Shown here: one piece after another, positions 1-64,000 of the stretch
Layout: every line of letters starts with the position of its first letter
Numbering within the stretch: the first letter of the stretch is position 1
Origin: Cellvibrio sp. KY-GH-1
GTDB taxonomy: Bacteria > Pseudomonadota > Gammaproteobacteria > Pseudomonadales > Cellvibrionaceae
DNA: 64,000 nt
NCBI RefSeq assembly: GCF_008806975.1
Contig: NZ_CP031728.1
Span: 868,001-932,000, forward strand
Reading direction: 5' to 3'
Made by a program: the position numbers and the translations under genes
Notes under the pieces: generated by a model
Seen by the model: only the letters and a program-made list of their open reading frames with translations
Told to the model about the DNA's origin: nothing
Database searches by the model: none

Positions 1-384
1 TTGCTGGGTGCGTTTGCCATGCTGTTGCATTCCCAACCGACTGTTTTGCCGCAACCCGTTAACCAGGTGAATTTGTCCTCACAGGCACCAGTTTTGCCAG
101 CGTCACCGGCACCGGCTAAAAACCCGTTTGATGGCTCCAAAATTTATGTTGTTGGCGACTTGTCCGGACAGCTGTTATTTCAGGTCGATTTGCCCGGCGG
201 TAGTTATATCGGTATCACTGAGGCTGAACTGGTGAGTTTGGGTTTTGACGTTGTAAAGCTTTCGCGTGGCGTGGTTAAGCTTACGTTTGAGTCTGAATTG
301 ATTTATGCGTTGCCGAAACCTAGCGCGCCCATGGTCGCCGATCGCTCTGTAACGGTTTCTGGTGCTGTTGGCGGGGATAATTGA
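1..384 (+). CDS. Zot-like assembly ATPase, C-terminal end of an upstream helper phage copy
   Basis: This is the last 127 codons of a Zot-family protein whose start lies outside the window. It matches bases 6370-6753, the end of the complete zot gene, and the match continues through the shared att arm to base 417. It holds the second half of the membrane segment and the region following it; the Walker ATPase domain is off the window. The offset of 6369 bases to the full gene shows that at least two identical helper phages lie in tandem. It is cut by the window edge, so there is no sign that it is a pseudogene. Confidence 0.9.
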   Translation: MLGAFAMLLHSQPTVLPQPVNQVNLSSQAPVLPASPAPAKNPFDGSKIYVVGDLSGQLLFQVDLPGGSYIGITEAELVSLGFDVVKLSRGVVKLTFESELIYALPKPSAPMVADRSVTVSGAVGGDN

Positions 385-406
385 CCTGACCCTAGGATAA
401 TCGTCA

Positions 407-526
407 ATTTCGCATAATGGGCGGTTGGGCTTATGTTACAGGGCCGCTAGGCCCGAATTCGACGCCGTGATAATTGCCGAAGGCAACCACGGCTAGAATT
501 TATACATAGGCCCTGTTATGCGAAAT
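407..526 (+). other. Folded XerCD att site at the helper|helper junction
   Basis: The first dif-like site has XerC arm ATTTCGCATAA at 407-417, a 13-nt centre, and XerD-like arm TTATGTTACAG at 431-441. An inverted second site follows: a XerD-like arm at 498-508 and TTATGCGAAAT (the XerC arm reversed) at 516-526. The segment between is self-complementary, for example ACAGGGCC with GGCCCTGT and GCCGTG with CACGGC. This matches the known CTXphi plan, in which two inverted dif-like sites in the phage single strand fold into one duplex recombined by XerC. The fold and use are inferred. Confidence 0.8.
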
Positions 527-542
527 TTTTCAGCCTTTTTTT

Positions 543-986
543 GATCGGGTCATTTTAGTGTTACTTAATACTAGCAGCGATCATGCCGTTTTAACTACCC
601 TAACTCTGACGCCACCACTCCTGATTACCCTAAAACAATTTTGCACTCTGTTGGGGCCTTCCTGAGCATATTTGCACACAAACCGACTTAGCCTGTGAAG
701 GGAGCTTCCAGCGACCGCCCATAGGCGTTATGTCGGCCCTTGCCCTTTAGGGCATTGGGTATGCGTCTGCACATTTCCCGACGTCGGGAAATCGTTATCT
801 GGTTCTCTCCGGATTTGTTTTTCAATGGAATCAATGACTTACAAACCAAAAAAAGAAAATGGTTTTCGTAAGCTTTTGATTTATAAGGAGAATTCGACCC
901 TCTCTCCCAGGATTAGGATTTCATCAGGCCGCGAAGGGGTACGGGTGTCAGTTACACCCGTACTTTGCCCCGGTTTCCCGGTGTAA
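543..986. other. Helper phage intergenic region with conserved blocks and hairpins
   Basis: No gene is seen here. Bases 543-598 and 664-738 resemble two blocks in the 3.3-kb elements (6910-6969 and 7416-7490). The second block is ungapped over 75 nt with 62 identities by hand count. It is followed by a short hairpin, TGCCCTTTAGGGCA at 741-754, and by a perfect 20-bp palindrome at 773-792. A strong hairpin at 936-971 (arms 939-948 and 954-963) lies next to the regulator genes. In filamentous phages such intergenic hairpins form the plus and minus origins and the packaging signal. Which hairpin does which job here cannot be told from sequence. Confidence 0.6.
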
Positions 987-1250
987 CTATGTTAAATCAT
1001 CAATCCTTTTCATTGCTTCATTTGCCGTTAAAGGCCTTGGGGTGCTGTTATTTTCAATTGTTTTTTCGGGGGCTTTTTGTAACTCTGAAGTAGCTTCTAC
1101 AACCCTTACAAGGGCTTGATGGGGATAGCTGTGATTGAATGCTACCCCTCCAACAGGCTTCCACCCTTGGCTTAGTTTCTCTGCTACTTTTTGCTCAAAG
1201 TCTTCAAAGCCTTTGTCGCTAACTATTACCTTGTATTCCACTTTTTTCAT
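987..1250 (-). CDS. Small DUF1737-like protein in the phage regulator operon
   Basis: The product has 87 residues. The first ~45 (YKVIVSD...GWKPVGGVAF) look like the DUF1737 fold of short proteins in which an N-terminal strand is followed by a helix and a GW-P-GG turn. The tail is polar and probably disordered. Its start codon overlaps the stop of the upstream HTH-like gene by 4 bases, so the two are translated together as a lysogeny operon, opposite to the replication genes. Function is unknown. In this position of CTX-like phages one expects a regulator or a modulator of replication, which is inference from context only. Confidence 0.7.
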   Translation of the reverse strand: MKKVEYKVIVSDKGFEDFEQKVAEKLSQGWKPVGGVAFNHSYPHQALVRVVEATSELQKAPEKTIENNSTPRPLTANEAMKRIDDLT

Positions 1251-1543
1251 TTGTCGTTTTTTTCTTTAATTCTTTGATTTTCAAGGTTTTTTGCTAGTTT
1301 TAGCCATAAGTCCCTTGATTCCTTGTTTTTCGCTTTTAATGCCATGCTCACGGCAAGTATTTCAATAGGATCGATGTTTAGTATCTGAGCTATCCGGATG
1401 GCATTTTTTTCTGCTACACCTGATCCTTTTTGTATGTTAGTCCAAGCTTGTTTTTGCATTCCCAGATATTCCATAGTTTCTGGGTAAGTCTTTAAATTCA
1501 AAAGACTTTTTACGCTTTCAATATAAGGGACTAGTGTTTTCAT
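1247..1543 (-). CDS. Phage repressor-like protein (DUF3693-like)
   Basis: From Met at 1543 the product is 98 residues: a helical region containing a helix-turn-helix-like stretch (YLGMQKQAWTNIQKGSG, AIRIAQILNIDP) and then a basic helical tail. It resembles DUF3693-type phage proteins found in the repressor position of vibrio inoviruses. The reading frame is open up to 1621. I prefer the start at 1543 because it leaves a 101-bp divergent promoter region before rep. That region holds four GTAAAT half-sites and a good promoter, which is what an autoregulated repressor would need. A GTG/ATG start further upstream cannot be excluded. The inferred role is repressing rep and maintaining lysogeny. 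Confidence 0.65.
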   Translation of the reverse strand: MKTLVPYIESVKSLLNLKTYPETMEYLGMQKQAWTNIQKGSGVAEKNAIRIAQILNIDPIEILAVSMALKAKNKESRDLWLKLAKNLENQRIKEKNDK

Positions 1544-1552
1544 GCCAAAATG

Positions 1553-1615
1553 GTAAATCACTGCTTGACCTCTTGCACGGTAAATTGATAATTTACTGGT
1601 CAATTGGCTATTTAC
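1553..1615 (+). promoter_or_regulatory. rep promoter and candidate repressor operators of the helper phage
   Basis: TTGACC at 1565-1570 and GATAAT at 1587-1592, 16 bp apart, form a good sigma-70 promoter for the Rep gene at 1645. Four copies of one half-site surround it: GTAAAT at 1553 and 1580, and its reverse ATTTAC at 1591 and 1610. The central pair makes an inverted repeat (TAAATT-GAT-AATTTA, 1581-1595) that covers the -10 box. A repressor bound there would block rep. Confidence 0.6.
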
Positions 1616-1644
1616 TGCCATTTTTCAAGGCATGAGGATTAGCG

Positions 1645-2826
1645 GTGTTTTTTGACTGGTTAACAGTGCATCAGGATCATGATTTTCAGCTTCCGATACT
1701 GGCTGACCGCCATTTCATCGCTGTTGATACTGCATCCGGTGAGGATTTAGGCATTAAACAGGATACGTTGCAGCATGAAGGCAGCTATTCCACGTCGATA
1801 AACATCCGTATTTCTGGCAACCGCGTTACTGTCTCTGGCAACCCCTCACGCATTAACCGCATTGAAAATCTTTTTGGTTTAACGTCACTTGATCAATGCA
1901 TCGCTGTTTACAACAAAATTTTAATTCAATACGGCTTACCGCCATTTACTCCATGCACAAAGGTTTGGCATTCGGTGGGGGAGGGTGGTCGTATTAATAC
2001 CTTCACTGATGGTGCTGTATTCGAAGAGATTCACATCACCAGCAATTTAACAACCGGTACAGTTGTTCATGATATTACCGGCCCGCAATCCGATTTATTT
2101 AAAAACCACGATGTTGCTGTCGATACGTTCATCAGAGCGATATCAACACTGCCTTATAAAAATTCAATTCCGCGCTTACACGCTAACGGTAAAACCTGCG
2201 ATTGGTTAACCAAGAAAGGCACTGGCGGAACGTTAATTTATCCATCCGTGTACAACAAAGCTTACGAACTTGAGTTACACACACTCCCAAAAATCAAGCG
2301 CAAATTTGGCGACCAATCTCCCGAGTATCAGTACCTGTTAAACGTTATTGAGTACTGTCATCAGCACGGTGTCGCACGCTTCGAACAGAAATTAAAAAGC
2401 GCTTTTATTCGTCGCAATCATTTACGTTTTTATGGCTTATTCAATGCTGTTAAAGGTCATAAATTTTTGCAATCCGTTCACGACGATTTTTTAAACATCC
2501 ACAATAAATTGCAGGTGGAGCATATGTCATTGGAATCTATCACTGAAAAATTAATTTCAAATGGTATTTGTGAAAATACTAGATCCGCTAATACAACTAC
2601 GTTGTACGCCATTCAGTGGATGCATGGTCACAAGTTTGATCTTACAAAGACTCAGGTTCAAACCCACCGCGCACGTTTGCGCCAGATCGGTATTGATATC
2701 GCGTTGCCTTGCGATTTAACCAAGTTCAGTTTGGTAACCGTTAAATCGGCTACGCAAATTAACGTGGGTCAGTTGCTGATACCTAACTGGTATCGCCGTC
2801 CCAATCATTTGCAATTGGCTGCTTAA
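1645..2826 (+). CDS. Helper phage replication initiator, gene II/X family
   Basis: The product has 393 residues and starts at GTG with GAGG about 7 bases upstream. The N-terminus FFDWLTV, an internal EEIHITSNL stretch and a C-terminal block ending RLRQIGIDI are typical of filamentous-phage replication proteins of the gene II/X (Phage_CRI plus Phage_X) family. These nick the plus-strand origin and start rolling-circle replication. The gene lies directly after the repressor-controlled promoter and before the ssDNA-binding protein, as in other inoviruses. The C-terminal ~70 residues correspond to the Phage_X part. The last ~35 residues of that part resemble the small protein encoded at 9531-10037 in the satellites. 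Confidence 0.85.
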   Translation: MFFDWLTVHQDHDFQLPILADRHFIAVDTASGEDLGIKQDTLQHEGSYSTSINIRISGNRVTVSGNPSRINRIENLFGLTSLDQCIAVYNKILIQYGLPPFTPCTKVWHSVGEGGRINTFTDGAVFEEIHITSNLTTGTVVHDITGPQSDLFKNHDVAVDTFIRAISTLPYKNSIPRLHANGKTCDWLTKKGTGGTLIYPSVYNKAYELELHTLPKIKRKFGDQSPEYQYLLNVIEYCHQHGVARFEQKLKSAFIRRNHLRFYGLFNAVKGHKFLQSVHDDFLNIHNKLQVEHMSLESITEKLISNGICENTRSANTTTLYAIQWMHGHKFDLTKTQVQTHRARLRQIGIDIALPCDLTKFSLVTVKSATQINVGQLLIPNWYRRPNHLQLAA

Positions 2827-2850
2827 TTTCGTAACGCGCGTTACGAAATT
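2825..2850. repeat. Perfect 26-bp palindrome after rep
   Basis: The 13-base arms meet at 2837/2838 with no loop and overlap the rep stop codon. There is no T-run after it, so a classical terminator is unlikely. It may be an operator or a structured RNA/ssDNA site between rep and the downstream genes. Confidence 0.6.
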
Positions 2851-2866
2851 ATTTGAGGGTAGGGCA

Positions 2867-3007
2867 GTGAAAGACAAACGCGACAAAAGCACAGCAGATA
2901 TTTTTACCGGCCAACGTCCTGTTGGTCGTCCACGTCTCCACCAGTCAAACGCTGACAAACAGCGTTTATATCGTCAACGTAAGAAAGAGGCTTTGTTATG
3001 TCAGTAG
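2867..3007 (+). CDS. Short basic phage protein
   Basis: A 46-residue frame starts at GTG 2867 behind GAGGGTAGGG. It encodes a Lys/Arg-rich protein with a GQRPVGRPR stretch followed by a DKQRLYRQRKKEA helix. Similar very short RPVGRP-type proteins occur beside the replication genes of other inoviruses. It overlaps the start of the ssDNA-binding protein gene by 10 bases, so it is probably translationally coupled. Nucleic-acid binding is likely from composition; the actual role is unknown. Confidence 0.55.
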   Translation: MKDKRDKSTADIFTGQRPVGRPRLHQSNADKQRLYRQRKKEALLCQ

Positions 3008-3291
3008 TTATCGAAATCGCTTCAACGCAAGTGCAAACCCGTTCCGGTACATCACAAAAGGGTAAGCCTTACACCATCAACGAGCAGGCCGCTTATATGC
3101 ATATCGGCCAGCCGTATCCGGTGCAGATAAAAATCAATTTGGAGAATGGCCAGCCACCGTATCAGCCCGGCAATTACGATTTGCATCCGCAATCATTTTC
3201 TGCTGATCGCTTTGGTGGTATTTCAGTTCGCCCGTTGTTGGTTCCTCGTCCTGCTGAGCAACGTCAACAGCCTTCGGTTAAAGCAGGTTAA
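2998..3291 (+). CDS. ssDNA-binding (helix-destabilising) protein, gene V-like
   Basis: The product is 97 residues with a short SGTSQKGKPY turn, a beta-rich core and YQPGNYDLHPQSF near the C-terminus, in keeping with the OB-fold gene V/G5P family of filamentous phages. These proteins coat new plus strands, stop their conversion to double strand and deliver them for assembly. Position right after the replication genes fits. The satellites lack a recognisable copy, so they may depend on this protein. Confidence 0.8.
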   Translation: MSVVIEIASTQVQTRSGTSQKGKPYTINEQAAYMHIGQPYPVQIKINLENGQPPYQPGNYDLHPQSFSADRFGGISVRPLLVPRPAEQRQQPSVKAG

Positions 3292-3293
3292 TC

Positions 3294-3389
3294 ATGCAAG
3301 ACGTAATTTATTTTGCAATTTACCCGGTGCTTATTGTCATCGGTGTTATAGCAGCAAATTACGTCTCAAAGCGTCACAAAGGTAATTGA
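3294..3389 (+). CDS. Very short membrane protein, minor coat-like
   Basis: A 31-residue frame starts 2 bases after the upstream stop. It has a short acidic N-terminus, one hydrophobic helix (FAIYPVLIVIGVIAANYV) and a basic end (SKRHKGN). Size and layout match the tiny pVII/pIX-like minor coat proteins of filamentous phages, encoded just before the major coat gene. Assignment is from position and shape only. Confidence 0.6.
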   Translation: MQDVIYFAIYPVLIVIGVIAANYVSKRHKGN

Positions 3390-3390
3390 T

Positions 3391-3489
3391 ATGGACGCCG
3401 ATTTGTTACAACAAATTTTTGATCTTTTGTTTGTTGCCTCTCATTGCTTTGCCGCAATGAAGGGCTGGCAAGCAGGGAGTACCCGCTAA
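3391..3489 (+). CDS. Very short phage protein, possibly a minor coat protein
   Basis: A 32-residue frame starts one base after the previous stop. It has an acidic N-terminus, a moderately hydrophobic middle (LLQQIFDLLFVASHCFAA) and a polar end. It overlaps the next frame by one base (TAATG). The tight packing with its neighbours supports real translation; function is unknown. Confidence 0.5.
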   Translation: MDADLLQQIFDLLFVASHCFAAMKGWQAGSTR

Positions 3490-3602
3490 TGACTGCATCA
3501 GATGTTGCATTATTTATTGGCGGGTTGTTTGGCTGTTGGTGCCTCGGTTGGGGTACTGCATTTGTTTTTACTGTAATCAAGCAATTTATGGAGAAAATCT
3601 AA
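3489..3602 (+). CDS. Very short single-span membrane protein
   Basis: A 37-residue frame has a Gly/Trp-rich hydrophobic segment (LFIGGLFGCWCLGWGTAFVF) and a short basic end. Its start overlaps the stop of the preceding frame (TAATG) and its stop overlaps the start of the coat gene, so the three are coupled. It ends with GGAG, which serves as ribosome binding site for the coat gene. Probably a minor virion or assembly protein. Confidence 0.55.
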   Translation: MTASDVALFIGGLFGCWCLGWGTAFVFTVIKQFMEKI

Positions 3603-3844
3603 TGAACTCAATTTTTGGTGTTTTACGTTCACGCGGTGCAAGTGTTAAAGCTGCTGTTGCTGTCGCCTTGTTGGTTTCTGCTGCTGGTGCTCATGCTGAG
3701 TTGCCAGAGTGGGCAAGCGGTATTGGCGAAAAAATATCAGGTGCTATTGCCGATTCTGCCGCAATGGTCGGCCCATTATTTGCCGCCGCGTTGGTTGCTG
3801 GTTTGATTTTCAAACTTGTTAAACGTTTCACCAACAAAGTGTAA
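3602..3844 (+). CDS. Major coat protein precursor (pVIII-like)
   Basis: An 80-residue protein starts at ATG 3602, the start with GGAG 9 bases upstream. Residues 1-32 form a long signal peptide with basic region, hydrophobic stretch and AHA cleavage site. The mature part would be 48 residues: acidic amphipathic N-terminus (ELPEWASGIGEK), hydrophobic helix (MVGPLFAAALVAGLIF) and a Lys/Arg-rich end that contacts DNA. This is the three-part design and nearly the length of the Ff coat protein. It is followed by a terminator, as in Ff phages. This gene is missing from all three small elements. Confidence 0.9.
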   Translation: MNSIFGVLRSRGASVKAAVAVALLVSAAGAHAELPEWASGIGEKISGAIADSAAMVGPLFAAALVAGLIFKLVKRFTNKV

Positions 3845-3930
3845 CAACGCAATAACCGCACAGGCGCAGCCTGTGGGGTTATGAAGTTGTTATTTTTTGT
3901 TGTGCAATCCCTAAAACCCGCACTTTCACA

Positions 3931-3953
3931 CCCGCTGAATTTGCGGGTTTTTT
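3931..3953 (+). terminator. Terminator after the coat gene
   Basis: Stem CCCGC/GCGGG with a 7-base loop is followed by six T. It separates the highly expressed coat gene from the adsorption gene, the same place as the central terminator of Ff phages. Confidence 0.8.
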
Positions 3954-3966
3954 AATGGGCTAATTT

Positions 3967-5250
3967 ATGCGGTATTTGATTTTATTTTCTCTTTTGTTTT
4001 TTTCTTCTTTTTCATTTGCGCAACAAATGAGTTGTGTTGGTGATGCTGGCGGCGCTAACGATTGCGGAACGCGCGGCGGCAATCCTACCAAAATTTCTAA
4101 CGGTGCCTCTGTTTGCGTAAATAATCATAATTTATTTGTCTATGACCGCGCTTGCGGTGCTGGAACTGTTAACCCTACCGGCTCAGTTTATAAGTGTTGG
4201 AACTCGTGTTCTTGCTCCCCCCCTTATGAGTTGACTACCATTCTTGAACAGGGCAATTGGGTTTCCAAATGTGTCATTCCCGGCGGTGATCCCGGTGATG
4301 GTGATGAGTGTGAATCCGGCCAACCAAAAGTTTATGATCCTTCAACCGGCCAGATGGTTTGCCCCGGTTCCGGTGATGGCAGTAGTAGCGCTGCTGCGTC
4401 ATCGCAATCTTGTGTTGTTCCCGGTGATTTTAATGGTGATTGTGTTCCTGACACTGCAAGCTCTGAATCAAATAGCTCGCCTCCTGCGTCTGCTGCTAAT
4501 TCTTCTCCGCCTTCATCAGCTTCTGCATCGTCGCCGCCGTCTTCAACTGGTGGTGATTCTGACGGTGGTGGTGGCGGTGGTGGTGGCGGCGGTGGTGGCT
4601 CCGGTAGTGGTGCGCAAAATAGTTCGTCACCTTCTGGCTCAAATTCTTCGTGGACTCCTTATGCCCAATACGGCAATTGGATTCCTGTATCCGCTGACTC
4701 CAATTGCCCAAATAAATATAAAGATGCTTCGGGCCAGTGGTGGTGTAGTGGCTCGACTGGCTCTAATACATCTGCAAAAGGTGAATGTGATCCTACGTCT
4801 AAGGATTATTTAGCCTGTATTACGCAATCTGGTGTTAATAATTCTTCCGGCTCTAACTCTTCTGAGTGCAATCCTTCCATGTCTAATTATTTGGATTGCT
4901 CCGGTAAGCTTTCCGAATCTCAAGGCAAGATTTCAGAGTTAGCCGATAAATTTTCTGAGTCTACAGATAAGGAAATGGAGAAATTTAAAAAGGCCGTTGA
5001 TGATGATTTGACTAACTTCCAGCGCGACGGCCTTTCTTTTAAAGATCAGCCTTCTATTTTGCGATCTGCGTTGGTTGCTTTTTTGCCTGTTTCACGCTCT
5101 TGCAATCCGCCACCGTTAAAAATTATGGGTTCAACCTATGAGCTTGATTGCGAATATTTCGAGCTTTTCAAATCTGCATTTGGTTGGTTTTTGGCGGTGC
5201 TCACTGTCTGGAATATTTGGCAGTTAGCTATCAGACCTGTTGATCGATAG
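3967..5250 (+). CDS. Adsorption protein, pIII-like
   Basis: The 427-residue product has a signal peptide (hydrophobic run ending SFSFA|QQ), a Cys-rich N-terminal part (to ~residue 110), a long low-complexity Ser/Pro/Ala and poly-Gly linker (~residues 140-225), more Cys-containing segments, a helical region and a C-terminal membrane anchor (FGWFLAVLTVWNIWQL) with a basic tail. This is the layout of pIII receptor-binding proteins, which sit at the virion tip, bind pilus and envelope receptors, and release the phage by the membrane-anchored C-terminal domain. The C-terminal part also resembles TspB-type inovirus proteins. The exact receptor cannot be told. Confidence 0.8.
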   Translation: MRYLILFSLLFFSSFSFAQQMSCVGDAGGANDCGTRGGNPTKISNGASVCVNNHNLFVYDRACGAGTVNPTGSVYKCWNSCSCSPPYELTTILEQGNWVSKCVIPGGDPGDGDECESGQPKVYDPSTGQMVCPGSGDGSSSAAASSQSCVVPGDFNGDCVPDTASSESNSSPPASAANSSPPSSASASSPPSSTGGDSDGGGGGGGGGGGGSGSGAQNSSSPSGSNSSWTPYAQYGNWIPVSADSNCPNKYKDASGQWWCSGSTGSNTSAKGECDPTSKDYLACITQSGVNNSSGSNSSECNPSMSNYLDCSGKLSESQGKISELADKFSESTDKEMEKFKKAVDDDLTNFQRDGLSFKDQPSILRSALVAFLPVSRSCNPPPLKIMGSTYELDCEYFELFKSAFGWFLAVLTVWNIWQLAIRPVDR

Positions 5251-5261
5251 TGGGGTTATTT

Positions 5262-5594
5262 ATGCATTACATAGTTATTGCTATTACTTTTTTAGCCACG
5301 TTTCTAGCAGATATTTTTACGCGCTCTGTTGGTGTTGTTTTTGAGATTCTTACTAAGCGCATTTTAATTATTGCTTCATGCCTTACTGTTCTTGCTGCTT
5401 TTGTGGTTGCTTTTTATGCGTTGATTTTGACCTTGGTTAATTCAATATCTGCCACACTGCCGCCGTTCTTTTCTGCCGCCGCGTCCATGGTTGTACCTGA
5501 TAATTTTATTACTATCGTTTCTATCCAGATCACTGCGCGCATTGCCCGTTGGGCCTATGAATGGAATGTCAAAGTTTTGCAATGGAGGCTCTAA
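5262..5594 (+). CDS. pVI-like minor coat protein (DUF2523-like)
   Basis: From ATG 5262 the product is 110 residues with three hydrophobic segments and almost no polar domain. A GTG at 5250 in the same frame would overlap the adsorption gene stop; ATG 5262 behind GGGG is preferred. Membrane proteins of this size between pIII and Zot are pVI-like and cap the virion end together with pIII. The next gene starts 1 base after its stop. Confidence 0.7.
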   Translation: MHYIVIAITFLATFLADIFTRSVGVVFEILTKRILIIASCLTVLAAFVVAFYALILTLVNSISATLPPFFSAAASMVVPDNFITIVSIQITARIARWAYEWNVKVLQWRL

Positions 5595-5595
5595 C

Positions 5596-6753
5596 GTGTC
5601 TGTTTATATTGTCACTGGCAAACTTGGTAATGGTAAAACCTTGGTCACTGTGGGTCGCATTGGTGATGCCATTAGGGCAGGGTGCCGCGTTGCTACCAAT
5701 CTTGATATCAATTTAAAAAATATGTTTGGTCGACATGCAAAAAATATCAATTTGATGCGCATACCTGACAAGCCAAACATTGATGATTTAAATGCGATCG
5801 GCAAAGGATATGAGGGCAGGGACTATGATGAAAACAAATTTGGAATTTTGGTTTTGGATGAATGCGGTACTTGGTTTAATTCGCGCAATTGGCAGGATAA
5901 AACCCGTAAGGATGTGAACGACTGGTTTTTACATGCGCGCAAATTGGGCTGGCATGTTTACATTATCATTCAGGACATTTCGATGCTTGATTCACAGGCC
6001 CGCGATGCAATCGGTGAATTGCTGGTTACCTGTAAGCGACTGGATAAAATTCGTGTTCCGTTTATTGCGCCCCTTGTTAAAACGCTCACCGGAATTAATT
6101 TAACCATGCCTCGTATACATCGAGCGAAAGTTACTTATGCCGATGGTCTTGTTAGTGATGTCTGGGTTTATCGCGGTAACAATCTTTTTCGCTGCTATGA
6201 CACTCGCCAAAGCTTTATCCAGAATTACCCGCACGCAACCCATAGTTTATTAACCCCATGGCACCTTTACGGCCGCCATGCTGTTGAGATGAATTGGAGC
6301 AATATCATGAGGATTACGAGAATTTACTGGAAACGTTTTGCTAGTCCGGTTTCCTTGGCAACTGGTCTTTTGCTGGGTGCGTTTGCCATGCTGTTGCATT
6401 CCCAACCGACTGTTTTGCCGCAACCCGTTAACCAGGTGAATTTGTCCTCACAGGCACCAGTTTTGCCAGCGTCACCGGCACCGGCTAAAAACCCGTTTGA
6501 TGGCTCCAAAATTTATGTTGTTGGCGACTTGTCCGGACAGCTGTTATTTCAGGTCGATTTGCCCGGCGGTAGTTATATCGGTATCACTGAGGCTGAACTG
6601 GTGAGTTTGGGTTTTGACGTTGTAAAGCTTTCGCGTGGCGTGGTTAAGCTTACGTTTGAGTCTGAATTGATTTATGCGTTGCCGAAACCTAGCGCGCCCA
6701 TGGTCGCCGATCGCTCTGTAACGGTTTCTGGTGCTGTTGGCGGGGATAATTGA
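5596..6753 (+). CDS. Zot-like phage assembly ATPase (pI-like)
   Basis: The start is GTG 5596 behind GGAGG, giving 385 residues. Walker A is GKLGNGKT near residue 9 and Walker B is ILVLDEC near residue 90. A single membrane span lies near residues 250-268 (SLATGLLLGAFAMLLH). The rest is a periplasmic part with Pro/Ala-rich linker. This is the pI/Zot family that drives virion extrusion through the envelope at the cost of ATP. The frame is open upstream, but the conserved N-terminus SVYIVTGKLG begins here. The final 128 codons are duplicated at 1-384. Confidence 0.9.
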   Translation: MSVYIVTGKLGNGKTLVTVGRIGDAIRAGCRVATNLDINLKNMFGRHAKNINLMRIPDKPNIDDLNAIGKGYEGRDYDENKFGILVLDECGTWFNSRNWQDKTRKDVNDWFLHARKLGWHVYIIIQDISMLDSQARDAIGELLVTCKRLDKIRVPFIAPLVKTLTGINLTMPRIHRAKVTYADGLVSDVWVYRGNNLFRCYDTRQSFIQNYPHATHSLLTPWHLYGRHAVEMNWSNIMRITRIYWKRFASPVSLATGLLLGAFAMLLHSQPTVLPQPVNQVNLSSQAPVLPASPAPAKNPFDGSKIYVVGDLSGQLLFQVDLPGGSYIGITEAELVSLGFDVVKLSRGVVKLTFESELIYALPKPSAPMVADRSVTVSGAVGGDN

Positions 6754-6775
6754 CCTGACCCTAGGATAATCGTCA

Positions 6776-6892
6776 ATTTCGCATAATGGGCGGCTCAAGT
6801 TATGTTACCGAAGGCCGCGAAGCGGAATTCGAAGCCGTGATAATCGCGTAGCTCACGGCGAGAATTTATACATAACTTGTGTTATGCGAGAT
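6776..6892 (+). other. XerCD att site at the helper|satellite A junction
   Basis: XerC arm ATTTCGCATAA (6776-6786) is followed by a 13-nt centre and XerD-like arm TTATGTTACCG (6800-6810). The inverted partner has its XerD-like part at 6864-6875 and TTATGCGAGAT at 6882-6892. Left of 6786 the sequence is identical to the helper|helper junction; right of it the satellite version begins. This places the recombination point exactly at the XerC arm edge. Confidence 0.8.
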
Positions 6893-6978
6893 TGCGTATC
6901 CCCGTTTTCGATCTTGGTCAGGTTTAGTATTTGTTTTAATCCTAGCACCGTTTATGCCCATTTAACTATCGCTTTGAT

Positions 6979-7113
6979 TTGGTACCAATATTCCACCAGG
7001 TGATGCAATTCCTGGGTTGATTTTGGTACCAAAATCCGTTTATTTTTTAAAACCAAATTGGTACCATTATTCGACCAGGTGTGCCAAACCTGGTTTACTT
7101 ATTGGTACCAAAA
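6979..7113. promoter_or_regulatory. Array of GGTACC-centred palindromes, candidate operators (copy A)
   Basis: Four palindromes centred on GGTACC occur within 135 bp: TTGGTACCAA at 6979 and 7023, ATTGGTACCA at 7057 and TTGGTACCAA at 7102. Between them are two inverted repeats CCAGG...CCTGG (6996-7015 and 7075-7093). The last GGTACC ends just before the 85-aa gene. The pattern looks like a multi-site operator, or iterons of an origin, bound by the product of that gene. The helper has no equivalent array. Confidence 0.65.
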
Positions 7114-7125
7114 CTGGGGTTATCT

Positions 7126-7383
7126 ATGCTTGTTAAGTTTGATGCAGACGAAGATTTGATCGATGCGATTAAACAAAGCACCAACATGGCTGTAGCTAGC
7201 AAGGCGTGTCACTATGCCGCTACTCACTATCTTGATTTGCTACAGGAAAATGCTCGCTTGCACCAGAAAGTTGCTCAAATGCGTGATTCTATTGCGGTTT
7301 ATCGTCAGATTATTGATTCTGCTCGTGATGCTGCCGCGATGCTCGTTGAGCGTGCGGGCCAAGCCGACCTTTTCACTGATTAA
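7126..7383 (+). CDS. 85-aa putative DNA-binding coiled-coil protein (satellite A)
   Basis: ATG 7126 behind GGGG is the preferred start; the frame is open to GTG 7081 inside the operator array. The N-terminal ~40 residues (LVKFDADEDLIDAIKQ then two helices) have the strand-helix-helix look of ribbon-helix-helix proteins. The rest (QENARLHQKVAQMRDSIAVY...) is a coiled coil. With four palindromes directly upstream, an autoregulatory or origin-binding role is likely but inferred. Copy A differs from B and C by Ile/Leu and His/Gln substitutions and a few silent changes. No family was recognised with confidence. Confidence 0.65.
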   Translation: MLVKFDADEDLIDAIKQSTNMAVASKACHYAATHYLDLLQENARLHQKVAQMRDSIAVYRQIIDSARDAAAMLVERAGQADLFTD

Positions 7384-7648
7384 CCTTCTAGGTCTTTCCG
7401 CGCCGGTTTTCTCTCCAGCAAATTCGCACACGAACCGAGTTAGCCTTTCAAGGGAGCTTCTAGCGACCACCGGAAGGCGTTATCTCGGCCGAGGGGATTT
7501 ATCCCCTCGGTTTGCGTTGGCACCGTTTAAACGAATCCATGGGCTTTGGCGCCCGCTGACGCGCGCAGGTACGAGCACGAAAGGCGGGCGCCAGCCCGAA
7601 CGGTGCCTAGTGACACCGTTACAAAGTCCGATGCATCGGAAAAACCCA
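7384..7648. other. Structured non-coding region with helper-like block (copy A)
   Basis: Bases 7416-7490 match helper bases 664-738 (62 of 75 identical, no gap). The block runs into a perfect hairpin at 7489-7510 (10-bp arms, TT loop), at the place where the helper has its own short hairpin. A second long GC-rich hairpin covers 7520-7606: GCACCGTT pairs with AACGGTGC, and TGGCGCCCGC pairs with GCGGGCGCCA. These are the features expected of a filamentous-phage origin or packaging signal. Frames that cross it are shadows. Confidence 0.65.
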
Positions 7649-7990
7649 TTATTTTTGCTTTTCGGCAGCTCTTAGCCGGTCTGCTGTTGATTGAGCTATG
7701 AATGCAGCTATTAGTTCTTTGATGGTGGCTTGCTTTCCTTCTGGCAGTGTTTCTATTGCATTTAGCATGTACTTCATCCCATTTGGCCCCTCTGTTCCAA
7801 AAACCAATTCTTCCATGGATACACCTAGGGCGCTTGATAGTGCCACCACTGTTTCTAAAACAGGGTTTTTCTGTATCCCAATTTCCAGTTTTGATATTTG
7901 CCCCTTGCTTACCCCTGAGCGCTCTGCCAAGTCATCTTGGCTTATTCCCCTTTCCGCACGTATGCGTTTTAAATTTTCGCTTAAGCGCAT
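7649..7990 (-). CDS. XRE-family repressor of the satellite (copy A)
   Basis: The 113-residue protein has a canonical HTH_3 domain (LKRIRAERGISQDDLAERSGVSKGQISKLE, residues ~7-36, split here only for reading) and a short helical tail that probably dimerises. The gene is divergent from rep with 96 bp between, the position of rstR in CTXphi/RS1. It is unrelated in sequence to the helper repressor at 1247-1543. Satellite and helper should therefore not share repressor immunity. It probably represses the rep promoter at 8038-8066 and its own promoter. Confidence 0.85.
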   Translation of the reverse strand: MRLSENLKRIRAERGISQDDLAERSGVSKGQISKLEIGIQKNPVLETVVALSSALGVSMEELVFGTEGPNGMKYMLNAIETLPEGKQATIKELIAAFIAQSTADRLRAAEKQK

Positions 7991-8020
7991 TTTTTATGCC
8001 TTTTGGTGGTTATGTATGAC

Positions 8021-8066
8021 CAACTTTATCATTTAAGTTGACATTTATGTCTACTATAACTATATA
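8021..8066 (+). promoter_or_regulatory. Satellite rep promoter with overlapping inverted repeats (copy A)
   Basis: TTGACA at 8038-8043 and TATATA at 8061-8066 are 17 bp apart, a near-consensus sigma-70 promoter. Inverted repeat CAACTT...AAGTTG (8021-8040) abuts it and GACATTTATGTC (8040-8051) covers the -35 box. Both are good candidates for repressor operators. Confidence 0.65.
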
Positions 8067-8086
8067 TGCACACATAAAGTAATCAT

Positions 8087-9181
8087 ATGAATCCACTTTG
8101 GCCTGACTATGCAAATTTGTTTTTGGTGGTTTACATGCAACAAGTAGGGATGATTGATTGGTTAACACTTTGGCTTGATGCCAGCTTGCTTGATCGTAAA
8201 TCAATGCATCGCGTTTTAAAGAATGCTGATCGTGTGCAACGTATTAATGGCTTAACAGGTGAGATTCAATGGGAGTCGGCAGTACGTGAGCATATCCGTT
8301 CTGATGATCACAATGTAACTGTAAATTTTGGTTCACGATTGCAAATTCAGGGAAGCCCAGCGCGCGTAGTTTCCGCGCACAATGTTTTTGGTTCTTTAGA
8401 TATTCAAGAGTGTGCAAAACAAATGATTCTTTTTGTTGCAAAGCATCACTCTATGATTATTCCTTCCGATTTAAAAATGTGGTCATGTTCTCGTATCGAT
8501 GTTACTCAAAATTTTGATATGGGCTCATTAGCTCAAGCACAGCAAGCCGTTGATTATTTAAAACCGTTGAAGTGCGGAAGACAAAAAACTAGCACTTTTG
8601 ACACATCTGTTATTTGGGGTAGGGGATCTACCTTGCATAAAGGAAAGGCTTATTTAAAAGGCCCGCAGCTTCGCGAGTTAGTTACTAAAAACAATGCTCG
8701 TGTTAGTGATGAAGAGTTAGCAAAAGCGGATCGTTTGTTGAGATTAGAGTATTCCATGTGTAGGGGTTTGATTCGCCGGATACGCGAAAGCACCGGTAAG
8801 AATTGGTATGACTTCACGCCTGATTTTTTACTTTTTCATCATTCAGATTATTTTTCTAAATTTATATCCACTATTGAGGTGGTTGATATGTGCAATATTC
8901 TAGAGCGGTTGCTTAATAACGTTGGTTCCGATGAAGGGCAAATTCCAACTGAAGGTAGGGCGCGAGCCGCTTATCGTTGTTATACCGACATTCGTTCACG
9001 TGGTCTTCATATTACTAAACAAGATTACAGAAAGGCGACTTGGTATGACCATTTAAAGCATTTGAGATCAATTGGTTTGGCGGATGCGGATTTACAACCA
9101 TCTAATGTGGTTCCGCTTCGTCGTCGCCAAATTTTTCTCGATCAACCGGTCTCTAGTTGGGACCAAATTAACTTAGCTTGA
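8087..9181 (+). CDS. Satellite replication initiator, gene II/X-like (copy A)
   Basis: The frame gives 364 residues. Conserved sequence begins at MIDWLTL (ATG 8150), which matches FFDWLTV at the start of helper Rep, so the true start may be 8087, 8135 or 8150; none has a strong Shine-Dalgarno. A CSRIDVTQNF motif near residue 142 parallels the IHITSN motif of helper Rep. The C-terminal block (RGLHITKQDY...LRSIGLADADL) is Phage_X-like. It should nick the satellite origin for rolling-circle replication. It is very different in sequence from helper Rep, so the satellite seems to replicate by its own enzyme while lacking virion genes. Confidence 0.8.
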   Translation: MNPLWPDYANLFLVVYMQQVGMIDWLTLWLDASLLDRKSMHRVLKNADRVQRINGLTGEIQWESAVREHIRSDDHNVTVNFGSRLQIQGSPARVVSAHNVFGSLDIQECAKQMILFVAKHHSMIIPSDLKMWSCSRIDVTQNFDMGSLAQAQQAVDYLKPLKCGRQKTSTFDTSVIWGRGSTLHKGKAYLKGPQLRELVTKNNARVSDEELAKADRLLRLEYSMCRGLIRRIRESTGKNWYDFTPDFLLFHHSDYFSKFISTIEVVDMCNILERLLNNVGSDEGQIPTEGRARAAYRCYTDIRSRGLHITKQDYRKATWYDHLKHLRSIGLADADLQPSNVVPLRRRQIFLDQPVSSWDQINLA

Positions 9182-9191
9182 GGCTTCATAT

Positions 9192-9440
9192 ATGACTACT
9201 GTTAATAAAACCTCTCTTGATGTTTGTGCGCTTGCCATGATGTCCAATACTTATTTTTTTCAACATCGGAACCCTTTGCATTCATCTTTGCATGTTATCG
9301 GTGAAGCCAGGGTTACTGCTGTTGTGATTCATGAGGATGCACCGCCAGATATACTTCTTCATCCAGTTTCTGATGATTATCAAAGTTTTTACCCTATTCA
9401 GGATTTGTCTTTTTCTTCTTCGCTTTCTGCTGCCGGCTGA
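9192..9440 (+). CDS. 82-aa satellite protein of unknown function (copy A)
   Basis: The gene starts 10 bases after rep. The product has no signal peptide or membrane segment and no recognised family. It has a central beta-prone stretch (ARVTAVVIHEDAPPDILLHP) and a Ser-rich end. The position directly after rep is where inoviruses place their ssDNA-binding protein, so such a role can be suspected. Sequence similarity to the helper gene V-like protein is not visible. Confidence 0.55.
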   Translation: MTTVNKTSLDVCALAMMSNTYFFQHRNPLHSSLHVIGEARVTAVVIHEDAPPDILLHPVSDDYQSFYPIQDLSFSSSLSAAG

Positions 9441-9530
9441 TTTCGCTTTTATTTTTTTCTCCTGTAATATTCGCCGTTATCGTCAAGGTTAAACCTTGTA
9501 GGTAATGGCTTTTTTATTGGAGTTTTGGAT

Positions 9531-10037
9531 ATGCCTTTTGCTTTGAAATCGCGTTTTTATGTCGGCGTTTATGATCCATCAACGTACGATTCATGGCCTT
9601 ATTTTCATTTAGATGAAGGTGTATATCTTTCTAAAAATAAGCGGCTATGTTCCCATAAAAGCGCAATTGAGTTTGATGATCCGGAAAAGGCAAGAGAGTT
9701 TTACGCATCTTGGCAGCATGCTGATCGCTACCGCCTTCACGTTTGTCCTTTCCAGACTCATGTTGAAGTGCCTATGCCTGTATTTCCTGATGATCATCCT
9801 CGATCAATATTGAGGCGCATTGAGAGTAATGAACCACGTTATATTTTTAATACTGCGCTTCGATGGTTTTTTGGTGATTCAAGATTTTTTCTGGCTAAAT
9901 CCACTTTAGCTAAGCATCGAAAAATTTTGCTGGCTTATGGAATAGATATCAACTGTAAACCTGATGTTTTACTTGAGCCGTTGCCAAGCCTTGATGAAAA
10001 ACCTTATTCATCTAAGCCGTCATTATCGGTTGTTTGA
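9531..10037 (+). CDS. 168-aa satellite protein with a Rep-like (Phage_X-type) tail (copy A)
   Basis: Start ATG 9531 is chosen because TTGGAG lies 8 bases upstream; a TTG two codons earlier is less likely. The N-terminal ~100 residues are unrecognised and rich in Tyr/His/Asp. Residues ~117-153 (ALRWFFGD...LAKSTLAKHRKILLAYGIDI) line up with the end of helper Rep (AIQWMHGHK...LTKTQVQTHRARLRQIGIDI), sharing the HR and GIDI positions. In Ff phages the C-terminal part of pII is also made alone as pX, which modulates replication. A similar modulating role, perhaps against the helper, is speculation. Confidence 0.6.
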   Translation: MPFALKSRFYVGVYDPSTYDSWPYFHLDEGVYLSKNKRLCSHKSAIEFDDPEKAREFYASWQHADRYRLHVCPFQTHVEVPMPVFPDDHPRSILRRIESNEPRYIFNTALRWFFGDSRFFLAKSTLAKHRKILLAYGIDINCKPDVLLEPLPSLDEKPYSSKPSLSVV

Positions 10038-10044
10038 CGAATGG

Positions 10045-10069
10045 TTGGCGGCCTTAGATAGACCGCCAA
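10045..10069. terminator. Hairpin at the 3' end of the satellite gene block (copy A)
   Basis: Arms TTGGCGG and CCGCCAA with an 11-base loop start 7 bases after the last gene and end 12 bases before the XerC arm. It has only a short A/T tail, so it may be a weak terminator or an mRNA end. Repeated at 13333-13357 and 16621-16645. Confidence 0.45.
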
Positions 10070-10081
10070 AACGGATATGCA

Positions 10082-10180
10082 ATTTCGCATAAGGCGAGCG
10101 AGGTTATGTTCAATTCGAAGCGGTGAAAATTGCGAAGCACTCACCGCGAGAATTTATACATAACCTGCATTATGCGAGAT
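10082..10180 (+). other. XerCD att site at the satellite A|B junction
   Basis: XerC arm ATTTCGCATAA (10082-10092), 11-nt centre and XerD-like TTATGTTCAAT (10104-10114). The inverted partner is ATTTATACATAA (10152-10163), a 6-nt spacer, and TTATGCGAGAT (10170-10180). Read in reverse the partner has the true dif spacing of 6. GCGGTGA and TCACCGC between them can form the stem of the folded site. Confidence 0.8.
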
Positions 10181-10266
10181 TGCCTGTCCCCGTTTTCGAT
10201 CTTGGTCTGGTTTAGTATTTGTTTTAATCCTAGCACCGTTTATGCCCATTTAACTATCTCTCTGAT

Positions 10267-10399
10267 TTGGTACCAATATTCGGCCAGGTGATGCAATTCC
10301 TGGATTGATTTTGGTACCAAAATCCGTTTATTTTCTAAAACCAAATTGGTACCATTATTCGACCAGGTGCGCCAAACCTGGCTTACTTATTGGTACCAA
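10267..10399. promoter_or_regulatory. GGTACC palindrome array (copy B)
   Basis: GGTACC-centred palindromes lie at 10267, 10311, 10346 and 10390, with interleaved CCAGG/CCTGG inverted repeats, upstream of the 85-aa gene. Small base changes from copy A leave every palindrome core intact, which suggests that they are under selection. Confidence 0.65.
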
Positions 10400-10413
10400 A
10401 ATTGGGATTATCT

Positions 10414-10671
10414 ATGCTTGTTAAGTTTGATGCAGATGAAGATTTGATCGATGCGCTTAAACAAAGCACCAACATGGCTGTAGCTAGCAAGGCGTGCCAT
10501 TATGCCGCTACTCAATATCTTGATTTGTTGCAGGAAAATGCCCGCTTGCACCAGAAAGTGGCTCAAATGCGTGATTCTATTGCGGTTTATCGTCAGATTA
10601 TTGATTCTGCTCGTGATGCTGCCGCGATGCTCGTTGAGCGTGCGGGCCAAGCCGACCTTTTCACTGATTAA
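10414..10671 (+). CDS. 85-aa putative DNA-binding coiled-coil protein (copy B)
   Basis: Same protein as at 7126-7383 with two substitutions (Leu for Ile in DALKQ, Gln for His in ATQYLD). Identical to the copy at 13702-13959. The start is ATG 10414; upstream in-frame codons lie inside the operator array. Confidence 0.65.
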   Translation: MLVKFDADEDLIDALKQSTNMAVASKACHYAATQYLDLLQENARLHQKVAQMRDSIAVYRQIIDSARDAAAMLVERAGQADLFTD

Positions 10672-10936
10672 CCTTCTAGGTCTTTCCGCGCCGGTTTTCT
10701 CTCCAGCAAATTCGCACACGAACCGAGTTAGCCTTTCAAGGGAGCTTCTAGCGACCACCGGAAGGCGTTATCTCGGCCGAGGGGATTTATCCCCTCGGTT
10801 TGCGTTGGCACCGTTTAAACGAATCCATGGGCTTTGGCGCCCGCTGACGCGCGCAGGTACGAGCACGAAAGGCGGGCGCCAGCCCGAACGGTGCCTAGTG
10901 ACACCGTTACAAAGTCCGATGCATCGGAAAAACCCA
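10672..10936. other. Structured non-coding region with helper-like block (copy B)
   Basis: The helper-like 75-nt block is at 10704-10778, the perfect hairpin at 10777-10798 and the long GC-rich hairpin at 10808-10894. No difference from copy A was seen in this part. Confidence 0.6.
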
Positions 10937-11278
10937 TTATTTTTGCTTTTCGGCAGCTCTTAGCCGGTCTGCTGTTGATTGAGCTATGAATGCAGCTATT
11001 AGTTCTTTGATGGTGGCTTGCTTTCCTTCTGGCAGTGTTTCTATTGCATTTAGCATGTACTTCATCCCATTTGGCCCCTCTGTTCCAAAAACCAATTCTT
11101 CCATGGATACACCTAGGGCGCTTGATAGTGCCACCACTGTTTCTAAAACAGGGTTTTTCTGTATCCCAATTTCCAGTTTTGATATTTGCCCCTTGCTTAC
11201 CCCTGAGCGCTCTGCCAAGTCATCTTGGCTTATTCCCCTTTCCGCACGTATGCGTTTTAAATTTTCGCTTAAGCGCAT
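10937..11278 (-). CDS. XRE-family satellite repressor (copy B)
   Basis: Protein identical to that at 7649-7990: 113 residues, N-terminal helix-turn-helix, divergent from rep. Several identical repressor genes raise repressor dosage and may strengthen immunity against further satellite replication. Confidence 0.85.
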   Translation of the reverse strand: MRLSENLKRIRAERGISQDDLAERSGVSKGQISKLEIGIQKNPVLETVVALSSALGVSMEELVFGTEGPNGMKYMLNAIETLPEGKQATIKELIAAFIAQSTADRLRAAEKQK

Positions 11279-11308
11279 TTTTTATGCCTTTTGGTGGTTA
11301 TGTATGAC

Positions 11309-11354
11309 CAACTTTATCATTTAAGTTGACATTTATGTCTACTATAACTATATA
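11309..11354 (+). promoter_or_regulatory. Satellite rep promoter and operators (copy B)
   Basis: Same TTGACA (11326) - 17 bp - TATATA (11349) promoter with the two overlapping inverted repeats as in copy A. Confidence 0.65.
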
Positions 11355-11374
11355 TGCACACATAAAGTAATCAT

Positions 11375-12469
11375 ATGAATCCACTTTGGCCTGACTATGC
11401 AAATTTGTTTTTGGTGGTTTACATGCAACAAGTAGGGATGATTGATTGGTTAACACTTTGGCTTGATGCCAGCTTGCTTGATCGTAAATCAATGCATCGC
11501 GTTTTAAAGAATGCTGATCGTGTGCAACGTATTAATGGCTTAACAGGTGAGATTCAATGGGAGTCGGCAGTACGTGAGCATATCCGTTCTGATGATCACA
11601 ATGTAACTGTAAATTTTGGTTCACGATTGCAAATTCAGGGAAGCCCAGCGCGCGTAGTTTCCGCGCACAATGTTTTTGGTTCTTTAGATATTCAAGAGTG
11701 TGCAAAACAAATGATTCTTTTTGTTGCAAAGCATCACTCTATGATTATTCCTTCCGATTTAAAAATGTGGTCATGTTCTCGTATCGATGTTACTCAAAAT
11801 TTTGATATGGGCTCATTAGCTCAAGCACAGCAAGCCGTTGATTATTTAAAACCGTTGAAGTGCGGAAGACAAAAAACTAGCACTTTTGACACATCTGTTA
11901 TTTGGGGTAGGGGATCTACCTTGCATAAAGGAAAGGCTTATTTAAAAGGCCCGCAGCTTCGCGAGTTAGTTACTAAAAACAATGCTCGTGTTAGTGATGA
12001 AGAGTTAGCAAAAGCGGATCGTTTGTTGAGATTAGAGTATTCCATGTGTAGGGGTTTGATTCGCCGGATACGCGAAAGCACCGGTAAGAATTGGTATGAC
12101 TTCACGCCTGATTTTTTACTTTTTCATCATTCAGATTATTTTTCTAAATTTATATCCACTATTGAGGTGGTTGATATGTGCAATATTCTAGAGCGGTTGC
12201 TTAATAACGTTGGTTCCGATGAAGGGCAAATTCCAACTGAAGGTAGGGCGCGAGCCGCTTATCGTTGTTATACCGACATTCGTTCACGTGGTCTTCATAT
12301 TACTAAACAAGATTACAGAAAGGCGACTTGGTATGACCATTTAAAGCATTTGAGATCAATTGGTTTGGCGGATGCGGATTTACAACCATCTAATGTGGTT
12401 CCGCTTCGTCGTCGCCAAATTTTTCTCGATCAACCGGTCTCTAGTTGGGACCAAATTAACTTAGCTTGA
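11375..12469 (+). CDS. Satellite replication initiator (copy B)
   Basis: Identical in protein sequence to the frame at 8087-9181, with the same start uncertainty (11375, 11423 or 11438). No frameshift or stop interrupts it, so every copy can encode an intact Rep. Confidence 0.8.
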   Translation: MNPLWPDYANLFLVVYMQQVGMIDWLTLWLDASLLDRKSMHRVLKNADRVQRINGLTGEIQWESAVREHIRSDDHNVTVNFGSRLQIQGSPARVVSAHNVFGSLDIQECAKQMILFVAKHHSMIIPSDLKMWSCSRIDVTQNFDMGSLAQAQQAVDYLKPLKCGRQKTSTFDTSVIWGRGSTLHKGKAYLKGPQLRELVTKNNARVSDEELAKADRLLRLEYSMCRGLIRRIRESTGKNWYDFTPDFLLFHHSDYFSKFISTIEVVDMCNILERLLNNVGSDEGQIPTEGRARAAYRCYTDIRSRGLHITKQDYRKATWYDHLKHLRSIGLADADLQPSNVVPLRRRQIFLDQPVSSWDQINLA

Positions 12470-12479
12470 GGCTTCATAT

Positions 12480-12728
12480 ATGACTACTGTTAATAAAACC
12501 TCTCTTGATGTTTGTGCGCTTGCCATGATGTCCAATACTTATTTTTTTCAACATCGGAACCCTTTGCATTCATCTTTGCATGTTATCGGTGAAGCCAGGG
12601 TTACTGCTGTTGTGATTCATGAGGATGCACCGCCAGATATACTTCTTCATCCAGTTTCTGATGATTATCAAAGTTTTTACCCTATTCAGGATTTGTCTTT
12701 TTCTTCTTCGCTTTCTGCTGCCGGCTGA
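12480..12728 (+). CDS. 82-aa satellite protein of unknown function (copy B)
   Basis: Identical to 9192-9440. Follows rep by 10 bases. No family recognised. Confidence 0.55.
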   Translation: MTTVNKTSLDVCALAMMSNTYFFQHRNPLHSSLHVIGEARVTAVVIHEDAPPDILLHPVSDDYQSFYPIQDLSFSSSLSAAG

Positions 12729-12818
12729 TTTCGCTTTTATTTTTTTCTCCTGTAATATTCGCCGTTATCGTCAAGGTTAAACCTTGTAGGTAATGGCTTT
12801 TTTATTGGAGTTTTGGAT

Positions 12819-13325
12819 ATGCCTTTTGCTTTGAAATCGCGTTTTTATGTCGGCGTTTATGATCCATCAACGTACGATTCATGGCCTTATTTTCATTTAG
12901 ATGAAGGTGTATATCTTTCTAAAAATAAGCGGCTATGTTCCCATAAAAGCGCAATTGAGTTTGATGATCCGGAAAAGGCAAGAGAGTTTTACGCATCTTG
13001 GCAGCATGCTGATCGCTACCGCCTTCACGTTTGTCCTTTCCAGACTCATGTTGAAGTGCCTATGCCTGTATTTCCTGATGATCATCCTCGATCAATATTG
13101 AGGCGCATTGAGAGTAATGAACCACGTTATATTTTTAATACTGCGCTTCGATGGTTTTTTGGTGATTCAAGATTTTTTCTGGCTAAATCCACTTTAGCTA
13201 AGCATCGAAAAATTTTGCTGGCTTATGGAATAGATATCAACTGTAAACCTGATGTTTTACTTGAGCCGTTGCCAAGCCTTGATGAAAAACCTTATTCATC
13301 TAAGCCGTCATTATCGGTTGTTTGA
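12819..13325 (+). CDS. 168-aa protein with Rep-like tail (copy B)
   Basis: Identical to 9531-10037; start ATG 12819 behind TTGGAG. The conserved tail ending YGIDI is intact. Confidence 0.6.
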   Translation: MPFALKSRFYVGVYDPSTYDSWPYFHLDEGVYLSKNKRLCSHKSAIEFDDPEKAREFYASWQHADRYRLHVCPFQTHVEVPMPVFPDDHPRSILRRIESNEPRYIFNTALRWFFGDSRFFLAKSTLAKHRKILLAYGIDINCKPDVLLEPLPSLDEKPYSSKPSLSVV

Positions 13326-13369
13326 CGAATGGTTGGCGGCCTTAGATAGACCGCCAAAACGGATATGCA

Positions 13370-13468
13370 ATTTCGCATAAGGCGAGCGAGGTTATGTTCA
13401 ATTCGAAGCGGTGAAAATTGCGAAGCACTCACCGCGAGAATTTATACATAACCTGCATTATGCGAGAT
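13370..13468 (+). other. XerCD att site at the satellite B|C junction
   Basis: Same structure as at 10082-10180: XerC arm 13370-13380, XerD-like arm 13392-13402, inverted partner to 13468. Confidence 0.8.
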
Positions 13469-13554
13469 TGCCTGTCCCCGTTTTCGATCTTGGTCTGGTT
13501 TAGTATTTGTTTTAATCCTAGCACCGTTTATGCCCATTTAACTATCTCTCTGAT

Positions 13555-13687
13555 TTGGTACCAATATTCGGCCAGGTGATGCAATTCCTGGATTGATTTT
13601 GGTACCAAAATCCGTTTATTTTCTAAAACCAAATTGGTACCATTATTCGACCAGGTGCGCCAAACCTGGCTTACTTATTGGTACCAA
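13555..13687. promoter_or_regulatory. GGTACC palindrome array (copy C)
   Basis: Palindromes at 13555, 13599, 13634 and 13678 with the interleaved CCAGG/CCTGG repeats, as in copy B. Confidence 0.65.
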
Positions 13688-13701
13688 AATTGGGATTATC
13701 T

Positions 13702-13959
13702 ATGCTTGTTAAGTTTGATGCAGATGAAGATTTGATCGATGCGCTTAAACAAAGCACCAACATGGCTGTAGCTAGCAAGGCGTGCCATTATGCCGCTACT
13801 CAATATCTTGATTTGTTGCAGGAAAATGCCCGCTTGCACCAGAAAGTGGCTCAAATGCGTGATTCTATTGCGGTTTATCGTCAGATTATTGATTCTGCTC
13901 GTGATGCTGCCGCGATGCTCGTTGAGCGTGCGGGCCAAGCCGACCTTTTCACTGATTAA
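13702..13959 (+). CDS. 85-aa putative DNA-binding coiled-coil protein (copy C)
   Basis: Identical to the copy B protein (10414-10671); ribbon-helix-helix-like start and coiled-coil end. Confidence 0.65.
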   Translation: MLVKFDADEDLIDALKQSTNMAVASKACHYAATQYLDLLQENARLHQKVAQMRDSIAVYRQIIDSARDAAAMLVERAGQADLFTD

Positions 13960-14224
13960 CCTTCTAGGTCTTTCCGCGCCGGTTTTCTCTCCAGCAAATT
14001 CGCACACGAACCGAGTTAGCCTTTCAAGGGAGCTTCTAGCGACCACCGGAAGGCGTTATCTCGGCCGAGGGGATTTATCCCCTCGGTTTGCGTTGGCACC
14101 GTTTAAACGAATCCATGGGCTTTGGCGCCCGCTGACGCGCGCAGGTACGAGCACGAAAGGCGGGCGCCAGCCCGAACGGTGCCTAGTGACACCGTTACAA
14201 AGTCCGATGCATCGGAAAAACCCA
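13960..14224. other. Structured non-coding region with helper-like block (copy C)
   Basis: Helper-like block at 13992-14066, perfect hairpin at 14065-14086, long hairpin at 14096-14182. Confidence 0.6.
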
Positions 14225-14566
14225 TTATTTTTGCTTTTCGGCAGCTCTTAGCCGGTCTGCTGTTGATTGAGCTATGAATGCAGCTATTAGTTCTTTGATG
14301 GTGGCTTGCTTTCCTTCTGGCAGTGTTTCTATTGCATTTAGCATGTACTTCATCCCATTTGGCCCCTCTGTTCCAAAAACCAATTCTTCCATGGATACAC
14401 CTAGGGCGCTTGATAGTGCCACCACTGTTTCTAAAACAGGGTTTTTCTGTATCCCAATTTCCAGTTTTGATATTTGCCCCTTGCTTACCCCTGAGCGCTC
14501 TGCCAAGTCATCTTGGCTTATTCCCCTTTCCGCACGTATGCGTTTTAAATTTTCGCTTAAGCGCAT
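14225..14566 (-). CDS. XRE-family satellite repressor (copy C)
   Basis: Protein identical to copies A and B, divergent from the copy C rep gene. Confidence 0.85.
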   Translation of the reverse strand: MRLSENLKRIRAERGISQDDLAERSGVSKGQISKLEIGIQKNPVLETVVALSSALGVSMEELVFGTEGPNGMKYMLNAIETLPEGKQATIKELIAAFIAQSTADRLRAAEKQK

Positions 14567-14596
14567 TTTTTATGCCTTTTGGTGGTTATGTATGAC

Positions 14597-14642
14597 CAAC
14601 TTTATCATTTAAGTTGACATTTATGTCTACTATAACTATATA
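14597..14642 (+). promoter_or_regulatory. Satellite rep promoter and operators (copy C)
   Basis: TTGACA at 14614 and TATATA at 14637 with the same overlapping inverted repeats. Confidence 0.65.
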
Positions 14643-14662
14643 TGCACACATAAAGTAATCAT

Positions 14663-15757
14663 ATGAATCCACTTTGGCCTGACTATGCAAATTTGTTTTT
14701 GGTGGTTTACATGCAACAAGTAGGGATGATTGATTGGTTAACACTTTGGCTTGATGCCAGCTTGCTTGATCGTAAATCAATGCATCGCGTTTTAAAGAAT
14801 GCTGATCGTGTGCAACGTATTAATGGCTTAACAGGTGAGATTCAATGGGAGTCGGCAGTACGTGAGCATATCCGTTCTGATGATCACAATGTAACTGTAA
14901 ATTTTGGTTCACGATTGCAAATTCAGGGAAGCCCAGCGCGCGTAGTTTCCGCGCACAATGTTTTTGGTTCTTTAGATATTCAAGAGTGTGCAAAACAAAT
15001 GATTCTTTTTGTTGCAAAGCATCACTCTATGATTATTCCTTCCGATTTAAAAATGTGGTCATGTTCTCGTATCGATGTTACTCAAAATTTTGATATGGGC
15101 TCATTAGCTCAAGCACAGCAAGCCGTTGATTATTTAAAACCGTTGAAGTGCGGAAGACAAAAAACTAGCACTTTTGACACATCTGTTATTTGGGGTAGGG
15201 GATCTACCTTGCATAAAGGAAAGGCTTATTTAAAAGGCCCGCAGCTTCGCGAGTTAGTTACTAAAAACAATGCTCGTGTTAGTGATGAAGAGTTAGCAAA
15301 AGCGGATCGTTTGTTGAGATTAGAGTATTCCATGTGTAGGGGTTTGATTCGCCGGATACGCGAAAGCACCGGTAAGAATTGGTATGACTTCACGCCTGAT
15401 TTTTTACTTTTTCATCATTCAGATTATTTTTCTAAATTTATATCCACTATTGAGGTGGTTGATATGTGCAATATTCTAGAGCGGTTGCTTAATAACGTTG
15501 GTTCCGATGAAGGGCAAATTCCAACTGAAGGTAGGGCGCGAGCCGCTTATCGTTGTTATACCGACATTCGTTCACGTGGTCTTCATATTACTAAACAAGA
15601 TTACAGAAAGGCGACTTGGTATGACCATTTAAAGCATTTGAGATCAATTGGTTTGGCGGATGCGGATTTACAACCATCTAATGTGGTTCCGCTTCGTCGT
15701 CGCCAAATTTTTCTCGATCAACCGGTCTCTAGTTGGGACCAAATTAACTTAGCTTGA
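14663..15757 (+). CDS. Satellite replication initiator (copy C)
   Basis: Identical in protein sequence to copies A and B; intact gene II/X-like Rep with conserved MIDWLTL start region. Confidence 0.8.
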   Translation: MNPLWPDYANLFLVVYMQQVGMIDWLTLWLDASLLDRKSMHRVLKNADRVQRINGLTGEIQWESAVREHIRSDDHNVTVNFGSRLQIQGSPARVVSAHNVFGSLDIQECAKQMILFVAKHHSMIIPSDLKMWSCSRIDVTQNFDMGSLAQAQQAVDYLKPLKCGRQKTSTFDTSVIWGRGSTLHKGKAYLKGPQLRELVTKNNARVSDEELAKADRLLRLEYSMCRGLIRRIRESTGKNWYDFTPDFLLFHHSDYFSKFISTIEVVDMCNILERLLNNVGSDEGQIPTEGRARAAYRCYTDIRSRGLHITKQDYRKATWYDHLKHLRSIGLADADLQPSNVVPLRRRQIFLDQPVSSWDQINLA

Positions 15758-15767
15758 GGCTTCATAT

Positions 15768-16016
15768 ATGACTACTGTTAATAAAACCTCTCTTGATGTT
15801 TGTGCGCTTGCCATGATGTCCAATACTTATTTTTTTCAACATCGGAACCCTTTGCATTCATCTTTGCATGTTATCGGTGAAGCCAGGGTTACTGCTGTTG
15901 TGATTCATGAGGATGCACCGCCAGATATACTTCTTCATCCAGTTTCTGATGATTATCAAAGTTTTTACCCTATTCAGGATTTGTCTTTTTCTTCTTCGCT
16001 TTCTGCTGCCGGCTGA
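15768..16016 (+). CDS. 82-aa satellite protein of unknown function (copy C)
   Basis: Identical to copies A and B. No family recognised. Confidence 0.55.
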   Translation: MTTVNKTSLDVCALAMMSNTYFFQHRNPLHSSLHVIGEARVTAVVIHEDAPPDILLHPVSDDYQSFYPIQDLSFSSSLSAAG

Positions 16017-16106
16017 TTTCGCTTTTATTTTTTTCTCCTGTAATATTCGCCGTTATCGTCAAGGTTAAACCTTGTAGGTAATGGCTTTTTTATTGGAGTT
16101 TTGGAT

Positions 16107-16613
16107 ATGCCTTTTGCTTTGAAATCGCGTTTTTATGTCGGCGTTTATGATCCATCAACGTACGATTCATGGCCTTATTTTCATTTAGATGAAGGTGTAT
16201 ATCTTTCTAAAAATAAGCGGCTATGTTCCCATAAAAGCGCAATTGAGTTTGATGATCCGGAAAAGGCAAGAGAGTTTTACGCATCTTGGCAGCATGCTGA
16301 TCGCTACCGCCTTCACGTTTGTCCTTTCCAGACTCATGTTGAAGTGCCTATGCCTGTATTTCCTGATGATCATCCTCGATCAATATTGAGGCGCATTGAG
16401 AGTAATGAACCACGTTATATTTTTAATACTGCGCTTCGATGGTTTTTTGGTGATTCAAGATTTTTTCTGGCTAAATCCACTTTAGCTAAGCATCGAAAAA
16501 TTTTGCTGGCTTATGGAATAGATATCAACTGTAAACCTGATGTTTTACTTGAGCCGTTGCCAAGCCTTGATGAAAAACCTTATTCATCTAAGCCGTCATT
16601 ATCGGTTGTTTGA
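16107..16613 (+). CDS. 168-aa protein with Rep-like tail (copy C)
   Basis: Identical to copies A and B; start ATG 16107. Last gene before the chromosomal dif site. Confidence 0.6.
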   Translation: MPFALKSRFYVGVYDPSTYDSWPYFHLDEGVYLSKNKRLCSHKSAIEFDDPEKAREFYASWQHADRYRLHVCPFQTHVEVPMPVFPDDHPRSILRRIESNEPRYIFNTALRWFFGDSRFFLAKSTLAKHRKILLAYGIDINCKPDVLLEPLPSLDEKPYSSKPSLSVV

Positions 16614-16657
16614 CGAATGGTTGGCGGCCTTAGATAGACCGCCAAAACGGATATGCA

Positions 16658-16685
16658 ATTTCGCATAATGTAGATTATGTTAAAT
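16658..16685 (+). other. dif: Chromosomal dif site (XerCD)
   Basis: XerC arm ATTTCGCATAA (16658-16668), 6-bp spacer TGTAGA and XerD arm TTATGTTAAAT (16675-16685). The XerD arm is identical to E. coli dif, and the spacer and inner XerC arm (CGCATAA) differ from it only at one spacer base. This is the site where chromosome dimers are resolved, so the window lies at the replication terminus. It is also the integration site of the phage array. The right half exists only here, while the left junctions carry degenerate phage versions. Confidence 0.92.
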
Positions 16686-16757
16686 TGCATATTCCATTCA
16701 TCAGCCTCGGATCAGGTCTAAATATAGGTTCTCGTGCTTGTGGCACCTGAGATATCA

Positions 16758-17120
16758 TCAGGCGTTAGCCACCATATCAAACAATTCACTTTCTTGGGGA
16801 GTTTCTGGCGAAGCGCGCAACATTTCAGTTAATTGGTTGCCAGCTTCCTCACTTAAGGTATCCAATTCCACACCAAAGCCATGGTCTGTAGCGTGGATAA
16901 CAATTGAATCAAAGCGATAACGCTGCAATTTCTGTGCGCTGCGAGTCACCACAATCTCTATCCCTAATTGTTGCAACGGCTTCACATCCGACAAATCCGA
17001 CTCGATAAAAAGACCATGTCGCGTGCCATTTTTAATGCGGCCTATGGCGACCGGTATTTCATAGCGATAGATGAGGATTTTAATGTCGGCGTTATAGCGC
17101 GCGCTGCATCTGTGTTCCAT
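16758..17120 (-). CDS. PilZ-domain protein
   Basis: A 120-residue single-domain protein. The c-di-GMP binding signature of PilZ is visible: RCSAR at residues 4-8 (RxxxR) and NGTRHG at 31-36 in the place of the D/N-x-S-x-x-G motif, with Thr for Ser. A beta-barrel-like stretch and a short C-terminal helix follow. It is the first chromosomal gene beside dif. Two GGDEF proteins are encoded in the same window, so a c-di-GMP signal is available, but no direct partner is shown by the context. The Thr substitution may weaken but need not abolish binding. Confidence 0.75.
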   Translation of the reverse strand: MEHRCSARYNADIKILIYRYEIPVAIGRIKNGTRHGLFIESDLSDVKPLQQLGIEIVVTRSAQKLQRYRFDSIVIHATDHGFGVELDTLSEEAGNQLTEMLRASPETPQESELFDMVANA

Positions 17121-17168
17121 GGCGGTTCCTTTGTATAGTTGAGTGATAAGTTGCTACCTCGACTGACG

Positions 17169-18683
17169 CTAGCCAAGACGATGATAGCTTGCCAATAACT
17201 GCCGAATACGATCAGCAAGTGTGGGTTCAACCTGATCCCACGAAAATGTCCACACCCAATTTTTATCCGTTGTACCGGGCATATTCATCCTGTGCCCTCC
17301 ATCCAGCTCCAAAAAATCTTGCATGGGAATAATTGCCATGCGCCCTACAGATGCCAACGCCGCCTGAATTAGTAACCAGGGCATTGGGTCTTCAGAATTA
17401 AAACAATAGGCATTTACTTGCTGGCGGTTTGCTTCCCCTAGGGTGTCCCACCATCCCAACGTTGTATCATTATCATGCGTCCCGGTGTAAATGACGTCGC
17501 TGCGCGTATGGTTATGGGGCAAGTGAGGATTACTAGTGTTTCCGTCAAACCCAAACTGCAATACCAACATTCCAGGTAAATCAAATAAGTTGCGCAGTGC
17601 TTCAACTTCTTCAGTAATGACCCCAAGATTCTCTGCCACCAAAGGCAGACCGGGATAGGCCGCAAAACACGCCTTTAAGAATGCCTCTCCCGGAGCTTTT
17701 ACCCACTTTCCCAATCGAGCGTCATGACTGTCACCGGGAATTTCCCAATATGCTTCAAAGCCGCGGAAGTGATCGATGCGAATTAGGTCAAACATTTGCA
17801 GCTGAGTGCGCAACCTTGCCAACCACCACTGGAAACCATCAGCTTCCATCACGTGCCACGCATAGTGAGGGTTTCCCCAATGTTGGCCAGTTTCGGAAAA
17901 ATAATCCGGCGGCACACCCGCAACTGTTAGTGGATTCCCTTTCTCATCCAATTGGAAGTAATGTTGCTCCGCCCATACATCTGCACTGTCATGGCCTACA
18001 AAAATAGGCATATCGCCAAACAAATAGATGCCCTTTTGATTTGCATAATTTTTCAGTGCAGCCCACTGACTGAAAAATGCAAATTGTTCAAAAATAACGA
18101 CATCAATGTCGGACTTTAATTCGCGGCTAACCTTTGCAATAGCCTTAGGGTTGCGGCTACGCAATTCCGCTGGCCAATCAACCCATGATGCGCCTTTGTA
18201 GTGTTTTCGCAAGGCGCAAAACAAAGAATAATCATCTAACCAATATTTTTGTTGTGAACAAAAAGTCTGAAACTCTTGCCGGGTCTGAGCGCCACCTTCA
18301 GAGCTCAAAAATTCGAAGAAGGATAAAGCGCACTTTTGTCGTGCGAGAACAATATTTCTTTCACCATCGAGCAGCACGTCGTCTGCCCTAACCCACCCCT
18401 TTTCGACCAACCAGTCCAAGCTAATAAGCTCCGCATTCCCTGCGTGTGCTGAAATAGATTGATAGGGTGACATATCTGCTTGCGTTGGCCCAGTCGGCAA
18501 CATTTGCCAAACATTCAGGCCAGCATTGTGGATCAGGTCTATAAAATAATAGGCGTCTTTTCCAAGAGTGCCGAATCTATTTTTAACATCTCCGCCCCAG
18601 CAAGACTCAGAGCAAGGCAAGGATGTTGGGTGCAGCAAAACACCTGCTGTGCGACGCTTAAAAAGTGGTGATTTGTCTGCCAT
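17169..18683 (-). CDS. malQ: 4-alpha-glucanotransferase (amylomaltase, GH77)
   Basis: The 504-residue protein transfers alpha-1,4-glucan segments between maltodextrins in the cytoplasm. GH77 landmarks are present: LHPTSLP near the N-terminus, RIDHFRG with the nucleophile Asp304, VAENLG with acid/base Glu351, and GTHDND with Asp404. Length is that of the compact bacterial/plant type, without the long N-terminal extension of E. coli MalQ. It follows the GH57 gene and glgC on the same strand, 84 bp after GH57, so it probably belongs to the glycogen cluster rather than to a maltose regulon. Confidence 0.92.
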   Translation of the reverse strand: MADKSPLFKRRTAGVLLHPTSLPCSESCWGGDVKNRFGTLGKDAYYFIDLIHNAGLNVWQMLPTGPTQADMSPYQSISAHAGNAELISLDWLVEKGWVRADDVLLDGERNIVLARQKCALSFFEFLSSEGGAQTRQEFQTFCSQQKYWLDDYSLFCALRKHYKGASWVDWPAELRSRNPKAIAKVSRELKSDIDVVIFEQFAFFSQWAALKNYANQKGIYLFGDMPIFVGHDSADVWAEQHYFQLDEKGNPLTVAGVPPDYFSETGQHWGNPHYAWHVMEADGFQWWLARLRTQLQMFDLIRIDHFRGFEAYWEIPGDSHDARLGKWVKAPGEAFLKACFAAYPGLPLVAENLGVITEEVEALRNLFDLPGMLVLQFGFDGNTSNPHLPHNHTRSDVIYTGTHDNDTTLGWWDTLGEANRQQVNAYCFNSEDPMPWLLIQAALASVGRMAIIPMQDFLELDGGHRMNMPGTTDKNWVWTFSWDQVEPTLADRIRQLLASYHRLG

Positions 18684-18767
18684 TCGCCCTTCCCTTTTAC
18701 ACCTATAGCTATTAAAAAAACGCTACAAAAAGTTTAAACCGTCACTGTAATTGAATCGGAGGCTTTA

Positions 18768-20504
18768 TTAGTTGGCGTGCCCCTGACGCATGACACCTCC
18801 CGTTGCCGGATCGCCACCACCGACACTGATTACCTGATTCAAATAGCCTGGAGCTGGTGTTTCGATTAAGGAGTAGAGATTCATTAAGTGGCGGCGATAC
18901 AAATATTCAAAGTCGCTAACGCTTTGCGCAGGATTGTAGTCGCCAAACCACCAAAACCAATCAGACCCTTCACATAACGCCAATTGTTTTTCAATTTGCG
19001 CGAGCTGCTCCGCCGAAAAGCTACGTTTCTGCAACGCCTGATCAACCTGCTGCTTAGCATCGCACAACATATCCCAACCGCGATTTTTGTCTTTGTCACC
19101 GATCCAGGTTGAGAAGGTGCCGTAGACCCAGCTCCCTGCAACCAAATGAGGGATACGTAATGGTTCTGGCTTTTGCGAATCTAAAATTTCGCTATAAGTG
19201 GAAAGCTCAAGCTGTGGATGAGCAATCAAACGTTCATAAAGATTGTGCAAAAAGTGAAACGCATTTTCCGGAAAATATTCCCAAGCATTTTCACCGTCCA
19301 TAATCACGGAGATTACCGTGTTTTTTGTATCGTTGGCGGCATTAGCAATATTCACCATGTGATTCAATAAGTCGCCAACGGCGTCATCCGAGTGCCAGGT
19401 GGCATACTTAAAGCCGATTAGGTCTGATAAGCCATCATCGCGAAAAAAAGTATTAATTTTTACGTTGGCAAATTCATACGGGCGATGCAGTGACTGCCCG
19501 GTTTGCTGCAATTCAACAGAGACCGCCTGATTTTCCTGCGCACGTAAACTATTGTGCAGCACTGAATCGCCGGTGGCGGCCCAATCGAACTTGGCTTCAT
19601 GCAATAACTTTAAAGTGTCGTCGCTTAAGGAGCCTTCCGACGCCCAACATCCGCGAGGGCGTTTTCCAAAATAGCTTTCGAAAGTTTTTATACCTTCATT
19701 TAAATGCCATTTGGCACGATTACGACCATCGGGATAACAGCTTGAATTGGGCAAGGAAACACCAGGCATTGCCTCTTTCGCGGAATTCAAATCAATTAAC
19801 AAAGGAATGATTGGGTGCGCATAGGGGCTCATACATAATTCTATTTGCCCTTTATCAGCCAAGGCTTTGTAGCGTGGACCAACTGATCCTACCAATTCGC
19901 CGATAATCGTAAGCAGCTCGCGTCTATCTGCGGCCGTATAATCGCGCTCTTTATCTTGCAAGCGTTGAATCCGGGCATCGCTGCGGCGCGGAATCTCTGC
20001 CAACCAGCTCAGGTGATACCACACGCCCAGATCAATTAAGAATTGTTCATTCAGATAGCGGCTTAAAAACGGCTGCTCTTTAAAATTACTCACCAACGAA
20101 GCAAGTTCGCGATAAACGGGAAACCGATCAATCATCCGATCGCGATTAGCACGTAGATACTTTTGCGCCAAGTCAACGAATGCCATTGTTCCAGGCAATG
20201 GTAAACTCGGCTCAACCAGTGATGCCAAAACAGCATCTTTAATTTTTTCACCATTGGCGAGATGCGCAGCAATTTGCTGCGCATAATCATCAAGTTGTTC
20301 CAACAGAATTGGAGCAAAATTAACGACCGCCTTTGCCGCCGGCTGCGCTTCTATATGCGCAGCCATGTCGACATAGTCTTTAATGGCGTGAAGATAAGTC
20401 CAGGGAAAATAGTATTCACCCGTCATAATGTCGCGATAGTCTGGCTGGTGCATATGCCAAAGAAATACGACCTTCGTTTTGCCATTGTTAGCCATTGATA
20501 TCAT
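18768..20504 (-). CDS. Glycoside hydrolase family 57 alpha-glucan enzyme
   Basis: The 578-residue protein starts with the GH57 signature HMHQPDY (residues 17-23). It carries ASEGS with the presumed nucleophile Glu290, and [10 protein letters not shown] with the presumed acid Asp402. GH57 members are alpha-amylases, amylopullulanases, 4-alpha-glucanotransferases or branching enzymes. The exact specificity cannot be read here. Since glgB is present, a debranching or glucanotransferase role in glycogen turnover is more likely. The start overlaps the end of glgC by 17 bases (by 8 if the internal Met4 is used), so the genes are co-translated. No signal peptide: cytoplasmic. Confidence 0.85.
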
Positions 20505-21753
20505 CCTGTCCTAACATGTCGGGAGTGACCAGCACAACGCCTTTAGGTGAGACGTGGAAACGTTTTTTATCGGCTTCCAAGTCATAACCAATGACGGTGC
20601 CCTCGGGAATTTTGCAGCGGCGATCAATGAGCGCTTTGCGTATTTTGCAGCGACGCCCTACTTCAACACTGGGGAATAAAACGGAGTCTTCGATTTCACA
20701 ATAAGAGTGAACGCGAACACGCGGGAACAGCAAGGAATGCTTTACCGCAGAGCCAGAGATGATACATCCGCCCGCAATCAACGAATCTACAGCGTAACCA
20801 CGACGTCCATCGTCATTGAACACAAACTTTGCTGGCGCAACTTGTTCCTGATAGGTCCAGATAGGCCAAGCGGCGTCGTACAAATCCAATTCAGGTGTGA
20901 TGCCGGTTAATTCAAGGTTTGCTTCCCACAATGAATCCACAGTTCCTACATCGCGCCAATAGGCATCACCGCCCGAGACGGGGTCGCGGAAAGGAAACGC
21001 GCTTACGCGATGGGTTTTAATCATGGACGGAATGATATCTTTACCAAAATCGTGCGACGAATTTGGATTGTCACGATCTTTTAATAGCTCGCGGAATAAT
21101 ACTTTTGTACTGAATACATAGATTCCCATCGATGCGAGTGCTTTATCGGGTTTGCCTGGCATGGGCTCTGGTTTTGGCGGCTTCTCAGTAAACTTAACGA
21201 TGCGATAATCCTTGTCCATGTCCATAACGCCAAAAGCGTGTGCGATGTCCAAGGGAACTTCGATACAACCTACGGTGATATCTGCACCGCGCTCAACGTG
21301 CGCTGCGATCATGGTACCGTAGTCCATTTTATAAACGTGGTCACCCGCAAGGATTAATACATATTCCGGGTTGTGACGACGAATGATGTCGATGTTTTGT
21401 AATACGGCATCCGCAGTACCCACGTACCAGGATTCGCTCAGGCGCTGCTGCGCCGGCAGTAGCTCAACAAATTCACCAAGCTCACCACCAAGAAAGCCCC
21501 AGCCTCGTTGTACATGGCGATCAAGTGAGTGAGATTTATATTGGGTAAGCACGCTAATGCGGCGAATGCCGGAGTTAACACAATTTGAAAGAGGAAAATC
21601 GATGATGCGAAATTTACCGCCAAAATGTACCGCAGGTTTTGCACGCCAATCGGTAAGTTGATGTAACCGGGAACCTCGACCACCAGCCAAAATTACCGCC
21701 AGTGTTTCTCGCGTAAGACGACTAACAAAACGACCTGATGTAGGTGTACTCAT
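20488..21753 (-). CDS. glgC: Glucose-1-phosphate adenylyltransferase
   Basis: The 421-residue enzyme makes ADP-glucose from ATP and glucose-1-phosphate, the committed step of bacterial glycogen synthesis. The nucleotidyltransferase signature [13 protein letters not shown] is near residue 20, and the [15 protein letters not shown] segment, the EKPPKP motif and a C-terminal left-handed beta-helix repeat region are present. Length equals that of the E. coli enzyme. It is first in the minus-strand unit glgC-GH57-malQ and divergent from glgBA across a 381-bp region. Confidence 0.95.
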
Positions 21754-22134
21754 TACAACGTATTCCTTATGGCTATTGTGTGTAACAACGATGAAATTTT
21801 TGTGACCTCGTTGACAAGAGTGAGAGCAATATCAGTGCCAATAAATTGATTTGCTGCAAACTCTACCCGACCCCAAAAATTGTTGGTGCATTTTTTTGCG
21901 GTTTTGTTGCCCGCTTTGAATGCAAAGCTAAGTGTAGCCACAAGTTTGGCACCGAACCTGCAAATGTCTTTCACTGAGATCAAATTTTTGCAAAAAAATG
22001 GTGCAACAAAAGTCGTCAATAATGGCTAAGCTAGTAGATCCCACGCATGTGACGTTTTTATGTAGCCCAAAACTGTGCAAATAATGTTTTAAGTAATATA
22101 ACGCGCCATCTTTTTTACATTAGGAATCAAGTGC
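21754..22134. promoter_or_regulatory. Divergent glgC / glgB control region
   Basis: 381 bp without a convincing gene; an 88-codon minus-strand frame here lacks family features. On the plus strand TGGCACCGAACCTGCA (21947-21962) has the GG-N10-GC spacing of a sigma-54 promoter, about 175 bp before glgB. An imperfect inverted repeat joins TTGTTGGTGCATTTTTTTGC (about 21877-21896) and GCAAAAAAATGGTGCAAC (about 21991-22008), flanking the promoter candidate. Regulation by nitrogen or another sigma-54 activator is a hypothesis only. Confidence 0.4.
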
Positions 22135-24342
22135 ATGTTGAATCAAAAGCAGGACAAACCTTTATCTCACGAGATGTTACGCATAGTTACCGCTACCCAT
22201 CATGATCCCTTTGAAGTCCTAGGTCGCCACCCACTTTTAAGCGCCGCGTCCTCCTCCGCAGACACACTTGTCAGACTTTATTTACCGGGCGCCCGCAGCG
22301 CGTCGCTGCTGATAGATCAACAACTCCACGGACTAAACCGTATAGAAGGCACAGATTTTTTTGAATGGTACGGATTGGCGGCCAAGCTTCCGAAGCATTA
22401 TCAAGTCCAGTGGTTTGACCGTCACAACGTGATGCATACCGAATTTGATCCTTACTGTTTTGCACCATTATTGGGCGACATTGATATGCACCTTTTTGCT
22501 GAAGGGCAACATTGGAACATCTATCAGCATTTGGGAGCGCACCTACGTACGGTTGACGGTGTAGAAGGGGTATTGTTTGCAACCTGGGCACCTAATGCCG
22601 AACGCATAAGTGTCGTAGGCGACTTTAATGATTGGGACGGTCGTCAGCACCCTATGCGAGTGAGGGGTGGAAGTGGCTTATGGGAAGTATTTATCCCTGG
22701 AGTCAAACCTGGTGCGTTATATAAATTTGAGGTCCGCAATCGCGCAACTGGTGCTGTATTCCTGAAATCAGATCCCTACGGGCAAGCATTTGAATTGCGT
22801 CCGCAAACCAGCTCAATCATTAAAGCCCAATCAGAATATTCATGGCACGATGACGAATGGCTTAACCGTCGCGCGCATTGGGATTGGCAACATGCGCCTA
22901 TGTCGATATATGAGGTCCACCTCGGGTCCTGGCGTCGCGGTTGGGCCGGTGAGTTTATGAATTATCGCGAGCTGGCTCACCAACTCGTGGATTATGTGAA
23001 GCCGTTAGGATTCACGCATGTTGAAATCCTGCCAATTAGTGAGCACCCCCTGGATGATTCATGGGGCTATCAAACGACTGGCTACTACGCACCGACCAGC
23101 CGATTCGGTACGCCAGATGACTTCCGCTATTTTGTGGATTACCTGCATCAAGAGGGTATCGGCATTATTCTCGATTGGGTGCCGGCCCATTTCCCCAAAG
23201 ACGCCCATGCCCTCGCCCGCTTTGATGGCTCTGCACTTTATGAGCACGAAGATCCGCGTTTGGGAGAGCACCGCGATTGGGGAACACTGATATACAACTA
23301 TGGTCGCAACGAAGTCCGTAACTTCTTGTTAGCCAACGCGCTCTTTTGGCTGAAGGAATATCATATTGATGGTTTGCGTGTAGATGCAGTGGCCTCCATG
23401 CTGCATTTGGATTATTCCCGCGAACATGGTGAGTGGATTCCCAATATTCACGGGGGCAATGAAAACCTTGAAGCTATGGCCTTCCTACAGCAACTCAACG
23501 AAGTTTGTCACGGGCAGCATCCTGGAACATTAGTAATAGCCGAAGAGTCAACAGCATGGCCACAAGTAACCCGCCCGACCTGGGTCGGCGGATTGGGCTT
23601 CTCCATGAAGTGGAATATGGGCTGGATGCACGACACACTGGATTACATCAGCAAGGATCCTGTGCACCGTCAGTACCACCACAATCAGCTAACCTTCGGC
23701 ATGATGTACGCCTTCAGCGAAAACTTCCAACTGCCCTATTCACACGATGAAGTTGTTCATGGCAAAGGCAGCATGATCAATAAAATGCCGGGTGATGATT
23801 GGCAAAAATTCGCCAACCTGCGTTTACTCTACACCTATCTCTATACCTACCCAGGCAGCAAGCTTTTATTTATGGGCAGTGAATTCGCGCAATGGAGTGA
23901 GTGGGCGCATGGCCGTTCGCTGGATTGGCATCTGCTGGATTACGATCGCCATCAAGGCATACAAACCTTGATAAAAGATTTAAACCATTGTTACACCAGC
24001 ATGCCTTCACTTTACCAACGTAGTTTCCGCGGTGATGGTTTTGAATGGGTTGACTGTCATGACAGTACCCAATCGATTGTTAGCTACATCCGTAAAAGTG
24101 ACCAAGATTTTTCCATAGTCATATTGAATTTTACGCCTGTACCGCGCACGGCTTATCGAATTGGTGTTCCGGTTGCAGGCAGCTATCGCGAAATGCTCAA
24201 TTCAGATTCTTCGTTCTATGGCGGTAGCAACATGGGGAATGACAACCCACTCTACAGCCAACCAGTGCCCTGGATGAACCATCAGCAATCACTGGAAATA
24301 AATTTGCCACCACTCGGTGCATTAATTTTAAAACTGTCCTGA
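22135..24342 (+). CDS. glgB: 1,4-alpha-glucan branching enzyme
   Basis: The 735-residue enzyme introduces alpha-1,6 branches into glycogen. It has the two N-terminal beta-sandwich modules (the second, CBM48, around [10 protein letters not shown]) and a GH13 barrel. Catalytic Asp417 lies in GLRVDAV, Glu470 in VIAEES, and the [11 protein letters not shown] segment carries the transition-state Asp. Length is standard for the long GlgB type. glgA follows 25 bases downstream in the same direction. Confidence 0.95.
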
Positions 24343-24367
24343 TTAATTAGCTCAAGAAGGATCACTT

Positions 24368-25816
24368 ATGCAGAAGATTTTATTTGCAACCAGTGAAGTT
24401 TATCCGTTAATAAAAACCGGCGGACTCGCCGATGTAAGCGGCAGTTTGCCGCGCGCATTATTAAAGCTCGGCTGCGATATAAAAATCCTGCTGCCTGCTT
24501 ATCCCGGTGTTTTGGAAAAAGCGGCCAGTGTAGGATTGAAACAAATCGCACAACTGGAAATTGATGGCAACGCCGTAATCATCAAACAAACCCGATTGCC
24601 CGGTACAAAAGTCGCTGTATGGTTAGTGGATATTGCCGAGTTTTCCGAACGCGCGGGTAACCCATATTGCGGACCCGACGGCAACGATTGGTACGATAAT
24701 CACAAACGCTTTTATATTTTTTCCAAAGCGGCTGAACTAATTGCTCTTAATCAAGCCAACCTGGATTGGCAACCGGATATCGTCCACTGCAATGACTGGC
24801 AAACGGGGTTAATTCCCGCACTGCTATCGTTACACCCCGATCATCCCGCAACGGTTTTTACGATTCACAATCTCGCCTATCGCGGGCTGTTTTCACATCA
24901 AGCGTTTGCGGAATTAAATCTACCGCAGGCGTTTTGGCATCACGAGCGTTTGGAATTTTACGGGCAAATGTCGTTTATTAAAGGCGGCATTGCGTTTGCG
25001 GATTACGTAACCACTGTCAGCCCGAGTTATGCGCGGGAAATTCAAAAGCCGGAATTTGGTTATGGCCTGGACGGATTACTCCGCTATCGCAGTGACTCGC
25101 TGGCAGGAATACTAAACGGTATCGATAATGACGAATGGAACCCAGGTACTGATGCGCATCTTGTCGCAACTTATAATCGCCGAACACTTGGCAACAAACG
25201 CAAAAACAAACAAGCGCTCCAAGAGAAAATGGGCTTGGCTGTAAATAGCGAAATTCCATTGTTAGGGTTTATCGGCCGTTTGGTAGATCAAAAAGGAGTG
25301 GACTTGATTCTCTCCCAGATGAGCCGCCTGTTAACCTCCAATTACCAATTAGTGATTTTGGGTAGCGGGTTTCCTCACTATGAACAGACTTTGCGGAACA
25401 TAGCTGAGCAGAATCCCCACAAGGTAGCAATTCATTTGGGATACGATGAATCCCTGGCTCATCAAATTGAAGCGGGAAGCGACATTTTTCTGATGCCTTC
25501 CATATTTGAGCCTTGCGGTTTGAATCAGATGTACAGCCTGCGCTACGGAACTCTTCCCGTTGTACATGCAGTGGGTGGTTTGCGCGATACGGTAGTTGAA
25601 CATTCTCTTGATGAAATTGCCAATGGCGCGAACGGCTTTGTGTTCCAACAACCGGAAGGTGATGAGTTATTCGCCGCATTAGAACGTGCTACCCTCGCCT
25701 ATCACCAGCCAGATGTCTGGAAGAAATTACAGCTCAACGCCATGAGTCAGGATTTTTCGTGGCAAACCAGCGCGAAAGCTTATTGCGATATCTACACAGA
25801 ACTACAAACAAAGTGA
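24368..25816 (+). CDS. glgA: Glycogen synthase (GT5)
   Basis: The 482-residue glucosyltransferase elongates glycogen from ADP-glucose. The N-terminal KTGGLADV motif (residues 16-23) binds ADP-glucose. The C-terminal Rossmann domain shows FEPCGLNQMY, including the conserved Glu, and a GGLRDTV stretch. The start ATG lies 7 bases after AAGGA. Together with glgC and glgB the complete three-enzyme synthesis route is present; no glgP or glgX is in the window. Confidence 0.95.
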   Translation: MQKILFATSEVYPLIKTGGLADVSGSLPRALLKLGCDIKILLPAYPGVLEKAASVGLKQIAQLEIDGNAVIIKQTRLPGTKVAVWLVDIAEFSERAGNPYCGPDGNDWYDNHKRFYIFSKAAELIALNQANLDWQPDIVHCNDWQTGLIPALLSLHPDHPATVFTIHNLAYRGLFSHQAFAELNLPQAFWHHERLEFYGQMSFIKGGIAFADYVTTVSPSYAREIQKPEFGYGLDGLLRYRSDSLAGILNGIDNDEWNPGTDAHLVATYNRRTLGNKRKNKQALQEKMGLAVNSEIPLLGFIGRLVDQKGVDLILSQMSRLLTSNYQLVILGSGFPHYEQTLRNIAEQNPHKVAIHLGYDESLAHQIEAGSDIFLMPSIFEPCGLNQMYSLRYGTLPVVHAVGGLRDTVVEHSLDEIANGANGFVFQQPEGDELFAALERATLAYHQPDVWKKLQLNAMSQDFSWQTSAKAYCDIYTELQTK

Positions 25817-25847
25817 TTCCAGATCATGTTCGATTCAGAGCATAAAA

Positions 25848-25873
25848 AATGAGCCGGATGGCTCATTTTTTTT
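25848..25873. terminator. Bidirectional terminator between glgA and the opp operon
   Basis: AATGAGCC pairs with GGCTCATT around a GGAT loop, with T-runs readable on both strands. The two transcription units converge here. Confidence 0.85.
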
Positions 25874-25881
25874 AAAAAATC

Positions 25882-27498
25882 CTATAGCGTAGGAATAGCT
25901 GCCAATAGCTGTTGCGTATAGGCGTGCTTAGGGGCGCCGAATAGTTCTTCTGTAATCCCCTCCTCCACTAATTTTCCTTTTTGCATTACCACCACACGAT
26001 CGCATAAGTAACGAACCACTGACATATCGTGTGAAATAAACAACATGGTTAATTGGTGCTTTTCCGTTAAATGAAGCAGTAACGCCAAAATTTGCGCCCG
26101 TATTGTTACATCCAATGCAGATACGGGTTCATCAGCGATAATTAATTTGGGTTTTAGTGCAATAGCTCTTGCGATGGCAATACGTTGCCGTTGGCCGCCG
26201 GAAAATTCGTGTGGGTACTTACGTAAAAAACGCCTGTCCAAACCAACGTCATCCATTAATTGGTTTACTTGTTCCAGCACCGTATTTTTATTTGCTAATC
26301 CATGCACGAGCAGCGGTTCAGCGAGCGTATCAAACACTGTCATTCTTGGGTTCAGCGAAGCATAAGGATCTTGGAATATCATTTGAAAATCGCGACGGGC
26401 AATTTTTAAATCATCATTCGCGATATGTGTCAGATCTTTTCCATTGAACAGAACTTCGCCACCTTGAGCATCAACCAAACGGACTATACTACGCCCCAAG
26501 GTTGATTTCCCGGAGCCAGACTCGCCGACCAAACCTAAAATTTCGCCTTTATATAAATTGATAGAAACCTCGTCCACACCCTTGACGATATTTTTAATTT
26601 TTTGGAACCACACTCCCGAATATTGTTTAAATCCGACCTCCAAGTTTTTCACTTCCAACAGCGGTGGCTGTGAATAGTCAATAGCATGATTGGTCGCAGG
26701 TTTTGCGGTAGTTAAGACGGCACTCAACAATTTTTGGGTGTAGGGCTGCACGGGATTTTTGAATATACTTTGCGTCTCCCCCTGTTCAACTAACCGGCCT
26801 TTTTCCATTACTAAAACATGATTTGCCATCTGTGCAGCAACGCCCAAGTCATGGGTAATAAAAATAACAGTCAATTGGCGGCTTTGTTGTAGCTCCTTAA
26901 TAAGGCTCAAAATTTGGGCCTGTACAGTAACATCCAACGCGGTGGTTGGCTCGTCGGCAATGAGCAATTCCGGCTCGGCGAGCAGCGCCATAGCAATCAT
27001 CACTCGCTGGCGCATACCACCGGAAAATTGGTGAGGGTATTGATCTATACGCTCGGCCGCGTTATGAATTCCAACTTCTTCCAACGCTGCAATCGCTTTT
27101 AAGCGCGCGTCTTTATTATTCATTCTTTTGTGTACCAACAACACCTCTGTGAGTTGATCAACAATCCGCAAATATGGATTTAGGCAAGTCATAGGGTCTT
27201 GAAAAATCATCGCGATTTTATTTGCGCGAATCTGGCGCATATCATTTTCAGACAAACGCAACAAATCTTTCCCTTGAAACATCGCACGTCCGGATTCAAT
27301 TTTGCCAGGAGGCATGGGAATCAGCCCTAACAAGCTATAACAGGCTACCGACTTCCCCGAGCCTGACTCGCCAACAATACCGAGTACTTCACCTTTATTG
27401 ATGGAAAAACTCAGGTCTTCTACGGCGACGGTTTGCCCATTGCGCGTGTTAAATACTACGCGCAGATTCTCTACGGATAATAATGCTTCGTTTGACAT
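25882..27498 (-). CDS. Peptide ABC transporter, fused double ATPase (OppD-OppF type)
   Basis: 538 residues with two complete ABC ATPase domains in one chain. Domain 1 has Walker A GESGSGKS, signature FSGGMRQR and Walker B LLIADEP. Domain 2 repeats them (GESGSGKS, FSGGQRQR, LIIADEP). Both carry the DALDV-type D-loop of oligopeptide transporter ATPases. The fusion is like YejF and replaces separate OppD and OppF. It powers the permeases encoded directly upstream and is the last gene of the operon, 2 bases after the OppC-like gene. Confidence 0.92.
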   Translation of the reverse strand: MSNEALLSVENLRVVFNTRNGQTVAVEDLSFSINKGEVLGIVGESGSGKSVACYSLLGLIPMPPGKIESGRAMFQGKDLLRLSENDMRQIRANKIAMIFQDPMTCLNPYLRIVDQLTEVLLVHKRMNNKDARLKAIAALEEVGIHNAAERIDQYPHQFSGGMRQRVMIAMALLAEPELLIADEPTTALDVTVQAQILSLIKELQQSRQLTVIFITHDLGVAAQMANHVLVMEKGRLVEQGETQSIFKNPVQPYTQKLLSAVLTTAKPATNHAIDYSQPPLLEVKNLEVGFKQYSGVWFQKIKNIVKGVDEVSINLYKGEILGLVGESGSGKSTLGRSIVRLVDAQGGEVLFNGKDLTHIANDDLKIARRDFQMIFQDPYASLNPRMTVFDTLAEPLLVHGLANKNTVLEQVNQLMDDVGLDRRFLRKYPHEFSGGQRQRIAIARAIALKPKLIIADEPVSALDVTIRAQILALLLHLTEKHQLTMLFISHDMSVVRYLCDRVVVMQKGKLVEEGITEELFGAPKHAYTQQLLAAIPTL

Positions 27499-27500
27499 AA

Positions 27501-28391
27501 TTAATCCTTGGATGCTCGTGGGTCTAACGCATCACGCAAGCCATCACCCAAAAAGTTAAGGGAAAACAATGTAAAGGTAAGGACTAACCCTGGGAAAAAT
27601 AACAGCCAGGGAAACTCTTCCATCACTTCCACACCACTGGAAATCAGTGAGCCCCAGGAACTGGCCGGCGGCTGTATTCCCAACCCCAGAAAACTCAAAA
27701 ATGATTCAAGTAAAATAACACTGGGGATTGTTAATGTGGTGTAAACGATGACTGGACCAAGAACATTTGGGATCAAGTGACGAAAAATTATTCTCCAAGG
27801 AGATAAACCCATCGAAATAGCTGCTTCAACGTATTCCTGTTTTTTTATCGCTAAAACTTGACCACGAACGATGCGTGCCATGGTGAGCCATTCAACTGCA
27901 CCTATTGCGAGAAAGAGCAATAACAAACTACTACCAAATACAACGGTGAGCAGAATAATAAAAATTGTAAAAGGCAATGCGTAGAGAGCATCTACGATTC
28001 GCATCATCACTGCGTCAGTTCTACCACCAACAAAACCCGCAATCGCTCCCCACAACACGCCAATAGTTAACGCCACCGCCGTTGCTATAAACCCGACAGC
28101 TAAAGAAATACGACTGCCGTACATAATTCGTGTCAGTTGATCACGCCCAAGAATATCAGTTCCCAACCAATGCTGAGCAGATGGAGAAGACGCACCCAAT
28201 TCAAGGTTTTGTTCTTCGTACGAATAAGGAGCGATCCATGGGGTTAGTAAGGCGATGATAATTAGACCAATCAAAAAATATAAGCCTGACATTGCCATTT
28301 TATTGTTGCGTAACCGAGCTAGCGCATCTTGTGTTAGGGACGTCCCCTTCTCCAGATTTACGACCTCAGGAGTATTAATAACTTGAGCCAT
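27501..28391 (-). CDS. Peptide ABC transporter permease, OppC-like
   Basis: 296-residue inner-membrane protein. One N-terminal span (MSGLYFLIGLIIIALL) is followed by a periplasmic loop with the LGTDILGRDQLTR motif typical of OppC/DppC, then the five-span BPD_transp_1 core with the EAA motif (EYVEAAISMGLSPWRIIFRH). It pairs with the OppB-like permease upstream, 3 bases away. Substrate is presumably oligopeptides. Confidence 0.92.
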   Translation of the reverse strand: MAQVINTPEVVNLEKGTSLTQDALARLRNNKMAMSGLYFLIGLIIIALLTPWIAPYSYEEQNLELGASSPSAQHWLGTDILGRDQLTRIMYGSRISLAVGFIATAVALTIGVLWGAIAGFVGGRTDAVMMRIVDALYALPFTIFIILLTVVFGSSLLLLFLAIGAVEWLTMARIVRGQVLAIKKQEYVEAAISMGLSPWRIIFRHLIPNVLGPVIVYTTLTIPSVILLESFLSFLGLGIQPPASSWGSLISSGVEVMEEFPWLLFFPGLVLTFTLFSLNFLGDGLRDALDPRASKD

Positions 28392-28394
28392 AAC

Positions 28395-29330
28395 TTATCC
28401 CCTTGAGTCCAATTCTTGGCGCAGCTTTGGGTTCAACCAAACTAGTAAAACGTCGGCGAGCAAATTGCATAGAATGATTAAAAATGCAAAGAAAATGGTA
28501 CAACCCAGTATCATTGTGTAATCGCGATTGAATGCCGCGGTCACATAAAATCGGCCCAATCCTGGAATTTGAAAAATAGATTCAACAACAAATGACCCTG
28601 CCAACAAACCTGCGATCGCTGGACCAAGAAATGAAATTACCGGGATAATGCCGCCGCGCAATGCGTGAACGAAAACAATACGCGTTGTAGATAATCCTTT
28701 AGCGTGTGCTGTGCGAATGTAATCCTGAGAGAGAATGTCTAGCATTCCACCACGGCTAATACGGGCAATATACGCAGCATACACAGAGCCAAGAGTAATG
28801 GAAGGTAGTACCTTGTCACCGGGAATCTGGCCCCACCCTGCAACGGGCAGCCAACCTAACCAAATACCAAACACCAGCAACAAAATTGGGCCTAAAACAA
28901 ATGTAGGCATGCATATCCCAATCATTGCTGCAGACATAGGGAGGTAATCTTGCATGGTATTTGATCTTAGTGAAGCGAAAACTCCAGCAGCTAGTCCAGT
29001 TATTAATGCAAAAATTAACGCATAAAAAGACAACTCGAGCGTTGCTGGAAGTCCGGCGGCAATAAGGTCATTTACTGTATGGCTTGGGTATTTAAACGAT
29101 GGCCCCAGATCACCCTGAATTACATTGCTCACATAATCAAAAAACTGCTTCCATAATGGATCTCCAAGATGATAGCGGTCATTTAACGCCTTAATAACTT
29201 CAGGCGGCACATTTCTATCTTCATCAAACGGTCCACCAGGTGCTGAGCGAATCATAATAAAAGTAACCAGAGCAACAATAAATAGCACCGGTATAGCTTG
29301 TAATACGCGCTGAAAAATAAACTTTAACAT
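28395..29330 (-). CDS. Peptide ABC transporter permease, OppB-like
   Basis: 311 residues, six predicted spans. The N-terminus LKFIFQRVLQAIPVLFIV and the segment with SAPGGPFDEDR are typical of OppB. The EAA-like motif DYIRTAHAKGLSTTRI contacts the ATPase. It lies 5 bases after the binding-protein gene and forms the membrane channel together with the OppC-like partner. Confidence 0.92.
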   Translation of the reverse strand: MLKFIFQRVLQAIPVLFIVALVTFIMIRSAPGGPFDEDRNVPPEVIKALNDRYHLGDPLWKQFFDYVSNVIQGDLGPSFKYPSHTVNDLIAAGLPATLELSFYALIFALITGLAAGVFASLRSNTMQDYLPMSAAMIGICMPTFVLGPILLLVFGIWLGWLPVAGWGQIPGDKVLPSITLGSVYAAYIARISRGGMLDILSQDYIRTAHAKGLSTTRIVFVHALRGGIIPVISFLGPAIAGLLAGSFVVESIFQIPGLGRFYVTAAFNRDYTMILGCTIFFAFLIILCNLLADVLLVWLNPKLRQELDSRG

Positions 29331-29335
29331 TCGAT

Positions 29336-30946
29336 TTATTTCTCCAGATATACGCGGTTATATGAATAGTAATCCATAGTATTGTCATGCCAATTTTTTA
29401 CAGACGTGGACACTAAACGATTCCAGTGGTAAGTGTAGAGCGGCATAATGGGCACTTCTTCAACGAGAATTTTGTCCGCGCGCTGAAATAACGCCATCCG
29501 TTGCTCCACATTAGTTTCAAGCGCAGACGCGCGCATCAGCTCATCATAATCTTGATTTGAAAATCCGGTTTTGTTATTCCCATTACCGGTGGTGAACATT
29601 TCCAGAAACGTAAAGGGATCGAGATAGTCACCCACCCATGATGCCCGATCGATTTCATATGCCATTTGGCGTTCACGATCCAGAAATACTTTCCACTCCA
29701 TATTCTCCAAGCCAATGTCTATTCCTAGTTCTTTTTTCCACATCTGTTGGATCGCTACCGCAATATTTCGATGTTCATCGGTTGTATTAAATGCAATTGT
29801 CAGTTTTGGAAATCCCTTGCCTTCAGGAAAGCCAGCTTCTGCAAGTAGGTTTCTTGCTAGTTCCGGATCATAGGGCATCTTCGCTTCTGGCACATATGAG
29901 TTTGGGTCCGGAGGAGTTAATGCATAGGCGGGCTTTTGCCCAAACTTGGTAACATATTCAACAATTTGTTGACGATTAATGCTGTAAGCAAGGGCTTTGC
30001 GCACACGCAGATCGTTGAGCGGCTTGATGGTCGTGTTAAACCGATAAAAGTACGTTGCAAAGTTGGGGAATGAGCGAAGCACATCACTATTCTTGGTTTT
30101 ATAGTATTCGAGTTTGTCGCGCGGCAGATAATATGTCATATGCAATTGCCCTGCGCGAAACATACGTTCTTCTACTGTAGATTTTTGAATCGGAAAAAAA
30201 CGTATTTCATTTAGTTTTATATTGGCAGCATCCCAGTAATAGGGGTTACGCTTAAGTGCTATGTGTTTTGTTGGAATCCATTCATAGGGAACAAACGGCC
30301 CATTTCCTACAAAATTCTCTGGGCGAGTCCATTTAGTTCCCCGCTCATCCAAAGCGCCAAATCGTTCAATTGTGGGTGTGTGCAAAACGAACGCACTATG
30401 GTGAGAAAGTAACTGCAAAAAATATGGAGTCGGCGCAATTAATTCCACATCCAATATTTTGGGTTCCACCGCTTTAACCCCCACTTCATCAAAACCAATT
30501 TTCCCTTCATAAAAAGCTTCGGCATTTTTGATAACAAACAGCGAGGAGGCATATTGATTTCCCAATCCGGGAAGAAAGCTTCTCTTCCAGGATCGTACGA
30601 AATCGTCCGCGGTTAAATCATCTCCATTTGACCATTTAGCATTCGCGCGAATATAGAATTTGTACTTTTTTCCATCGTCGGACACTTCCCATCTCTCAGC
30701 GACGCCAGGTACCACTTCGAGCGTTTGAGGGTCACGCGAGACAAGGCCTTCGAAAAGTGCACGCTGGATACGCCACTCCGGCATACCTGTAGTGGTTTGC
30801 GGATCAAGATCTGAAATTTCATCCCCATTAGCCACATATAAAATTTGCTTTTCGTTGCCAATATCGACGAGCTTTTGCGATTTACCGCAGCCGGATAATA
30901 AACCCAACGCAAAAATACAATAAGTTATCCACCGAATCTTATGCAT
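29336..30946 (-). CDS. Peptide-binding lipoprotein, OppA-like
   Basis: 536 residues. The signal peptide ends in the lipobox LLSGC, so the mature protein is lipid-anchored in the periplasm. The SBP_bac_5 fold is shown by LDPQTTTGMPEWRIQRALFEGL, the WSNGDDLTADDF region and the C-terminal IMPLYTYHWNRLV. Length and segments match OppA/MppA. It captures oligopeptides for the transporter encoded downstream and follows the M3 peptidase gene by 29 bases. Confidence 0.92.
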   Translation of the reverse strand: MHKIRWITYCIFALGLLSGCGKSQKLVDIGNEKQILYVANGDEISDLDPQTTTGMPEWRIQRALFEGLVSRDPQTLEVVPGVAERWEVSDDGKKYKFYIRANAKWSNGDDLTADDFVRSWKRSFLPGLGNQYASSLFVIKNAEAFYEGKIGFDEVGVKAVEPKILDVELIAPTPYFLQLLSHHSAFVLHTPTIERFGALDERGTKWTRPENFVGNGPFVPYEWIPTKHIALKRNPYYWDAANIKLNEIRFFPIQKSTVEERMFRAGQLHMTYYLPRDKLEYYKTKNSDVLRSFPNFATYFYRFNTTIKPLNDLRVRKALAYSINRQQIVEYVTKFGQKPAYALTPPDPNSYVPEAKMPYDPELARNLLAEAGFPEGKGFPKLTIAFNTTDEHRNIAVAIQQMWKKELGIDIGLENMEWKVFLDRERQMAYEIDRASWVGDYLDPFTFLEMFTTGNGNNKTGFSNQDYDELMRASALETNVEQRMALFQRADKILVEEVPIMPLYTYHWNRLVSTSVKNWHDNTMDYYSYNRVYLEK

Positions 30947-30975
30947 AAAAAATAGCTCTATTGGAATAAGTCAAT

Positions 30976-33057
30976 TTATGGTGCAGATAAATCTTTTGAA
31001 AACGCATCAAACCCATAAGGTCTACCCAGGAAATCTTCTACCAATTCCGCCGCATCTTTTTTACCCCCGGGAGCCAATACGGTATCGCGATAGTGCTGCG
31101 CGAGCTTGCTGTTGCGCAACCCATACTTTTCAAATTCGCTGTGCATATCAGCAGCAATTACCAACGACCACATATAGGTGTAGTACAGTGAAGAATAACC
31201 ATTCAAATGACCAAAGCTTGTATAAAAATAGGTGTCATCAACATAACCGAACGGCGAATAGCTACCCTGTATTTCAGCCATTTTTTTATCCAGATCAAGG
31301 GTGGAAGGATCCTGATTGTAGAACCCTAAAGATAAGGCCGCGTAAAAGAGCTGATGTTTGGTCCACATCGCCTTACCAAAATCTCGCGCTTTGACCATTT
31401 TTTTAACCAGACCGGGAGGAATTACCTCACCCTTTGCATTACGAGCAAATGACGCCAGTGTCTCCGCGTCCCACACCCATTCCTCTAACATTTGTGAAGG
31501 AGCTTCAACAAAGTCCAACTCCGTTTTTACGCCAGAAAAATATACCCAACGCTGATCTACACCTGCAAATAAATCATGCATTAGGTGACCAAATTCATGC
31601 AGGAATGTTTCCACATCAGAATGTTCCATCAAACCCGCGGGAAAATTGCACACCAGTGCTGCCTCAGGTAACTGAACTCCACTCAGGCCGCTCACGATAG
31701 AAAATTGCGCGGCATGCTGATATTTTCCATCGCGAGGATGCATATCCAAATAAAACCGACCAATAACTTTACCCTTGTCCAATACTTCATAAGCACTCAC
31801 CGAGTCATGCCACACTGATGTTGTCCACGGACGGATAGTGACTCCAAACATAGTTTCCGTTAAGTCGAAAATGCCTTTTTGGACATTGTCATACGTAAAG
31901 TACTGACGAACCTCTTGCGAATTAACCTCGTATTTTTCTTTTTTAACCAAATGTTCCAAATACAGCTTTTGCCAATCAGCGACTGATGTAGCGGATGGGT
32001 CAATTTTCTTCAGGCGAGTTAGCAACTCTTGATATTCCACGGCTGCGCGTGGATTCGCCATTGCGGATACCTTATCAATAAAGGATTGGGCATTGGCAGG
32101 AGTCTTAATCATTTTGTCTTCAGTGATGTATTCCGAAAAGTTTTTGTAACCCAACAGTTGAGCTAATTCGTAGCGCTTGGCGAGAAGCTGCGCCAAAACG
32201 GTTTTGTTTTCCGGATAAGCCTGTTGCCTGAAAATTACGTAGAACTTTTGACGCAACGCATCATTTTCTGCAAATTGCATAAAGGGGAAGTAATCGGGAT
32301 ACGCGGTGGTGAGAATAACTTTTCCCTGTTCATTGGGTTTGTGCGCATCAATATAGTCTTGCGGTAAGCCCTTCAACTCTGTGACTGAATCGAGCACCAA
32401 TTGACGGCCGCCTTCACGAATGTTTTTATCAAATTGTTGGCCGATTAAATTAATTTCCTCATTTAACGCCTTGATACGTGCGCGCGATATATCGTCTTTA
32501 TCAACGCCAGAGCGGCGATAATCACGCAACATATGCTCAACAAAACGGCGATCCTCGGCGTCTAACCCTGCGATGTTGAGTGCTGATATGCGGTTATACA
32601 AGGGACGTGAAAGACTGATTTCGCTAATTAACGACACCATATTTTGTTCGCATAGCTCTGCGGCCGAGCGCATTTCCGCATTCGGGTGAACATTCGCATA
32701 GAGGCCCGCGAGGTTCATTTGTTTATCCAAAACGGCATCGAGTTCGTTGATGGCGGCCAATAAATTGGATGTTGTATATGTTTTGTCGCTGCGCGAAAAC
32801 TCTGCCATATAACCCTGAGCTTTCACATAATCCTTACGACAATTCTCAAGGTACTGATAGGCAAGTTTGTCGGTGGGGGTACTCCAAGTCACCGACTGGG
32901 TTTCTGCGCCTACGGCGTGAGTCGACGAACTATTGGACGAACCGGAAGTACATCCACCCACAAGTCCGCTCAAGACCAGGCACAGTGCAAGACTTTGCCG
33001 CCACAAAGGTCGGCCGGTCGAATCACTGCTTGGGTAACTTATGCAGCCCCATTTCAT
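30976..33057 (-). CDS. Periplasmic lipoprotein M3-family oligopeptidase
   Basis: 693 residues. The zinc site HEFGH (His487-Glu488-His491) with downstream Glu-containing helix is that of M3 metallopeptidases (thimet oligopeptidase/Dcp family). They cut short peptides inside a closed channel. The N-terminus has a basic stretch, hydrophobic core and lipobox LVGGC, followed by a Ser-rich linker, so this member is exported and lipidated, unlike cytoplasmic OpdA. As first gene of the operon with the Opp transporter, it probably trims peptides before uptake. Confidence 0.88.
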   Translation of the reverse strand: MKWGCISYPSSDSTGRPLWRQSLALCLVLSGLVGGCTSGSSNSSSTHAVGAETQSVTWSTPTDKLAYQYLENCRKDYVKAQGYMAEFSRSDKTYTTSNLLAAINELDAVLDKQMNLAGLYANVHPNAEMRSAAELCEQNMVSLISEISLSRPLYNRISALNIAGLDAEDRRFVEHMLRDYRRSGVDKDDISRARIKALNEEINLIGQQFDKNIREGGRQLVLDSVTELKGLPQDYIDAHKPNEQGKVILTTAYPDYFPFMQFAENDALRQKFYVIFRQQAYPENKTVLAQLLAKRYELAQLLGYKNFSEYITEDKMIKTPANAQSFIDKVSAMANPRAAVEYQELLTRLKKIDPSATSVADWQKLYLEHLVKKEKYEVNSQEVRQYFTYDNVQKGIFDLTETMFGVTIRPWTTSVWHDSVSAYEVLDKGKVIGRFYLDMHPRDGKYQHAAQFSIVSGLSGVQLPEAALVCNFPAGLMEHSDVETFLHEFGHLMHDLFAGVDQRWVYFSGVKTELDFVEAPSQMLEEWVWDAETLASFARNAKGEVIPPGLVKKMVKARDFGKAMWTKHQLFYAALSLGFYNQDPSTLDLDKKMAEIQGSYSPFGYVDDTYFYTSFGHLNGYSSLYYTYMWSLVIAADMHSEFEKYGLRNSKLAQHYRDTVLAPGGKKDAAELVEDFLGRPYGFDAFSKDLSAP

Positions 33058-33312
33058 AACACCCCCTACTGACGTTTTTAACCAAAATTAAATCCTGACT
33101 GGGGGCATGGTAGTACAGATCTCAGCGCAAACAAAGGGGGAAAAATGCTTAAACAATAAGGACTTATGCGAGCTTAGGCGCGCCTTCAGCGTCCTGGGAT
33201 CGAGTTAACCGTCAGTCACAGTATTTTCCACGATAGGTTTCCCTACAAAATCATAGATTGCTGCTAAGCTTCAAATAACTCCCTTGGATAGGTCCATAAC
33301 AAGATCTGAATT

Positions 33313-33930
33313 ATGCGAGATTATTTGCTCACTGAAGATCAGCGCGATTGCCTGCAAGAAATCACCAATGTCGCTATGGGACAGGCGGGGTCTCACCTCG
33401 CCCGCCTGCTCAATGTCTTTGTTGTACTTTCCATCCCTCATGTCAGTGTTCTAAATCCTACCGACATCGCCATGGCCCTTCAGTCACTCAACCGGGAAGG
33501 CAAAGACGATATAGTCCACGGCGTTTGCCAAGGCTTTATTGGCGGCGGGATTGCTGGCGAAGCGATGTTGATATTCCATGGCACCGACTTTGAAGACTTG
33601 GCCAAATTGCTGAAATACGACCGGGTCCCCGATGAGCAGGCGCAGTATGAATTATTAATGGACACCGCCAACGTGCTCAATGGGGCATGTCTGCGTGGTT
33701 TAGCAGAACAACTGGACACCCACTTCAGTTTTGGCCCGCCGATGTTATTAGGGCAGCATTGCAACATTACCGATCTATTGCAAAACAACAACATGAAGTG
33801 GAAGCAAGCATTGGTCGTTGAAATTAATTACGCGATAGAAAATCACAAAATTAATTGTGATCTATTGTTAGTGGTAGCCGAACACTCAATTCATGGATTA
33901 ATTGAAAAACTCAATTATCTACTTGATTAA
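33313..33930 (+). CDS. CheC-like protein
   Basis: 205 residues. Two CheC-type helices are visible: QEITNVAMGQAGSHLA near residue 15 and MDTANVLNGACLRGLA near residue 118, both with the acidic/Asn pattern of CheC/FliY/CheX phosphatases. CheC proteins dephosphorylate CheY-P or act as sensors of it. No CheD gene is adjacent. It is followed 25 bases later by a PAS-GGDEF gene, probably in one operon, so it may couple a response regulator to c-di-GMP synthesis. That link is inference from context. Confidence 0.8.
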   Translation: MRDYLLTEDQRDCLQEITNVAMGQAGSHLARLLNVFVVLSIPHVSVLNPTDIAMALQSLNREGKDDIVHGVCQGFIGGGIAGEAMLIFHGTDFEDLAKLLKYDRVPDEQAQYELLMDTANVLNGACLRGLAEQLDTHFSFGPPMLLGQHCNITDLLQNNNMKWKQALVVEINYAIENHKINCDLLLVVAEHSIHGLIEKLNYLLD

Positions 33931-33955
33931 CTTTTTTGGGCAGCTGATGTAAATA

Positions 33956-34921
33956 ATGGCACTCAGTGAAGAACTCAATAAAATATTAAAAGACGTCCAT
34001 TGGCAAATGGATGTTTTGCAAAATATTGATGTAGGACTGGTTGTGATGAATCAGGACTACAAGATAGAGGTGTGGAATAGCTTTATGCAAAACCACAGTG
34101 GCAAAGCACCGGAAAATGTACTCGGGAGAAATTTGTTTCAAGTATTCCCGGAGCTTCCTGAACAATGGTTCCGCCACAAAGCCCAGGCAGTTTTCGTATT
34201 GCAAAATGCCACCTTTACTACCTGGGAGCAGCGCCCTTACCTGTTTCGCTTTCCGCACTACCGCCCTATTACCGGCACAGCGGAATACATGTATCAAAAC
34301 AGTACCATTATTCCCCTCGCCGACACCAAGGGAGTGGTTGACCACATCTGTCTCATTATTTATGACGTAACAGATACTGCGGTAAATAAACTGGCCCAGC
34401 AGCAAGCGAACAAGCAGTTGCAAAACCTAAGCCGTACTGATCACTTGACTGGTTTGTTTAATCGCGGCTATTGGGAGTTACGCTTGATTCAAGAATTCAA
34501 GCGCTTTGATCGTTATGAGCAACCATCCAGCTTGATTATGCTCGATATCGATCACTTTAAGAAAATCAACGACAAATATGGACACACCGTAGGCGATGAA
34601 GCTATTCGCGGCGTTAGCCGGGCAATTAAAGAACAAGTTCGCGATCTGGATATTGCCGGCCGTTATGGTGGTGAAGAATTTGGAATTATCCTGACCAATA
34701 CAAACGGTGATGGAGCCTGCGTGTTTGCGGAACGCTTGCGCAAAACTGTCGAACACTTAACTGTGTATGCTGATGGGCATGAAGTGAAATTTACGATAAG
34801 CCTTGGGGTTGCTGAACTGAATGACCAAATACATGATCACCGCAATTGGATTGAAAAAGCAGACCACGCGCTCTATCGTTCCAAAGAAGGTGGAAGAAAC
34901 CGCTGCACCATGGAACTTTAG
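33956..34921 (+). CDS. Diguanylate cyclase with PAS domain
   Basis: 321 residues: PAS domain at ~15-135 (NIDVGLVVMNQDYKIEVWN), short linker helix, and GGDEF domain from ~155. The active-site motif is GGEEF, preceded five residues upstream by RDLD, a feedback inhibitory I-site (RxxD). All signs are of an active cyclase making c-di-GMP from two GTP. No membrane segment, so a cytoplasmic sensor; the PAS ligand is unknown. Co-transcribed with the CheC-like gene. Confidence 0.9.
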   Translation: MALSEELNKILKDVHWQMDVLQNIDVGLVVMNQDYKIEVWNSFMQNHSGKAPENVLGRNLFQVFPELPEQWFRHKAQAVFVLQNATFTTWEQRPYLFRFPHYRPITGTAEYMYQNSTIIPLADTKGVVDHICLIIYDVTDTAVNKLAQQQANKQLQNLSRTDHLTGLFNRGYWELRLIQEFKRFDRYEQPSSLIMLDIDHFKKINDKYGHTVGDEAIRGVSRAIKEQVRDLDIAGRYGGEEFGIILTNTNGDGACVFAERLRKTVEHLTVYADGHEVKFTISLGVAELNDQIHDHRNWIEKADHALYRSKEGGRNRCTMEL

Positions 34922-34949
34922 CGGGCAAAACAGGGAGTAAAAGAAAAGA

Positions 34950-34969
34950 GGAACCTCAAGCGAGGCTCC
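34950..34969 (-). terminator. Terminator of the flavodoxin gene
   Basis: On the minus strand a hairpin (8-bp arms with one mismatch, 4-base loop) is followed by a T-rich tract. It lies between the convergent GGDEF and flavodoxin genes. Confidence 0.6.
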
Positions 34970-34998
34970 CATTTATTTGTAACGGTTATTTTCTACAA

Positions 34999-35541
34999 TC
35001 AATCATCCAGCGTTTCTAACGGCGTATCCAGACCAAACTCAATATGAATTTGGGTACACCAGCGGTTCAATCTACCTGCCGTCAGGTTCTCCTGCTGATC
35101 TTCATCCAGCGCCAAGCCAACAAACATTCCGGCACCGGGAATTTCAGCTTTAGATGCTTCAAACTCGTATCCTTCAGTGGACCATTGGCCAACTATTTCA
35201 GGGCCACTTTGGATAATGACATCGTGCAGCATGCCCATGGCATCCAGAAAGTAATCGCCGTAGCCAAATTGATCCCCTAGACCAAACAAAGCCACTTGCT
35301 TGCCGGAAAAGTCTACAGCAGCAATATCATCCCAAAACTCTTCCCAATCCGACTGGATCTGCCCGAAATCCCAAGTGGGAATCCCCAGGATAATTTTGTC
35401 GTAATTGGCGAAATCCAGTTGGGTTACATCCGCGATATCGCGCACATCGACCACATTTTCGCCAAAACGCTTTTGAATACGGTAAGCAACGCGCTCAGTA
35501 TTTCCTTCGTCACTTCCAAAAAACAGACCAATCTGGGCCAC
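34999..35541 (-). CDS. Flavodoxin (long-chain)
   Basis: 180 residues. FMN phosphate-binding loop GSDEGNTE lies near residue 9. The aromatic loops around TWDFGQ and GLGDQFGYGDYF are those of long-chain flavodoxins such as FldA/FldB. It is a small cytoplasmic electron carrier for reductive biosynthesis. fldA and fldB cannot be told apart without alignment. Monocistronic by spacing. Confidence 0.92.
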   Translation of the reverse strand: MAQIGLFFGSDEGNTERVAYRIQKRFGENVVDVRDIADVTQLDFANYDKIILGIPTWDFGQIQSDWEEFWDDIAAVDFSGKQVALFGLGDQFGYGDYFLDAMGMLHDVIIQSGPEIVGQWSTEGYEFEASKAEIPGAGMFVGLALDEDQQENLTAGRLNRWCTQIHIEFGLDTPLETLDD

Positions 35542-35672
35542 AATAACCTCGGGATCAGGGGGATTAATAAATAGATCGAAGAACCGGGATGGTTAAAATC
35601 GGCGCGGATTTTCCCAAGATTGGAGCCTTGGAGCAAGTAAATTTAGAGCGAGTAAAACACCTAAAATGAATA

Positions 35673-35690
35673 CCCCCGCCTGAGCGGGGG
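35673..35690. terminator. GC-rich terminator-like hairpin after the Spy-like gene
   Basis: CCCCCGC and GCGGGGG around a CTGA loop. The T-run is weak on both strands. It lies 30 bases beyond the stop of the minus-strand Spy-like gene. Confidence 0.55.
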
Positions 35691-35719
35691 TGTTCATCGG
35701 CAAAACCTCCGATTAATGA

Positions 35720-36217
35720 TCAGACACCATTGGTACTGCTGGAGCTTTGAGGCTCATTGTCACGTGCATTTCTACGAGCTTCACGCTTGGTCTTGAGGTC
35801 CGCCAACTTTTGCTTTTGTGCGTCGGTAAGCACCGCAATAAATGCCTTGTGCGCTTTAGCACCAGCCAACAACTGCTCCGCGTGCAACTTGCCAAGGGTT
35901 TCGGTCAAGGTTGCCAGTTCTGCGTCATTAGCGCCGGCATCTACTGCGGTTGCCAGGGCTTCGCGCGCATCACCAATTTTATCCTTCAAAGCATCACGAG
36001 CGTCTTCTTGTGCATCGCGCTGGGCTTTCAGGGTTTCTTTCTGCGCATCGGTTAAATCCAGCAGGTGGGCCAAACGCTTTCCGCCATGCCCCTCATCCCA
36101 ACCGCCATGGTGTTTCCAACCACCGCGTTCGCCTCTATCTCCCGCAAAACCGGGAACCGCCAACGCCATTGAACCTAACAATAAGCTACCTACTGCCAAC
36201 AATTTGATGTTCTTCAT
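35720..36217 (-). CDS. Spy/CpxP-family periplasmic protein
   Basis: 165 residues with a signal peptide ending near PGFAGD, a Gly/His-rich segment and two LTDAQ motifs (the LTxxQ repeats of Spy/CpxP) within a helical domain. Members act as periplasmic chaperones and, for CpxP, as inhibitors of the CpxA sensor. It is divergent from cpxRA, the same arrangement as cpxP-cpxRA in enterobacteria, which favours a CpxP-like role. The C-terminus is Ser/Asn-rich and probably disordered. Confidence 0.8.
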   Translation of the reverse strand: MKNIKLLAVGSLLLGSMALAVPGFAGDRGERGGWKHHGGWDEGHGGKRLAHLLDLTDAQKETLKAQRDAQEDARDALKDKIGDAREALATAVDAGANDAELATLTETLGKLHAEQLLAGAKAHKAFIAVLTDAQKQKLADLKTKREARRNARDNEPQSSSSTNGV

Positions 36218-36317
36218 ACCTGTAATCCTCTGGGCATATTAAATTCAGGCACAGCGCCTGATTCTTTTTTCTGGCTTTCTGTTTCAAAGCCTGTGAATTC
36301 ATTATGGGCGCTATAAT

Positions 36318-36332
36318 GTTAAGATTGGTTAA
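36318..36332. promoter_or_regulatory. Candidate CpxR box
   Basis: GTTAAGATTGGTTAA: two GTTAA repeats separated by five bases, close to the known CpxR consensus GTAAA-N5-GTAAA. It lies midway between the divergent Spy/CpxP-like gene and cpxR, where autoregulation would be expected. Confidence 0.5.
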
Positions 36333-36412
36333 TGAAATCCAAAGAATCATGACTCTCATCGGGGCCTGGTGCACACTCAGCGCCTCAATCCACAAGGGGT
36401 AGAAAAACTACT

Positions 36413-37120
36413 ATGCTCAAAGTTCTCCTCATTGATGACGATAAAGAACTCAGTCAACTGCTTAGCGAATATTTGCACACCGAAGGCTTTGCGATTGATA
36501 CCGCCTTTGATGGTCAAACTGCACTCGATCTCGCACTCAAACACAGCTATTCGGTCATAGTGCTTGATGTAATGTTGCCGGTACGCAACGGCTTTGATGT
36601 ATTAAAAAATTTGCGGCAACACAACCAGACACCGGTCATTATGTTGACCGCTAAAGGCGACACTGTTGATCGCGTTATTGGGCTGGAAATAGGCGCTGAC
36701 GATTACTTATCCAAACCTTGCGATCCGCGTGAATTGGTGGCACGTATCCGTGCGATTCTGCGCCGCGCCAATCAAAAAGAATCCAGTCCGGTCAATATAG
36801 AACGCCTGACCTCCGGTAAGCTATCGCTGCATCTGGGTACTCGCACCACTACCTGGGATAACCAAGAAGTTCCTCTCACCGGAACTGAATTCAGCGTCTT
36901 AGAAATTTTGGTGCGTCGTGCTGGTCAGGTGATCAGCAAGGATGACATGACTGAGCAAGCTTTGAATCGAAAGTTAACGCCCTATGATCGCAGTATTGAT
37001 GTGCATGTAAGTAATATCAGGAAAAAAATTACTGCTGCAGGCTCATCTAAAGATTTAATCATTAATGTGCGCGGCGCAGGCTACATGCTGACCATGAATG
37101 ACGAAGAATCAGCAAGTTGA
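36413..37120 (+). CDS. cpxR: Response regulator, CpxR-like
   Basis: 235 residues: receiver domain (acidic cluster DDD at ~8-10, phospho-acceptor Asp52 in LDVMLP, conserved Lys in LSKPCDP) and an OmpR-type winged helix at the C-terminus. The sequence resembles CpxR, and the neighbours (CpxA-like kinase overlapping by 4 bases, divergent Spy/CpxP-like gene) agree. It controls envelope-stress genes. Confidence 0.88.
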   Translation: MLKVLLIDDDKELSQLLSEYLHTEGFAIDTAFDGQTALDLALKHSYSVIVLDVMLPVRNGFDVLKNLRQHNQTPVIMLTAKGDTVDRVIGLEIGADDYLSKPCDPRELVARIRAILRRANQKESSPVNIERLTSGKLSLHLGTRTTTWDNQEVPLTGTEFSVLEILVRRAGQVISKDDMTEQALNRKLTPYDRSIDVHVSNIRKKITAAGSSKDLIINVRGAGYMLTMNDEESAS

Positions 37121-38517
37121 TGACACGGCTTTATTTAAAGATTTTTTTTACGTTTTGGCTAATTACCGCCGCCATTATTGTCGGTACAAATATTGTTGTG
37201 CACTGGTTCGACATGACCCCGGAAGGGAATTTGCAACACGACAATGACTCCGGCGATGATGACCCCGCTAAACGGCTGCTATTCCAGATGGTGGGCAATG
37301 CTGTAAACCGCAATGCTCGCCAACTTGTGCAAGATTTGCGCTCAATGCCCACTTGGTCTACACGCTACGTCTATGTAATTGACAGAGAAAATCGAGACCT
37401 GTTGGATCGTCCTCTCCCTCCGGGCGTTATGTTTCTTGCTCCACGACTGACCGCGAAACATCCCTTTGACCGAGTCCAGGATCGCAATCGCAAATTGTTT
37501 GGCCGCTATATCACCTTGAATGATGGCACCAGCGTGAAGCTAATCACCATTTCATCGGGACGTGACGAAGGCCAGGATCGCGATATTATTTGGGAATTAT
37601 TTATCGACAATATTTGGCCACTGTTACTGGTTTCTATTCTGGTCAGTGGCTCCGCGTGTTTTTTTCTCGCCCGCCATTTCACACGCAGCATTAATACCTT
37701 ACAAAAAGCTACGCAACAAATTGCGCGCGGTGACTTAAGCGTGCGAATTAGCGATCAATTTTATGGACGTAAGGATGAAGTTGCCGCACTCGGACGCGAC
37801 TTTGACCATATGACTGAACGCTTGCAAAAGGCTATGCAAGAACAAAAGCGATTGATTAAAGATGTATCCCACGAATTGCGTACACCACTGGCGCGCCTGC
37901 AAATTGCGCTCGCACTCGCCCGGCAACGTAGCAATGGTATTGTTGATCAGGAATTAGATCGGATTAAGCAGGCCGCCGATTATCTAAATGATATTATTAC
38001 GGACATTCTCACTCTCCCGGTGCAAGGCCAAGATAGCTGGGTTCTGGATGATGTGCTGGATCTGGTGAGCTTATTGCAAATACTCATTGAGAATTACCAG
38101 ACGGACGCACAGGAAAAAAATATTCAAATTCAATTCAAATGCACACTGGAAGAAGCGCTGGTTTCTACTCACGGCAATATGCTGGTGGGCGTGTTTGAAA
38201 ACACTTTACGCAATGCTCTGCTCTATACTCCCGCCAATGCGGAAATTTGTGTTCAGATCAATGAAACGGGTGATGGCGAATACTACCGCATCGATATTAT
38301 GGATCAGGGCCCCGGTGTACCCGATGACGCACTCGAAAGTATTTTTCAGCCCTTCTATCGCACTGACGAAGCTCGTGCTCGGGAGAGCGGTGGGTACGGA
38401 TTAGGTTTGGCCATTGCCCAGCGTAGCGTATCCTTGCATCAAGGCCGGATCTGGGCTGAAAATCGCCCTGTAGGTGGTTTAAGCCTTTGCATCATACTCC
38501 CCCAAATCAAAAGTTAA
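37117..38517 (+). CDS. cpxA: Sensor histidine kinase, CpxA-like
   Basis: 466 residues: N-terminal membrane span, ~130-residue periplasmic sensor, second span (LLLVSILVSGSACFFLA), HAMP domain, dimerisation helix with phospho-acceptor His in DVSHELRTPLARLQ, and ATPase domain with N box (NTLRNALLYTP) and GYGLGLAIA. It senses envelope stress and phosphorylates CpxR. Start ATG overlaps the cpxR stop (ATGA). Confidence 0.88.
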   Translation: MMTRLYLKIFFTFWLITAAIIVGTNIVVHWFDMTPEGNLQHDNDSGDDDPAKRLLFQMVGNAVNRNARQLVQDLRSMPTWSTRYVYVIDRENRDLLDRPLPPGVMFLAPRLTAKHPFDRVQDRNRKLFGRYITLNDGTSVKLITISSGRDEGQDRDIIWELFIDNIWPLLLVSILVSGSACFFLARHFTRSINTLQKATQQIARGDLSVRISDQFYGRKDEVAALGRDFDHMTERLQKAMQEQKRLIKDVSHELRTPLARLQIALALARQRSNGIVDQELDRIKQAADYLNDIITDILTLPVQGQDSWVLDDVLDLVSLLQILIENYQTDAQEKNIQIQFKCTLEEALVSTHGNMLVGVFENTLRNALLYTPANAEICVQINETGDGEYYRIDIMDQGPGVPDDALESIFQPFYRTDEARARESGGYGLGLAIAQRSVSLHQGRIWAENRPVGGLSLCIILPQIKS

Positions 38518-38793
38518 ATTACGTACACATACTCTGATCTTTTCGTAAAACAAGGAATGCCAAACATTTGACAAGCGGCAGTTTCATGCCGGCACTCTCG
38601 GCAAAGAGAGAGTTTTATTTGGCGCCTCACAGATATCCCCCCTTCCCGTAAAAATCGATAACCTAATGAATTTGTTAGGTTAATTCAATCTTGTGAACCA
38701 TGGCACAGATTTCGCTTCTAGTCAGACATTGACGCCGATTTCCGCAATAGCGGCAATCACTAGCGAATAATTTCAACTGAGCAGGTAAAGATT
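38518..38793. promoter_or_regulatory. Upstream region of the second GGDEF gene with an inverted repeat
   Basis: 276 bp without a gene. TAACCTAA (38659-38666) and TTAGGTTA (38675-38682) form an 8-bp inverted repeat with an 8-bp spacer, a possible operator. A GCCGG...hairpin near 38587-38604 could be the end of the cpxRA transcript. Confidence 0.4.
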
Positions 38794-39726
38794 ATGCGGG
38801 ATATGACTATGGTGATCGGTGCCAATCTGGCAAACGGCGCAGGCAATCTCACGTTAACACCATTAACCCCCGAACAAGAGTTAGCGACTCGTGTTCGCCT
38901 GTCTCAAGCGTTACAAATGAGCCTGGACCCTGCGGAAGTGCTTAATTCGTTTTACAAGCATATTCAAACAGCGGTTAGCGTGTCAGGTGTTTTATTCAAA
39001 TCAGCTACGCAATACGCCGATGTAAAAATTGGACGTGAGTGTATGCATCACTGTGACTACCGGTTGACCACTGACGAAGGTTATTTAGGAGAAATTATTT
39101 TCAGCCGCAGTAAACGCTTTGCTGAAAACGAGCTAATTACTCTGGAGTTTTTGCTCAGCTCATTAATTTATCCGTTGCGAAATGCGCTGCGCTATCAATC
39201 CGCCATGCGCTTGGCATTGCTAGATCCGTTAACCATGCTGGGGAACCGTGCGGCCCTGGATACGGCGTTGCGTCGCGAACTACAGCTGGCGGAGCGCCAC
39301 CAAAGTGATTTATCCCTGCTGATGATTGATGCTGATTTTTTTAAACGGATTAACGATGATTACGGCCATCACCGTGGTGATTTAATGTTGTGTGCGATTG
39401 CCAAGGGTATTGAATCTGTGTGCCGTGGCTCAGACATTATCTTTCGTTACGGCGGCGAAGAGTTTGTAGTAGTGTTGGGAAAAACCAATCTCGAGGGGGC
39501 AAAAATTATTGCTGAGCGTATTCGCCAGCATATTGAGCAGACACATATTAATCATAATGGAAAGTTGATTGGCACAACCGTGAGTATCGGCATTGCTACA
39601 CGCCACCCCAGAAAAAAAGAGCATATCAATGATTTATTTGATCGCGCCGACGCAGCGCTGTACCAAGCAAAGGGCAACGGAAGAAACTGCGTTGTTAGTA
39701 GTGACGACCTGGTAGTTGAGCGATAG
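38794..39726 (+). CDS. GGDEF-domain diguanylate cyclase
   Basis: 310 residues: an N-terminal ~130-residue GAF-like region with a Cys-His pair (GRECMHHCDY) and a GGDEF domain from ~145. The active-site motif GGEEF is intact. The residues where an I-site would sit read CRGSD, an RGSD-type RxxD that is present. A soluble c-di-GMP synthase. The sensor domain is not assigned; the CMHHC stretch could bind a metal or haem, but this is speculation. Confidence 0.85.
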   Translation: MRDMTMVIGANLANGAGNLTLTPLTPEQELATRVRLSQALQMSLDPAEVLNSFYKHIQTAVSVSGVLFKSATQYADVKIGRECMHHCDYRLTTDEGYLGEIIFSRSKRFAENELITLEFLLSSLIYPLRNALRYQSAMRLALLDPLTMLGNRAALDTALRRELQLAERHQSDLSLLMIDADFFKRINDDYGHHRGDLMLCAIAKGIESVCRGSDIIFRYGGEEFVVVLGKTNLEGAKIIAERIRQHIEQTHINHNGKLIGTTVSIGIATRHPRKKEHINDLFDRADAALYQAKGNGRNCVVSSDDLVVER

Positions 39727-39741
39727 CGTTTCATTCCCGGC

Positions 39742-39771
39742 AAAAAAACCGCGCTAAAAGCGCGGTTTTTT
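39742..39771. terminator. Bidirectional terminator
   Basis: AAAAACCGCGC and GCGCGGTTTTT around a short TAAAA loop, with A-run and T-run on either side, between the convergent GGDEF and rluB genes. Confidence 0.9.
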
Positions 39772-39779
39772 GGTTTTTA

Positions 39780-40889
39780 CTATTCAACGATAGGCGGTCG
39801 CTTTCGCGGCGGCGCTTTATGCCTGCGCGGGGCGGCCGATGCAGAGCGCAACTTTTTATCGTGCCGCTGAAGCTGGGCCAATTCGTCACGAGTAGGTTGC
39901 ATAATTTGTGTATAGGTAGAACTGTCAAAACCGGCAGTCATACACAAATCCTGAATTTCTCGCTCCGTTAAATCGATCCACTGACCAACGCGCACATGTG
40001 AAGGGATAAAAATATTGGCATAACGTACACGCTTCAAACGACTAACTTTAACACCTTGGGATTCCCACAGACGACGCACTTCGCGGTTGCGGCCTTCCAT
40101 TACCACGCAATAAAACCAACGGTTTTTACCTTCGCCTGCACCATCGACAATATCGGTGAAGCGAGCTACACCATCATCCAATAATACTCCGTCAAGCAAT
40201 TGCTCCTTCATTTCATCTGTTACATCGCCCTGAATACGCACAAGGTATTCGCGATCAATCACGGATGAGGGGTGCATCAACTTGTTTGCAAGCTCACCAT
40301 CATTGGTAAACAACAGTAAACCACTGGTGTTGAAATCCAGCCGGCCAACTGAAATCCAACGCTCACCTCTTAATGAAGGCAATCGATCATAAACCGTTGG
40401 GCGACCTTCCGGATCTGAACGAGAACAAATTTCGCCTTCTGGCTTGTTATACAAAATAACGCGACGGCGAGTGAGTTCCGTACGCAGAACAATGCGTTGA
40501 CCATTAACAAAGACTTTATCTTTGTTGGTAACCCTATCGCCTAATTTAGCAATATGATCATTAACTTTAACTTGGCCCGCCTCAATCAAACGCTCCATCT
40601 CACGACGCGATCCAACACCCGCGCGCGCCAACACTTTTTGCAATTTTTCATCGGTAGGTGCGTCAACTTTTTCAGCTGCAGCATCTACTTTTTTGTTGTT
40701 AGTTTTGCGCCCCGAGGATTCAGGCTCCACTTGCTTTTTAGACTTTGCAACAGGGCGCTTTGTCGGGGTACTTTTTTCTGCGCCGACTGTTTTTTCAAGA
40801 TTGCGCTTGCCCGCACCCTTTTGGGCAACTACTGGCTTCACAGCCCTGGTAGATTTTTCAGGTTTATCCTGGTCGATTTTCTTCACCAT
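39780..40889 (-). CDS. rluB: 23S rRNA pseudouridine synthase RluB
   Basis: 369 residues. A long Lys-rich N-terminal extension (~1-80) precedes an S4 RNA-binding domain (EKLQKVLARAGVGSRREME) and the RsuA-family catalytic domain with GRLDFNTSGLLL, which contains the catalytic Asp. A basic, Pro/Arg-rich C-terminal tail follows. It isomerises one uridine in helix 89 of 23S rRNA. It follows scpB by 15 bases, the usual scpA-scpB-rluB order. Confidence 0.9.
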   Translation of the reverse strand: MVKKIDQDKPEKSTRAVKPVVAQKGAGKRNLEKTVGAEKSTPTKRPVAKSKKQVEPESSGRKTNNKKVDAAAEKVDAPTDEKLQKVLARAGVGSRREMERLIEAGQVKVNDHIAKLGDRVTNKDKVFVNGQRIVLRTELTRRRVILYNKPEGEICSRSDPEGRPTVYDRLPSLRGERWISVGRLDFNTSGLLLFTNDGELANKLMHPSSVIDREYLVRIQGDVTDEMKEQLLDGVLLDDGVARFTDIVDGAGEGKNRWFYCVVMEGRNREVRRLWESQGVKVSRLKRVRYANIFIPSHVRVGQWIDLTEREIQDLCMTAGFDSSTYTQIMQPTRDELAQLQRHDKKLRSASAAPRRHKAPPRKRPPIVE

Positions 40890-40904
40890 ACATTAGTGGG
40901 CAAC

Positions 40905-41816
40905 TTAAAGATTGCCAGTTTCCTCTTGGTTTTCTTTGGTAGATACCGGTTCGGTATTAGCCACTTCCGAAGCATCTTCTATATCAACAAAGGCTTCTTC
41001 TCCATCTACAAAGCCCTCTTCATAAAGTTCTGCTTCATTAACCGGCGCACTGGTTTCCGCTGCCGGAGTTTCGTTGGAGATTGGGGCTTGATCTGGAATC
41101 GGTGGATCAGTGTCCTTTTCCCCCAGCCCCGACTCCCCCAGATCCAACACCGGATTTAACTCATCCAGATCGCGGATCTCACTCAAGGAGGGTAACTCCT
41201 CCAAGCTTTTCAAATTAAAATAATCCAAAAACTGACGCGTCGTAGCGTAAAGCGACGGACGGCCAGGAACATCCCTATGGCCGACAACTTTAACCCAGTC
41301 ACGCTCCAAAAGGGTTTTCATAATGTGCGAACTAACAGCCACACCACGGATCTCCTCGATATCTCCACGCGTAATCGGCTGACGATACGCAATCAAGGAC
41401 AAGGTCTCCAACAGTGCGCGCGAATATTTTTGCGGCTTTTCTTCCCACAATCGATTTACCCAAGGCGCAAGATCATCGCGCACCTGAAAACGCCAACCCG
41501 ACGCAACTTCTTTCAGCTCAAATCCGCGTTCACCGCAGGTCGCTTGGATATCCGACAAGGCCGTTGCGATTTCCTCTTTACTCGGTGCTACGGCTTCATC
41601 GAACAGCTCGAGCAACCTGGCAACCGTCATGGGTTGCCCTGCAGCTAAAATTGCCCCCTCGAGAATCTTGCGTAACAACTCTGCATCCACCGGCATCTGG
41701 GTGACAGGAACGGTGGCAGACTCTTCTTCAATTACAGATTCCTCAAACAGCTGCTTGCTATTTTCTACAGCATCCAGAGAATCCGACTCGTCATCGATAT
41801 GGGTTTCGTTTGTCAT
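40905..41816 (-). CDS. scpB: Segregation and condensation protein B
   Basis: 303 residues: a low-complexity N-terminus, the two winged-helix domains of ScpB at ~45-205 (ALLETLSLIAYRQPITRGDIEEIRGV) and an acidic disordered tail of ~80 residues. Works with ScpA and SMC in chromosome organisation. Start overlaps the scpA stop by 4 bases. Confidence 0.92.
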   Translation of the reverse strand: MTNETHIDDESDSLDAVENSKQLFEESVIEEESATVPVTQMPVDAELLRKILEGAILAAGQPMTVARLLELFDEAVAPSKEEIATALSDIQATCGERGFELKEVASGWRFQVRDDLAPWVNRLWEEKPQKYSRALLETLSLIAYRQPITRGDIEEIRGVAVSSHIMKTLLERDWVKVVGHRDVPGRPSLYATTRQFLDYFNLKSLEELPSLSEIRDLDELNPVLDLGESGLGEKDTDPPIPDQAPISNETPAAETSAPVNEAELYEEGFVDGEEAFVDIEDASEVANTEPVSTKENQEETGNL

Positions 41817-42697
41817 TGTGTTCTTGCTTTTACATGAATGGGAGCAAAGGCTTCGCTCTGAACAATTTCTACCAGCGACTCTTTTATTAATTCCATCACA
41901 GCTAAAAAAGTCACCACGACACCAAGACGCCCCTCCTCCACTTTGAACAAGCTCACGAAGGGTACAAAATGCTGATGTGCCAGCGTATCCAGTACCTGGG
42001 CCATGCGTTCACGCGTAGATAACTTTTCCTTGGATACATGGTGGCTTTCGAACATATCGGCGCGCCTTAAAACCTCGGAGAGCGCCAACAACAACTCTTG
42101 TAGCTCAACATCCGGCTCTGGTCGGGTAAGATTTCGATCTGGCCCCGGCGCGCTAACGGGGAATACATTGCGCCCTACTCGTGGGACTTTATCCAGATCT
42201 TCTGCCGCTTGCTTGAAACGTTCGTACTCCTGCAAACGACGAATCAACGACGCACGCGGATCTTCTTCCTCTTCTTGTTCTTCTGCAGAGCGCGGCAACA
42301 ACATCCGCGATTTGATCTCCGCCAACATCGCAGCCATCACAAGGTATTCAGCGGCTAACTCGAACTGGTGAGATTCCATTAAATCGACATAAGCCATGTA
42401 CTGAGAAGTAATTTCCGAGACGTTAATATCCAGAATATCGATATTTTGGCGGCGAATCAGATAGAGCAGTAAATCCAGTGGCCCTTCAAATGCATCTAGA
42501 AAAACCTCCAGTGCATCGGGTGGGATATATAAATCTTGCGGTAACTGGGTGTACGCCTTTCCATGAACAACGGCAAATGGCATTTCCCCCTGTTGCGGAC
42601 GCCCCTGGGTAGCCTCTGGCGTTTCTGCAATAGCATTTGAGGGTGCAATTTCAACGGCAGCCTCTGCAGCAACTTCAATGTCAGGGGTTTCACTCAC
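41813..42697 (-). CDS. scpA: Segregation and condensation protein A (kleisin)
   Basis: 294 residues. FEGPLDLLLYLIRRQNIDILDI is the conserved N-terminal kleisin helix region that touches SMC (positions ~73-94). The C-terminal winged helix (VTFLAVMELIKESLVEIVQ) completes the ring. The ~70-residue N-terminal extension is low-complexity. Upstream of scpB in the same operon. Confidence 0.92.
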   Translation of the reverse strand: MSETPDIEVAAEAAVEIAPSNAIAETPEATQGRPQQGEMPFAVVHGKAYTQLPQDLYIPPDALEVFLDAFEGPLDLLLYLIRRQNIDILDINVSEITSQYMAYVDLMESHQFELAAEYLVMAAMLAEIKSRMLLPRSAEEQEEEEDPRASLIRRLQEYERFKQAAEDLDKVPRVGRNVFPVSAPGPDRNLTRPEPDVELQELLLALSEVLRRADMFESHHVSKEKLSTRERMAQVLDTLAHQHFVPFVSLFKVEEGRLGVVVTFLAVMELIKESLVEIVQSEAFAPIHVKARTQ

Positions 42698-42807
42698 GCA
42701 ACTTACTCACACAGCCAGGAATGGGAAAGAATAAGTGCGGCATTATAGCCATTTAACACCGTATCGGACAGCGCGGCCTGCAGAGTTTAAATATCATTTA
42801 CTATCAA

Positions 42808-43443
42808 TTAGCTAGCTTCAAAAGGTGAGAAATCACCTTTGCCTTGTCGAACAAGCTCAGGGTTATCACCCGTCAAATCCACAACAGTAGTAGGTTCAAG
42901 GCCACAGTAACCACCGTCGATCACCAAATCTACAAAATGCTCGAGACTATCGCGGATGTCATAGGGATCCGTCATTGGATATTCTTCGCCGGGAAGTAAC
43001 AAACTGCTCGTCATCAATGGCTCACCCAACTCTGCCAGTAGTGCAAGGGCGATAGCATTATCTGGCACCCTTAGACCAATGGTTTTGCGCTTCGGGTGCA
43101 GCAACCGACGGGGCACCTCAGCAGTAGCCTCCAAAATAAAAGTATAGGCTCCGGGTGTGTGGTTTTTTAACAAGCGAAAAACCTGATTGTCTACTCGCGC
43201 GTAGGTTGCCAACTCCGAAAGATCGCGGCACATCAAAGTAAAGTTGTGGTTTTTATCCAGCTTACGCAGGCTGCGAATGCGCTCAAGCGCATCTTTATCA
43301 CCAATATGGCACCCAAGCGCATAGGCAGAATCTGTGGGATACACCACCAATCCACCCTTGCGAATTATATCTACCGCCTGAACAATCAAACGGTGTTGCG
43401 GATTTTCCGGATGTATTTGAAAAAATTGGGCCATAACGTTCAA
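42808..43443 (-). CDS. YciO-like protein (Sua5/YrdC family)
   Basis: 211 residues from Met at 43443, or 208 from the internal MAQFF start. The YrdC-type fold is shown by GGLVVYPTDSAYALGC and IRSLRKLDKNHNFTLMCRD. Sua5/YrdC enzymes make threonylcarbamoyl-AMP for tRNA modification; YciO members are paralogues whose activity is less clear. It sits between the PHP gene (14 bases upstream) and scpA, the same yciV-yciO neighbourhood as in other gammaproteobacteria. Confidence 0.85.
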   Translation of the reverse strand: MNVMAQFFQIHPENPQHRLIVQAVDIIRKGGLVVYPTDSAYALGCHIGDKDALERIRSLRKLDKNHNFTLMCRDLSELATYARVDNQVFRLLKNHTPGAYTFILEATAEVPRRLLHPKRKTIGLRVPDNAIALALLAELGEPLMTSSLLLPGEEYPMTDPYDIRDSLEHFVDLVIDGGYCGLEPTTVVDLTGDNPELVRQGKGDFSPFEAS

Positions 43444-43457
43444 CCTATGTCCATTAA

Positions 43458-44318
43458 CTATTTAAACCCAAGTAGATTCCACACAGGTTTAAGGTTATCT
43501 GGCAGTACGCCAAAACTTCCCAATTCCTGCCAGGCTTGTCCCGGGGCATGAAAATCTGAACCGCAGGATGCATACAAGCCACGCGCGTTCACTATTTTTG
43601 CCAAATCCAATGTCATCGCTGTTGGTTGTTGGCCGCTAATTACCTCTACCGCATCGCCACCGGCTGCCACAAAAGAATCTATCAAAGCGCACATTTTCAT
43701 GCGCGTTAGGTCATATTTTGCGGGATGCGCTAAGACGGCAACACCGCAAGCGGAGTGAATCCAGTTAATAACCTGTTCCATTAGTGGCCACTGATATTTA
43801 ACATCAGCTGACTTGCCGGTTCCCAAATAGCGCTTAAATGCGGCATTTATATTTTTCACCGCCCCAATATCTACAAGGTATTGAGCAAAATGAGGCCGCC
43901 CCAGGGTACCATTACCGGCAATTTTCTGAGCGCCGGCCAAGGCATCGGGAAATCCCAACTTGCTCAATCGTTCGCCAATCGCGAGCGAACGGGCTGCCCT
44001 CGCCCGCTCCTGAAACTCTACGGCCGCTTGCAATTCGGTGGAGTTAATATCCACGCCCAAACCAACAATATGTACGCCGCCTTTTCCCCACTGACTGGAA
44101 AACTCAATGCCGGGGATTAACTGAAGCCCAAGAGTTACAGCGGCTTTATGTGCAATATCCACACCGGCTATGGTATCGTGATCCGTGATTGCCAATACCG
44201 AAACACCGCGCTCTTTGGCGCGAGCGAGCAGATCTTCAGGGGTTAATACACCATCCGAAAAAGAGCTATGGCAATGCAGATCAAAAATCACACAAACTCC
44301 ACGATTTAGCGAAATCAC
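43458..44318 (-). CDS. PHP-domain phosphoesterase, YciV/RNase AM-like
   Basis: 286 residues from ATG 44318; a GTG at 44291 right before IFDLHCHSSFSDG is also possible. Metal-binding motifs DLHCHS, TDHDT, the conserved HPAK and GSDFH fit the PHP family. YciV members hydrolyse 3',5'-nucleoside bisphosphates and trim RNA 5' ends. Divergent from the membrane-protein gene with starts only 11 bases apart; operon partner of the YciO-like gene. Confidence 0.85.
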   Translation of the reverse strand: MISLNRGVCVIFDLHCHSSFSDGVLTPEDLLARAKERGVSVLAITDHDTIAGVDIAHKAAVTLGLQLIPGIEFSSQWGKGGVHIVGLGVDINSTELQAAVEFQERARAARSLAIGERLSKLGFPDALAGAQKIAGNGTLGRPHFAQYLVDIGAVKNINAAFKRYLGTGKSADVKYQWPLMEQVINWIHSACGVAVLAHPAKYDLTRMKMCALIDSFVAAGGDAVEVISGQQPTAMTLDLAKIVNARGLYASCGSDFHAPGQAWQELGSFGVLPDNLKPVWNLLGFK

Positions 44319-44329
44319 CAGGATTGGTC

Positions 44330-45118
44330 ATGACTGAAAGAAATACTGAAGCCGATAAACACATTGAAGAGAATAACGGCATAGTAACTGATACCCATCA
44401 GCAACAGGCGACGAATTCCAAGCAACCCCCGAAAAAAGAAAGCTTTCTCGCCAACCTATTAATGAACATTGTGATCCCCACACTAATTCTAACCAAATTG
44501 AGCGGGGAGGAATATTTGGGGCCCACGTGGGGATTAATCGTCGCGCTCGCCTTCCCGATAGGTTACGGTGTTCGCGATTTTGCAGTTAATAAAAAGTTGA
44601 ATATTTTTTCCGCACTGGGTGTTGTGAGTGTTTTGTTAACGGGCGGACTTAGTCTGCTGAAATTACCGCCAGAATACTTCGCAATAAAAGAAGCTGCAAT
44701 TCCAGGATTACTGGGAATTATCACACTCATTTCAATCAAAACCCGCTATCCGTTGGTAAAAGTATTTATCTACAACGATAAAGTTCTAAAGATCGACAAA
44801 GTGAATGCTGCACTCGACCACTTCAACACGCAAAAACAATTTGAGCGAACATTGAACAACGCATCGCTACTTATCGCGGGCTCTTTCTTCTTATCTTCCT
44901 TTCTGAATTACGTGCTCGCCAAATTAATTTTAGTCAGCCCCGGTGGAACACCTGAATTTAATGTGGAATTAGGCAAAATGACCTTTTGGAGCTATTTTGT
45001 GATTGCACTGCCGATGATGATCATTATGATGGGCACCTTGTTTTATGTATTTCGCAGCATTCGCCAGTTGACCCAGCTAACGCTGGAAGAGGTTATCAAT
45101 GATGGCAACGCTGAATAG
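44330..45118 (+). CDS. VC0807-like inner-membrane protein
   Basis: 262 residues from ATG 44330; the frame is open further upstream, but that would run into the divergent PHP gene. After a polar N-terminus of ~45 residues there are about six hydrophobic segments ([34 protein letters not shown], a pair near the C-terminus). It resembles VC0807 family proteins and occupies the place of yciB-like septation genes before yciI. Function unknown. Confidence 0.7.
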
Positions 45119-45162
45119 CACGCAAACCTGACCGAAAACTAAATTCTCACCGAGATAACTTA

Positions 45163-45462
45163 ATGCTTTACGCCATCATTAGCGAAGACAACCCTAATAG
45201 CCTTGAAAAACGCAAAGTCACCCGCCCCGCTCATTTGGCCAGATTGCAACAACTGAGTGATCAGGGTCGCTTGTTCGTAGCCGGCCCACATCCTGCGACT
45301 GATAATGACAACCCTGGTGACGCTGGCTTTACCGGCAGTTTGGTAATTGCCGAATTCTCATCGCTGGACGATGCGCAATTATGGGCCGATCAAGATCCAT
45401 ATTGCGCTGCAGGCATTTATGCCAAGGTTGTTGTAAAACCTTTCAAAAAAGTATTGCCTTAA
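45163..45462 (+). CDS. yciI: YciI-like protein
   Basis: 99 residues of ferredoxin-like YCII fold: [32 protein letters not shown] with the conserved His and a DPYCAAGIY motif with the conserved Asp-Pro. Enzymatic role in E. coli-type YciI is not established. The gene neighbourhood (yciV, yciO, yciB-like) is conserved. Confidence 0.88.
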
Positions 45463-45500
45463 ATCGCCAATTTAAACCTGCTTAAGGATTGGAAATCACT

Positions 45501-46175
45501 GTGAAAAATACTCTCCTGCCCGGTGCCAAACTGTCGCGCCTTGTGTTGTTGCCCGTTGTATTGTCTCTTGTTGGCACCTCGGTCTACGCGGTCGACAGAT
45601 ATGTGTCTGATGTTATCTACATCCCTGTACGCAGCGATAAAAACCCACAAGCAAGCATTTTGCAACAAGGTATTGCCAGTGGTGCCAAGTTGAATTTCAT
45701 TCGCGAAGAAACCGGCACAGACAATAATTTATGGTCGTTGGTCGTCACCGCCGATGGTACTGAAGGTTGGGTTCGTAGCCAAAATATTACCGATAAGCCC
45801 ACTGCTGCCATGCAGCTCGCCGCGCTATCCAATTCCTCACGCGATCTGGTTGGCTTGCAAACTGAAAATGCACAGCTCAAGGAACAATTGGCAAAAGTGC
45901 AACAAGAACACCAACAATTACTGACTGACACAGAGGATATGCGCCAAGCAGCTACCACGGCCCTCAATTTGGAGGAGGAGCACCAAAGTCTGCTTAAAGA
46001 AAATCAGCTGTTGCAAACTCACGCCGATGTTCTTAAGGCGGAAAATGAAAAGCTCAGAAATACAGATCGTTTCAATCATTGGGTTTACGGCGGCGGCTTA
46101 GTATTAGGTGGAATTATTTTGTCGTTCATCCTGCAGGGATTAGGGCGCCGCAAACGCAGATCCGAATGGCGCTGA
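45501..46175 (+). CDS. SH3-domain membrane-anchored protein (YgiM/TIGR04211-like)
   Basis: 224 residues from GTG 45501 with GGAA 6 bases upstream; a TTG at 45489 is the alternative. Signal peptide (LVLLPVVLSLVGTSVYA), bacterial SH3 domain at ~20-95 with GWVRSQNI, a long coiled coil (ENAQLKEQLAKVQQEHQQLL...) and a C-terminal membrane anchor followed by RRKRRSEWR. The SH3 part should lie in the periplasm, held to the inner membrane by the C-terminus. Precise role unknown. Confidence 0.85.
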   Translation: MKNTLLPGAKLSRLVLLPVVLSLVGTSVYAVDRYVSDVIYIPVRSDKNPQASILQQGIASGAKLNFIREETGTDNNLWSLVVTADGTEGWVRSQNITDKPTAAMQLAALSNSSRDLVGLQTENAQLKEQLAKVQQEHQQLLTDTEDMRQAATTALNLEEEHQSLLKENQLLQTHADVLKAENEKLRNTDRFNHWVYGGGLVLGGIILSFILQGLGRRKRRSEWR

Positions 46176-46213
46176 GACGCTATTCTTGATTTCTTCTATT
46201 TTTTCGAGCCATT

Positions 46214-46858
46214 ATGCGTAAATATATTTTTTTCGTTTTTAGCGTCTTTTGCGTTTTAATAAGCGGCGGGTTAAACGCTGCGGATAAGCAATTAGTCGCA
46301 ATCAAAACTGACCTGGGTACATTTGTCATTGAGCTCGCCCCCAAAGAAGCGCCGGCAACCGTAAAGAACTTTTTGTTTTACGTCGACAACAAGTTCTATG
46401 ACGGCACTATTTTTCACCGTGTCGTGCCGGGCTTTGTGGTACAAGGCGGCGGCATGACTTTTGATTTTGCCGAAAAGAAAACTGAAGCACCGATAAAAAA
46501 CGAATCCAGTAATGGATTGGGTAATGACTATAAAACCGTCGCCATGGCGAGACAAACTGATCCTGATAGCGCTACCGCACAGTTTTATATCAACCTGAAA
46601 AATAATGACGGGCTCAATGCAAACGGTACCAAACCTGGGTATACCGTGTTTGGTAAAGTTGTCGCAGGAATGGAAGTGATTGAAAAAATTGCCGAAGAGC
46701 CGCGGGGAATGTACAAAGCATTTCCAGAAGCACCTAACTATGCTGTACGCATCCTTAGCGCGACGCGAACCAGTTCGGTCGTTGTTGACAACCCTGCCAA
46801 ACAAAAGCCGTCATTATTTAAAGATGCTGTGGTACCCGTGAATGAAACAAAACAATAG
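46214..46858 (+). CDS. Periplasmic peptidyl-prolyl isomerase (cyclophilin)
   Basis: 214 residues: signal peptide (FVFSVFCVLISGGLNA|AD) and a cyclophilin domain with FHRVVPGFVVQGG, AMARQTDPDSATAQFYINL and the closing IEKIAEEP region. The pattern is of PpiA/PpiB. It catalyses Xaa-Pro isomerisation during folding in the periplasm. A C-terminal tail of ~35 residues extends past the domain. The next gene starts inside its end. Confidence 0.9.
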   Translation: MRKYIFFVFSVFCVLISGGLNAADKQLVAIKTDLGTFVIELAPKEAPATVKNFLFYVDNKFYDGTIFHRVVPGFVVQGGGMTFDFAEKKTEAPIKNESSNGLGNDYKTVAMARQTDPDSATAQFYINLKNNDGLNANGTKPGYTVFGKVVAGMEVIEKIAEEPRGMYKAFPEAPNYAVRILSATRTSSVVVDNPAKQKPSLFKDAVVPVNETKQ

Positions 46859-47612
46859 CACTGCGCTCAGTGTCAATCTCAACAAAATTGCTTTACTGCG
46901 CAATTCCCGTCCAGGCAACTTTCCCAATGTGGTTGCCCATGGTGAAACCTGTATAAAAGCCGGCGCAGATGGATTAACTGTTCACCCCCGTCCGGATCAG
47001 CGACATATTCGTCCACATGATGTTTATGAGTTAAGTGAACTGGTAAGGAGTTACCCAGCGATAGAATTTAATATTGAAGGTAATCCTTACGCCGAATCTA
47101 TGGGCGACTTCCCGGGATTCATAAAACTAGTACAAGACGTTCGTCCCCACCAATGCACGCTGGTTCCAGATTCAAATGACCAACTAACCTCAGATCACGG
47201 CTTTGATTTAAAAATTGCCGGCGAAAAGCTACGCCCGTTGATCCAGCAACTGCGCGATATTGGTGTGCGGGTCAGTCTGTTTATGGATCCGGATATTGAG
47301 CAAATTAGTCTCGCCAAAGAGATTGGTGCAGATCGTATTGAGCTTTATACCGGCCCTTTTGCTGAGCACTTTAAATCACAAAGCGATTTCTTTAAAAAAC
47401 TGTTTGCAAGGTACCATGGAGCCGCCGCTCACGCGCAAGCTATAGGTATTGGTTTAAACGCAGGGCATGATTTAAATCTGGATAACCTTGGCCATTTTCG
47501 CCAAGTCCCCTCATTGCTGGAAGTATCCATCGGCCATGCATTAACTGTCGATGCAATCGCTATGGGATTAGTACCTGCCGTGCAAGCTTACAAAAAACTC
47601 TGTATTGAATAA
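46842..47612 (+). CDS. pdxJ: Pyridoxine 5'-phosphate synthase
   Basis: 256 residues. The enzyme condenses 3-amino-2-oxopropyl phosphate with deoxyxylulose 5-phosphate, the last ring-forming step of vitamin B6 synthesis. LSVNLNKIALLRNSR, the DGLTVHPRPDQRHI metal/phosphate region, ELYTGPFAEHF and GLNAGHDLN are family hallmarks. It overlaps the cyclophilin gene by 17 bases instead of following recO or acpS, an uncommon location. Asn replaces the more usual Val-Asn-Asp... start pattern (VNLNKIA). Confidence 0.92.
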   Translation: MKQNNSTALSVNLNKIALLRNSRPGNFPNVVAHGETCIKAGADGLTVHPRPDQRHIRPHDVYELSELVRSYPAIEFNIEGNPYAESMGDFPGFIKLVQDVRPHQCTLVPDSNDQLTSDHGFDLKIAGEKLRPLIQQLRDIGVRVSLFMDPDIEQISLAKEIGADRIELYTGPFAEHFKSQSDFFKKLFARYHGAAAHAQAIGIGLNAGHDLNLDNLGHFRQVPSLLEVSIGHALTVDAIAMGLVPAVQAYKKLCIE

Positions 47613-47621
47613 GGCGCGAAT

Positions 47622-48395
47622 ATGAATAAACCGCGCGACGATAGCCCAGCTTATCTCGAAAAAAAACGCTTCTTTGATTCGTTGATGACAGTCTATGGAC
47701 GCAAGACCGTACTTGAAGCACTACAAGACCCAGCAACGTATATTTACCGTCTGCATCTGGCAACAAGCAATAAATCAGCTGACATTATTGATGAAATCAT
47801 CAAACTAGCCAAAAGCAAAGGCGCAGAAATTTTTTTCCATGAGCGACAAGCGCTGTCTCGAATATCTAAAAATGCGGCACAAGATCAAGGCGTTGCAGCA
47901 GACTTGCAACTACGCGGCTATCAACTCTATGACGAGTTTATCGCTAACAACCGCGAAAAAAACTACACATTGCTTGCACTGGATGGAGTGCAAAACCCGC
48001 AAAATCTGGGAATGATTATCCGCTCTGCGTGCGCAGGAAATATCGATGGAATTTTATTGCCTCAGAAGGGTAACGCGCAAATTGACCCACTGGTAATTAA
48101 AGCAAGTGCTGGCACTGTATTCCGAGCACCGTTGTTGCGCTGCAAAGACTTAAAAGAAGCACTAAAAGATTTTCAGCAACAAGGCGCTACCATTTGCACA
48201 CTTTCATCTCACGCACAAGTCGAGCTTAAAAAGTTTGCGCCTGGCGGTGCTTGTATTTATGTATTGGGAAATGAATCTGAAGGCGTATCAGTAGAAATTG
48301 AAAGCTTGAGCAACGCGAAAGTCTGCATCCCAATGAACAACGGAGTTGAATCGCTAAATGTTGCGGTTACCGCAGCACTGATTGCATTTCGATAA
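47622..48395 (+). CDS. SpoU/TrmH-family RNA methyltransferase
   Basis: 257 residues. A substrate-binding N-terminal domain (YGRKTVLEALQDP) precedes the SPOUT knot with all three motifs: LDGVQNPQNLGMIIRSA, VLGNESEGVS and IPMNNGVESLNVAVTAA. It 2'-O-methylates ribose in rRNA or tRNA using SAM. RlmB-like by layout, but the target cannot be assigned. Nine bases after pdxJ. Confidence 0.88.
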   Translation: MNKPRDDSPAYLEKKRFFDSLMTVYGRKTVLEALQDPATYIYRLHLATSNKSADIIDEIIKLAKSKGAEIFFHERQALSRISKNAAQDQGVAADLQLRGYQLYDEFIANNREKNYTLLALDGVQNPQNLGMIIRSACAGNIDGILLPQKGNAQIDPLVIKASAGTVFRAPLLRCKDLKEALKDFQQQGATICTLSSHAQVELKKFAPGGACIYVLGNESEGVSVEIESLSNAKVCIPMNNGVESLNVAVTAALIAFR

Positions 48396-48481
48396 CGATG
48401 TACGATTCAGCTTAAAACTGTTGAGTCTCTCGATAACATTGAGCCCCTTCCGAAAAAGAGGCCCGGTAAAAGCGAAACTTA

Positions 48482-49099
48482 TTACAAGCTTAACTGGCGA
48501 TTGCTCGCCTTGATGAATTCCTTTTTCAGGTCTTCATACGTGTGAACAGCAGGGAATTGCGGGAATTGCTCGATCACATTTTGCGGTGCATGGAACAATA
48601 TGCCTTGATCTGCTTCGCCAAGCATAGTGGTGTCGTTGTAGGAATCACCCGCGGCGATAATGCGGTAGTAGAGGGTTTTCAACGCTAATACTGACTGACG
48701 TTTTGGATCCTTCTGGCGAAGAGTGTAGCCTACCACCATGCCACGTTCATCAACATTTAAACGATGGCACATCAGCGTCGGGAAACCCAACTGGCGCATA
48801 AGCGGTTGTGAGAATTCATAGAAAGTATCAGAGAGGATAATTACTTGAAAGCGCTCACGTAACCAGTCAACAAACTCTACAGCACCTTCCAATGGCTTGA
48901 GAGTGGCGATTACGTCTTGAATCTCTTTCAAGCCCAACTTATGTTCTTCAAGAATACGGATACGTTGTTTCATCAACACATCGTAATCAGGAATATCGCG
49001 CGTAGTTGCTTTAAGCTCTTCAATACCAGTAACTTTCGCGAATTCGATCCAGATTTCCGGAACCAGTACACCTTCCAAATCCAGGCATGCAATTTCCAC
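48482..49099 (-). CDS. thrH: ThrH, phosphoserine phosphatase / homoserine phosphotransferase
   Basis: 205 residues from GTG 49099, chosen because GGAGG lies 6 bases upstream and the family begins VEIACLDLEGVLVPEIW; the frame is open to 49141. HAD motifs: DLEGV (nucleophile Asp), ILSD (motif 2) and AAGDSYND (motif 4). ThrH of pseudomonads dephosphorylates phosphoserine and can pass the phosphate to homoserine. Monocistronic. Confidence 0.92.
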   Translation of the reverse strand: MEIACLDLEGVLVPEIWIEFAKVTGIEELKATTRDIPDYDVLMKQRIRILEEHKLGLKEIQDVIATLKPLEGAVEFVDWLRERFQVIILSDTFYEFSQPLMRQLGFPTLMCHRLNVDERGMVVGYTLRQKDPKRQSVLALKTLYYRIIAAGDSYNDTTMLGEADQGILFHAPQNVIEQFPQFPAVHTYEDLKKEFIKASNRQLSL

Positions 49100-49324
49100 A
49101 GCAACCTCCAAAACGGTTAAAAATAGGGCTATTTGAGTCAAAAGAATGGCGGCAATCTACCTGTTTTGTCCGGTTAAAGCAAACCTGGACGTCCACCCAA
49201 AAGCCGTAGCCAGATCGCCCCGTCATCAGGATTATTGGGAAGCTGCAGCTCCTCTGGTATCCTTAACCACCCTATATAGGAGCCTCGTTACTGCGAGGCA
49301 ATAATATTACCGTGAGTAGCCGCC

Positions 49325-50053
49325 ATGACCGAAAACCTGATTAACGTAGTCGATCTCGATGCCCAATTCCAACAGGATAGCCCACAGAAAATTATTAAAT
49401 ATGCGATAAAGCAATTCGACAATATCGCCATTTCATTCAGTGGCGCTGAAGATGTTGCGCTTATCGAAATGGCTCGCAACTATCGCCCGGATATTCCCGT
49501 ATTTTGTCTCGATACCGGGCGTTTACATTCAGAAACCTATCGATTTATTGAAAAAGTGCGTAAACACTACGGTATAAAAATTGATGTAATTTCGGCCGAT
49601 GGTGAGGCAGTACGGAAACTTGTCCAGGAAAAAGGTTTGTTCAGTTTCTATGAAGATGACCACAAGGAATGCTGCGGTATACGCAAAATTGAACCACTAC
49701 GTAAAAAGCTGCTGACCTTGGATGCGTGGATCACTGGCCAGCGTAAAGATCAAAGCCCCACCCGCGCGGAAATTCCGGTTATTCAAGATGACAAAAATTT
49801 TGCACGCCCCGGTGAAACGCTCACTAAGTTCAACCCTTTGGCAAACTGGTCATCCAAAGAGGTGTGGGATTACATCCGCCTGTGTGAAGTACCTTACAAC
49901 GAATTGCATGAACGGGGATTTGTTTCGATCGGGTGCGAGCCTTGCACGCGCCCGGTAGCACCGGGACAGCATGAGCGCGAAGGACGCTGGTGGTGGGAAG
50001 AAGCAACCAAGAAGGAATGCGGACTACACGCAGGAAATATCGATAGTGAATAA
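49325..50053 (+). CDS. cysH: Adenylyl-sulfate (APS) reductase, 4Fe-4S type
   Basis: 242 residues. It reduces activated sulfate to sulfite in cysteine biosynthesis. [10 protein letters not shown] binds the nucleotide, and the C-terminal KKECGLH carries the catalytic Cys. Cys pairs ECCGIRK and GCEPCTR are the 4Fe-4S ligands that mark the APS-using type (plant/Pseudomonas-like) as opposed to PAPS-using E. coli CysH. Start ATG 49325. A strong terminator follows. Confidence 0.93.
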
Positions 50054-50059
50054 AAAATA

Positions 50060-50086
50060 TTAAGGGAGCATGAGCTCCCTTAATTT
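50060..50086. terminator. Terminator after cysH
   Basis: TTAAGGGAGC and GCTCCCTTAA around an ATGA loop, followed by TTTT; usable from both sides, with the chemotaxis cluster converging from the right. Confidence 0.9.
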
Positions 50087-50122
50087 TACCGCTAACAAGA
50101 ATATTTTATGCAACGGTGCGTA

Positions 50123-50509
50123 CTACCGTGTCGACTTTTGCATCATCTCTAATAACGATGCCTCAGCACGCGATAAACCACAGCGGCGCGCGACTTCTTC
50201 AGCATCCATTCCCATCTTAAACATTTGTGCAGCCTGGGAATAAGGCTGAAACTCGTCGTCATTGTAGTAATCAATTTTTTCCGGCTTTTTATCGCCGGAT
50301 ACTTGCAAACGCTTTTCCATGGCCAGCAGTCGCTGACCCATACCCACTGAACCACTACTGGATGCTGCCACTTCGCGTGTTAAACGTTGAATTAACTTTT
50401 CTGTATCCAGTGCCTGAAGGCGCAAACGCTTAAACGTAAAAAGCGCGATTGCCAAAGCCGCCGCGCTAACTAGCAAACATATGAATAAACCAATTTCCAA
50501 CAGAGTCAT
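50123..50509 (-). CDS. DUF2802 protein at the end of the chemotaxis cluster
   Basis: 128 residues from Met at 50509 (MTLLEIG). The frame is open upstream into cheW, but the hydrophobic start fits this Met. One N-terminal membrane span (IGLFICLLVSAAALAIALF), a coiled-coil stretch and a C-terminal helix-turn-helix-like DUF2802 segment (DAEEVARRCGLSRAEASLLEMM). The same small gene follows cheW in pseudomonad flagellar clusters. Function unknown. Confidence 0.75.
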   Translation of the reverse strand: MTLLEIGLFICLLVSAAALAIALFTFKRLRLQALDTEKLIQRLTREVAASSSGSVGMGQRLLAMEKRLQVSGDKKPEKIDYYNDDEFQPYSQAAQMFKMGMDAEEVARRCGLSRAEASLLEMMQKSTR

Positions 50510-50550
50510 GAATTTGTTCCAGCACTCATATCCATAAGTGGCCCACGGGA

Positions 50551-51036
50551 TTAAACATCTTCCAGCTCTGACCACTCTTCACTGGTCAACAATTTATTCA
50601 AATCGATCAAAATCAGCAACTCGTTGTTTTTGTGGCAAACGCCTTGGATAAATTTCGCACTTTCTTCGTTGCCGACATTAGGAGCCATTTCAATTTCTGA
50701 CTGACGCAAATAAACCACTTCCGCAACGCTATCCACGAGGATACCAATCACATGACGATCAGTTTCGATAATTACGATCCGGGTGTTGTCGGTAATCTCG
50801 CCGCTGGACAAGTTAAAACGATGACGGGTATCAATAACAGTTACGACATTACCGCGTAGATTAATGATACCCAATACATAGGATGGCGCGCCCGGCACCG
50901 GGGCAATTTCCGAATAACGCAGGACCTCTTGAACCTGCATTACATTTATGCCGTAGGTCTCTCCATCGAGACGAAAAGTCACCCACTGCAACACTGGATC
51001 ATCAGTGCTTTTATTCTTTGCTACATCAGTTGCCAT
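50551..51036 (-). CDS. cheW: Chemotaxis coupling protein CheW
   Basis: 161 residues from Met at 51036 with AGGAA upstream. Single CheW domain: VTFRLDGETYGINVMQVQEVLR, GIINLRGNVVTVIDTR and a C-terminal LLILIDLNKLL. It bridges chemoreceptors and CheA in the polar array. The gene lies ~125 bp after parP. Confidence 0.93.
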   Translation of the reverse strand: MATDVAKNKSTDDPVLQWVTFRLDGETYGINVMQVQEVLRYSEIAPVPGAPSYVLGIINLRGNVVTVIDTRHRFNLSSGEITDNTRIVIIETDRHVIGILVDSVAEVVYLRQSEIEMAPNVGNEESAKFIQGVCHKNNELLILIDLNKLLTSEEWSELEDV

Positions 51037-51160
51037 CTTCAGGTTCCTCTGGAGCCGCCTGCCGTGGGCGGCAAATCGATACATGTCGTTATAACTATAG
51101 ACGAGGACTTTTCCTATGCCACTTTTGCAGAAACACTAAATTGAAGTACCAGATGTGAAA

Positions 51161-52246
51161 CTACGCCGGTACGAAATTCTTATCTGCATCGATTAACATC
51201 TGCCCAATTCGCGGAATATCCAACAAGGCACACATATGTTCTTTCACTGTACCAGCAAGCCAAGGTCGCTTGCTGCGATCACCTCGCCACTTCACATCCT
51301 CCGGCTCCAACGTGATTGGCTGGTTAACGGAATCAACGGCCAACCCCCAAGGCACCCCATTAATTGACACGACATATTTGGCCGTTTCAGTAAACGAAGC
51401 ATCGTAGCGCTCTGGCATAACGAACTTGGCGGTATTGACGGTGCGAATTTTACCTGCAGGAGTTGGTTGCAGTCCCATAAACCAATCTGCCTGGCCAAAT
51501 AAGGGAGTTAGCTCATCGGTCAATGGTTGAATTTGCCCTAACGAAATTAGTGGTACTGCCAAGGTTAATCCAGACACTTGGAACAGCAGTACATCAAAGC
51601 GAGATTGCGCCCATTGAGGTCGGCCGTTCGTTAGCCACTCCAATCCGTCAAGTTGGAAATGCCCCACTGGAGACTCTTCCTTCACCGCGGCCGCAAGCTC
51701 AAATTCAGGATCGGCAACTTCTACTCCAACTTCAACATCCCATTCCTGAATCTCCTCGGGATCTTCCATAAATGCTGTTTTGGTGTGCACCTCAAGCTGA
51801 ACCGAGACGCCTACAGGAGCATCCACAAGCAATTGCGTTCGTGCCGATTGCAGCAATTTTTCCAGTTTTAATTTTTGCTCCTGACTTTGTATGGCCTCAG
51901 GTTCAACAAATATTGAATTTGCATCCTTTGCGATTTCCGCTTTGACTTTTGGTGATGCAATGGGAGGCAACACAGGACGTGATTCGGCACGCACGTGAGA
52001 TTTAACTGGCTTACGTTCTTTGATTTTACTATCAGCAAACTCGCTCGATTTTTCGAAAGTTTTTTTTGTAGGTAACGGGACTACTCGTGCGGAACCAGCG
52101 TTGGCGGCAAGCGGCGTGATCTGTATGTCCATTGCACCCAGCGCAACTCCCAGCGGGTCTTCTCCGCCGAGTAAGTCATCCAGATAATTATTGAGAATGT
52201 CATCGGGACTAGGTACATCATCACCCGATGATTGCTTTGAGCTCAC
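51161..52246 (-). CDS. parP: ParP-like CheW-domain protein
   Basis: 361 residues: the first ~200 are low-complexity and acidic, the last ~150 form a CheW-like domain (RFDVLLFQVSGLTLAVPLISLGQIQ, NGVPWGLAVDSV). In Vibrio and Pseudomonas, ParP tethers CheA arrays to the cell pole with the ATPase ParC. The 4-base overlap with the parC stop and the cluster position support the assignment. The family name rests on context and domain layout. Confidence 0.8.
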   Translation of the reverse strand: MSSKQSSGDDVPSPDDILNNYLDDLLGGEDPLGVALGAMDIQITPLAANAGSARVVPLPTKKTFEKSSEFADSKIKERKPVKSHVRAESRPVLPPIASPKVKAEIAKDANSIFVEPEAIQSQEQKLKLEKLLQSARTQLLVDAPVGVSVQLEVHTKTAFMEDPEEIQEWDVEVGVEVADPEFELAAAVKEESPVGHFQLDGLEWLTNGRPQWAQSRFDVLLFQVSGLTLAVPLISLGQIQPLTDELTPLFGQADWFMGLQPTPAGKIRTVNTAKFVMPERYDASFTETAKYVVSINGVPWGLAVDSVNQPITLEPEDVKWRGDRSKRPWLAGTVKEHMCALLDIPRIGQMLIDADKNFVPA

Positions 52247-53079
52247 GACAATGCACCTGCCTTGCTAACGATTACAGGACTTGTAAGCGGCCCCGTTGAA
52301 TCAAGTAGTTTGAATTTCTTTTCCAGCCAATGCCATAGCGAACTATACGCCTCAACACCCCGACTGGCGGGATCAAACAAATGTGGCGGGATTCCTGCCT
52401 TACTCGCATCGCGAAAACGCGTATCTACCGGTATATGCCCCGGCCAGGATTGCTCCGGGTAAGTATTCCGAATACTGCGCAAACTGGTGACAGATGCCTG
52501 GGTGCGGCGATCAAACATGACCGGTACCACCGTGTAATCCAGCGCTTTTTTACGCGAGCGCGACATCATGTTCAACGTATTTACCATACGCTCAAGCCCT
52601 TTTAATGCCAGGAATTCAGTTTGCACGGGCACCACTAAATATTGGCAAGCAGCCAAGGCGTTTACCATGAGCACTCCCAACAATGGTGGAGTGTCTATAA
52701 GCACATAATCGTATTCGTCAGCTAGTAGCGACAACGCCCGGCTTAACACTAAGCCCATACCATCTTGACCTATTGCCTGGCGCTCAAGAGTCGCCAATGC
52801 CGTGGTCGCGGGTATAACTTCAATATTTGCGAATTGAGTCGGTAACACCAGCCGCTTCACCGACTGATAGGAGAGCTCTTTGCGCTCCTGAAACAGTGTA
52901 TAGCTACTTAGCGCCTGTGCGTCCGGATCAATCCCGAACCAGGTAGATAAAGATCCGTGAGGGTCAATATCGAGCAACAATACCCTGTGGCCAGAGTTGG
53001 CGATAAGCCCGCCCAAGGCGACAGTTGTTGTGGTTTTCCCCACCCCACCCTTTTGATTTGCAATGGCCAAGATCCGCAC
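52243..53079 (-). CDS. parC: ParC-like ParA ATPase of chemotaxis arrays
   Basis: 278 residues. Deviant Walker A QKGGVGKTTTT, switch DIDPHGSLSTWFG and VLIDTPP show a ParA/MinD-type ATPase. No parB is adjacent; a CheW-type ParP gene follows instead, which marks the ParC branch that positions chemotaxis arrays at the pole rather than DNA. Length is usual for the family. Confidence 0.88.
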   Translation of the reverse strand: MRILAIANQKGGVGKTTTTVALGGLIANSGHRVLLLDIDPHGSLSTWFGIDPDAQALSSYTLFQERKELSYQSVKRLVLPTQFANIEVIPATTALATLERQAIGQDGMGLVLSRALSLLADEYDYVLIDTPPLLGVLMVNALAACQYLVVPVQTEFLALKGLERMVNTLNMMSRSRKKALDYTVVPVMFDRRTQASVTSLRSIRNTYPEQSWPGHIPVDTRFRDASKAGIPPHLFDPASRGVEAYSSLWHWLEKKFKLLDSTGPLTSPVIVSKAGALS

Positions 53080-53442
53080 TTATCGATCCTCTCTGGCGTC
53101 AAATACCAGACACATTAATCGTAAAACCCTTGTATACCTTGTATTAGCAATCTCTATGCCGGCAAGTAATAGCGCGACTGGTTACGCTTGGCATGATTAT
53201 CATCTTCAAACCCCATAACCGCCACAAAACTGCAAAGTAAATTTCGCCCGCGGGTCATATTTTGTTCAGAGGGATATTTAGTATCGCCCAGCTGCCGCCA
53301 AGTTCAAGTCCGCATTAAACAACCAGGAACGTTCAAGGTGATGTTCTTAACACTTCTGAATAATCAGATTTCCCTTTCGGAACTAGACTATAAAAGAGCC
53401 AAGTGCAATTCCAGATGCCAACCAATTTCTGATGTGGTAACG
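53080..53442. other. Intergenic region between parC and the binding-protein gene
   Basis: About 360 bp. The plus-strand frame of the next gene extends back to 53338, but that part has no signal-peptide features. No clear promoter or RNA was found. Confidence 0.4.
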
Positions 53443-54306
53443 ATGTCCAGAAACCCTTTATCCGCCTCAAGCCTTTCTCTAGTTATCGGCCTTGTTGCCT
53501 TTATCTTTACTGTCACCGTCCATGCCAAAGAAAAGCAACAGCAGAACGACGGTATTACTAGAGTTGTTATTGCCTGTGAGGAAAATCTCAAACAGGATCA
53601 TGATGATTACTACTACAGTCACTTATTAGAACTGGCGCTTACCAAAACAGTTCCGACACACGGCCCCTTTAAACTCAGTTTTGTACCAGTAATGCCAATA
53701 ACCAATCGTTTATTGCGGGAAATTGAACGGGGACGAATACATGTAACCTGGATGCCCCATTCCCAAAACCTACGCTACAACATTGCTCCGATCCCTATTC
53801 GCCTGTTAAAAAACCTGAGCGATTACCGGGTATTTCTAATTCGCACCGAGGATCAGAAAAGATTTTCAGCCGTAAAATCACTTACTGATTTGCGCAAACT
53901 CAAAGGAGGTATTGGTTCGCACTGGCCTGATCGCCAAGTCATGGAAGAGAACGGTTTGCCGCTTGTGCTCAGTATGAGCTATTTCAATCTGTTCAAAATG
54001 CTGAAATCTCATCGATTTGATTATTTCTCGCGGGGTATCTATCAGGTTCGAATCGAAGTTGAAACCTACGCAAGTCAGGGAATTGCTCTTGAGTCATCAC
54101 TCTTTCTTCGCTACGAAAACCCTGTGTATTTTTACGTACGGAAGGATAACAAAGCGCTGATGGAGCGCATTGAACAAGGTTTAAAAATCGCGCTCGCTGA
54201 TGGCAGCTTCAACGAACTTTTCAGTAGCATTGATAATTTACGCTGGGGGGAGAAATTATTAGAAGAGAAACGCCGTACAACACTACAACTCACCACTTTC
54301 GATTGA
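53443..54306 (+). CDS. Periplasmic binding-protein-like protein (SBP_bac_3 type)
   Basis: 287 residues from Met at 53443, chosen because a normal signal peptide (SLVIGLVAFIFTVTVHA|KE) starts there; the frame is open to 53338. The mature part has the two-lobed periplasmic binding-protein look (VVIACEENLKQDHDDYY, LTDLRKLKGGIGSHWPDRQ). There is no partner transporter gene. It could be a solute sensor or an orphan binding protein. It is the only plus-strand gene inside the chemotaxis cluster, between motD and parC. Confidence 0.7.
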   Translation: MSRNPLSASSLSLVIGLVAFIFTVTVHAKEKQQQNDGITRVVIACEENLKQDHDDYYYSHLLELALTKTVPTHGPFKLSFVPVMPITNRLLREIERGRIHVTWMPHSQNLRYNIAPIPIRLLKNLSDYRVFLIRTEDQKRFSAVKSLTDLRKLKGGIGSHWPDRQVMEENGLPLVLSMSYFNLFKMLKSHRFDYFSRGIYQVRIEVETYASQGIALESSLFLRYENPVYFYVRKDNKALMERIEQGLKIALADGSFNELFSSIDNLRWGEKLLEEKRRTTLQLTTFD

Positions 54307-54318
54307 GAAAATATTAAA

Positions 54319-55191
54319 TTATCGAACTATATTATCGGGCGAAGGCTTTAAATTTGCTTTTGGACGATCCATTTTGCGCTTGGCTACCATAATCGCGACA
54401 CGGCGATTTTGCGCCCTTCCTACATCCGTTTCGTTAGAGGCCACCGGTTGATACTCACCATAACCAACCGCAGACAATCTCTCCGGAGCAACGCCTTTAG
54501 TTGTCAAATATTTAACGATTGCACTAGCACGTGCGGAGGACAACTCCCAGTTCGTAGGGTATTTAGCGCTGTTAATAGGAATATTGTCGGTAAAACCTTC
54601 CACTTGCACAGGGTTGGAATAGCCCTTCAGGATTGCGGCAATTTCATCAAAAATTTTCTGCGCCTGCTCACTGGTTTCAGCACTGCCGGAGCTAAATAAA
54701 ATACTGTCCTTTAACTCTATTTGTAGCCACAGTTCGTTGCTGGAAACCTGAACCATTTGATCATCAATCAGTTGGGAAAATTTTTCAGTTACCAAATCTG
54801 AAATTTGTGATAGTTCGTCGCTCTTGGTTGATGGGTCAACCGCAGTAGCCACGGAACTAATCGCATTGGCAACCTCACCGACATTACTAATGACGCTGGG
54901 TGCTTCTTGCTGTTCAGGTGTCGTCTGGGCCGTTTTCCCCATATCAATTGGGGTAATAACATCATTGGAAGGATTTAACTGTTCTGAAGGCTCTGCATTC
55001 GTTTGTGAGTCAGTTGGCTGGTTAAATGCCTCGATAAAGGTATCTGACAACACACGATACTTGCTGTCATTTACTTGGGAAATCGAATACATCACAACAA
55101 AAAAAGCAAACAAAAGTGTAATAAAATCCGCATAAGACACTAACCAGCGCTCATGGTTTATATGGATATCTTCTCGTCTGCGACGCACCAT
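54319..55191 (-). CDS. motD: Flagellar motor stator protein MotD (MotB family)
   Basis: 290 residues: N-terminal span WLVSYADFITLLFAFFVVMYSIS with the proton-carrying Asp in YADF, a ~120-residue linker and a C-terminal OmpA/peptidoglycan-binding domain (VEGFTDNIPI, NWELSSARASAIVKYL, NRRVAI). It anchors the stator to the cell wall. Fifteen bases after motC. The pairing with motC next to cheB matches the second stator of pseudomonads. Confidence 0.9.
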   Translation of the reverse strand: MVRRRREDIHINHERWLVSYADFITLLFAFFVVMYSISQVNDSKYRVLSDTFIEAFNQPTDSQTNAEPSEQLNPSNDVITPIDMGKTAQTTPEQQEAPSVISNVGEVANAISSVATAVDPSTKSDELSQISDLVTEKFSQLIDDQMVQVSSNELWLQIELKDSILFSSGSAETSEQAQKIFDEIAAILKGYSNPVQVEGFTDNIPINSAKYPTNWELSSARASAIVKYLTTKGVAPERLSAVGYGEYQPVASNETDVGRAQNRRVAIMVAKRKMDRPKANLKPSPDNIVR

Positions 55192-55206
55192 AAAATCAGA
55201 TTAACC

Positions 55207-55953
55207 TCAGTGCGGATGCAAATAACCGTTGAGTTTCATTTCAATTGAGCGTGGATTTTCGCCGTCAGCAATGGCGATAATGCCTTCAATAATCAACTCA
55301 CGGTATTGTGAGTTTTCATTGACGCACATCCGTAGCTTGTTGGATACCGGAATAAATACCAGGTTGGCCAACGCAACACCATAAATTGTTGCCACAAAAG
55401 CGATTGCAATTCCCGGCCCTAATGTAGCGGGGTCAGCTAAATTATTCATTACGTGAATAAGGCCCATCACCGCACCGATAATACCGATCGTGGGTGCGTA
55501 ACCACCCATACATTCGTAAAACTTTATCGCGTCAAAATCTCTTTGTTCATCCACAATTAAATCCGTTTCCAGAATACGGCGGATCACTTCAGGCTCATTT
55601 CCATCCACCAACAATTGCAAGCCTTTTTTTGCAAACGGATCTTTTTCTCGCTCAGAGATAGATTCCAACCCCAACAGACCATCTTTACGTGCAGCTGCCG
55701 CCCAACGGGAAATAGTGGAGACGCCTTGCTTGAAAGGTACATAGGGCGGCTTAACAACCCAACGAATAATTTTTAGTGCGCGGCGCAAACTATTTTTGGA
55801 TGTTTGCAACATGGCCGCACCCAGAGTCCCGCCTATAACAATAAATGCCGCCGGACCGTTTGCCAAGGTTCCCAACCCGCCACCTTCCATAAAGTTGCCA
55901 CCAATAATCGCGGCAAAGGCAACAATAACACCGATAATACTCAGGACATCCAT
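55207..55953 (-). CDS. motC: Flagellar motor stator protein MotC (MotA family)
   Basis: 248 residues with four membrane segments: two at the N-terminus, then a cytoplasmic loop with charged residues that contact the rotor, then IGIIGAVMGLIHVM and IAIAFVATIYGVALANL. The Pro-containing last helices are typical of MotA/MotC/PomA. It forms the ion channel with MotD. One-base overlap with cheB. Confidence 0.9.
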   Translation of the reverse strand: MDVLSIIGVIVAFAAIIGGNFMEGGGLGTLANGPAAFIVIGGTLGAAMLQTSKNSLRRALKIIRWVVKPPYVPFKQGVSTISRWAAAARKDGLLGLESISEREKDPFAKKGLQLLVDGNEPEVIRRILETDLIVDEQRDFDAIKFYECMGGYAPTIGIIGAVMGLIHVMNNLADPATLGPGIAIAFVATIYGVALANLVFIPVSNKLRMCVNENSQYRELIIEGIIAIADGENPRSIEMKLNGYLHPH

Positions 55954-57107
55954 TACATAACCTCTCGCACCAGTCGCGGCCCAATATCTTTCAGACTGAG
56001 CACTTTATCGGTAAAACCTGCGCGAGCAACCGCCATAGGCATTCCATAAATTACGCAACTTGCCTCATCTTGAGACCAAAGTGATGACCCCATTTGCTTT
56101 AAAATACCGGCACCTTTACAACCATCTGAGCCCATACCCGTAAGCACAACACCTAACACCTTATCGGCATAGGTATTTGCTGCCGAACCAAACGTGATAT
56201 CCAGCGAGGGCTTGTAAGTAACGCGATCATCATCTGGCAAAACGCGTACGGAACCGCCGTTGCGTTTATCCAGCATTAACTGCTTTCCGCCCGGGGCTAA
56301 CAACGCGAGTCCGGGTTGTAGCTGATCGCCGTCCACCGCTTCACGAACCTGAATTTTGCATTGTTTGTTTAAACGCTCTGCGAACGCTTTGGTAAAGTTT
56401 TCTGGCATGTGTTGGACAAGCACGATTGGCAACGGGAAATTCGCAGGCAAGGTAATGAGCACCTCCGCGAGCGCGACTGGCCCGCCGGTAGATGCACCAA
56501 TAACAAGAATTTTAGGTTTGTTTTTAAGACGATAATTATCAGGCGCTGTAGACTTGCTATCGTCGTGCGGCGCTGACACCGCCGGTCTTATCGGGGTTGG
56601 AGGAGCTGCAGGGGTCGGTGATGATACCCTAACACTCGATGTCTGTAGTGAAGGAACTGGCACTGGGCTTTTAGCTTCATTGATTGGCGTAGGTGACGCT
56701 ATGCGAGCACTTACACCGGCAAGCGTAATCAAGCGTTCATGTAATTTTTTTTTCAACACTTCAGAGCTGCGGGACACTTCGGCAAAATCTTTGGGAATAA
56801 AATCCAATGCACCCGCCGCCAAAGCATCAAGAGTAATTTTCGCCCCCTCATAGGTAAGCGAAGAAAACATCAAAATTGGTACTTTGCGATTCGCCATTAT
56901 GTGCTTAATTGCCGTTACTCCATCCATCACCGGCATTTCAAAATCCATAGTGATGATATCAGGCTTCAATTCAGCCGCCTTCTCTACCGCTTCACGACCA
57001 TTACTTGCAATACCAATTACTTTTAAATCCGGGTGCTCATTAATAATGTCTTTCAGGCGATGCTGAAAGAAATTGGAATCATCGACGACTAATACCCGGA
57101 CAGGCAT
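55953..57107 (-). CDS. cheB: Chemotaxis methylesterase CheB
   Basis: 384 residues: receiver domain with acceptor Asp in ITMDFEMP, a ~70-residue Pro/Ser/Thr linker and the methylesterase domain. The catalytic triad is visible as Ser in GASTGGP, His in VQHMPENFT and Asp in GMGSDG. It removes methyl groups from chemoreceptors for adaptation. No cheR is in the window. Confidence 0.93.
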   Translation of the reverse strand: MPVRVLVVDDSNFFQHRLKDIINEHPDLKVIGIASNGREAVEKAAELKPDIITMDFEMPVMDGVTAIKHIMANRKVPILMFSSLTYEGAKITLDALAAGALDFIPKDFAEVSRSSEVLKKKLHERLITLAGVSARIASPTPINEAKSPVPVPSLQTSSVRVSSPTPAAPPTPIRPAVSAPHDDSKSTAPDNYRLKNKPKILVIGASTGGPVALAEVLITLPANFPLPIVLVQHMPENFTKAFAERLNKQCKIQVREAVDGDQLQPGLALLAPGGKQLMLDKRNGGSVRVLPDDDRVTYKPSLDITFGSAANTYADKVLGVVLTGMGSDGCKGAGILKQMGSSLWSQDEASCVIYGMPMAVARAGFTDKVLSLKDIGPRLVREVM

Positions 57108-57153
57108 TCAACATACTCCGCAGTTGCAACTGCTTTGGAAAAAAACGCCAATC

Positions 57154-57178
57154 AAAATGCCTGCGAAGCAGGCATTTT
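57154..57178 (-). terminator. Hairpin between cheA and cheB
   Basis: 11-base arms (AAAATGCCTGC / GCAGGCATTTT) with a 3-base loop. On the coding (minus) strand it ends in TTTT, so it may partly terminate transcription or set relative cheA/cheB levels. Confidence 0.55.
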
Positions 57179-57188
57179 ATTGAACAAG

Positions 57189-59456
57189 TTAGTTGTGGCC
57201 CCAACTCGTCGATCCTTTTGCGTAGCGACGTAATAAGCTGGGGATATCCAAAATTAATGCGATGGTACCGTCTCCGGTAATGGTTGCACCGGCCATACCT
57301 GGTGTGCCCTGCAACATTTTTCCAAGTGGTTTAATTACCACTTCTTCCTGGCCGATTAATTGATCCACCACAAAACCAACACGGCGAGTGCCCACCGTAA
57401 CTATAACTACGTGGGCTGCATCAGGCCGATGACCGTAGGCACCTTTCACCAGCCAGTCTTTCATGTAGAAAAGTGGAATCGCCTGATCACGAATTGCCAC
57501 GCAATCCTGCCCGTCTACAATATGACTCTTGGTTAAATCCATATGGAAAATTTCGTTCACACTTACAAGCGGGAAGGCAAATGTTTGTTGGCCCAACATA
57601 AACATCAATGTGGGCATAATCGCAAGCGTTAATGGCACTTTGATGATAAAACGAGTGCCTTTACCCAATTCGGATTTAATTTCTACCGTACCGTTGAGTT
57701 GGGTAATTTTGGTTTTCACCACATCCATACCCACACCGCGACCAGATACATCAGAAATTTCTTTCTTGGTAGAGAAGCCTGGTGCAAAAATTAAATTGTA
57801 CGCTTCAGTATCTGATAAACGATTGGCAGTATCTTCATCAAACATGCCTTTTTCTACAGCGATGCGACGCAATTTTGCCGGGTCCATACCGGCGCCATCA
57901 TCGCTGATGGACAACAAAATATGATCGCCCTCTTGCTCTGCAGCGAGCACTACCTGTCCGATACGCGCTTTACCATTTGCTTCGCGTATTTCCGGGTATT
58001 CTATTCCGTGGTCAACTGAATTGCGCACCAAATGCACTAATGGATCGGCCAACGCTTCTACCAAGTTTTTATCCAAATCGGTTTCTTCACCAACCAATTC
58101 CAAATTAATTTCTTTGCGCAGGCTGCGCGCCAAATCACGCACCACCCGAGGAAAACGACCAAATACTTTTTTGATCGGCTGCATCCGCGTTTTCATTACG
58201 GACGTTTGCAAATCGGCGGTGACTACATCGAGATTTGCAACTGCTTTTACTAGCGCTTCATTAGTAGAGCTATTCCCCAACCGAACCAAACGATTGCGCA
58301 CCAACACCAACTCCCCAACCATGTTCATGATGTCGTCGAGGCGCTGGGTATCTACACGCACCGTAGTTTCTACTTGCGGCGCATCTTTATCGGTGGCGGG
58401 TGCAGGTGGTGGCGCGGATGCAGCAGGCGCTGCCTTTGCGGGCTCAGGTTTTTTAACGGGCGCAGCAGGTGCAGCCGGTTTTACTTCTGCTGCCGGTTTA
58501 GGGGCAGGTTTAGCCGGTGGCGCAGCACCTGCACTTCCGGTACCCGGCCCCTTGCCCTTGCCATGTAGCTGATCAAGTAATGCATCAAATTCATCGTCAG
58601 TTATTAATTCACCTCCACCGGCTGAAACTGGTGCTGTCGTTGCAACTGGTGCTGGAGCGGGCGCAGCAACTCCAGGAACTCCTGGCCCCTTACCTTTACC
58701 GTGCAACTGGTCAAGCAAGGCTTCAAATTCATCCTCACTAATTTCATCTGAAGTAGCTTTGCTAACAGCGGCTGGTGGAGCTTCACTCGGCTTTGGTGCT
58801 ACATCGCCTGGGCCTTTGCCTTTACCGTGCAACTGATCCAAAAGAGCTTCAAATTCGTCTTCACTAATATCATCACTCGCACTAGTCGCGGGTGTTGCTG
58901 CAACCGCAGGCGCGACAACTGGCGTTGATACTGGTTTGCCAGCAATGGCATCAAGTAATTGCTCAAACTCGGCGTCGGTGATATCACCGGCGGCGGCCAC
59001 CGCTGCATTGTCAATTTCTGGCACAGCTTCAGCTACGGCCGATTCAGCAGAAGATTCTTGCAAATCCTCGCAGGAAACCAAACGTTCAAGTGCATGAATT
59101 AACGCTGGCTCAACCGGCGGCAATTCTTCGCGCTGGGAAACCAATTCAAATTGCTGGTTGACCATATCCAGCGCTTGCAGCACTACATCCATTAATTCCG
59201 ATGTAACCGTGCGTTTTCCATTGCGCAAAATATCAAACAGGTTTTCAGTAACGTGACAGCATTCCACCATGGGAGTTAAGGATAAAAAGCCTGCACCGCC
59301 TTTTACCGTATGAAAGCCACGGAAAATTGCGTTTAATAAATCTTTATCTTCCGGGCGCTGTTCCAAATCCACTAATTGCTGGCTGAGGCGTTCGAGGATT
59401 TCCCCCGCCTCTACCAGGAAATCCTGGAGAATGTCTTCGTCATCACCAAAACTCAT
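57189..59456 (-). CDS. cheA: Chemotaxis histidine kinase CheA with repeated linker motif
   Basis: 755 residues. P1 domain with phospho-acceptor His49 (FRGFHTVKGGAGF), a ~250-residue linker, P3 dimerisation domain from ~365 (VDTQRLDDIMNMVGELV), P4 kinase domain (N box LVRNSVDHGIE, DDGAGMD, GRGVGMDVV) and C-terminal P5 CheW-like domain. No ordinary P2 domain is seen. The linker instead carries a DEFEALLDQLHGKGKGPG-type motif three times (around 198, 240 and 287), and a looser fourth copy at ~160. It receives signals via CheW and phosphorylates CheY and CheB. Confidence 0.93.
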   Translation of the reverse strand: MSFGDDEDILQDFLVEAGEILERLSQQLVDLEQRPEDKDLLNAIFRGFHTVKGGAGFLSLTPMVECCHVTENLFDILRNGKRTVTSELMDVVLQALDMVNQQFELVSQREELPPVEPALIHALERLVSCEDLQESSAESAVAEAVPEIDNAAVAAAGDITDAEFEQLLDAIAGKPVSTPVVAPAVAATPATSASDDISEDEFEALLDQLHGKGKGPGDVAPKPSEAPPAAVSKATSDEISEDEFEALLDQLHGKGKGPGVPGVAAPAPAPVATTAPVSAGGGELITDDEFDALLDQLHGKGKGPGTGSAGAAPPAKPAPKPAAEVKPAAPAAPVKKPEPAKAAPAASAPPPAPATDKDAPQVETTVRVDTQRLDDIMNMVGELVLVRNRLVRLGNSSTNEALVKAVANLDVVTADLQTSVMKTRMQPIKKVFGRFPRVVRDLARSLRKEINLELVGEETDLDKNLVEALADPLVHLVRNSVDHGIEYPEIREANGKARIGQVVLAAEQEGDHILLSISDDGAGMDPAKLRRIAVEKGMFDEDTANRLSDTEAYNLIFAPGFSTKKEISDVSGRGVGMDVVKTKITQLNGTVEIKSELGKGTRFIIKVPLTLAIMPTLMFMLGQQTFAFPLVSVNEIFHMDLTKSHIVDGQDCVAIRDQAIPLFYMKDWLVKGAYGHRPDAAHVVIVTVGTRRVGFVVDQLIGQEEVVIKPLGKMLQGTPGMAGATITGDGTIALILDIPSLLRRYAKGSTSWGHN
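58542..58985 (-). repeat. Repeated motif in the CheA linker
   Basis: Residues ~158-173, 196-217, 238-259 and 285-305 of CheA repeat a pattern [D/E]EF[E/D]xLLDQLHGKGKGPG separated by Ala/Pro-rich spacers. The last three are nearly identical. They look like short binding helices on a flexible string. Confidence 0.85.
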
Positions 59457-59481
59457 TCAAGATTCCTCAAGTATTCAGCAA

Positions 59482-60285
59482 TTAGAAGCCAAGGCTCGAT
59501 AGTAAATCGTCAACTTCATCCTGCCCGGCAACCACATCAGCCCGCTCTTTATTAATTTGCGGCCCTTCGGCCTCAGTTTTACGCTTATGCATAATTTCCA
59601 TATCGTGAGCGACCTGTTCGCGATCTTCAGTGAGGCCGGTAATTTCTTCTACCTGCCCGGCTATGCGCACCAGGCTCACTAAATCTTTTTCCACTTCATT
59701 GATTAAACCGATAACCCGTTTTAATACTTGCCCGGTTAGATCCTGGAAGCCTTGCTCCAATACAATGTCTTGCAAATTTTTACTGAGTTGTTCAGTACCC
59801 GTAACCATTTGTGCTAAAAAGCTATCCATCCGGTCATACAACAAACGAAATTCATCCAGGCTCATTTCGCGGCGTTTCAAGCGTGCCCATTCATCGCGTA
59901 AGCTGGTTGCTTCCTGCCCCAGATTCATTGCAATTGGCGCCGCTTCATCCACCATATCCATCGTTTTTTCAGCAGCTTTTTGGGTGAGATCAATGACGTA
60001 ATTCAAGCGATTGGATGCATCGTGAATATCAGAGTTTTCGATCTTTGGCGGCTCTTTAGTAAGGTCAGCATCCACATTAAAATTCACAATTGCATCGTGC
60101 AATCCCCGTGTTAACCGCCCTACCGATTGGAAGATATGACGATCGCGAGATTGGGTGATGGTTTGGATCAATACCGATGCGTCTTCGAACTGGTTGCTTT
60201 GCAGTTTTTCGGTGAGCAACTTTGCGCACTCTTTCAACTCAACCACGAATTCGCTATTGACGGAAATTTGAATGTCAGATGCCAT
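59482..60285 (-). CDS. cheZ: CheY-P phosphatase CheZ
   Basis: 267 residues, almost all helical. The catalytic Gln lies in FQDLTGQVLKRVI. The C-terminal DEVDDLLSSLGF is the CheY-binding peptide of CheZ. It dephosphorylates CheY-P to end the tumble/turn signal. Twenty-five bases before cheA. Confidence 0.92.
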   Translation of the reverse strand: MASDIQISVNSEFVVELKECAKLLTEKLQSNQFEDASVLIQTITQSRDRHIFQSVGRLTRGLHDAIVNFNVDADLTKEPPKIENSDIHDASNRLNYVIDLTQKAAEKTMDMVDEAAPIAMNLGQEATSLRDEWARLKRREMSLDEFRLLYDRMDSFLAQMVTGTEQLSKNLQDIVLEQGFQDLTGQVLKRVIGLINEVEKDLVSLVRIAGQVEEITGLTEDREQVAHDMEIMHKRKTEAEGPQINKERADVVAGQDEVDDLLSSLGF

Positions 60286-60319
60286 GGCAACGCCTTTTTA
60301 TTATTTGATCCGGAAGCAA

Positions 60320-60703
60320 TTAACCTACGCGATCAAAAATTTTCTCGATTTTTTCTTTAAGGGCTTGCGCAGTAAATGGCTTAACCACATAACCATTTAC
60401 ACCAGCCTGAGCCGCTTCAATGATTTGGTCGCGCTTGGCCTCTGCCGTCACCATCAGTACTGGTAAAGTGCGCAACTTTTCGTCGGCACGCACGGCTTTT
60501 AACAAATCGATGCCAGTCATACCCGGCATGTTCCAGTCGGTTACCAGAAATTGAAAATCGCCACTTTTCAGCATGGGCAGTGCTGTAACACCGTCATCGG
60601 CTTCGTGGGTATTGGAAAACCCCAAGTCGCGTAACAGGTTTTTAATGATCCGTCGCATCGTCGAAAAATCATCAACAATCAGGATTTTCATGTTCTTATC
60701 CAA
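60320..60703 (-). CDS. cheY: Chemotaxis response regulator CheY
   Basis: 127 residues from a TTG at 60703, chosen because GGAGG lies 5 bases upstream and this gives the usual [15 protein letters not shown] start; ATG 60691 would be 17 bases from the Shine-Dalgarno. Acidic pocket DD in IVDDF, acceptor Asp in VTDWNMPG, Thr in VTAEAK and Lys in VVKPFTAQ. It carries the signal from CheA to the flagellar switch. Upstream on the minus strand a poor sigma-28-like match (CAACTTTTAA at 60792, GTTAAGGC at 60773 on the plus strand) was noted. Confidence 0.93.
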
Positions 60704-60899
60704 CGTAACCTCCACTCCCCGTAACGGGATTTTCATTTACTCATAGTCTAGTAGGAGTTAAAGCATCGGCCAGTTAAGGCACTCAAATCTTCAACTTTTA
60801 ATGCAAATCATAGCTCAAATTCTGACATGTATAGATTATTCAAGCCTATCTGCCGAGCCACCCTGCATTTATTAATCAACGCGTACAGCATTTAACCGG

Positions 60900-61643
60900 C
60901 TAACCGGTATGCCAATCACTCAACTTGGTGCGCAAGCGCGCGGCAGCCTGACTATGAATCTGGCTAACGCGCGATTCGCTTACGCCCAATACCAAACCAA
61001 TTTCTTTCAGGTTTAGCTCCTGATCATAGTAGAGCGACAACACCATTTGTTCGCGCTCAGGCAATTGGCAAATGGCATCAAACAACGCTTTTTTCAAACC
61101 GTCGCGCTGCATACCTTCCAAGGGGCTAACAAAGGCGCTGCTATGTTCCGACGCATCTATGTTGCTGTCTTCCTCGCCAAAAGTTTCTTCATAACTGAAC
61201 AAACGAGCGCTGCTGGAGTCTTGCAACATGACGAAGTATTCATCCAGAGAAACGCCTAATTCCGCGGCCACTTCCCCGTCAGTCGCGTCGCGACCAGTAC
61301 GAGCTTCTACAGCGGCAATAGCCTGGGACACCCGACGGGCGTTGCGATGCACTGAACGGGGGACCCAATCACCACGACGCATCTCATCCACGATTGCACC
61401 GCGAATACGAATGCCGGCATAAGTTTCAAAACTCGCACCGCGTGACATGTCATATTTCTGTGAAGCTTCGATCAGGCCAATCATGCCCGCCTGAATAAGA
61501 TCATCCACCTGCACACTGGCAGGCATCCGCATCATCATGTGATAGGCAATGCGCTTAACCAAAGGCGCGTAGTCTTCGATATTGATTTGCGCATCGAGCA
61601 AGGTCTTTTTATCGTACATGGCTAAACCATTGACTGCGGCCAT
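60900..61643 (-). CDS. fliA: Flagellar sigma factor FliA (sigma-28)
   Basis: 247 residues: region 2 (LIQAGMIGLIEASQKYD, FETYAGIRIRGAIVDEMR), region 3 and region 4 helix-turn-helix (LNLKEIGLVLGVSESRVSQIHSQA). Directs RNA polymerase to late flagellar and chemotaxis promoters. Ends ~196 bp before cheY. Confidence 0.94.
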   Translation of the reverse strand: MAAVNGLAMYDKKTLLDAQINIEDYAPLVKRIAYHMMMRMPASVQVDDLIQAGMIGLIEASQKYDMSRGASFETYAGIRIRGAIVDEMRRGDWVPRSVHRNARRVSQAIAAVEARTGRDATDGEVAAELGVSLDEYFVMLQDSSSARLFSYEETFGEEDSNIDASEHSSAFVSPLEGMQRDGLKKALFDAICQLPEREQMVLSLYYDQELNLKEIGLVLGVSESRVSQIHSQAAARLRTKLSDWHTG

Positions 61644-61733
61644 CGAACACCTTCTTTGTAGTTACAGAATGCAGACTGATCCATTCCATGACTACACAAC
61701 AACTCACTCAGTTTTTCGCTCTTCAGATACAGG

Positions 61734-62561
61734 TTAGCGCGCATTGGCAGCCTGTAATAAACGCTCAACAAAAAATTCAAGCCGCCCTGTCGGTGCATTG
61801 GGCACTGGCCATTTGTCAACGGCCTGAGCCAGTGCGCGTATTGCCATAGAGGCTTTCGAGGAAGGCGCAAATTCCAACAAGGCTTTTTGTTTTTGCACGG
61901 CTTTACGTACGTTTTCATCAAAGGGAATTTGACCAACAAACTGCAAGCTCACGTCCAAAAATTTTTCGCATACGGTGTTCAACTTGTTAAACATGTTGAG
62001 CCCCTCTTGCGGTGTGCGCGTCATATTCGCCACGACGCGGAAACGGAACATACCGTATTCCTTGTTGAGCAATTTTATCAGCGCGTAGGAGTCGGTAATG
62101 GATGACGGCTCGTCGCAGACAACAATAATCACCTCGTTGGCGGCACGTACAAAACTGACCACGGTATCGGAAATACCAGCCGCGGTATCTATCACCAATA
62201 TGTCGACTTGATCGGACAATTCATTAAAAGCGTTAATCAAACCAGCGTGCTCCGCCGTGCTTAATTCCGCCATACGCTGTACACCGGAAGACGCTGGAAC
62301 AATTTTCATACCGCCAGGCCCGTTAACCAGCACTTCACTTAAGCTGTGGGTACCGGCAAGTACATCGGCGAGCGTGTGGGTAGCGCGAACACCTAGCAGC
62401 ACATCCACATTGGCCAACCCGAGATCCGCATCCAGCAACACCACTCGACGACGTAATTCAGCCAGCGCAATGCTTAAATTCACCGAAATATTGCTCTTGC
62501 CTACTCCGCCTTTACCGCCGGATACCGCGATCACTTGTACTGGTCGCATTTGGCTCATCAA
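61734..62561 (-). CDS. fleN: FleN/FlhG, flagellar number regulator
   Basis: 275 residues. MinD-type ATPase with SGGKGGVGKSNISVNLS, DADLGLANVDVLLG and VIDTAAGISDTVV. In polarly flagellated bacteria it limits flagellar number and opposes FlhF and the master regulator FleQ. Located between flhF and fliA as is usual. Confidence 0.93.
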   Translation of the reverse strand: MMSQMRPVQVIAVSGGKGGVGKSNISVNLSIALAELRRRVVLLDADLGLANVDVLLGVRATHTLADVLAGTHSLSEVLVNGPGGMKIVPASSGVQRMAELSTAEHAGLINAFNELSDQVDILVIDTAAGISDTVVSFVRAANEVIIVVCDEPSSITDSYALIKLLNKEYGMFRFRVVANMTRTPQEGLNMFNKLNTVCEKFLDVSLQFVGQIPFDENVRKAVQKQKALLEFAPSSKASMAIRALAQAVDKWPVPNAPTGRLEFFVERLLQAANAR

Positions 62562-62752
62562 CTCACTCCAAACCTATTTTGTTACGCAAACCTGTTGGTA
62601 ACTTAAACTTGCTTTGTGGCGCACGCGGACGAAAAGTAAATCTACCTGCGAGGGCGCCGCTAATGGTGATCTGAGTATAGTTAGGGATTGGCAATTCATC
62701 CGACTAATTTCAGTTTCACCCGCAAAATCATATGCTTATGCTTCGTTGCCGA

Positions 62753-64000
62753 TTAAGAAACCGCCGTAGCGGCGTTAGCTTTGAGCAATGCGACTGCTTT
62801 TGATACGAGCTGATGCGCGCGAGCCACGTCGATATTTTTAGGGATGTCCTGGCCATCGGTGGTGTAGGCGATTGGTAGTCGGCTTTGCATAACCACGCCC
62901 AATGCTTCGCCCATGCTCGCCGTTTCATCCAGCTTGGTTAGGATGCAACCCTGTAAACGTGCAGCGCCGTAGGCATGAATTGACGCTTTCAGCATTTGTG
63001 CCTGGCTGTTGCACGACATCACCAGATAGGTTTTTACCTGTTGTTGCGCTGCCAAGGCTGCTAATTGCGCTTTCAAATGTGGATCGCCATGGCGAAAACC
63101 GGCGGTATCAATTAACACCAAAGAGCAATGGCGCAAACTGCGCAATACGTTATCAAGCGGATTGGCTTCATCCACTACGCGCACCGGCACGCGCAAAATC
63201 CGCGCTAGCGAACGCAGTTGATCGTGCGCAGCGATGCGATAAGTGTCGGTGGTGATCAACGCAACCTTGTCAGCGCCGTGTTGCAATACATAGCGTGCTG
63301 CCAACTTGCCGATGGTAGTGGTTTTACCCACGCCGGTTGGACCAACAAATGCGAACACACCACCCTGCTCCACTATATCGCGACCGTTAATCGGCAATTG
63401 ATGGGCGAGGTTTGCCAGTGCATCAGGCCAGGCATCACTCAGAGTTTTGCTTTTGGTACAGGCTTTAATAACGCTGGCAACAACTTCTTTGGGTAACCCC
63501 AAGCGTTCCAGACGACGACTTACGCTAGCCAATACCGGCGAATCGGTGGGAATGGATTGCTGGCCAGTAAGGCGATCCAATTGCTGTTCTAACAAAAAAC
63601 GCATATCGGCAATTTCTGCTTGCAGCTCGGAAAGCTGAGCATTTTGGTCCGCCGAATCATTGTGCGCGGAAGCCTGATGAGCGGATGAAAATTCCGCTGC
63701 AAACGCAGCGGCGTCTTTAACATTCCCACGCGATTCTTTAATGCGGGATTCTTTCACCAGCGTCTCACGAAACGAAAGTGATTCTTGTGACAGTACCGAC
63801 GCGCTCTGCGCCGAACTTCGGGCAGATGATGTAGTAGCTGTTGATCGGGTCACGACAGGCGCATCATCAACCAGGGGATATCGGTCGGCTGCGCTCATAC
63901 CGGGTTTTGGCCGAGTTACCGGTGTTGACGCGTTACGTGGGATACCCGCATTAACGACAGTATTTTTGCCGACCAAAAATTCTTTCGCCGACTCTTCTGC
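62753..64000 (-). CDS. flhF: FlhF, flagellar SRP-like GTPase (5' part outside the window)
   Basis: The frame is open to the right edge, so the true start and the N-terminal B domain are missing. About 415 residues are visible: a linker, the N domain and the SRP-type G domain with GPTGVGKTTTIGKLAARY, DTYRIAAHDQL, DTAGFRHGD and TKLDE. FlhF places the flagellum at the pole. A TTG at 63976 is not a credible start. Confidence 0.93.
   Translation of the reverse strand, partial: AEESAKEFLVGKNTVVNAGIPRNASTPVTRPKPGMSAADRYPLVDDAPVVTRSTATTSSARSSAQSASVLSQESLSFRETLVKESRIKESRGNVKDAAAFAAEFSSAHQASAHNDSADQNAQLSELQAEIADMRFLLEQQLDRLTGQQSIPTDSPVLASVSRRLERLGLPKEVVASVIKACTKSKTLSDAWPDALANLAHQLPINGRDIVEQGGVFAFVGPTGVGKTTTIGKLAARYVLQHGADKVALITTDTYRIAAHDQLRSLARILRVPVRVVDEANPLDNVLRSLRHCSLVLIDTAGFRHGDPHLKAQLAALAAQQQVKTYLVMSCNSQAQMLKASIHAYGAARLQGCILTKLDETASMGEALGVVMQSRLPIAYTTDGQDIPKNIDVARAHQLVSKAVALLKANAATAVS

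Follow-up and report, generated by a model that had tools for sequence, protein, structure and literature searches.

A Cellvibrio-group chromosome, analyzed here in a window of 64,000 nucleotides, carries from left to right two copies of a helper inovirus, three head-to-tail copies of a 3.3-kb unit, and an intact dif site. The status of the 3.3-kb units as satellites is well supported: Pfam, PHROGs, and tblastn revealed a replication module of their own and no virion genes, the combination that marks an inovirus satellite, and the pI/Zot morphogenesis ATPase and coat by which autonomous Inoviridae are recognized were absent in the same searches. Our overall explanation, which we consider probable, is that the unit is a filamentous-phage satellite that replicates by itself, integrates at dif, is exported by the helper, and shares a cis signal with it. 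Judging from the sequence, packaging by the neighboring phage is suggested by a shared, strongly covarying single-stranded DNA (ssDNA) element of unproven function.

Organization of the array and its attachment sites

XerC arms (TTCGCATAA) are located at positions 409, 6778, 10084, 13372, and 16660. With unit boundaries counted from the first base after each arm, the satellite units occupy 6787-10092 (3306 bp), 10093-13380 (3288 bp), and 13381-16668 (3288 bp) on the plus strand, in agreement with the sizes and XerC bounds given in the preliminary description. Units 2 and 3 showed zero differences over all 3288 bases. The 26 substitutions between units 1 and 2 all fell within a variant left part of unit 1 (6857-7272), and the left junction of unit 1 was longer than that of unit 2 by 18 bp.

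The complete inovirus that had been described directly to the left of the satellites is indeed present, in two copies rather than one. Helper copy 2 spans 418-6786 on the plus strand (6369 bp), and the right end of copy 1, comprising the Zot C terminus and a XerC arm, occupies 1-417 on the same strand; the window start falls within this first copy. The genome carries two Zot genes spaced by 6369 bp (second Zot copy at G000:C1:867230), and the helper copies showed 0 differences over two overlapping compared stretches of 6361 and 408 bases. Pfam and PHROGs identified the helper genes for Rep (1645-2826), SSB (2998-3291), pVI (5250-5594), and pI/Zot (5491-6753), all on the plus strand. A putative coat ORF (3536-3844, plus strand) and an XRE-like gene (1247-1621, minus strand; no Pfam match) were assigned by our own reading, the former without a family scan, and a pIII-like gene (3967-5250, plus strand; no significant family match) was assigned by its position.

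Both the helper and the satellite possess an attP of the RS1/CTXphi integration class, that is, a folded (+)ssDNA with two inverted dif-like sites. On the plus strand, the helper attP hairpin with its two inverted XerC arms was mapped to 405-530 (z -5.8), that of the helper/unit 1 junction to 6774-6898 (z -4.2), and that of the satellite to 10080-10185 (z -6.4), with the same sequence at 13368-13473. The intact dif (16660-16685, plus strand) forms the right end of the array. A dif pattern allowing up to three mismatches gave a single match in each of 19 of the 21 genomes of the genus, and a gene flanking the dif of the array adjoins dif in 15 of those 19 short loci, including that of its own genome. 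Host XerC/XerD would insert the satellite at dif beside the helper via this CTX-type folded attP. Because integration through this type of attP is irreversible, genomes would be made from the tandem array, Rep nicking the origin of one unit and running to that of the next, by analogy with CTXphi.

Gene content and replication of the satellite

Each unit contains the Rep gene, XRE repressor gene, and three small genes that had been described, and all of them, Rep included, are open in the three copies. Four GGTACC palindromes (6981-7109; spacing identical in units 2 and 3) precede the first gene, an 85-aa ORF (7126-7383, plus strand) that may encode an autoregulator. Its product belongs to PHROG 8031 (unknown function), is RHH-like in our own reading, and had no useful match in the phages collection; units 1 and 2 differ in this ORF by 9 bases and 2 residues. 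It is followed by the gene for the 113-aa XRE repressor (7649-7990, minus strand; HTH_3, E 2.7e-16) and by that for a 364-aa Rep of the G2P N-terminal family (8087-9181, plus strand; PF05144, E 5.4e-22; PHROG 702, E 1.9e-42), which had no useful match in viral_contigs. The 82-aa gene (9192-9440, plus strand) showed relatives only in a coat-less contig of genome G031 and in two metagenome clusters, and homology to the approximately 104-aa genes of integrase-type elements was unsupported (probability 2.3). The last gene (9531-10037, plus strand) encodes 168 aa, or 170 aa when the ORF is read from 9525.

The reported lack of coat, adsorption, pVI, and Zot genes was upheld. A search of the five satellite genes against Pfam and PHROGs found no coat, pIII, pVI, or Zot, and tblastn on unit 2 detected no structural homologue (E up to 0.01) with either ten helper proteins or six structural proteins from the G018 and G019 inoviruses. 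The unit also contains hydrophobic ORFs that run across other genes in different frames; by eye these appeared to be shadow frames. A defense-system role for the small genes was discarded, as seven proteins had no match in PADLOC; Rfam matched nothing in the window.

The helper and satellite Reps both belong to PHROG 702, yet they are far apart; a tblastn search of the satellite unit with the helper Rep aligned only 28 residues (E 0.009). The candidate (+)origins differ as well, and their motifs track the Rep type: that of the helper (936-967, plus strand) recurs in the G026 inovirus, whose Rep is of the helper type, and that of the satellite (7599-7627, plus strand) in G019, G031:C116, and G044, which have the satellite Rep type. 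These sequence data support the earlier proposal that the satellite replicates with its own Rep, and each unit appears to keep a repressor and a rolling-circle initiator of its own, the latter paired with a matching candidate (+)origin.

The 168-aa protein is of unknown type only in part: we found no known family for its N-terminal portion. Its C terminus resembles a stand-alone, pX-like G2P_X_C domain (Pfam E 0.001, below the family cut-off; PHROG 17464, E 1.4e-5), which disfavors a role as a new virion protein. A profile of the family matched four Reps of the helper type (E values of 5e-8 to 5e-6; set of six) and gave E 0.48 with the satellite's own Rep. The predicted structure (mean pLDDT 85.9) matched nothing in PDB or BFVD at E 0.001, and the 170-aa protein had no useful match in viral_contigs, genome_contigs, or phages. 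Its likeness to the C terminus of helper-type Reps hints that the domain may damp or redirect helper replication. The family is not specific to satellites, since one Methylomonas plasmid carries it alone and two further contexts that contain it showed no inovirus matches.

An origin of the units by deletion from an ordinary inovirus, with amplification at dif and purely accidental mobility, is very unlikely. Such an origin would suit the closest relative of the satellite Rep (82%), whose contig also has inovirus-like structural genes (L006/L028). It accords poorly with the open genes in all three copies and with the 82-aa and 168-aa genes, neither of which had a match in 16 inovirus loci. In addition, a second coat-less element, a circular contig of G031, has a different Rep, together with a homologue of the 82-aa gene (38-42%) and a broken 168-aa-like gene; G031 also has a contig with inovirus-like genes. 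Finally, the longest contigs bearing homologues of the 170-aa protein were at most 3.7 kb in 18 of 20 cases, three of them being 3309, 3366, and 3684 nt.

A four-stem element shared by helper and satellite

Apart from attP, the only significant DNA common to the helper and the satellite is a noncoding element of approximately 99 nt, consisting of an outer stem and three hairpins. It lies on the plus strand at 666-764 in the helper, and it recurs at 7418-7515, 10706-10803, and 13994-14091 in units 1, 2, and 3, respectively. The helper and satellite elements share 84% over 74 nt (80.6 bits), compared with at most 31 bits in 60 shuffles of the satellite. Among five sequences, 14 of 21 pairs had changed on both sides and none on a single side.

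A covariance model detected five loci beyond its training set, one of them within a coat-less unit that is integrated at dif in another genus. The element was found in inoviruses, in dif-type coat-less units, and in three coat-less integrase-type elements, together with G2P-type and GPA-type Reps, and it was oriented like the Rep gene in all nine loci with an identified Rep (that of G018 identified weakly). Rfam searches of five loci returned tmRNA alone (two matches). A viral_contigs search with the element pattern returned a single contig, whose encoded proteins are those of the C. mixtus J3-8 element. Searches of If1, phiAFP1, and the M13 stretch 5400-6407 with the model produced nothing significant (best E 0.6), and the incomplete G031:C116 contig matched it only weakly, right at the beginning of the contig (E 0.92).

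The element, which lies on the coding (+) strand, most likely serves the single-stranded form as a cis signal. We rejected it as the Rep origin because it accompanies both G2P-type and GPA-type Reps, whereas the candidate (+)origin tracks the Rep type and maps to a different place. A packaging signal and a complementary-strand origin are both possible, the former being most likely and the latter less so in the mechanism we propose, where the satellite would most likely be exported by the pI/Zot machine and coat of the helper.

That the element is instead a minus origin, with host RNA polymerase or primase as its priming enzyme, shared only through a common host and with no packaging meaning, is possible but somewhat doubtful. 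The element is common to phages with divergent pI/Zot (helper versus G018, 24% across 167 aa of the N-terminal part and 37% across 103 aa close to the C terminus), and it was not detected in G026 (best E 8.6), whose Zot is 60-68% like that of the helper; a host-recognized origin therefore fits at least as well. Its co-occurrence with different kinds of Rep, its restriction among the searched genomes to one host genus and one Gilvimarinus, and its presence in integrase-type elements that are tied to inoviruses mainly by the element itself point the same way. Against this origin, some loci of this host genus that carry Zot have no detectable element, namely G026 and also G019:C5, G025, G022, and G029:C17 (best E 1.5), and the element region had no match in the plasmid collection. 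The lack of a match to this region in either the plasmid or the phage collection also counts against our overall explanation.

Extending the packaging reading, we tentatively propose that the element is a transferable inovirus packaging tag carried by different replicons in Cellvibrio and its relatives, to which the satellite adds a decoy of the helper Rep. The guild so defined would have two kinds of member: units of the dif type, whose Reps belong to the G2P family, and integrase-type islands, which apparently sit at tmRNA and have Reps of the GPA type. The decoy would be the helper Rep C-terminal domain, biasing production toward the satellite.

The inovirus beside the satellites at this locus supports the preliminary description, and the wider set of genomes speaks against a strict pairing. 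Of the seven genomes that carry a coat-less member of the guild, five (G016, G028, G031, G039, and G044) had no Zot match, and co-residence with Zot was not enriched (2/7 versus 24/137, p 0.61). The one-contig genome of Teredinibacter sp. KSP-S5-2 (G039) had no Zot match and bears, at a dif-like site, a pair of identical Rep/XRE units of 3198 bp each, as would be expected if the units were phage-independent, dif-integrating rolling-circle plasmids that had acquired the shared element by recombination in a common host. We regard such plasmids as unlikely in view of the ssDNA-type attP, which fits single-strand delivery, the array shared with the helper, and the similarity of the element to that of the helper.

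Comparison with known systems

To our knowledge, few filamentous-phage satellites have been found, and little is known, outside the Ff phages, of how a foreign single strand is selected for export. The natural pair described here isolates, attP apart, one shared and strongly covarying ssDNA element that can be deleted, and its model also picks out further coat-less elements, integrase-type islands among them. Our literature searches, which were aimed at subjects other than such islands and lay largely within the open literature, found no link between these islands and inoviruses. If the element is a packaging signal, it would provide a sequence-based route to such satellites.

The helper resembles the Ff phages and If1 in its pI/Zot (about 45% to M13 pI and 49% to If1 pI) and Rep (about 50% to If1); it differs in its location at dif and in its element, the model of which had no significant match in their sequences as searched above. 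RS1, TLCphi, and pDolos are kin by description. Passages of PMC11389934 and PMC13230959 present pDolos as a Shewanella inovirus satellite plasmid, a replicon dependent on an inovirus; by that description it has the dependence that we propose for our satellite and differs in being a plasmid, whereas the satellite was seen integrated at dif. Phage Dolos was absent among the 22 records matched by the helper Rep and from the tally of organisms for the 88 records matched by Zot, 60 of which were listed.

RS1 lies in tandem with its helper CTXphi at dif without coat genes, and it has the replication genes of its helper and the antirepressor gene rstC. The satellite is similar to RS1 in its CTX-type folded attP, its tandem arrangement with the helper at dif, and its lack of coat genes; in contrast, its Rep and candidate (+)origin are not those of the helper, and its extra genes are the 82-aa gene and the pX-like 168-aa gene. 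The gene set is thus not that of RS1 as described, as had been stated. Passages of the literature also list RS1 as a related member of the CTX-type (+)ssDNA attP/Xer integration class (PMC4246890) and indicate that it counteracts the repressor (PMC11389934).

Of the suggestion of an undescribed satellite family, the point that the gene set is unlike that described for RS1 is supported; the kind of satellite is not new, since satellites with their own replication module are known. TLCphi, a satellite of fs2, has an autonomous replication module, lacks morphogenesis and structural genes, and resides at dif, according to a passage of PMC4246890, which gives it a single 28-bp dif-like attP with XerD acting first. 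Our satellite likewise has its own Rep, no morphogenesis genes, and a location at dif, and it differs from TLCphi in that its attP is a folded two-arm hairpin.

Layout and proposed copying of the array at dif

XerC arms at positions 409, 6778, 10084, 13372 and 16660 delimit one 6369-bp copy of the helper inovirus and units of 3306, 3288 and 3288 bp, confirming the three tandem, XerC-bounded units of the preliminary description. A pattern search placed the full dif at the right end of the array (16660-16685). The window begins within a preceding inovirus copy; Zot occurs twice in the genome, 6369 bp apart, and the two copies showed 0 differences over two overlapping compared stretches (6361 and 408 bases). 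The dif pattern, with up to 3 mismatches, had one match each in 19 of the 21 genomes of the genus, and a gene flanking the array adjoins dif at 15 of the 19 short dif loci, the locus of the window strain being among the 15. Since fresh insertions are expected at an intact dif, the order of two helpers followed by three satellites suggests that the satellites arrived after the helpers.

Family matches in the helper identified Rep, SSB, pVI and Zot; the putative coat and adsorption proteins were named from position and appearance, the family scan giving no significant match for the latter. In addition to four GGTACC palindromes, each satellite unit contains an 85-aa ORF, whose product we read as RHH-like, two genes of 82 and 168 aa, and genes for an XRE repressor and for a Rep that matches the G2P N-terminal family (PF05144, E 5.4e-22). 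Neither family profiles nor searches with inovirus proteins matched coat, pIII, pVI or Zot within the unit, in agreement with the earlier claim that coat, adsorption, pVI and Zot genes are absent from it.

Units 2 and 3 do not differ at any of their 3288 bases. Unit 1 differs from unit 2 by 26 substitutions, all at 6857-7272, and by an altered junction, and is otherwise the same; the candidate (+)origin (7599-7627) is downstream of this variant stretch. By analogy with CTXphi, new circles would form by running from the origin of one unit to that of the next. In that case copying would never include the left end of unit 1, which would explain why the differences are confined to this stretch and the junction. 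The motif AACGGT..CTAGTRACACCGTTACAAA was common to elements with the satellite-type Rep (the window satellite, G019, G031:C116 and G044), and GGGGTACGGGT..C.GTTACACCCGTACTTTG to the helper and G026, both with the other Rep type; G039 (described below) had a shorter match. Because these motifs were selected visually before being searched for in 11 stretches, their match with Rep type is a description and not a test.

A folded element and its carriers

Outside attP and chance-level short pieces, helper and satellite have one stretch in common (62 of 74 bases, 80.6 bits, versus at most 31 bits in 60 shuffles of the satellite), and in both the element folds into three hairpins enclosed by an outer stem. 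In a MAFFT alignment of five sequences (helper, satellite, G019, G018 and the G031 satellite), 96.2% of 104 cells were paired, a measure favoured by our reading of the structure from folds of the same sequences; 0 of 500 shuffles matched this pairing, and slid versions paired at 35.6-48.0%. Compensatory changes provide the stronger structural evidence: 14 of 21 pairs had two-sided changes and 0 had one-sided changes, and two-sided changes reached 17 of 21 pairs among 10 distinct sequences in an alignment fitted to the model. The covariance model R1 matched in 8 of 144 family genomes, including five loci beyond the training set (G016, G029, G028, G031:C87 and G044), and a second model, run on 390 genomes sampled from the order, matched in two (the window genome and G016); the large model searches used stricter filters and scored few candidates per genome, so that copies can be missed. 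At all nine loci with an identified Rep, the element and the Rep gene are in the same orientation.

Inovirus carriers are the helper, G019:C45 (a contig without Zot) and G018, whose Rep is weakly Rep_trans-like (PF02486, E 0.0012, below the cut-off) and which also encodes an integrase and Zot. The coat-less dif-type carriers are the window units, a circular contig of G031 (3669 nt before subtraction of a 141-nt overlap) and, in Gilvimarinus sp. SDUM040013 (G044; L026 6879-11430), a 4.5-kb region located at dif. This region looks composite: it contains a pair of origin motifs and a pair of att-like sites, with a full hairpin only at the first of these sites. Coat-less integrase-type carriers, with a GPA-type Rep, an integrase and small genes, occur in G016, G029 and G028; repeats of 21-23 nt with tmRNA-end sequence lie 5160 and 5281 bp apart in G016 and G029, and a tmRNA match was found in G029 and G028. 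The integrase-type loci L116 (5821-11001), L117 (77-5380) and L119 (about 320-5600) have a GPA-type Rep, a 124-aa gene and the element; no Zot was found in them, and repeats carrying tmRNA-end sequence flank L116 and L117. At G031:C87 (L118 5661-8240) the element adjoins a secretin gene, with an HNH gene and a short ORF that we read as CsrA-like nearby. A 109-124-aa gene is common to the integrase-type elements, G044 and Teredinibacter sp. KSP-S5-2 (G039; L031 9841-16246), in which a dif-like site carries a tandem pair of identical 3198-bp units with genes for Rep and XRE and small genes. Coat genes were not found in these units, Zot had no match in that genome, and the model search did not detect the four-stem element in the units.

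An origin for Rep is an unlikely role for the element, as the candidate (+)origins lie elsewhere and it is found with differing Rep types. We favour a packaging signal, at about even probability: the element is the one signal besides attP common to helper and satellite, and the integrase-type carriers have their own integrase instead of the XerC attP. A complementary-strand origin read by the host, which we rate as somewhat less probable, would fit its occurrence in phages with divergent pI/Zot and the failure to detect it in G026, whose Zot is 60-68% like that of the helper. The model search also did not find the element at the Zot-bearing loci of G019:C5, G025, G022 and G029:C17.

The 168-aa protein

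The 168-aa protein had 20 homologues among 5.8 billion proteins, and the longest contigs were at most 3.7 kb for 18 of them. The longest contigs of P0022 and P0023, homologues of the 82-aa protein, measure 2055 and 2671, the same as those of the 168-aa homologues P0001 and P0003, which suggests that the two genes are linked. Neither gene had a match on 16 inovirus loci at E 0.001. In a set of six Reps, the 168-aa family profile matched four of the helper type (E 5e-8 to 5e-6) and did not match the satellite Rep (0.48) or the G019 Rep (0.33). In Ff phages the same kind of domain is made alone as pX and regulates replication. From this precedent and the profile matches, the 168-aa protein might act as a decoy of the C-terminal domain of helper-type Reps; the idea is weak because stand-alone relatives occur in G029, G014 and a Methylomonas plasmid (L021 11995-12507, L023 9824-10342 and L024 9515-10159, two of these being in genomes of the window genus) and a similar gene is broken in G031. 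One stand-alone relative adjoins a CsrA gene, and the family possibly has a role outside satellites.

Helper pairing and known satellites

In the window the satellite array adjoins its putative helper; co-residence is not established as a rule, since Zot was present in 2 of the 7 genomes with a coat-less element (G000, G016, G028, G029, G031, G039 and G044) versus 24 of 137 others (p 0.61). A truncated contig of G031 carries inovirus-like genes, but Zot had no match in that genome. Among titles and abstract openings, with subscription literature mostly outside coverage, we found no publication on Cellvibrio inovirus satellites or a shared folded element.

The helper Rep is about 50% like that of If1, and its pI/Zot about 45% like the pI of M13. 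The attP of both satellite and helper folds into a long (+)ssDNA hairpin that contains two XerC arms in inverted orientation (z -6.4, -4.2 and -5.8). It falls in the same class as the folded (+)ssDNA attP of CTX, whose integration is described as irreversible in PMC4246890. RS1, TLCphi and pDolos are satellites of filamentous phages (PMC4246890, PMC11389934, PMC13230959).
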